From positions 1 to 20,896 of the forward strand of contig DDWF01000247.1 of assembly GCA_002345845.1 (NCBI GenBank): a DNA stretch of 20,896 nucleotides. The letters run 5' to 3'. Both the position numbers and the translations under genes were made by a program. The notes below the pieces were generated by a model. The model did not search any database. It was not told where the DNA came from and saw only the letters and a list, made by a program, of their open reading frames with translations. How positions within the stretch are numbered: position 1 is the stretch's first letter; the number at the start of each line of letters is the position of its first letter. Positions 1 through 20,896 of the stretch are shown here, piece by piece. This stretch comes from Betaproteobacteria bacterium UBA2293 (GTDB lineage Bacteria; Pseudomonadota; Gammaproteobacteria; Burkholderiales; Rhodocyclaceae).

Positions 1-895
1 GACAGGCGGGGATTGGGCCGATGCCCATATATTCGGGCTCGACCCCGGCGTGAGCGTAGTCGACCAGGCGGGCCATCGGCTTCAGGCCGTGCCGCTGCAC
101 GGCGCCGGCGCCGGCGAGGACAACCGCGGCCGCCCCGTCGTTGAGGCCCGAGGCGTTGCCCGCCGTCACCACGCCATCCTTCTTGAATACCGCCTTCATC
201 CTGGCCAGCTGCTCGAGCGTGACATCGGCGCGCACATGCTCGTCGACAGCGAACTGGATTGTTCCCTTGCGCGACGGCACTTCGACCGGAACGATCTGCT
301 CGGCGAAACGCCCTTCGGCGATGGCCCGGGCCGCACGCTGCTGGCTTTCCAGCGCCAGGGCGTCCTGCATTTCGCGCGTGATGCCGTAGCGGGCCGCAAC
401 GTTTTCGGCGGTGATGCCCATGTGGATCTTCTGCCACGGGTCATGCAGGATGCCGTTCATGTAATCGACGACGGCGGTATCACCCATGCGCGCGCCCCAG
501 CGGGCGGCGGGCATGATGTACGGCCCGCGGCTCATCGACTCGGCTCCGCCGCCGATGGCGATCTCGGCATCACCGAGCATGATGGTCTGGGCCGCCGAAA
601 TAATCGCCTGCAAACCCGAACCGCACAGGCGATTGACGTTGAATGCTGGGACCTCCTTGGGAACGCCGGCATCCATCGCTGCAACCCGGCTCAGGTAGGC
701 ATCGCGCGGCTCGGTCGGAATGACGTTACCCATGACGACATGCCCGATCAGCTCCGGCGCGACGCCGCTACGCTCAAGCGCAGCCTTGACCGCGATCGTC
801 GCCAGTTGGGTCATCAGGGTGTCCTTCAGCGTGCCGCCATAGGTGCCAATGGCCGTGCGCGCGGCACCGACAACAAAAATCTCGTTCGCAGTCAT
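1..895 (-). CDS. Beta-ketothiolase / acetyl-CoA acetyltransferase, 3' end cut by window edge
   Basis: This enzyme catalyses the thiolytic step of beta-oxidation, splitting 3-ketoacyl-CoA into acetyl-CoA and a shortened acyl-CoA, or the reverse condensation. About 298 residues of a usual ~390 are visible. The N-terminus carries VGAARTAIGT, and the nucleophilic cysteine is C91 in NRLCGSGLQA. Thiolase-typical GGGAESMSR and GNASGLNDGAA follow. The C-terminal GHP histidine and second active-site cysteine lie beyond the left edge. By eye it resembles BktB-type thiolases of beta-proteobacteria. The ATG at 895 has a GAGGA ribosome binding site about 7 nt upstream. The gene diverges from the phosphotransferase unit, and a 20-bp dyad (919-938) lies in its promoter region. 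Family assignment is firm; chain-length specificity is unknown. Confidence 0.95.
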   Translation of the reverse strand, partial: MTANEIFVVGAARTAIGTYGGTLKDTLMTQLATIAVKAALERSGVAPELIGHVVMGNVIPTEPRDAYLSRVAAMDAGVPKEVPAFNVNRLCGSGLQAIISAAQTIMLGDAEIAIGGGAESMSRGPYIMPAARWGARMGDTAVVDYMNGILHDPWQKIHMGITAENVAARYGITREMQDALALESQQRAARAIAEGRFAEQIVPVEVPSRKGTIQFAVDEHVRADVTLEQLARMKAVFKKDGVVTAGNASGLNDGAAAVVLAGAGAVQRHGLKPMARLVDYAHAGVEPEYMGIGPIPAC

Positions 896-918
896 TGCAG
901 GTCCTCATCGAAAATGTG

Positions 919-938
919 ATCGTATGATACCATACGAT
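919..938. promoter_or_regulatory. Perfect inverted repeat, candidate operator of the thiolase gene
   Basis: The sequence ATCGTATG-ATAC-CATACGAT is a perfect 8-bp inverted repeat with a 4-bp centre, 24-43 bp upstream of the thiolase ATG. On the minus strand it overlaps a TATCAT-like -10 candidate. That placement is typical of a TetR- or MarR-type repressor site. Which regulator binds is unknown. The GTATG half-site recurs in the divergent region upstream of the MarR gene. Confidence 0.5.
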
Positions 939-1113
939 ATTGCAAAGCAAAAGCACTGGCGAAAAATCCGTCCAGCCTCGCGGCCGCTCGAAATAGCTCC
1001 ATCGCGAACGATAATAGGCTGATAACACCCGGACCAACTGGAACAATGCGGTTATATTTTACGCTACAATACTGTATACTTTTAGTACTACAAGCACCAA
1101 TAAGGAGACAAGG

Positions 1114-2313
1114 ATGCAAGGTATCGACAAGGATCGACCGTCCGCTGAATGGATCGCTTCGCTGCGCCAGCGTTTCGTCACGGAAAAGGAAATCGATCAC
1201 ATACTGACCCGCAAGCTGGCGCGCCGCGCCGGCCCCGGCTACTCACCGATTCCCCTGGAAAAACTGGTCGCCGGCGTCAAGGCGCTGCTGATCGCCGAAA
1301 TCGGCGACAGCTTCGAGATCAAGGATGCCCGCTGGCTGTCCGGTGGCGCTTCGAAGCTGCAGATGGCCTTTGCCCTCGAATGGCATCGCCCCGGCGTCGG
1401 CTTCGAGAAGACGGCGATGGTCCTGCGTATGGAGCCTTCGGAATCGATCGTCGAGACCAGCCGGCTGCGCGAATTCCAGCTGATCAAGGCCTTCGAGGGA
1501 ATCGTGCCGGTGCCGCCGGTGTTCTGGTGCGACGCCGATGGCAAGTATCTGCCCTACCCCGCCCTGATCTACGGTTTCGCTCCCGGCGTGACCAAGCCGA
1601 GCGACGCCAGCAGCGGCGTCTCCGGCCTCGGCACGAAACTGTCGCAGGCTGTCCGCGAACGCTTGGCCCCCCAGTTCGTCGAGCATCTCGCGGCCATCCA
1701 TCGGCGCGACATCGGCAATGCCGGACTTACCGCCTTCGATGTCCCTGAAACCGAAACCACCCAGTGTGCCGAATGGGGCGTGAACTGGTGGGATCGCGTC
1801 TGGGAGGAAGACAGCGACGAGGATGTGCCGATGATTCGCGCTACCTCCGCCTGGCTGCACCGCAATCTGCCGGTGCTCGATCAGCCGTCGATCGTGCATT
1901 CCGATTACCGTACCGGCAACTTCCTGTTCACCGAGCACGATCTGCAGATCTCTGCTTGGCTGGACTGGGAACTGGGGCGCATCGGCGATCGGCACCAGGA
2001 TCTGGCCTGGACTACCAGCAGTGCCTTTGGCAATTACGCAGATGACGGCAAGACCTTCCTCGTCTGCGGCCTGATCCCGGAAGCGGAGTTCCTCGCCGCC
2101 TACGAGAGGTCGTCGGGTCTCAAGGTCGATACCCGGACCATGCACTGGTACAAGGTGTACAACAACTACAGTATCGCCATCCTGGCTCTGGCCACCGGCT
2201 ACCGCGCGGCACGCAATGGCAAGACGCACCAGGATGTGCTGGTGACCTGGCTGATCGGGATCGGTTACATGATCCTAGATGAAATCCGCGGCTTGATCGA
2301 GAAAGGAAACTGA
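1114..2313 (+). CDS. APH-fold phosphotransferase (ACAD10/11- and LvaA-like kinase)
   Basis: This 399-aa protein has the aminoglycoside/choline kinase fold. The catalytic loop is HSDYRTGNFLF, with H262, D264 and N269, and the metal-binding motif is DWE at D284-E286, followed by GDRHQDLAW. An early RWLSGGASKLQ segment suits the glycine-rich nucleotide loop. Members found beside acyl-CoA dehydrogenases and thiolases are not drug-resistance enzymes. Characterised relatives (LvaA of Pseudomonas putida and the kinase domains of ACAD10/11) phosphorylate 4-hydroxyacyl-CoA so that the hydroxyl can be eliminated. An AAGGAG site at 1102-1107 fixes the ATG. The stop almost abuts the next gene's start, so the two are probably co-translated. 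The fold is certain; the substrate is inferred from context. Confidence 0.88.
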   Translation: MQGIDKDRPSAEWIASLRQRFVTEKEIDHILTRKLARRAGPGYSPIPLEKLVAGVKALLIAEIGDSFEIKDARWLSGGASKLQMAFALEWHRPGVGFEKTAMVLRMEPSESIVETSRLREFQLIKAFEGIVPVPPVFWCDADGKYLPYPALIYGFAPGVTKPSDASSGVSGLGTKLSQAVRERLAPQFVEHLAAIHRRDIGNAGLTAFDVPETETTQCAEWGVNWWDRVWEEDSDEDVPMIRATSAWLHRNLPVLDQPSIVHSDYRTGNFLFTEHDLQISAWLDWELGRIGDRHQDLAWTTSSAFGNYADDGKTFLVCGLIPEAEFLAAYERSSGLKVDTRTMHWYKVYNNYSIAILALATGYRAARNGKTHQDVLVTWLIGIGYMILDEIRGLIEKGN

Positions 2314-2314
2314 C

Positions 2315-2866
2315 ATGCAGATGCGCCCCGAAATCCAGATCACCAGCGTGATCAAGGCCGTCAAGGATGTGCTGATCCCGGCCATCGACCCGAACAACAA
2401 GCTAGCCGTCGAACAGGCACAACTGGTCATCGGTCTGCTCAGCCTGCTGGCCAGCCAGTTGCCCGTGCAATTCCGCTTCGACCGCGATGAACTGGAGCGA
2501 CTGCTGGCGACTGCTGAAAATCTCACCAACGTTCCTACTGTCCATCCTGGCATTGCCGCCGCCATAGCGGAACTGGCCAATAGCCAAGCGGTTGCTACCA
2601 GTGTTCTGGATAATTGCCGGGTCGATCCGGGGGAACTGGTCCGCAGCGTACGTGATCTACGCCAGAAAGTTGGTGCCGTCGTTTCGGCAGCGGCGGCAAC
2701 CACCGATATCGCCAGCCAACTACTAGTTGAGAAGATTGTCCTCGACTTGTCGAAGGAGCAGCTCCTGCGTGATCGCTCCCTGATGAAACCGCAGGGCTGG
2801 GAGCCTGATCCGGCAGCTCTTCCGGCTATCGCGGAACTACTCGCCAAGCTTCCTCGGGAAGCCTGA
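2315..2866 (+). CDS. Small protein of unknown family, coupled to the phosphotransferase
   Basis: This 183-aa soluble protein begins one base after the phosphotransferase TGA, so co-expression and probably partnership are implied. No catalytic motif, signal peptide or membrane span is visible. It looks all-helical and leucine-rich, with an N-terminal segment of the type VIKAVKDVLIPAIDPNNKLA followed by QLVIGLLSLLASQLP. In the levulinate pathway LvaA needs a small co-encoded partner, LvaB, and the gene arrangement here is the same, but I cannot show homology to LvaB. I therefore treat it as a candidate accessory subunit of the kinase. The coding call is good; the function is inferred from position only. 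Confidence 0.82.
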   Translation: MQMRPEIQITSVIKAVKDVLIPAIDPNNKLAVEQAQLVIGLLSLLASQLPVQFRFDRDELERLLATAENLTNVPTVHPGIAAAIAELANSQAVATSVLDNCRVDPGELVRSVRDLRQKVGAVVSAAAATTDIASQLLVEKIVLDLSKEQLLRDRSLMKPQGWEPDPAALPAIAELLAKLPREA

Positions 2867-2935
2867 TACAACATTCGGCGGGAAAATCCTCTCCGGGGGC
2901 CATGCCATTCCGTCAAGACCAGAAACGATCAAAAC

Positions 2936-2961
2936 GTCGTTCCCGTGTAAGCGGGGATGAC
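2936..2961. repeat. REP-like intergenic hairpin between convergent genes
   Basis: A 10-bp stem (2936-2945 with 2952-2961, one G-T and one T-G pair) encloses a 6-nt TGTAAG loop. It resembles the dispersed CGTCATTCCCGCG...CGGGAATG family found between genes in many beta-proteobacteria. It lies between convergent genes and may help end transcription, but no T-run follows, so I do not call an intrinsic terminator. Confidence 0.5.
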
Positions 2962-2990
2962 GGTTCTAGATCAACGTGTCGCGCTACTAA

Positions 2991-5768
2991 TTAGTGCAGC
3001 AGACTCATCGCCCGAGCTCTGGCCAGGGCCGCCGAACGGCTGGAAACGCCCAGCTTACGAAACAGGTTCTGCAGGTGCCACTTGATCGTGGTGAGCGAAA
3101 CGTGGGTACGGTCGGCCAATTGCTGGTTGGAGAGACCTGCATCGATCAGTCCCAGGAGCTCGATTTCGCGACGGGTCAGAGAACTAAGCAGACGTGATTC
3201 GCCGTGCAGGGCTTTCAGTTCGTCCGGCAACGCCGGCGCGCTGACCGGCAGACGCTGGCATATCTCACTGAAAAAGCGCTGCTCCTCCTGCAGCACGAAG
3301 CCGGCAGCAGTGATCTTCTTCTCCCGGACCAGGGCGGCGACGATTTCCGCATGGTCGTCGAAAGGCCGGAGGATACGGCGGGGCGCAGCGATGCCGATTG
3401 CTCGCGTCATGTGGCGTACGGCCATGTGCGGTTTGTCCGAACGTAGCGCCAGTGACGCCCGCGCTAGTTCAAGCTCCACCAGTGTGCCCATGCTGCCGCT
3501 GGCCTTGGCCTTGTTCGCCTCGTCGGTCAGTGCATTTTCCGCCTGAGCCAGCCGGCCACCGGCGACCAGCAAGTCGATCCTGGCGACATCGAGCAGTTCC
3601 TGCAGATGGGCGATGGAACTAGTCGGCGGCGTGGCGTTGGGCTGTCCCGAGGTATCGGTCACCAGCCCGATGCGGATGCCCTCGGCGATGGCCAGCTCCT
3701 TGCGGCCAAGAACGATCAGGCGGCGGATGAGGTAACAGGAAAGCATCAGTGACAGGCGTGGCGGATAGCAGGCTGCCGCCGTACGTAGCGCACCAGGGGC
3801 CAGCGGCTCGTCGCCTCCTCCCTGCCACAGCAGCAGGGCCGCCTCGACCCCGCAACAGGCGGCTTCCAGAAAGCCGTGGTTGCGCGAGGACTGGATGCCA
3901 ATCTGGATCAGTTGCCTCGCCTCGGTATCGAGCCCCATCTGGACGGCACACCTGGCACCGATCAGGGCCAGGGTGCCGGCCATGCCCGAGGTGTCGCCGA
4001 GGGAGGCCCGGGCCGAGGCCAGCGCGACCACCAACTCCGGATAGGCGCTGGCGTAGTCACCCTCGTAGACTGAGATCAGCGAGGCGTAGGCCGCCACCCA
4101 GCCATCCACATAGGCGCTGCCGGCCTGGAAGGCGGCTTCCCGCGCCGCCTGCAGGGCACGGCGCGCCGGCACGAAACGAAACTGGTTGGTGGAATAGCAG
4201 CTCTCGATACAGTACGCAGCGGCCAGGTTGAAGGCATCATCGCCCCCCTTGCCGGCCTCGGCCAACCATTCCTCGGCTCCCCGATGGGCGTCCTCAAGGC
4301 GATCCGTCAGGCTGTCGATGGAGGCACGCAGGATAGCGATCCGGCGTTGCAGCGCCGCCCGTTTCCCGGTATCGCCCGCGATGCCCGGCAGCCTTTGGAT
4401 GCGCTGCTCGAGTTCAACACTCTGCTGGCGGGCATATTCATAACGACGATGGAAGGACAGCGCCCAGGCGAACCAGTACTCCGCCTCCGGGCCGGCCTGG
4501 TGGCCGCCTTCGTGCAGGGTCTCGATCCACTTGATGTACTGCGGCAAATCGCCGTGGTCGCGGACAAAACCGGGAGCCGCCTGTTCCAGCACCTGGCAGG
4601 CGAACGGAATTTCGCCCGCCTCCAGTGCGTAATCGATGGCTTCGCGCCAGTAGCCGTTCTTTTCGCACCAGAGGGCGGCCCGCTGCAGCACCTCCTGGCG
4701 CCGTGCCTTGGTCAACACCCGTTCCGCCTCGTTCAGCAGGTATTCGCGGAACAGGCCGTGCAGGCGGTACCAGCTACGGTTGCGGTCGAGGGGGATGATG
4801 AAGACATTGCGCTGCAGTAGATAGGCGAGATCGTCCTTGGCCCGGTCGCTGCCGGTGGCGAAGCGGCAGAGATCGAGGCTGAAGGTGCGCAGTTGCCCGA
4901 TGCACAGCAGAAAATCCCGTACATCGGCCGGAAAGCCGGAGAGGACCTGACGGTTGAGCAGGTGCGCCAGCCCTTCGTCGGAACCGGAAAAACTGGCCAG
5001 CGACGCCAGTGGCTGCTGGGTGTTGCTCAGGATGATCTGGGCCATGCGTACCGCCGCCGGCCAGCCTTCGGTGTGGCGTGCGACCTCGGCCAGCCCCAGG
5101 GTGCCGATCCGCGTACATAGCTCGCTCCCCAGCAACCCGCCCACCTCTTCGAGGTTGAAGCTGAGTTCGGCCGTACCGATCTGGCGGATCAGCCCTTCCA
5201 GGCAGGCCCGGGATACGTTCAGCGGCAGTTCCTCGGTGCTGGAGAAAACGAACTGGACCGAGGGCCGGGTATGAAAGATGAGCTTGTCGAGCAGGGCACC
5301 GAGAGCTGGCTCCTTGCAGTAATTGAGATTGTCGATGAAGAGCGTGAGCGGGATCGGGTAATGATCGATGAGCTCGACCAGCGCGTCGATGCGCCGCTCG
5401 ATCGATTCGTTGCCGCGAAACAGGGCCTGGGTCGGGTGCTGTTCGAACTCGCGCTCGTCGAGCAATGCACCGAGGGCACTGACGATGCTCTCCGTCGTGC
5501 TGTCCCGCTCGTCCAGTCCGAACCACAGACATTGCTTGCCCAGGCGCCGCAGATCGGCCAGTAACATGGACATGAGTACCGTCTTGCCGTAGCCGACCGG
5601 CGCCACGATGGCGACGACCTTGCCGGCCAGCCCGGCACTGGTCTGAACACCATCGAGGATCTGCGTGCGCAGGGCCTGGAACATGAAAACCGGCGGATCC
5701 GTCCGCCCGATCTTGCGCTCCGCCTTGCTGTCCGCCGGGTCTGCATTCTGTTTTCGCCGCATCGCCAT
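2991..5768 (-). CDS. LuxR/MalT-type ATP-dependent transcriptional activator (LAL), copy 1
   Basis: This 925-aa protein belongs to the large ATP-binding LuxR (LAL/MalT) activators, which sense a ligand through a STAND-type ATPase and bind DNA through a C-terminal helix-turn-helix. Walker A is APVGYGKT (residues 56-63) and a Walker B-like FIDN ends at D146. A long helical TPR-like middle region (roughly 350-830) follows, then the LuxR HTH at 864-925 (LTRREIELLGLIDAGLSNQQ onward). The ATG at 5768 follows AGGGG at short spacing. It is a clear paralogue of the regulator at 14887-17637, with matching blocks such as HPTQAL, FIDNLNYC, TEGWPAAVRMAQIIL, RNVFIIPLDRN and YRLHGLFRE. It probably activates catabolic operons of this region in response to a pathway metabolite or its CoA ester. 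Confidence 0.93.
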   Translation of the reverse strand: MAMRRKQNADPADSKAERKIGRTDPPVFMFQALRTQILDGVQTSAGLAGKVVAIVAPVGYGKTVLMSMLLADLRRLGKQCLWFGLDERDSTTESIVSALGALLDEREFEQHPTQALFRGNESIERRIDALVELIDHYPIPLTLFIDNLNYCKEPALGALLDKLIFHTRPSVQFVFSSTEELPLNVSRACLEGLIRQIGTAELSFNLEEVGGLLGSELCTRIGTLGLAEVARHTEGWPAAVRMAQIILSNTQQPLASLASFSGSDEGLAHLLNRQVLSGFPADVRDFLLCIGQLRTFSLDLCRFATGSDRAKDDLAYLLQRNVFIIPLDRNRSWYRLHGLFREYLLNEAERVLTKARRQEVLQRAALWCEKNGYWREAIDYALEAGEIPFACQVLEQAAPGFVRDHGDLPQYIKWIETLHEGGHQAGPEAEYWFAWALSFHRRYEYARQQSVELEQRIQRLPGIAGDTGKRAALQRRIAILRASIDSLTDRLEDAHRGAEEWLAEAGKGGDDAFNLAAAYCIESCYSTNQFRFVPARRALQAAREAAFQAGSAYVDGWVAAYASLISVYEGDYASAYPELVVALASARASLGDTSGMAGTLALIGARCAVQMGLDTEARQLIQIGIQSSRNHGFLEAACCGVEAALLLWQGGGDEPLAPGALRTAAACYPPRLSLMLSCYLIRRLIVLGRKELAIAEGIRIGLVTDTSGQPNATPPTSSIAHLQELLDVARIDLLVAGGRLAQAENALTDEANKAKASGSMGTLVELELARASLALRSDKPHMAVRHMTRAIGIAAPRRILRPFDDHAEIVAALVREKKITAAGFVLQEEQRFFSEICQRLPVSAPALPDELKALHGESRLLSSLTRREIELLGLIDAGLSNQQLADRTHVSLTTIKWHLQNLFRKLGVSSRSAALARARAMSLLH

Positions 5769-5966
5769 TCATCCCCTGTCGTGCCGACCACTGGAAACCC
5801 GCTCACGGCGCCCGGTAGCGGCGGCCATGGCCGTATTGGTGAGCACTTTCGCCAGTGTGGAAGACTGGACCCGGCGCCCCCTCCTCTGCCCCTCCTTAAG
5901 TACGGCATTTGTTCGCCAGGTTACTACTAGAGTGCGTCCATTAGAACGAGCGGTTCGTCCGCCGGT

Positions 5967-6413
5967 TCATGCCATCAGACTTCCTGGTGCGAAGCGTCTG
6001 AAAGCGGCCTCAATCAGCTCCAGCAGGCCGTCGAACTGCTCCCGCCAGGCGTAGCCCACTTCTGGAGTCCATGCTTCGCCGGCAATTTCACGCAGCGTTT
6101 CTTCCAGACTCTCGAACATCGCCGGGAACATGGACATACTTACTCCGTAGGCAACATGATCTGCTGCCCAGCTAACGATAATCTCCGGATTGGCACGGCC
6201 TTCCGCATATTCCATGATCTGAACGATAAGGCGCGACAGCATGTCCCCTTTCAGTTCATCGCAATCATCGTTTCCAAACAGTGCGCGCGCATCCGGCTGC
6301 CGGGCGAAATAACGAGCATATACGGCCGGCGTGAGGTCTGAAATACGCTCGGCAATATGCTCCAGGCTTGAATGGATCAGGGCGGCATTGGCGTTGTGCA
6401 GGACGTATGTCAT
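5967..6413 (-). CDS. Single-domain globin (haemoglobin-like protein)
   Basis: This 148-aa protein fits the bacterial globin fold. F46 in ALFGNDD is the CD1 phenylalanine, H86 in WAADHVAYGV is the likely proximal haem ligand, and AWTPEVGYAWREQFDGLLELI matches the flavohaemoglobin/Vitreoscilla-type G-H helices. No FAD or NAD domain follows, so any reduction needs a separate reductase. By ungapped alignment the distal E7 position is K55 rather than the usual Gln or His, which is uncertain. I chose the ATG at 6413 because the upstream extension has low-complexity, non-globin character. The ribosome binding site is weak (GAAAGAAAG). Possible roles are oxygen delivery to the oxygenase step or NO handling; neither is proven. 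Confidence 0.8.
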   Translation of the reverse strand: MTYVLHNANAALIHSSLEHIAERISDLTPAVYARYFARQPDARALFGNDDCDELKGDMLSRLIVQIMEYAEGRANPEIIVSWAADHVAYGVSMSMFPAMFESLEETLREIAGEAWTPEVGYAWREQFDGLLELIEAAFRRFAPGSLMA

Positions 6414-6544
6414 TGCTTTCTTTCGAGTTGATGCGGCTTGTCGAAGTAGCTCGAAATTTTGCGCGATCCCGCTGAAAGCAATACTGACCAAAAGAACGGT
6501 TTTTGAGCCCCCCCGCCACCAGCCACTCCTGCCGGGCAGAGGCA

Positions 6545-7456
6545 CTACCTGCCGAACAGTTTCAGCAGTCGGAGATTGAATCTCGCATCTTCCTTGATAC
6601 CGGTCCTGATCGAAACGTCCTGTCCGTAAGAAATGAGAAGCTGGATATCCTTGTCAAGGAAATGTCCAACCGTGAACAGTACCTTGGTCAGGCTCTGCCG
6701 GTCATTCTGTGCAACTCCGTCTACGCGCGTTTCACCGCCGGTGATATGGGAAACCATGCCGCCAACGAAGGTTCCGGCACTGAGAAAATAGCGGAGATGT
6801 GTCTGCAGCTCCCATAGCGGGCGCTGAGTCAGCGTCGTACCGTCCACACCAAAATTGCGGTTGGCGCTGTGGAACTGTACGTCGCCGACCAATTCCAGGG
6901 AGATGCTCTCACTCACCTTCCAGTTGCGGCCAACCTGGAAAGCCAATTTCCAGCGGTTCTCGGCGAACGGATTCAGCGCGTTGTCCGCGTTGTAATTTCC
7001 CGTAGGCAACCATAGCCAGGGCGAGATGGAAAAGGCGTTGCGGCCACTCGGATCCTTGATGAAGTGCAAGGGGAACACCAGTAGCAGATCACCGATGCCG
7101 TTGGTGGCTTCCTGCCCAGCCAGTTCCCCTCCGGTGCGAGCTCGCCCAATCGGGACGAGAAACTGCGGCACAACAGCATGGTCGTCGCCCCAATCGCGGT
7201 ACCAGACACCACGGAGCATGGTCAGATCGACAGACAATTTGGCATCGCCGGAGACTTTTCGACCCTTGGCGTAAAGATCGCGCCCGCCAAAATGCTGCTG
7301 ATAGACAACCCCCAGCGTGCTGCCGTGGGGCATGTATGCATAATCACCACCGTCGACGGTCACGGCTTGGACAGACCCTGCCAAGGTAGCAACCAGGCCG
7401 GCAAACAAGCCTTTGAGGAGACGTCTCTGGGGCAGCCTGGACAGGGCTTTTTGCAT
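6545..7456 (-). CDS. Outer-membrane transporter-like protein, MetA-pathway/phenol-degradation family
   Basis: This 303-aa predicted beta-barrel resembles the 'MetA-pathway of phenol degradation' outer-membrane family, often found in hydrocarbon, aromatic and steroid degradation clusters and thought to help hydrophobic substrates cross the outer membrane. A signal peptide covers residues 1-31 (positively charged start, LLKGLFAGLVATLAGS core, VQA cleavage site). Amphipathic strands with many aromatic residues follow, and the sequence ends LLKLFGR. The ATG at 7456 has a GGAG site 9 nt upstream and gives a proper signal peptide; the in-frame ATG at 7534 would add an odd arginine-rich leader. It diverges from the MarR gene and precedes the globin gene on the same strand. 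Confidence 0.78.
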   Translation of the reverse strand: MQKALSRLPQRRLLKGLFAGLVATLAGSVQAVTVDGGDYAYMPHGSTLGVVYQQHFGGRDLYAKGRKVSGDAKLSVDLTMLRGVWYRDWGDDHAVVPQFLVPIGRARTGGELAGQEATNGIGDLLLVFPLHFIKDPSGRNAFSISPWLWLPTGNYNADNALNPFAENRWKLAFQVGRNWKVSESISLELVGDVQFHSANRNFGVDGTTLTQRPLWELQTHLRYFLSAGTFVGGMVSHITGGETRVDGVAQNDRQSLTKVLFTVGHFLDKDIQLLISYGQDVSIRTGIKEDARFNLRLLKLFGR

Positions 7457-7539
7457 TCGGTAACGCTCCATTGGTAACCGGAAGTGAAATCGACCGGCCA
7501 TGGCTGGCAGCGTCCGTCGATTCATGGCTTGCACATTTG

Positions 7540-7564
7540 GTATGTTTTATTATAGTTTACATAC
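7540..7564. promoter_or_regulatory. Candidate MarR operator between the outer-membrane gene and marR
   Basis: GTATGT (7540-7545) and ACATAC (7559-7564) form an inverted repeat with a 13-bp AT-rich spacer. A second pair, GGTATG (7539-7544) and CATACC (7580-7585), spans the same region. The stretch is strikingly AT-rich for this genome and lies in the divergent promoter region. MarR proteins commonly repress themselves and a divergent transport gene from such a site. Confidence 0.4.
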
Positions 7565-7588
7565 GAACTATATGGCAATCATACCACT

Positions 7589-8116
7589 ATGCACGGCAAA
7601 CTAAAACTCACCTCGGTCTCTCGCAGTACGCCGGCAATGGCGACAGCTCTGCCCGATCTGCCCATGCCGGAAACCGTCATGGTTCGCCTGCTGCGAATCG
7701 CCATCTCGAGCATGACCGATTATTTCGAACCGGTTTTTCGCAAAATCGGCCTGAGCGAAAACGCCTTCCACGTGCTTTGCCTGCTGATAGCCAACGACAC
7801 CGGCAGCGCCTCGCCCAGTGAGTTGAGCGAGTTAGTCGGAACAAGCCGGGCCAACATGACGCGCATCCTTGAGCGACTGGTACAGGAGGGGCTGGTCTCC
7901 CGAGAGTTCGAGACGCGGGATGCACGCCGGCATCTGATCCAGGTAACAGCCAAGGGACGGCAGTTCACCATGAGTAACGTTCCAAATCTGGCCGAACCGC
8001 TTCGGCATGCCTTTTCCGACCTGACGCCCGACGAGTTCGCAATGCTGGGCACCTTGCTGCGCAAGGCCATCCTGTCCTTCGACAAGGGCGCCAGGCCAGA
8101 GCCAGGAAATAACTAA
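7589..8116 (+). CDS. MarR-family transcriptional regulator
   Basis: This protein (175 aa from the first ATG) has the MarR winged helix-turn-helix. Helices at about residues 76-98 (SPSELSELVGTSRANMTRIL) precede a wing (GLVSREFETRDARRHLIQVT) and a C-terminal dimerisation helix. MarR proteins are usually repressors released by small phenolic or hydrophobic ligands or acyl-CoAs. No start has a convincing ribosome binding site. The ATG at 7589 is the longest; ATGs at 7637 and 7679 are alternatives, and the first 30 residues are outside the conserved domain. It diverges from the outer-membrane protein gene and is followed by the membrane and oxidase-subunit operon, either of which it may control. 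Confidence 0.88.
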   Translation: MHGKLKLTSVSRSTPAMATALPDLPMPETVMVRLLRIAISSMTDYFEPVFRKIGLSENAFHVLCLLIANDTGSASPSELSELVGTSRANMTRILERLVQEGLVSREFETRDARRHLIQVTAKGRQFTMSNVPNLAEPLRHAFSDLTPDEFAMLGTLLRKAILSFDKGARPEPGNN

Positions 8117-8121
8117 ACACC

Positions 8122-8140
8122 GCCCTTCCGGGCTTTCATT
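8122..8140 (+). terminator. Short hairpin with T-rich tail after marR
   Basis: GCCC (8122-8125), a TTCC loop and GGGC (8130-8133) are followed by TTTCATT. The 4-bp stem is short, so it may be a weak terminator or attenuator between marR and the downstream membrane-protein operon. Confidence 0.35.
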
Positions 8141-8169
8141 GAAGCGTATCAATAAGAGGAGCAATCTAC

Positions 8170-8919
8170 ATGGACGAAAAAACCAGTCTGAAATTTCAAC
8201 TGATCAGCGCTTGGTGCGGCCCTGCCTTCCTGATTACCTTCGTCGTGTTCTGGGGCGTGATCGGACAGAACCTGCCGAATCCATCACCCGACCTCAGCGC
8301 TACCGACCTGGCCGCACGCTACATCGCCAACTTGAACGACATTCGGCTCGGCTTCATCATGTCGCTGATCATCATCGTCTTCTATATGCCCTGGTCGGCC
8401 CTACTCGCTGCCCAGATGGCTCGCATCGAAGGAAAGTTCCCGGTGATGGCCTATTTGCAGTTGCTGGGTGGCGGACTGACGGTGATGGTGGTTTCCTTCA
8501 GCGCATTTTTCTGGGTCACTGCCGCGTTCCGGCCGGAACGCGATCCGGTATTGATCCAGTTGCTAACCGACCTGGGGTGGCTTTGTATCGATCTGCAATA
8601 CGCCTGCACCACGCTGCAGATGGTTGCTGCAGCGATGGTGGGCCTCGCCGAGCGGAGCAAAACCCCACTGTTTCCGCGCTGGGCTTGTTTCCTGACAATC
8701 TGGTGCGGTTTGAGCTTCCTGCCGGCAAGCCTGACCGGCGTGCTCAAGACTGGCCCGTTTGCTTGGGATGGCATGCTCAGTTACTACATCCCCTATTTCT
8801 GCTGGCTGTGCTGGTTCACCGTGGCCAGCCTATACATGATCAAGGATGTCCGCCGCCGCATGCGCGAGAGCGATGCACAGGGCGACACGATGGCAGTGAC
8901 ACACGGAGCAACCGCCTAA
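8170..8919 (+). CDS. Multipass inner-membrane protein of unknown function
   Basis: This 249-aa protein has about six hydrophobic spans, near residues 11-31, 59-80, 92-117, 135-158, 170-190 and 202-224, and a short charged C-terminal tail. I do not recognise the family and see no catalytic signature. Aromatic and cysteine residues are frequent in the last spans (YYIPYFCWLCWF). The start is fixed by AGAGGAG about 7 nt upstream. It heads a plus-strand run with oxidase-subunit-III- and IV-like proteins and may be part of the same membrane assembly. An intercistronic hairpin (8949-8962) separates it from the next gene. Confidence 0.85.
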   Translation: MDEKTSLKFQLISAWCGPAFLITFVVFWGVIGQNLPNPSPDLSATDLAARYIANLNDIRLGFIMSLIIIVFYMPWSALLAAQMARIEGKFPVMAYLQLLGGGLTVMVVSFSAFFWVTAAFRPERDPVLIQLLTDLGWLCIDLQYACTTLQMVAAAMVGLAERSKTPLFPRWACFLTIWCGLSFLPASLTGVLKTGPFAWDGMLSYYIPYFCWLCWFTVASLYMIKDVRRRMRESDAQGDTMAVTHGATA

Positions 8920-8948
8920 AGACGTGTCAAAGGCATATCGAGGAGCAG

Positions 8949-8962
8949 CCCGCCCCGGCGGG
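8949..8962 (+). promoter_or_regulatory. Intercistronic GC-rich hairpin
   Basis: CCCGCC-CC-GGCGGG is a perfect inverted repeat just after the membrane-protein gene and 26 bp before the next start codon. It is followed by ATTTCT, not a T-run. It could protect the upstream message from 3' degradation or reduce read-through. Confidence 0.35.
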
Positions 8963-8988
8963 ATTTCTGCGAGCACCGAGGAAACCCC

Positions 8989-9576
8989 ATGAGCACCACG
9001 CAGGTCATTCCACCCCCCCTTGCTAGGCACCTTCCCGGCGACCGGGATGTCTGGATATTCATCTTTGCTGAACTTCTCATGTTCGGTGCCTTCTTCGTTG
9101 CCTATCTCGTTCACCGGCAGACATCGGTGGACTTGTACAACGCCTCGCAACAGACACTAGACCGCGACCTGGGAGTGATAAATACGATCTTCCTGATCAC
9201 GAGTTCATGGCTGGCAGTATCTGCGGTCGCATCGGCACGCGCCAACCGAAGTCGGGAAATTGTCAGCCGTCTGGCGGGTGCCATCACCTTGGCTCTGGCC
9301 TTCATCGTGGTCAAGTACTTTGAGTACACGACCAAGTTTGCGGAAGGCATCAACCTGACAACCAATGACTTCTACATGTTCTATTTCGCCTTGACGATGA
9401 TCCATCTGGCTCATGTCATGGCCGGAACGGTAATCCTGAGCGTGCTCTTGCTCAATGCCAAGGAAGAAAAATATCACCGTCAGAATCTGTCGGGCCTTGA
9501 GGCTGGAACCGCCTACTGGCATCTGGTTGATCTCCTGTGGATATTCCTGTTCCCCTTGTTGTATTTACTGAGATAA
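8989..9576 (+). CDS. Cytochrome c oxidase subunit III family protein, NorE-like
   Basis: This 195-aa membrane protein matches the short five-helix subunit III type (NorE/CoxC-like). Its start is HLPGDRDVWIFIFAELLMFGAFFVAYL. It also has the conserved FYMFYFALTMIHLAHVMAG stretch and ends AGTAYWHLVDLLWIFLFPLLYLL. NorE proteins are accessory to cytochrome c-dependent nitric oxide reductase or related haem-copper oxidases and do not carry the catalytic site. GAGGA lies about 6 nt before the ATG. The next gene is a NorF/subunit IV-like protein 3 bp downstream, the usual pairing. No catalytic subunit (NorB or CoxA) is in the window, so the partner enzyme is unknown. Confidence 0.88.
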   Translation: MSTTQVIPPPLARHLPGDRDVWIFIFAELLMFGAFFVAYLVHRQTSVDLYNASQQTLDRDLGVINTIFLITSSWLAVSAVASARANRSREIVSRLAGAITLALAFIVVKYFEYTTKFAEGINLTTNDFYMFYFALTMIHLAHVMAGTVILSVLLLNAKEEKYHRQNLSGLEAGTAYWHLVDLLWIFLFPLLYLLR

Positions 9577-9579
9577 AAC

Positions 9580-9852
9580 ATGTTCGACTTCATCGGAATC
9601 CACGCCAACCGTTCGTGGCTCGTGCTACTTGCCGCCACGCTTGTCACCTTCAGCATTAGCGACAACCACGCCATCGGCACCTATGCCGGTATCGCCACCC
9701 TGCTCATTTCCTACCTGAAGGGCCGTCTGGTCGTCCTCGACTTCATGGAGTTGCGCCACGCTCCAGCGCTTTGGCGCGGACTGTTCGAGGCTTGGGTACT
9801 GATTATCTCTGCAGTTCTGCTCGTCGCTTATCTGGCGAGCACACACACGTAA
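9580..9852 (+). CDS. Cytochrome c oxidase subunit IV family protein, NorF-like
   Basis: This 90-aa protein has three predicted membrane helices, near residues 12-30, 33-50 and 66-86. The middle loop carries KGRLVVLDFMELRHAP, typical of prokaryotic subunit IV (COX4_pro/NorF) proteins. It starts 3 bp after the NorE-like stop and is presumably translationally coupled, since its own ribosome binding site is poor. Such proteins assist assembly or activity of a haem-copper oxidase or nitric oxide reductase. Confidence 0.85.
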   Translation: MFDFIGIHANRSWLVLLAATLVTFSISDNHAIGTYAGIATLLISYLKGRLVVLDFMELRHAPALWRGLFEAWVLIISAVLLVAYLASTHT

Positions 9853-9868
9853 CCGGAACTGATATCCG

Positions 9869-10333
9869 ATGTCCCTCCTCCCCCCCTTGCCCCGCGATTC
9901 CCGCCTGCTCAAGCGCGAATTCTTCAGACACTGGCTGACCGAGCGGGTCCGCTGGTCAGACACCGACCTCGTCGGCCATGTCAACAACCTGTCGTTCTCT
10001 ACCTATTTTGAAACCGGGCGTACAGAATTCCTGCGCAAGCTGATCTCCCATGACGCCCAATCACGTGTCCTTCTGCTGATGGCACAAATGAATGTCAGTT
10101 TTTTCGGCGAGGTGCATTGGCCGGCGCACGTCGACGTCGGAACATGCGTACTTGACCTCGGCAACAGTTCCTGCCGACTCGGACATGGACTCTTCCATGG
10201 TGAGCACTGTGTCGCCAGTTGTGACGAATTGCTGGTACTCATCGATGAAAATAGCCGCAAGCCGGGAACGTTACCCGCTCACGTCCGGAATTACCTTGCT
10301 GCCCACATGCCGGCAACCAGCAGCCCACCATGA
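9869..10333 (+). CDS. Acyl-CoA thioesterase, 4HBT/hot-dog family
   Basis: This 154-aa hot-dog-fold thioesterase hydrolyses acyl-CoA to the free acid and CoA. The family motif is RWSDTDLVGHVNN (residues 28-40), with D33 the likely catalytic acid, followed by the YFETGRTEFLRKL helix and the QMNVSFFGEVHWPAHVDVGT strands. It resembles YbgC/FadM-type enzymes. It lies 16 bp after the NorF-like gene, and its stop overlaps the Nudix start by 4 nt (ATGA), so the two are co-translated. A plausible job is release of dead-end CoA esters during catabolism. Confidence 0.88.
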   Translation: MSLLPPLPRDSRLLKREFFRHWLTERVRWSDTDLVGHVNNLSFSTYFETGRTEFLRKLISHDAQSRVLLLMAQMNVSFFGEVHWPAHVDVGTCVLDLGNSSCRLGHGLFHGEHCVASCDELLVLIDENSRKPGTLPAHVRNYLAAHMPATSSPP

Positions 10334-10863
10334 AAAATTTCACGGAAACACTACTGGCTAGCGAAGAGCTTTTCCAAGGCCGGCTACTTGCGCTCCACCG
10401 TGATCGGGTGCGCCTGCCCGACGGCCAGGAGTCCGTACGCGAATACGTGGTCCATCGCGATGCAGCAGTGGTCATCCCACTGCTGGACGAGCGGACGGTG
10501 CTGATGGTGCGCCAGTACCGCTACGCTGCCGGCAAACACACTCTGGAGTTTCCTGCGGGCAAGATTGACGAAGGCGAAACGCCTGAGCAGGCGGCTCGTC
10601 GCGAACTGCTCGAGGAAACCGGCTACCAGTGCGACGTACTCAAGCAACAATTCGCGTTGCGCTTGCCCGTCGCCTACACCTCTGCCAGCGCCACGATCTT
10701 CCTGGCTACCGGTCTGCATTTCACCGGCCACCCTGGCGAACCAGGGGAGTTCATTGAACCAATCCCACTGCCCATATCCGACGCCGTGGAGAAGATTGCC
10801 ACCGGCGAGATCTGCGACATGAAGGACGTCGTCGCTCTCTACGCCCTGACCTTCCGGCGCTAG
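10330..10863 (+). CDS. Nudix hydrolase, ADP-ribose pyrophosphatase type
   Basis: This 177-aa protein contains a perfect Nudix box, G77-x5-E83-x7-R91-E-L-L-E-E-T-G-Y99, which binds the metal ions that cleave nucleoside diphosphates linked to another group. Its overall layout (REYVVHRDAAVVIP, RQYRYAAGKHTLEFPAGKIDEG) is that of NudF-like ADP-sugar pyrophosphatases. CoA or NADH diphosphatase activity cannot be excluded given the acyl-CoA setting. Its ATG overlaps the thioesterase stop by 4 nt. It ends the plus-strand run. Confidence 0.9.
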   Translation: MKNFTETLLASEELFQGRLLALHRDRVRLPDGQESVREYVVHRDAAVVIPLLDERTVLMVRQYRYAAGKHTLEFPAGKIDEGETPEQAARRELLEETGYQCDVLKQQFALRLPVAYTSASATIFLATGLHFTGHPGEPGEFIEPIPLPISDAVEKIATGEICDMKDVVALYALTFRR

Positions 10864-10906
10864 GGCCAGTCGCCATGCCGGCGACAAGGCCAGGCAAACA
10901 CGGGTA

Positions 10907-11077
10907 TCACCAACGCCAGAAGTTTCCGTCGCTCTGATTGACGACAAATAACCGGGCTGCCTCGTTGTGCGGAACGACTGACTGGCGGTTGTGGTCGCCA
11001 CCGCCAGCAGTCAAGGAAATCATCTCGGGTAGCAAGATCAACGTACCCAACAGCACCAGACAGGTTTTGATCATCAT
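10907..11077 (-). CDS. Small predicted exported protein, 56 aa
   Basis: A 57-codon reading frame starts at an ATG (11077) preceded by AAAGGAG with 6 nt spacing, one of the best ribosome binding sites in the window. The product starts MMIKTCLVLLGTLILLP, a short signal-peptide- or anchor-like hydrophobic stretch. A polar tail rich in N, Q and H follows and ends FWRW. I do not recognise a family. It lies downstream of the SDR gene on the same strand, separated by about 100 bp. The strong ribosome binding site and leader support a real gene; the short length keeps confidence moderate. The rest of the 10864-11180 interval holds no other gene I can support. Confidence 0.5.
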   Translation of the reverse strand: MMIKTCLVLLGTLILLPEMISLTAGGGDHNRQSVVPHNEAARLFVVNQSDGNFWRW

Positions 11078-11125
11078 CGCAATCTCCTTTGGCGGATGTG
11101 ATGCCTCGGTTGTCTCTGAACTACG

Positions 11126-11156
11126 AACGGCATTCTTGAGTGCCGTTATTGTTTTA
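11126..11156 (+). terminator. Intrinsic terminator-like hairpin
   Basis: AACGGCA (11126-11132) pairs perfectly with TGCCGTT (11141-11147) around an 8-nt loop, and ATTGTTTTA follows on the plus strand. It could end transcripts from the thioesterase-Nudix operon, although it lies about 260 bp beyond that stop. It could also insulate the small minus-strand gene from the SDR gene. Confidence 0.5.
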
Positions 11157-11180
11157 CCTTCGTTGCCGTGCCCTATTCGT

Positions 11181-12062
11181 TCAGGCTTGCTTCGGACCTT
11201 CGGTCAGCAGTTTCGGCGGGCTATCCAGGTGGAAGCCGTTGAACGCCCGGGCTTTCTGGTGCGGCTTCAGCTCGATCCAGCAACTGCGGGCATTCGGCGC
11301 CCCGCCATCGACCCGGATGCAGGAACCGGTGATGAAGGACGCTCCCGGCGACAGCAGAAAGACAATCGCCGCCGAGACTTCGGAGACGGTGCCGTAGCGC
11401 TGCATCGGGATGGTCGGCGGAAACTTCAGGATCTCGCGCTGAGCTTCCGGTGTGTAGGTGTCGAAACCGCTGCTGGCCACGCCGCCGACAGCGACGGCAT
11501 TGATCCGGACGCCGGCCGGGGCCCATTCCGATGCGGCGCTTTCGGTCAGATTCAGCATGCCGCCGCGCGAGGCGCCGGAATGCGCATAGTTGGGCCAACC
11601 GTTCCAGATGTCGGCGGTGATGTTGACGATGTTGCCGCCATGCGCCTCCATCCAGCGGTTGTAGGTTTCGCGCATGAAGATGAAGCCGCCGGTCAGGTTG
11701 TTGCGGACCACCGCTTCGAATCCCTTGGTACTGATGTCCTTCAGGGCCTTGCGGTACTGCCCGCCGGCGTTGTTGACCAGCCCGTCGATCCGGCCATGGA
11801 CGGCAAGGACCGCATCGATGGTTGCGCAGACCTGCTCCTCCTCGCGGATGTCGCAGACATGGGTGCTGACCTTGCCGCCTTCGGCCTCGATCTCGCTCTT
11901 GACGCTAGCCAGCTTGTCCGGATCACGCCCGACGATGGCGACGGTGGCGCCGAGCGCAGACAGTTCGTGGGCAGTACAGCGGCCGATACCGCTGCCACCG
12001 CCAGTGATAATGATGACCTGGCCCGCAAACAGGCCGGGTTTGAAAACCGAATTGTAAGGCAC
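11181..12062 (-). CDS. Short-chain dehydrogenase/reductase, PECR/2,4-dienoyl-CoA-reductase-like
   Basis: This 293-aa SDR (from the GTG start) uses NAD(P)H with acyl-CoA-type or alcohol/ketone substrates. The cofactor motif TGGGSGIG is at residues 20-27 and NNAG at 97-100. The region that normally holds Tyr-xxx-Lys reads HSGASRGGMLNLT, with Ser162 and Arg166 where Tyr and Lys would be. HSGAxRxG is shared with PECR-type enoyl-CoA reductases, but the PECR tyrosine is also absent. I prefer the GTG at 12062 because GGAG lies 6 nt upstream and the product then starts PYNSVFKPGLFAGQ. The ATG at 12074 has no ribosome binding site. A role in beta-oxidation of a branched or cyclic intermediate is likely. 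Confidence 0.85.
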   Translation of the reverse strand: MPYNSVFKPGLFAGQVIIITGGGSGIGRCTAHELSALGATVAIVGRDPDKLASVKSEIEAEGGKVSTHVCDIREEEQVCATIDAVLAVHGRIDGLVNNAGGQYRKALKDISTKGFEAVVRNNLTGGFIFMRETYNRWMEAHGGNIVNITADIWNGWPNYAHSGASRGGMLNLTESAASEWAPAGVRINAVAVGGVASSGFDTYTPEAQREILKFPPTIPMQRYGTVSEVSAAIVFLLSPGASFITGSCIRVDGGAPNARSCWIELKPHQKARAFNGFHLDSPPKLLTEGPKQA

Positions 12063-12140
12063 TGCCTTCTCCATTGATCTTGGTGGCGCGGCATGAGGCG
12101 ATCCCGGTCAAGTACCAGCGCCTCAATCACAGACACACAA

Positions 12141-12155
12141 AACATATCATATGTT
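12141..12155. promoter_or_regulatory. Perfect palindrome upstream of the SDR gene, candidate operator
   Basis: AACATATCATATGTT is a perfect 7-1-7 palindrome about 80 bp upstream of the SDR start, between SDR and the NnrU-like gene. AT-rich palindromes of this form are typical TetR or MarR operators. It suggests that the SDR has its own regulated promoter rather than depending on the gene upstream. Confidence 0.4.
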
Positions 12156-12185
12156 GGCGTAAGGTCAATAGAAAAACATAAAGCC

Positions 12186-12767
12186 TCAGCCGAAGGGACG
12201 GACTCCGATCAGGATTTCATGCAGGCTGACGGCAAATATGATCCAAGCCAGGCCACCGATGAATATTGTGAGCAGCGTCTGCAGCAACGTTCCGACCGGG
12301 TAGCACGTACCTGCCCTCCTGTCGCGGCGACGAGCAGCACTGAACGATAGGCCAGCCCAGACCAGGAAACTGCCGAAGAGCAGCACATCGGCCAGATTGC
12401 CGTTAGCCAGCAGGTGCGACAGCGCCCAGAGCTTGACACCTGCGACCATCGGATGCCCAACGGCCGCTTTCAGACGGTTGCCCGGCACATACGCCGCAAC
12501 GAGCAGAATGAAGGCTGGAAGGGTCAGCAAGGCAGCCAGATACCCGGCCAACCTGGGAGGCGACCAGAGTTCGACCGGCGCACTGCGGGCCGTGCCATAG
12601 CCCCAGACCATCAGCCCGAAGCTGATCAGGGAGAGGATGACGATCAGGCTCTTCCAGGGTAGCGGCCCGAGGCGAACAATCGCAGCCGAGCGCCAGTCAT
12701 CGGCAATGATGCGGACGGAGTGGGTCGCGAAAAAGATGAAAAGCCCGAGAAGAAGGGTGGTGTTCAT
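12186..12767 (-). CDS. NnrU family membrane protein
   Basis: This 193-aa protein matches NnrU. It begins with FIFFATHSVRIIADDWR, has PLPWKSLIVILSLISFGLMVWGY, and carries the conserved GHPMVAGVKLWALSHLLANGNLADVLLFGSFLVWA, with five or six membrane helices overall. NnrU was named from nitrite/nitric oxide reductase gene clusters, and related proteins include membrane S-methyltransferases and isoprenylcysteine-methyltransferase-like enzymes, so the molecular role is open. It lies upstream of the SDR on the same strand, 123 bp before its start. Its presence echoes the NorE/NorF-like pair nearby. Confidence 0.85.
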   Translation of the reverse strand: MNTTLLLGLFIFFATHSVRIIADDWRSAAIVRLGPLPWKSLIVILSLISFGLMVWGYGTARSAPVELWSPPRLAGYLAALLTLPAFILLVAAYVPGNRLKAAVGHPMVAGVKLWALSHLLANGNLADVLLFGSFLVWAGLSFSAARRRDRRAGTCYPVGTLLQTLLTIFIGGLAWIIFAVSLHEILIGVRPFG

Positions 12768-12937
12768 GCAGAGAAGACTTCTGAAGGTGACAGTGAAGGA
12801 CGTCAGAGAACCTAGAAATCAGGGTAGACACAACCTGTCTGCTAGCGTATTAATAAGCATCGCATCATACCGACTTTTCCGGCACGCCAAACCTCCCCGC
12901 TCCGGACATATCGCCAACTGACCTGCAAGACAAAACC

Positions 12938-12954
12938 AGGAGGCCGCGCCTCCT
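12938..12954 (+). promoter_or_regulatory. 5' leader hairpin carrying an AGGAGG sequence before the acyl-CoA dehydrogenase
   Basis: AGGAGGC-CGC-GCCTCCT is a perfect 7-bp inverted repeat ending 19 bp before the ATG. One arm contains AGGAGG, an ideal Shine-Dalgarno sequence, but it is paired and too far upstream. The working site is GGAG at 12965-12968. The hairpin may tune translation or be fortuitous. Confidence 0.35.
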
Positions 12955-12973
12955 GCCCATTAACGGAGACCCC

Positions 12974-14119
12974 ATGCTGCCGCACCGCCCGATCTACGAA
13001 CACGAACACAATCTTTTCCGCGATACCGTGCGGCGCTTCGCCGCCGAGGAAATCACCCCTCATTTCGCCTCATGGGAACAGGCCGGCGTCGTCAATCGGG
13101 ACTATTGGGCCAAGGGTGGCGCCACCGGCCTCCTCTGCCCGCTCGTACCCGAAACCTACGGTGGTATCGGCGCCGACTTTCGCTTCAACGCGGTCGTACT
13201 GGAAGAACTCTGGTACGCCGGCTTTGCCGGCCCGGCCGCCGATTTTTCCGTGCATAGCGACGTCTGCTGCGGTTATATGCTGTCCTACGGCAGCGAGGAA
13301 CAGAAGCGGAAATGGTTGCCGCGCATGGTTTCCGGCGAGACCATCTGCGCCATCGCCATGACCGAACCGGGTACTGGCAGCGACCTGCGCGGCATACGTA
13401 CCAAGGCTTTGCGTGATGGCGACGAGTACGTCATCAACGGCCAGAAGACCTTCATCTCCAATGGCCAGATGTGCGACCTTGTCATCGTCGTCACCCGCAC
13501 CGCCCGCGAGGAAGGTTCGCAAAGCTTCAGCCTGATTCTGGTCGAAACCGACCGCCCCGGCTTCCGCCGCGGCCGCAACCTGGACAAGCTCGGCCACCAC
13601 TCGGCCGATACGTCGGAGATGTTTTTCGACGATGTTCGCGTGCCAGTCGGCAATTTACTCGGCACAGAAGGCAGGGCCATGGCCCAACTGATGAGCGAAC
13701 TGCCGCAGGAGCGGCTGACCATCGCCATCCAGTCGCTCGCTTCGGCACAGAAAGCCTTCGACATCACCTGCGATTACGTCAAGGAACGCACGGCCTTCGG
13801 CAAACCGATCGGCGACATGCAGAACACCCGTTTCAAGCTGGCCGATCTCAAGGCCGACCTGGCCGTCGGCTGGTCCTTCATCGACCAGTGCCTAGCCAAA
13901 CACGTAGAAGGCAAGCTGGACAGCACTGATGCCTCGATCGCCAAACTGTGGATTACCGAGATGCATGGCCGCCTGGTCGACCAATGCCTGCAGTTCTTCG
14001 GTGGCTACGGTTTTATGCGCGAGTACGAAATCTGTCGCCTCTTTGCCGACGCCCGGGTGCTGCGCATCTACGGCGGCACTTCGGAAATCATGCGCGAACT
14101 CGTCTCGCGCAGCCTCTGA
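12974..14119 (+). CDS. Acyl-CoA dehydrogenase, long-chain (LCAD) type
   Basis: This 381-aa flavoenzyme introduces the alpha,beta double bond into acyl-CoA using FAD. The N-terminal helical domain is followed by AIAMTEPGTGSDLRGIRTKA and the NGQKTFISNG strand (middle domain). The C-terminal domain has RTAFGKPIGDMQNTRFKLAD, FFGGYGFMREYEICRLFADARV and RIYGGTSEIMREL. The catalytic glutamate is not at the usual YEGT position, which here reads YGGT. It is most likely E246 in ELPQER, as in long-chain acyl-CoA dehydrogenase. Length is normal. GGAG lies 5 nt upstream of the ATG. It is convergent with the DUF2889 gene and may act on the CoA ester formed after P450 oxidation. Confidence 0.95.
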   Translation: MLPHRPIYEHEHNLFRDTVRRFAAEEITPHFASWEQAGVVNRDYWAKGGATGLLCPLVPETYGGIGADFRFNAVVLEELWYAGFAGPAADFSVHSDVCCGYMLSYGSEEQKRKWLPRMVSGETICAIAMTEPGTGSDLRGIRTKALRDGDEYVINGQKTFISNGQMCDLVIVVTRTAREEGSQSFSLILVETDRPGFRRGRNLDKLGHHSADTSEMFFDDVRVPVGNLLGTEGRAMAQLMSELPQERLTIAIQSLASAQKAFDITCDYVKERTAFGKPIGDMQNTRFKLADLKADLAVGWSFIDQCLAKHVEGKLDSTDASIAKLWITEMHGRLVDQCLQFFGGYGFMREYEICRLFADARVLRIYGGTSEIMRELVSRSL

Positions 14120-14136
14120 GGCCGGCTTCTACCGGG

Positions 14137-14697
14137 CTAATCCTGCTGCTGGAAACGTTGCGGATTGCTGCGCACGATCTCGCCGTCGCGGCGCAGCGCG
14201 TGGCAACCGTCGACCGGCGACGGGGTTTTCAGGCTGGCGGCAAAGCGGCCGTCCTTGCCCTTGGCCTGGGGATCGCCCCACAGTGCCTGATAAGCCGTGG
14301 TGGCAATCGGCGCCAACAATTCGGTCAGGTGCGAACAACCGGCAACGCCGCGGAACAGCGATTTAACGTGACGCACGAAGCCGCGGCCTATCTGCAGACC
14401 GATCAACTGCCGGTAGCTGTCGCCGATGGCGCCGCAGATGCCGTACGGCGCATGCATCGTCCGGGCGCGCACGTCCCGGATCGTCAGGCCACGATCCACT
14501 GTCAGGCACAGGAGCATTTCATGGATCGCCGCGCCGGGCGCCAGCGCCCCACGCTCCGACAACTCCAGCGGAAACGGCTTGCTGTCGACCAGATGCCCTT
14601 CAATATCGAGCAGGCCGTCCGCACGTTCATAGGCGGTGCAACTGATGTGGCGCGTATGAACCAGGCGCCGGTTGCCAACGGGCAGGCCGGCGTTCAT
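14137..14697 (-). CDS. DUF2889 domain-containing protein
   Basis: This 186-aa soluble protein matches DUF2889, a family of unknown function often seen in steroid and other CoA-dependent catabolic clusters. Typical parts are TRHISCTAYERADGLLDIEGHLVD near the N-terminus, the central GAAIHEMLLCLTVDRGLTIRDV, and the C-terminal CHALRRDGEIVR near residues 164-175. No cofactor motif is evident; the conserved His, Cys and Asp residues could form an enzymatic site. I chose the ATG at 14697 because it overlaps the stop of an upstream reading frame (ATGA) that has a strong ribosome binding site. A TTG at 14742 is an unsupported alternative. It is convergent with the acyl-CoA dehydrogenase and downstream of regulator copy 2. 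Confidence 0.82.
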   Translation of the reverse strand: MNAGLPVGNRRLVHTRHISCTAYERADGLLDIEGHLVDSKPFPLELSERGALAPGAAIHEMLLCLTVDRGLTIRDVRARTMHAPYGICGAIGDSYRQLIGLQIGRGFVRHVKSLFRGVAGCSHLTELLAPIATTAYQALWGDPQAKGKDGRFAASLKTPSPVDGCHALRRDGEIVRSNPQRFQQQD

Positions 14698-14765
14698 GGC
14701 AGAACCGGAAAGCGGCGCCCCGAATCGGCCGAAACACGGCAAGCGAACAGTGCGTTATGGATCAT
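14694..14765 (-). CDS. 23-codon upstream ORF, translationally coupled to the DUF2889 gene
   Basis: An ATG at 14765 preceded by AGGAG (14774-14778) with 8 nt spacing opens a 23-codon frame starting MIHNALFACRV. Its TGA overlaps the DUF2889 ATG in the arrangement ATGA. The DUF2889 start has no ribosome binding site of its own, so ribosomes ending this frame probably re-initiate there. The peptide has no recognisable family and may matter only through the act of translation. If a sequencing error or frameshift were present, the frame could instead be an N-terminal extension of the DUF2889 protein. Confidence 0.45.
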   Translation of the reverse strand: MIHNALFACRVSADSGRRFPVLP

Positions 14766-14886
14766 TACAGGATCTCCTGCCAGATGGGGAGCGGCTTAAC
14801 CGGGCGAGCGCGCCGCGAACACGAGGCGCCGGTACGAAATACACGACATTCAGTATGCTAGCACACCACAAGCAGTCAGTATCCGT

Positions 14887-17637
14887 TCAGGGCAACAGGT
14901 TCAGCACCCGCGCCCTGGCCAATGCCGCCGAACGGCTCGACACCCCCAGCTTGGCGTAAAGCTTCTGCAAATGCCCCTTGATGGTGGTTACCGTGACATT
15001 GATGCGGTCGGCCAACTGCTGGTTGGTCAAGCCTGCGGCGAGCAGGCCGAGCAGCTCCATTTGCCGCGCGGTCAGCGTTTCGAGCAATTGCGAGTCCATG
15101 TTCAGCGCGACCAGTTTTTCTTGCAACTGCGGATTGCTGATCGGCAGCTCGCGGCAGATACTGGCGAAAAATTTTCGCTCGACCTCCAGGGCAAATCCCC
15201 AGGCCGACGGCTTGGTGTCTTCGACCAGGTCGGCAATCGCCCCGGCACGGTCGCGGAACGGGCGGACGATGCCGCGTCGTGCGGCAAGAGTCACGGCCCG
15301 GGTCAGATGGCGATTGGCGGCCGCTACGTTGTGCGCCTGACCGGCGATCACCGCTTCGCTCAGCGCTAGTTCGACCAGCCGTGCGGCACGGCCGTCGGCC
15401 TTGGCCAGCCGGATTTCCTGGGCAATCAGTTGTTCAGCGCGCTTATGCCGCCCGAGGGCAATGCACAACTCGATTTCGGTGGCCGCAAACAGATCGCGAC
15501 AACGGGCGACGTCGGCCCATTCGGGCAGGCCTCCCGACCGCTCCGGCTCGTCGGCACGCAGTCCGAGGCGAGCCGCCTCCATCTCCGCCTCGTCGAGCCG
15601 GCCCAGCCGGATCAGGCGCTGGACCAGATAGCAGTTGAGCATGAATGACAGGCGCGGCGGATAACAGGCGGCGAAATCACGCAACTCGCGCAGGGAAATC
15701 GCATCGCGATCCTGCCCGTTCCACAACTTGATCGCGGCATCGAGGCCGCAGGCTGCCGCATCGACGAAACCGTGAAACTTGGATAGGCGCAATGCAGGCA
15801 CCAGCAGCCGCTCGGCTTCCTGATCAAACCCCATGTCGACGGCGGCAGCGGCGGCGATCAAGGCGATTGTCCCGCCAATACCGGCATTCTCACCCAAGGC
15901 CTGGCGGGCCGCGGCCTGAGCCGTCATCAGTTCTTGATAGACGCTGGCCGAGTCGCCCTCAAGCAGCGTGATCAGTCCGTTGAGTGCGGCAATCCAGCCA
16001 TCGGTATAGGCCCCCTTGATTTGGAAGGCCGCTCCCTGAGCCCCCTGCAGGGCAAGCCGGGCATCGCGCAACTGGTAAGCACTGATATGGTAAATGCCTT
16101 TGGTACAGTCTGCCGCCGTGGCATTGAACGGGTCATCCGAGCCGCCGCAGGCCAGCCAGTGGCTGGCATTGCGAAAGGCTTCTTCAAGATGATCGGTGAA
16201 GATGCCAACGCAGGCACTGATGATATCCACCCGGCGCTGAAAGTCCTCGATCCGCGCCGGATCTTCCGTGTCTCGACCCAAGCGGACCCATTCCGCCAGC
16301 CGCTCGTTCTGCTGCCGGCCCTGCTCGTAACGGCGGTTGAGCACCAGCGCCCAGGTGTACCAGTACTCCGCCTCCCAATCGAGTTGCAGTCCGCGGGTAT
16401 GCAGCGCCTCGACCCAGTCGATGTACTGCATCAGGTCGCCGCGGTCGCCGACGAAGGTCTGCGCGGTATGTTCGAGAATCTTCGCCGCCGTCGTGATGTC
16501 GCCGGCAGCGATGGCGTAATCGATGGCATCGCGCCAATAGCCACCCTGTTCACACCACGCCGCTGCCCGTTGCAGAACCGCTTGCTGGCGATATGGATCG
16601 AGCGAAAACCGGGACTCGCCGAGCAGAAACTCGCGAAATAGACCATGCAGCCGATACCAGGTCCGATTGCGATCGAGCGGAATGATGAACACGTTGCGGC
16701 GCAGCAGCAGGCCCAAATACTGCTCCGCCTCGGCGTTGCCGGTCGCATGACGGCAAAGCTCGCTGCTGAAGGTACGCAGATGGGCGATGCTCAGCAGGAA
16801 TTGCCGGATCTCATAGGGAAAGCCGGACAGCACCTGCTGATTGAGCAACGCCGCGATATCCTCGTCTGATCCGGAGAAGCGCTCCAGTGCCTCGAGCGGC
16901 CGGTCAGTCGCCGAGAGGATGATCTGGGCCATGCGCACCGCCGCCGGCCAGCCCTCGGTCTGCCGCTGCACTGTCTCGACGCCGGCCGAACCGATAGCGG
17001 CAGACAGGTCGGCGCCGAGCATTTCGCCGACTTCGCCGGCATCGAGGCTCAGTTCGCGGTAGCCGACCTGGCGGACCAGCCCGGCCAGCTTGGCGCGCGC
17101 CAGGCTGAACGGCAACTCCGCCATGCTGGAAAAAACGAAGCGAACCGTCGGCGGCGTCTTGAAGACCAGAGCTTCCAGGAATTCACCAACAGCCGTATCA
17201 GCACAGTAATTCAGGTTGTCGATGAAGACTGTGAAGGGCGCGCCGAAATCCACTGCCGCCTTGATCAGGGCCTCGATCCGGCCATAGACGGGCAGGTCGC
17301 CGCGCAACAGGGCCTGCGTCGGATGCAGGCCGATGCTCGGCCCGTAGGCCATTTCCTCAAGCAGGCCGAGAAGGCGTTCGAGACTGGTGTCGCGTTCGTC
17401 CAGGGCGGCCCAGAAACACTGCTCGCCGCAGTCCTGCAGTTGAGCGCACAGGCTGGCCATAAGCACCGTCTTGCCATAGCCGACCGGCGCGACAACGCTG
17501 ACCAGTTTGTGGCGGATGCCGTCCCGGCCGAGCAGGTCATCCAGCACCGGCGTCCGCACTGGCTGGAACATGAATTCCGGCGGATCGGTGTTCCGGACGC
17601 TGCGCTCCTGAATCTTGGCGGCCGGCATGGCCATCAT
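14887..17637 (-). CDS. LuxR/MalT-type ATP-dependent transcriptional activator (LAL), copy 2
   Basis: This 916-aa LAL regulator has Walker A APVGYGKT (residues 50-57), a Walker B-like FIDN ending near D140, a long TPR-like helical sensor region, and a LuxR helix-turn-helix at 855-916 (LTARQMELLGLLAAGLTNQQ onward). It is paralogous to the regulator at 2991-5768, with a near-identical recognition region (NQQLADR, TTIK-HLQ, KLGVSSRSAALARAR). The two may therefore recognise overlapping DNA sites while the sensor parts differ. I chose the ATG at 17637, which aligns the N-terminus with copy 1; upstream GTG or TTG codons would extend it. It diverges from the P450 operon across a 310-bp region and is the obvious candidate for its activator. 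Confidence 0.92.
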   Translation of the reverse strand: MMAMPAAKIQERSVRNTDPPEFMFQPVRTPVLDDLLGRDGIRHKLVSVVAPVGYGKTVLMASLCAQLQDCGEQCFWAALDERDTSLERLLGLLEEMAYGPSIGLHPTQALLRGDLPVYGRIEALIKAAVDFGAPFTVFIDNLNYCADTAVGEFLEALVFKTPPTVRFVFSSMAELPFSLARAKLAGLVRQVGYRELSLDAGEVGEMLGADLSAAIGSAGVETVQRQTEGWPAAVRMAQIILSATDRPLEALERFSGSDEDIAALLNQQVLSGFPYEIRQFLLSIAHLRTFSSELCRHATGNAEAEQYLGLLLRRNVFIIPLDRNRTWYRLHGLFREFLLGESRFSLDPYRQQAVLQRAAAWCEQGGYWRDAIDYAIAAGDITTAAKILEHTAQTFVGDRGDLMQYIDWVEALHTRGLQLDWEAEYWYTWALVLNRRYEQGRQQNERLAEWVRLGRDTEDPARIEDFQRRVDIISACVGIFTDHLEEAFRNASHWLACGGSDDPFNATAADCTKGIYHISAYQLRDARLALQGAQGAAFQIKGAYTDGWIAALNGLITLLEGDSASVYQELMTAQAAARQALGENAGIGGTIALIAAAAAVDMGFDQEAERLLVPALRLSKFHGFVDAAACGLDAAIKLWNGQDRDAISLRELRDFAACYPPRLSFMLNCYLVQRLIRLGRLDEAEMEAARLGLRADEPERSGGLPEWADVARCRDLFAATEIELCIALGRHKRAEQLIAQEIRLAKADGRAARLVELALSEAVIAGQAHNVAAANRHLTRAVTLAARRGIVRPFRDRAGAIADLVEDTKPSAWGFALEVERKFFASICRELPISNPQLQEKLVALNMDSQLLETLTARQMELLGLLAAGLTNQQLADRINVTVTTIKGHLQKLYAKLGVSSRSAALARARVLNLLP

Positions 17638-17947
17638 TGCGTAGTTCACCAGCCGCCCCCGTGCCTGTCGTAACAACTCGAAACGTTCAACAACGCTGCT
17701 CCTTCAAATGGTTCACTGCTTTCAAGCGATACAAATGCGAGCCTGCGGAGGACAAACGAACAAGCCATCGGCACTAGCTGCAGCGGCATGTCCGGTTGCC
17801 GCAAAACAGTACTTTAGTACTACTTAAGGGCAAATGCAGCTACCTATACTCAATTCCCAGAGAGTTGACGGCATCCGCCTGTCGCTTTTGCCAGCCACAC
17901 CCGAAGGCCGGACTGGCGCATAGACCATTATTAAGAGGAGACGTTTC
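17638..17947. promoter_or_regulatory. Divergent promoter region between LAL regulator and P450 operon
   Basis: This 310-bp interval holds no gene I can support. It contains a perfect dyad, AGTACT-TT-AGTACT (17808-17821), and a TATACT -10 candidate at 17845-17850. The P450 ribosome binding site AGAGGAG (about 17934-17940) is at the right end. If transcription starts about 7 bp after the -10, the dyad centre falls near -42, the place expected for a LuxR-type class II activator. The start site is predicted, not measured. Confidence 0.55.
17808..17821. promoter_or_regulatory. Perfect AGTACT dyad, candidate LAL-activator site of the P450 operon
   Basis: Two copies of AGTACT, each palindromic, are separated by TT, giving a perfect 14-bp inverted repeat. 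The sequence TTTAGTACTAC (17813-17823) recurs at 1081-1091 just upstream of the phosphotransferase gene, next to a TATACT box. The pairing of a shared motif with two paralogous regulators suggests a regulon, but an 11-bp match can arise by chance. Confidence 0.45.
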
Positions 17948-19231
17948 ATGAGTGATCTCAAAATCCCCACCGAGTTGGTTGCCCCCATCTTCAATCCCGC
18001 CAGCTACGCCGATCGCCAGCGGATGGAGGATATGCTCGCCAACCTGCGCCACAACTACCCCCTATCGCAGGCGGAAGTCCCCGGTTACGACCCGCACTGG
18101 ATCATCACCAAGTACAAGGATGTCCGCGAAATCACCCGCCAGGACAACATCTTCCACAGCGGCGACCGCTCCAAGACGCCGGCCTCGCTGATCGCCGAGC
18201 AGATGATGCGCGACTATAGCGGCGGCAAACCGCACATCTTCCGCACCTTGGTACACATGGACCCGCCGGACCATACGGCGCACCGCGACCTGGTTAAGGA
18301 TGCCTTCATGCCGCAGAACATCGCAGCACTCGAGACAACGATCCGCGAGATGGCCCGCCGCTATGTCGACCAGATGGCCGGCATGGACTCGACCTGTGAT
18401 TTCGCCGGCGACATTGCCATGAACTACCCCCTCGAAGTGGTATGCACGCTGATTGGCCTGCCCAAGGAAGACCACGCGATCATGCTCCGCCTAACCCAGT
18501 GGTTCCTCAGCTACGCCGACCCCGACCTGTGCCGCCCCGGTTCGGTGCTGACCGACCCCGAGGAGCAGATCAAGACCTGGCAGATCGTCTATGACGAGTT
18601 CAAGAGCTACTACAGCTCGGTGATCAAGGATCGCCAGGCCTGCCCGCGCCACGATCTGGCCAGCACCATCTCCAACGGCAAGATCAACGGCTGCCCGATG
18701 GACGAACGCTCAATGATTTCCTATTTCGTCATCGCCTCTACCGCCGGCCACGACACGACGGCCGCCACCATCGCCAACTCAATGTGGACGCTGGCCACCA
18801 AGCCTGAACTCCTCGCCCGCCTCAAGGCCGAACCGGCGCTGATTCCCAATTTCGTTGAGGAAGCCATCCGGTGGACGACGCCGGCCATGTGCTTCATTCG
18901 CTCCGCCGCCGAGGATTACGAACTGTCCGGCCGTCAGATCAAGAAGGGTGACCTGCTCTACATCTCCTATCTCTCCGCCAACCGTGATGAGGAAATGTTC
19001 GAGGACCCCTATGAGTTCCGGCTCGACCGCACACCGAACCGCCACATCGGCTTCGGCTATGGCGCGCACATCTGCGTCGGGCAGCATCTTGCCCGCCTCG
19101 AAATGCGCCTGCTCTGGGAGGAACTGATTCCCCGCCTCGAATCGGTCGAGATGGCCGGTGAAGGCAAATGGCAGGAGTCTGAATTCGTCTGCGGGCCGAA
19201 GTACGTACCTATCCGCTTCAAGATGAAGTGA
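17948..19231 (+). CDS. Cytochrome P450, CYP108-like (class I)
   Basis: This 427-aa soluble bacterial P450 monooxygenase inserts one oxygen atom from O2 into its substrate. The I-helix oxygen-activation motif is AGHDTT (A266-T271), the K-helix ExxR is EEAIR, and the haem-binding loop is FGYGAHICVGQHLAR with thiolate ligand C376. C-terminal features (SANRDEEMFEDPYEF, NRHIGFG, VCGPKYVPIRF) resemble CYP108/P450terp, which oxidises alpha-terpineol at a methyl group, so a terpenoid or other hydrophobic substrate is plausible. No membrane anchor is seen. AGAGGAG lies about 7 nt upstream of the ATG. It leads an operon with rubredoxin, ferredoxin reductase and ferredoxin, which would supply its electrons. 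Confidence 0.95.
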   Translation: MSDLKIPTELVAPIFNPASYADRQRMEDMLANLRHNYPLSQAEVPGYDPHWIITKYKDVREITRQDNIFHSGDRSKTPASLIAEQMMRDYSGGKPHIFRTLVHMDPPDHTAHRDLVKDAFMPQNIAALETTIREMARRYVDQMAGMDSTCDFAGDIAMNYPLEVVCTLIGLPKEDHAIMLRLTQWFLSYADPDLCRPGSVLTDPEEQIKTWQIVYDEFKSYYSSVIKDRQACPRHDLASTISNGKINGCPMDERSMISYFVIASTAGHDTTAATIANSMWTLATKPELLARLKAEPALIPNFVEEAIRWTTPAMCFIRSAAEDYELSGRQIKKGDLLYISYLSANRDEEMFEDPYEFRLDRTPNRHIGFGYGAHICVGQHLARLEMRLLWEELIPRLESVEMAGEGKWQESEFVCGPKYVPIRFKMK

Positions 19232-19244
19232 AGAGGAATTTCAT

Positions 19245-19424
19245 ATGAGCACAACCCCCTACCGCAAATGGCAATGCCTGGCCTGTGGCGACATCTACGA
19301 CGAGGCTCTGGGCAGTCCACCAGACGGCATCCCGGCCGGCACCCGTTTCGAGGCGCTGCCGGATGACTGGATGTGTCCCAACTGCGGCGCCCTGAAGGCC
19401 TCCTTCGTGCCGATGGATGACTGA
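19245..19424 (+). CDS. Rubredoxin
   Basis: This 59-aa iron-sulfur protein is a one-electron carrier with a single iron bound by four cysteines, here C11, C14, C44 and C47, in CLACG and CPNCG. The spacer has the classic rubredoxin pattern (DEALGSPPDGIPAGTRFEALPDDWMCP). GAGGA precedes the ATG by 9 nt, and the gene starts 13 bp after the P450 stop, so it belongs to the P450 operon. Rubredoxins usually serve AlkB-type alkane hydroxylases; here one sits between a P450 and its ferredoxin reductase. It may be an alternative donor to the P450, or serve a hydroxylase outside the window. Confidence 0.95.
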   Translation: MSTTPYRKWQCLACGDIYDEALGSPPDGIPAGTRFEALPDDWMCPNCGALKASFVPMDD

Positions 19425-19430
19425 CCGCCA

Positions 19431-19469
19431 GGCAATGACGGCGCGAGGCCAGCCTGCGCCGTCATTGCC
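19431..19469 (+). promoter_or_regulatory. Long intercistronic hairpin between rubredoxin and ferredoxin reductase
   Basis: GGCAATGACGGCGC (19431-19444) pairs perfectly with GCGCCGTCATTGCC (19456-19469). Inner bases AGGC and GCCT extend the stem after a one-base bulge. No T-run follows, so it is not a standard terminator. It probably separates message stability of the P450-rubredoxin part from the reductase-ferredoxin part, or partly blocks read-through. Confidence 0.7.
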
Positions 19470-19495
19470 AATCTACCCCCGGAGAACAACACCCC

Positions 19496-20725
19496 ATGAA
19501 TCAACAGAACCGCGAACACGTGGTCGTCATCGGCGCCGGTCACGGCGGCGGCCTGACCGTCGCCTTCCTGCGCCAATACGGCTTTGCCGGCGACATCACC
19601 CTGATTGGCGATGAAACCGTCCTGCCCTACCAGCGACCGCCGCTATCGAAGGCCTGGCTGAAGGGCGAGGTCACCCAGGAAAGCCTGGCCCTGCGCCCCC
19701 CTGCCTTCTACCTTGAACAGAAAATCGACCTGCATCTCGGCGTCCGCGCCGCACGCATCGATGTTGATGCCGGTCACGTCGTCCTCGCCAGCGGCCAGGA
19801 GATCCCATACGACCATCTGGTTTTGGCCACCGGTGCGCACGCCCGCACCCTGCCCATTCCCGGCGTGCATTTCACCAACGTGATGACGCTGCGCACCCTG
19901 GTCGATGCAGAACACATCCGCGGCGCCCTCGGACCGGGCAAGAAACTGGTCATCATCGGCGGCGGCTACGTCGGCCTCGAATGCGCTGCCACGGCACGCG
20001 CCCTGGGCGCAGAAGTCACCGTACTCGAACGCGCACCGCGACTGCTCGAACGCGTCGCCAGCGCCCCGGTTTCCGCCTTCCTGCAGCGCTTCCACGAAAA
20101 CCAGGGCGTGGCCTTCCGGCTCAACGCCGGCATCGAAGCCATTCTCGGCAACACCCAGGCCGAGTCGGTGCTGCTCAGCGATGGCACCGAGTTGTCATGC
20201 GATGCCGTGCTGGTCGGCGTCGGCGCCATGCCGACTGCCTCGATGGCCCAGGCGATCGGCCTGCGCTGCGACGACGGCATTCTGGTCGATGCCGATTGCC
20301 GCAGTTCCGATCCGCACATCTTCGCCATCGGCGACGTCGCCAAGCGGCCTCATCCGCTGTACGACCGCGTGCTGCGACTCGAAAGCGTGCCGAGTTGCAT
20401 GGAACAGGCCAAGCGGGTAGCCGCCTGCATTACCGGACGCGAACCGGCCGCGGCCGAAGTGCCGTGGTTCTGGTCGGACCAGTACGATCTCAAGCTGCAG
20501 ATCGCCGGTCTGCCATTCGCGGTCGACGAAACCGTCGTTCGCGGCAACCCGGATGAAGCCAAGTTCGCCGTTTTTCACCTGAGCACCGGAAAGGTGGTCA
20601 CCGTCGAGGCGATCAACGCCCCGCCCGAGTTCTTTGCCGGCAAAAAGCTGATCGCCTCCGGAAAGCCGGTCCCACGCGAAAAGCTCGCCGATACGACCAT
20701 TCCCCTCAACGAGTTGGCGGCATAG
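19496..20725 (+). CDS. FAD-dependent NAD(P)H:ferredoxin reductase of the P450 system
   Basis: This 409-aa flavoprotein belongs to the putidaredoxin-/terpredoxin-reductase family. It passes electrons from NAD(P)H to a [2Fe-2S] ferredoxin, and possibly to the neighbouring rubredoxin. The FAD-binding motif is GAGHGG (residues 13-18), ATG is at 111-113, the NADH-binding Rossmann motif is GGGYVG (155-160) followed by ER at 178-179, and the second FAD contact is IFAIGDVA around D280. Length is normal. GGAG lies 11 nt upstream of the ATG, a slightly long spacing. The E-R pair at the end of the second beta strand favours NADH. It lies between rubredoxin and ferredoxin in one operon. Confidence 0.93.
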   Translation: MNQQNREHVVVIGAGHGGGLTVAFLRQYGFAGDITLIGDETVLPYQRPPLSKAWLKGEVTQESLALRPPAFYLEQKIDLHLGVRAARIDVDAGHVVLASGQEIPYDHLVLATGAHARTLPIPGVHFTNVMTLRTLVDAEHIRGALGPGKKLVIIGGGYVGLECAATARALGAEVTVLERAPRLLERVASAPVSAFLQRFHENQGVAFRLNAGIEAILGNTQAESVLLSDGTELSCDAVLVGVGAMPTASMAQAIGLRCDDGILVDADCRSSDPHIFAIGDVAKRPHPLYDRVLRLESVPSCMEQAKRVAACITGREPAAAEVPWFWSDQYDLKLQIAGLPFAVDETVVRGNPDEAKFAVFHLSTGKVVTVEAINAPPEFFAGKKLIASGKPVPREKLADTTIPLNELAA

Positions 20726-20755
20726 GCCAGCCTTTCACCCCACACCGAGGCTCTC

Positions 20756-20896
20756 ATGATCAAGGTCACCTTCATCGAACATGGCGGCACGCCCCACACC
20801 ATCGACATTCCGGAAGGGATGTCTCTGATGCAGGCGGCGGTCAATCACAACATTCCGGGCATCGATGCCGACTGCGGCGGCTCCATGACCTGCGGC
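20756..20896 (+). CDS. [2Fe-2S] ferredoxin, 3' end cut by window edge
   Basis: Forty-seven codons are visible of an expected ~105. The start MIKVTFIEHGGTPHTIDIPE and the cluster loop DADCGGSMTCG (C40 and C46 of the C-x5-C-x2-C pattern) mark an adrenodoxin/putidaredoxin-type ferredoxin that carries electrons from the reductase to the P450. The third and fourth cysteines lie beyond the right edge. GAGG precedes the ATG by about 7 nt. It follows the reductase by 30 bp and completes a class I P450 redox chain. Confidence 0.92.
   Translation, partial: MIKVTFIEHGGTPHTIDIPEGMSLMQAAVNHNIPGIDADCGGSMTCG

Follow-up and report, generated by a model that had tools for sequence, protein, structure and literature searches.

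The locus studied here raises the question of why a cytochrome P450 gene should be followed directly by a rubredoxin gene in an operon that also encodes the two usual redox partners of a class I system. The window (the whole analyzed stretch of 20,896 nucleotides) carries, in this order, genes for the P450, a rubredoxin, a putidaredoxin-reductase-like FAD reductase (FdR), and a [2Fe-2S] ferredoxin that runs off the window end.

Gene content of the locus

The coordinates of the operon and its neighbors are given in Table 1. The P450 was named CYP108-like after its nearest solved relative. It has the P450 fold (101.6 bits for PF00067) and the haem-cysteine motif, and P450terp (1cpt), presumably CYP108A1, ranks ahead of p450tol (E 7.3e-99), 3tkt (E 3.4e-95), and the CYP124, CYP125, and CYP153 chains. 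P450-rubredoxin fusions, sought as PF00301 domains, appeared in none of the 120 P450 homologs listed among 3026 matches.

The rubredoxin gene starts 13 nt past the P450 stop codon, with AGAGGA in front. The preliminary description of this DNA had placed a complete four-cysteine rubredoxin immediately after the CYP108-like gene and before the reductase, and both the coordinates and the PF00301 match (cut-off 23 bits, model positions 1-47 of 47 covered) confirm it. The cysteines (residues 11, 14, 44, and 47) form two CxxC knuckles, CLAC and CPNC. The top solved relative is ‘rubredoxin 2’ (2v3b), and 7a9a, which we take to be the RubB structure, is also among the top solved matches. Electron-competent rubredoxins of the AlkG2 type have no extra arginine following the second knuckle. 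By eye, the window rubredoxin lacks this arginine, reading CPNCGALKASF where the AlkB-linked rubredoxins of L134 and L139 read CPDCAVREKPDF.

FdR is close to putidaredoxin reductase (1q1r), with the rubredoxin reductase of P. aeruginosa (2v3a) at just E 7.5e-22. The 47 ferredoxin residues inside the window score slightly below the Pfam cut-off; in the near-identical locus L001 the gene is complete (106 aa, Fer2 at 39 bits), and its nearest solved relatives are 3hui, ferredoxin VI, terpredoxin, and putidaredoxin. An FAD reductase and a vertebrate/putidaredoxin-type ferredoxin (complete in L001 only) are thus encoded beside the P450, and the earlier claim of one operon with both a rubredoxin and a [2Fe-2S] ferredoxin holds.

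Table 1. Features of the P450 locus and its surroundings in the window
Feature	Coordinates	Strand	Evidence
Acyl-CoA dehydrogenase	12974..14119	+	Pfam
Divergent MalT-like LuxR-type regulator, 929 aa	14887..17676	-	GerE, TPR_MalT, MalT model
CYP108-like cytochrome P450, 427 aa	17948..19231	+	PF00067; P450terp 1cpt E 2.7e-114
Rubredoxin, 59 aa, four cysteines	19245..19424	+	PF00301 73.4 bits; 2v3b E 1e-20; kept 3' of P450 in 7/10 close relatives
RNA hairpin between rubredoxin and FdR, predicted	19431..19469	+	-34.4 kcal/mol, z -6.2, 0/200 shuffles
Putidaredoxin-reductase-like FAD reductase (FdR), 409 aa	19496..20725	+	PF07992 (Pyr_redox_2) and PF14759 (Reductase_C); 1q1r E 3.5e-100
[2Fe-2S] ferredoxin, first 47 residues, truncated by window end	20756..20896	+	Fer2 weak as cut; complete in L001 12821-13141

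Distribution of P450-rubredoxin pairs

A survey of CYP108-like loci, suggested in the preliminary description, did not bear out an absence of the rubredoxin elsewhere. It stands beside the P450 in seven of ten close relatives. In the sphingomonad-type order the same holds for 11 of at least 120 CYP108-like places, all 11 lying within the 33 best-scoring (up to five candidates were scored per genome, so that 120 is a lower bound). Starting from the rubredoxins of 296 genomes of the same order, 14 of 26 full-length matches directly follow a P450 gene on the same strand (12 of 24 without G005). In the order to which the window's nearest relative belongs, this arrangement occurs in none of 60 sampled regions, taken as about every second of the first ~119 rubredoxin matches listed and including one (L203) whose contig starts 149 nt before the rubredoxin, leaving the upstream side unseen. 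Besides CYP108-like enzymes, the P450s of such pairs include CYP101-like and CYP153-like ones and a fourth kind. L008 and L009 were rejected as rubredoxin-linked; in G008 and G009 the linked P450s are different genes that lie on different contigs (C437 and C9; L060 and L061).

Outside the window's FdR sub-clade, no ferredoxin gene was found beside any of the 14 pairs with wider DNA. In Novosphingobium sp. EMRT-2 and Sphingopyxis macrogoltabida 203N, no redox gene other than the rubredoxin is annotated right next to the P450. A putidaredoxin-reductase-like enzyme is encoded elsewhere in 10 of the 11 sphingomonad-order genomes with pairs (all those besides G005), and none of the 11 has a second rubredoxin.

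Phylogeny of the P450s and probable order of gene gain

Rubredoxin linkage follows the P450 tree, with at most six label changes against shuffled means of at least 14. One CYP108-like clade has 23 of its 27 members linked to a rubredoxin, or 16 of 20 when members found via the rubredoxin are left out; its support is 90/89, below the tool's star. The genomes of the four unlinked members carry another P450-rubredoxin pair. The trees were built without L010-L017 and L019-L021 (27-32% identity), and the long branch of L024 kept it out of the second tree. Repeat copies (L022, L052, L058, L062-L074, rubredoxin-centred loci of the same places) were not counted as extra rows.

The loci with FdR nest within a P450 clade in which the P450 and rubredoxin alone are the common state. 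On present sampling, the pair therefore looks older, with FdR and ferredoxin added later, and the earlier view of a class I operon into which a rubredoxin was inserted looks inverted.

Proposed role of the rubredoxin

Relatives elsewhere among bacteria have just the rubredoxin next to the P450, so this small protein is probably a one-electron carrier dedicated to that enzyme. Gene order and spacing that stay the same, linkage across a whole clade, pairing with several P450 families, and the lack of AlkB matches in the sphingomonad-order genomes with pairs speak for this role, as does the rubredoxin-to-P450 transfer reported for M. tuberculosis. Judging from its family, FdR would be reduced by NAD(P)H at its FAD and would in turn reduce the rubredoxin, either directly or via the [2Fe-2S] ferredoxin; a single reductase feeding both carriers is possible. 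The reduced rubredoxin would then dock on the P450 and hand over electrons for oxygen activation. We infer this transfer, and its direction, from gene linkage and phylogeny. Hosts that have few P450s and lack another reductase of this kind are probably where FdR and ferredoxin came to join the pair; pairs without an adjacent FdR would draw on a reductase encoded apart. The resemblance to P450terp, together with the acyl-CoA and aldehyde dehydrogenase genes found in L006 and L018, points perhaps to an isoprenoid or alkyl compound as the substrate.

Several observations count against a dedicated carrier. The complete-looking FdR-ferredoxin pair of the operon could serve the P450 alone, and FdR itself resembles putidaredoxin reductase much more than rubredoxin reductase. 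No rubredoxin is adjacent at 109 of the 120 or more CYP108-like places of the sphingomonad-type order, nor in L004, where the P450 is 78% identical. Moreover, rubredoxin potentials are usually above those of P450 ferredoxins, so that delivery of the first electron to the P450 would be uphill.

Alternative explanations

The higher potential would suit a division of labor, with the ferredoxin giving the first electron and the rubredoxin either giving the second or modulating the oxy complex as an effector. Retention of the rubredoxin in all six loci that have FdR fits such an arrangement, as does a second operon, in Massilia putida, in which a CYP101-like P450 is followed by rubredoxin and ferredoxin genes. 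We nevertheless regard it as unlikely, since, as far as adjacent genes are considered, it is commoner for a pair to have neither ferredoxin nor FdR, and the Massilia putida stretch shows no FdR.

It is likewise doubtful that the rubredoxin shares only a promoter with the P450 and serves another enzyme, such as an AlkB-type hydroxylase, a desaturase, or an oxygen or peroxide reductase. Rubredoxins do serve AlkB in six of 15 plasmid stretches examined, and one in Streptomyces goshikiensis lies among desaturase genes. However, AlkB, the usual client of rubredoxins and the sole one searched for, gave no match in any of the 11 sphingomonad-order genomes with pairs or of the six genomes with an FdR-bearing locus (G001, G002, G003, G005, G006, and G010, mostly incomplete MAGs; G005 belongs to both sets). 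In addition, the P450 is the single constant neighbor of the rubredoxin while regulators and downstream genes vary, and many pairs stand alone. The earlier suggestion that the rubredoxin supports a second hydroxylase thus finds no backing in these genomes.

A regulatory, redox-sensing, or iron- or haem-handling rubredoxin, or a relic without a role in turnover, is considerably less plausible than a carrier. The second knuckle is altered in L003 and L005 (CLNC or CTGC; the strict rubredoxin motif overlooked both, and a loosened one caught them), though all four cysteines are kept. Against all these readings stand purifying selection on the rubredoxin codons (dN/dS of 0.04, 0.14, and 0.30 between the window and L001, L002, and L018, respectively) and retention of the gene over deep divergence. 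Finally, mere chance adjacency, which the small share of paired CYP108-like places might suggest, is highly improbable given 14 of 26 against none of 60, the recurrence in several P450 families, and a distance of 196-342 nt from haem motif to first rubredoxin cysteine in every pair.

Comparison with known systems

Transfer of electrons from a rubredoxin to a P450 is already a known kind of reaction, as RubB of M. tuberculosis is reported to pass electrons in vitro to CYP124, CYP125, and CYP142 (Sushko et al. 2021, as cited in PMC11133467). According to the same source, RubB takes electrons from flavoprotein reductases (FprA, FdR), and its interactions with P450s are termed transient and not highly specific (PMC11133467). 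In contrast, the gene of the window-type rubredoxin forms a pair with one P450 gene and tracks the P450 phylogeny.

The P450terp system shares with the window the closest solved P450, a putidaredoxin-reductase-like FdR, and a ferredoxin akin to terpredoxin and putidaredoxin; it differs in that the window has a rubredoxin between P450 and FdR, and to our knowledge the terp system has none. Operons of AlkB, rubredoxin, and rubredoxin reductase likewise place a rubredoxin after an oxygenase, some with a LuxR-type regulator, and in L057 as in several AlkB plasmids an aldehyde dehydrogenase follows as well. However, the window oxygenase is a haem P450 instead of a diiron AlkB, its reductase is putidaredoxin-reductase-like, and the key genomes have no AlkB. 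In Sphingomonas sp. AR_OL41, as far as the available text of PMC10818417 goes, a CYP153 (in the paper's words a ‘putative cytochrome P450’) with ferredoxin and FdR lies near an alkB-rub1-rub2 cluster, so that all these components share one region; there, unlike in the window, the rubredoxins are part of the alkB cluster, with a transposase gene in between.

Dedicated P450-rubredoxin gene pairs are not described in the literature searched, which lay largely outside subscription journals, including the accessible parts of PMC8918992, PMC6850023, PMC11133467, PMC10818417, PMC7284936, PMC13204472, and PMC4097962. What seems new is the dedicated pairing, how widely it occurs, and the operon with two carriers.

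Orphan bacterial P450s are often hard to put to use because their redox partner is not known. If the CYP108-like clade and some CYP101-like and CYP153-like enzymes do use the small gene directly downstream, many orphan P450s would acquire a predicted donor that can be produced and tested with little effort. With both carriers in one operon, it could also be tested directly whether different proteins can supply the first and the second electron of the P450 cycle. A bolder proposal, to which we give only a small chance, is that P450s linked to a rubredoxin make up a redox-partner class so far unrecognised, with origins in at least three P450 families, and that two-carrier operons supply electrons from different carriers, the ferredoxin first and the higher-potential rubredoxin second.

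Intergenic hairpin and neighboring genes

The 71 nt that separate rubredoxin from FdR contain a strong predicted hairpin. It is not universal, as the gaps of L003 and L005 fold no better than shuffles (z +0.9 and +1.2); five of seven homologous gaps outfold their shuffles (z -2.2 or lower). The MalT-like LuxR-type gene is the likely regulator of the operon, and MalT-like matches adjoin the P450 in L001-L006 and L018. The acyl-CoA dehydrogenase is a possible pathway gene; in L006 and L018 a homolog sits 3' of the operon, and after it comes an aldehyde dehydrogenase.

Operon organization in the window and its close relatives

Family searches recovered the P450, rubredoxin, reductase and ferredoxin start where the preliminary description had placed them. 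The rubredoxin match spans the whole PF00301 model, and the reductase (FdR) is an FAD/NAD reductase with Reductase_C. Only the start of the [2Fe-2S] ferredoxin lies inside the window, and the whole gene is found in locus L001 (MAG HGW-Betaproteobacteria-12), which matches the window at 94.3% over 12949-20896 and has the complete operon.

Features of the window and compared loci
Feature	Source	Coordinates	Strand	Remarks
CYP108-like P450	window	17948-19231
Rubredoxin	window	19245-19424
Hairpin	window	19431-19469		rubredoxin-FdR gap; near-perfect, -34.4 kcal/mol, z -6.2; no T run after
FdR	window	19496-20725
[2Fe-2S] ferredoxin	window	from 20756		cut by window end
MalT-like LuxR-type regulator	window	2991-5768	-	judged by eye from translation
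MalT-like LuxR-type regulator	window	14887-17676	-	called by models
Globin domain protein	window	5967-6545	-
Phenol_MetA_deg-type outer-membrane protein	window	6545-7534		adjoins globin gene
MarR regulator, membrane protein, COX3-like protein	window	7589-9576		gene row; membrane protein without Pfam match
P450-linked rubredoxin	L003	2151-2306
P450-linked rubredoxin	L005	3494-3670
Rubredoxin preceding P450	L146, Streptomyces goshikiensis plasmid	2522-3962		between desaturase/acyl-carrier genes and P450
Two-carrier locus	L149, Massilia putida plasmid	1303-4354		CYP101-like P450, then rubredoxin, then [2Fe-2S] ferredoxin

A single scan of genome contigs yielded 21 loci, ten of them close (63-99% identity). 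Rubredoxin lies 3' of the P450 in seven close loci (L001, L002, L003, L005, L006, L007, L018), and none was found beside the P450 in the DNA examined for L004, L008 and L009. FdR comes next in six of the seven (the DNA of L003 and L005 stops inside it), ferredoxin is visible in L001, L002, L006 and L018, and L007 shows no FdR before the contig end, about 1.3 kb past the rubredoxin. One of the relatives is Denitromonas ohlonensis; another, Thauera terpenica 58Eu, belongs to a species that was described on oxygen-containing monoterpenes, according to a reference title in PMC4097962. Of the rubredoxin-FdR gaps homologous to the one with the hairpin, those of L001, L002, L006 and L018, which differ in sequence, outdo their shuffled versions in folding, and those of L003 and L005 do not. 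Possibly the hairpin sets expression of P450-rubredoxin above that of FdR-ferredoxin. The rubredoxins of L003 and L005 have CLNC or CTGC as second knuckle instead of CPxC and retain all four cysteines.

Association of rubredoxin with P450 genes

Among 296 genomes of the sphingomonad-type order of G005, 23 contained 28 rubredoxin matches, 26 of full length. Fourteen of these 26 lie directly 3' of a P450 on the same strand (12/24 without G005, which was picked for its P450); the other twelve comprise seven in long frames, two in one AlkB locus, two divergent in longer frames and one alone. The fourteen are spread over 11 genomes, in which no further rubredoxin match and no AlkB match at E 1e-10 was found. 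The seven long frames (L076, L077, L078, L082, L083, L084, L099) measure 455-498 aa, and six share an FAD/NAD motif with the rubredoxin domain, so that rubredoxin-reductase fusions are likely. The P450-linked fraction was 4/22 full-length matches in the order of G004 (2/20 without G004's own two), 2/13 matches in that of G007 (0/9 without G007 and G008, the linked genomes known beforehand), and none of 60 sampled rubredoxin regions in that of G001. The strength of the association thus differs between lineages, from strong to weak or nil.

The preliminary description had proposed surveying CYP108-like loci for a conserved rubredoxin, and the gene indeed recurs beyond the close relatives: these 296 genomes contain at least 120 CYP108-like places (at most five candidates scored per genome), and comparison of coordinates with rubredoxin matches shows it next to 11 of them. 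Ten of the 11 rank within the best 15 by score, and none below rank 33. In P450 trees of 52 and 49 sequences, the linked CYP108-like P450s group in a single 27-member clade (support 90/89, not starred) with 23 linked and four unlinked members, or 16 linked of 20 without the seven that entered via a rubredoxin match (L056, L060, L061, L093, L117, L122, L140). The unlinked L004, L008, L009 and L023 come from G004, G008, G009 and G359, genomes with pairs elsewhere (L056 and L057; L060; L061; L075, respectively), and sharing of rubredoxin in trans is therefore possible.

On a weakly resolved rubredoxin tree (70 rows, 55 columns), the P450-linked label requires four changes, against a mean of 22.5 and a minimum of 18 in 200 shuffles. 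Identity between P450s correlates with identity between their rubredoxins (r 0.72 for 23 CYP108-like pairs, 0.58 for all 28), and in neither set did any of 2000 permutations reach the observed value; shared inheritance alone could yield this correlation.

Reductase and ferredoxin genes

FdR adjoins the pair only in one sub-clade of seven (support 100/99), six members having rubredoxin and FdR and L004 having none of rubredoxin, FdR or ferredoxin. Searches with the FdR and ferredoxin of the window across 6-14 kb around 14 pairs outside this sub-clade (L056, L057, L059, L060, L061, L063-L070, L075) found ferredoxin beside none and no FdR beside 13; in L067 a 30% FdR-like match lies about 3 kb off on the opposite strand. 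Unlinked CYP108-like survey loci likewise show no ferredoxin motif within about 1.5 kb of the P450, so a missing ferredoxin is usual there and rubredoxin is the special feature. The ten sphingomonad-order pair genomes besides G005 encode one PdR-like reductase each elsewhere (39-42% identity). Genomes G001, G002, G003, G006 and G010 contain only the operon copy of FdR at E 1e-40 and one or two P450 matches each, which would account for the presence of FdR in those operons. The P450 tree favours an order of gain in which P450-rubredoxin came first and FdR/ferredoxin later, gains and losses not being separable with certainty.

Pairs in other P450 families and on plasmids

Rubredoxin also accompanies CYP153-like P450s (L057 and L141, the latter on a Sphingopyxis macrogoltabida 203N plasmid; 65% alike; CYP153D17 E 2.3e-134), CYP101-like P450s (L085 and L101; CYP101J2 E 1.6e-91, P450cam next) and a fourth kind in L059. 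It lies directly 3' of two plasmid P450s related to that of L085, from Paraburkholderia sprentiae (45% identical) and Massilia putida (56% in the best piece). In the Massilia locus both carriers again occur together, this time with a P450 of a different family from the window's; the annotation of this P450 is short, its similarity being split into pieces in two frames, and the gene after the ferredoxin reads as a hydrolase/SDR-like frame, not FdR. In 15 plasmid stretches, hand-picked among the matches listed (60 of 134 records), rubredoxin adjoins a P450 in five (L140, L141, L145, L146, L149) and an alkane 1-monooxygenase in six (L143, L144, L147, L148, L150, L151); L152 and L153 have neither by annotation, and no P450 was found in the unannotated L142 and L154. 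The L146 rubredoxin may serve a desaturase.

Proposed role of the rubredoxin

The constant neighbour of the rubredoxin is the P450; FdR, ferredoxin, downstream genes and regulators vary, the last being MalT-like in the window, MerR-like in L056 and L060 (by eye) and TetR in Novosphingobium sp. EMRT-2. With no match in the key genomes to AlkB, the rubredoxin client searched for, the simplest role would be that of an electron donor for the P450. Electrons may pass from FdR directly to rubredoxin; because FdR resembles putidaredoxin reductase, routes via ferredoxin to rubredoxin or P450 would be equally possible.

The usual partners of bacterial CYPs are ferredoxin and ferredoxin reductase, according to section 9 of PMC8918992. 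As stated in a passage of PMC11133467 (citing Sushko 2021), M. tuberculosis RubB passes electrons from FprA and FdR to CYP124, CYP125 and CYP142, so rubredoxin-to-P450 transfer is not new. Dedicated P450-rubredoxin gene pairs were not found described in the literature searched, which excludes most subscription journals. In early P450cam work, rubredoxin could reportedly replace putidaredoxin as effector; our search returned nothing on this.

Genes like the MarR-led row of the window were seen by eye near the P450-rubredoxin loci L006 (MarR) and L057 (the two membrane proteins).
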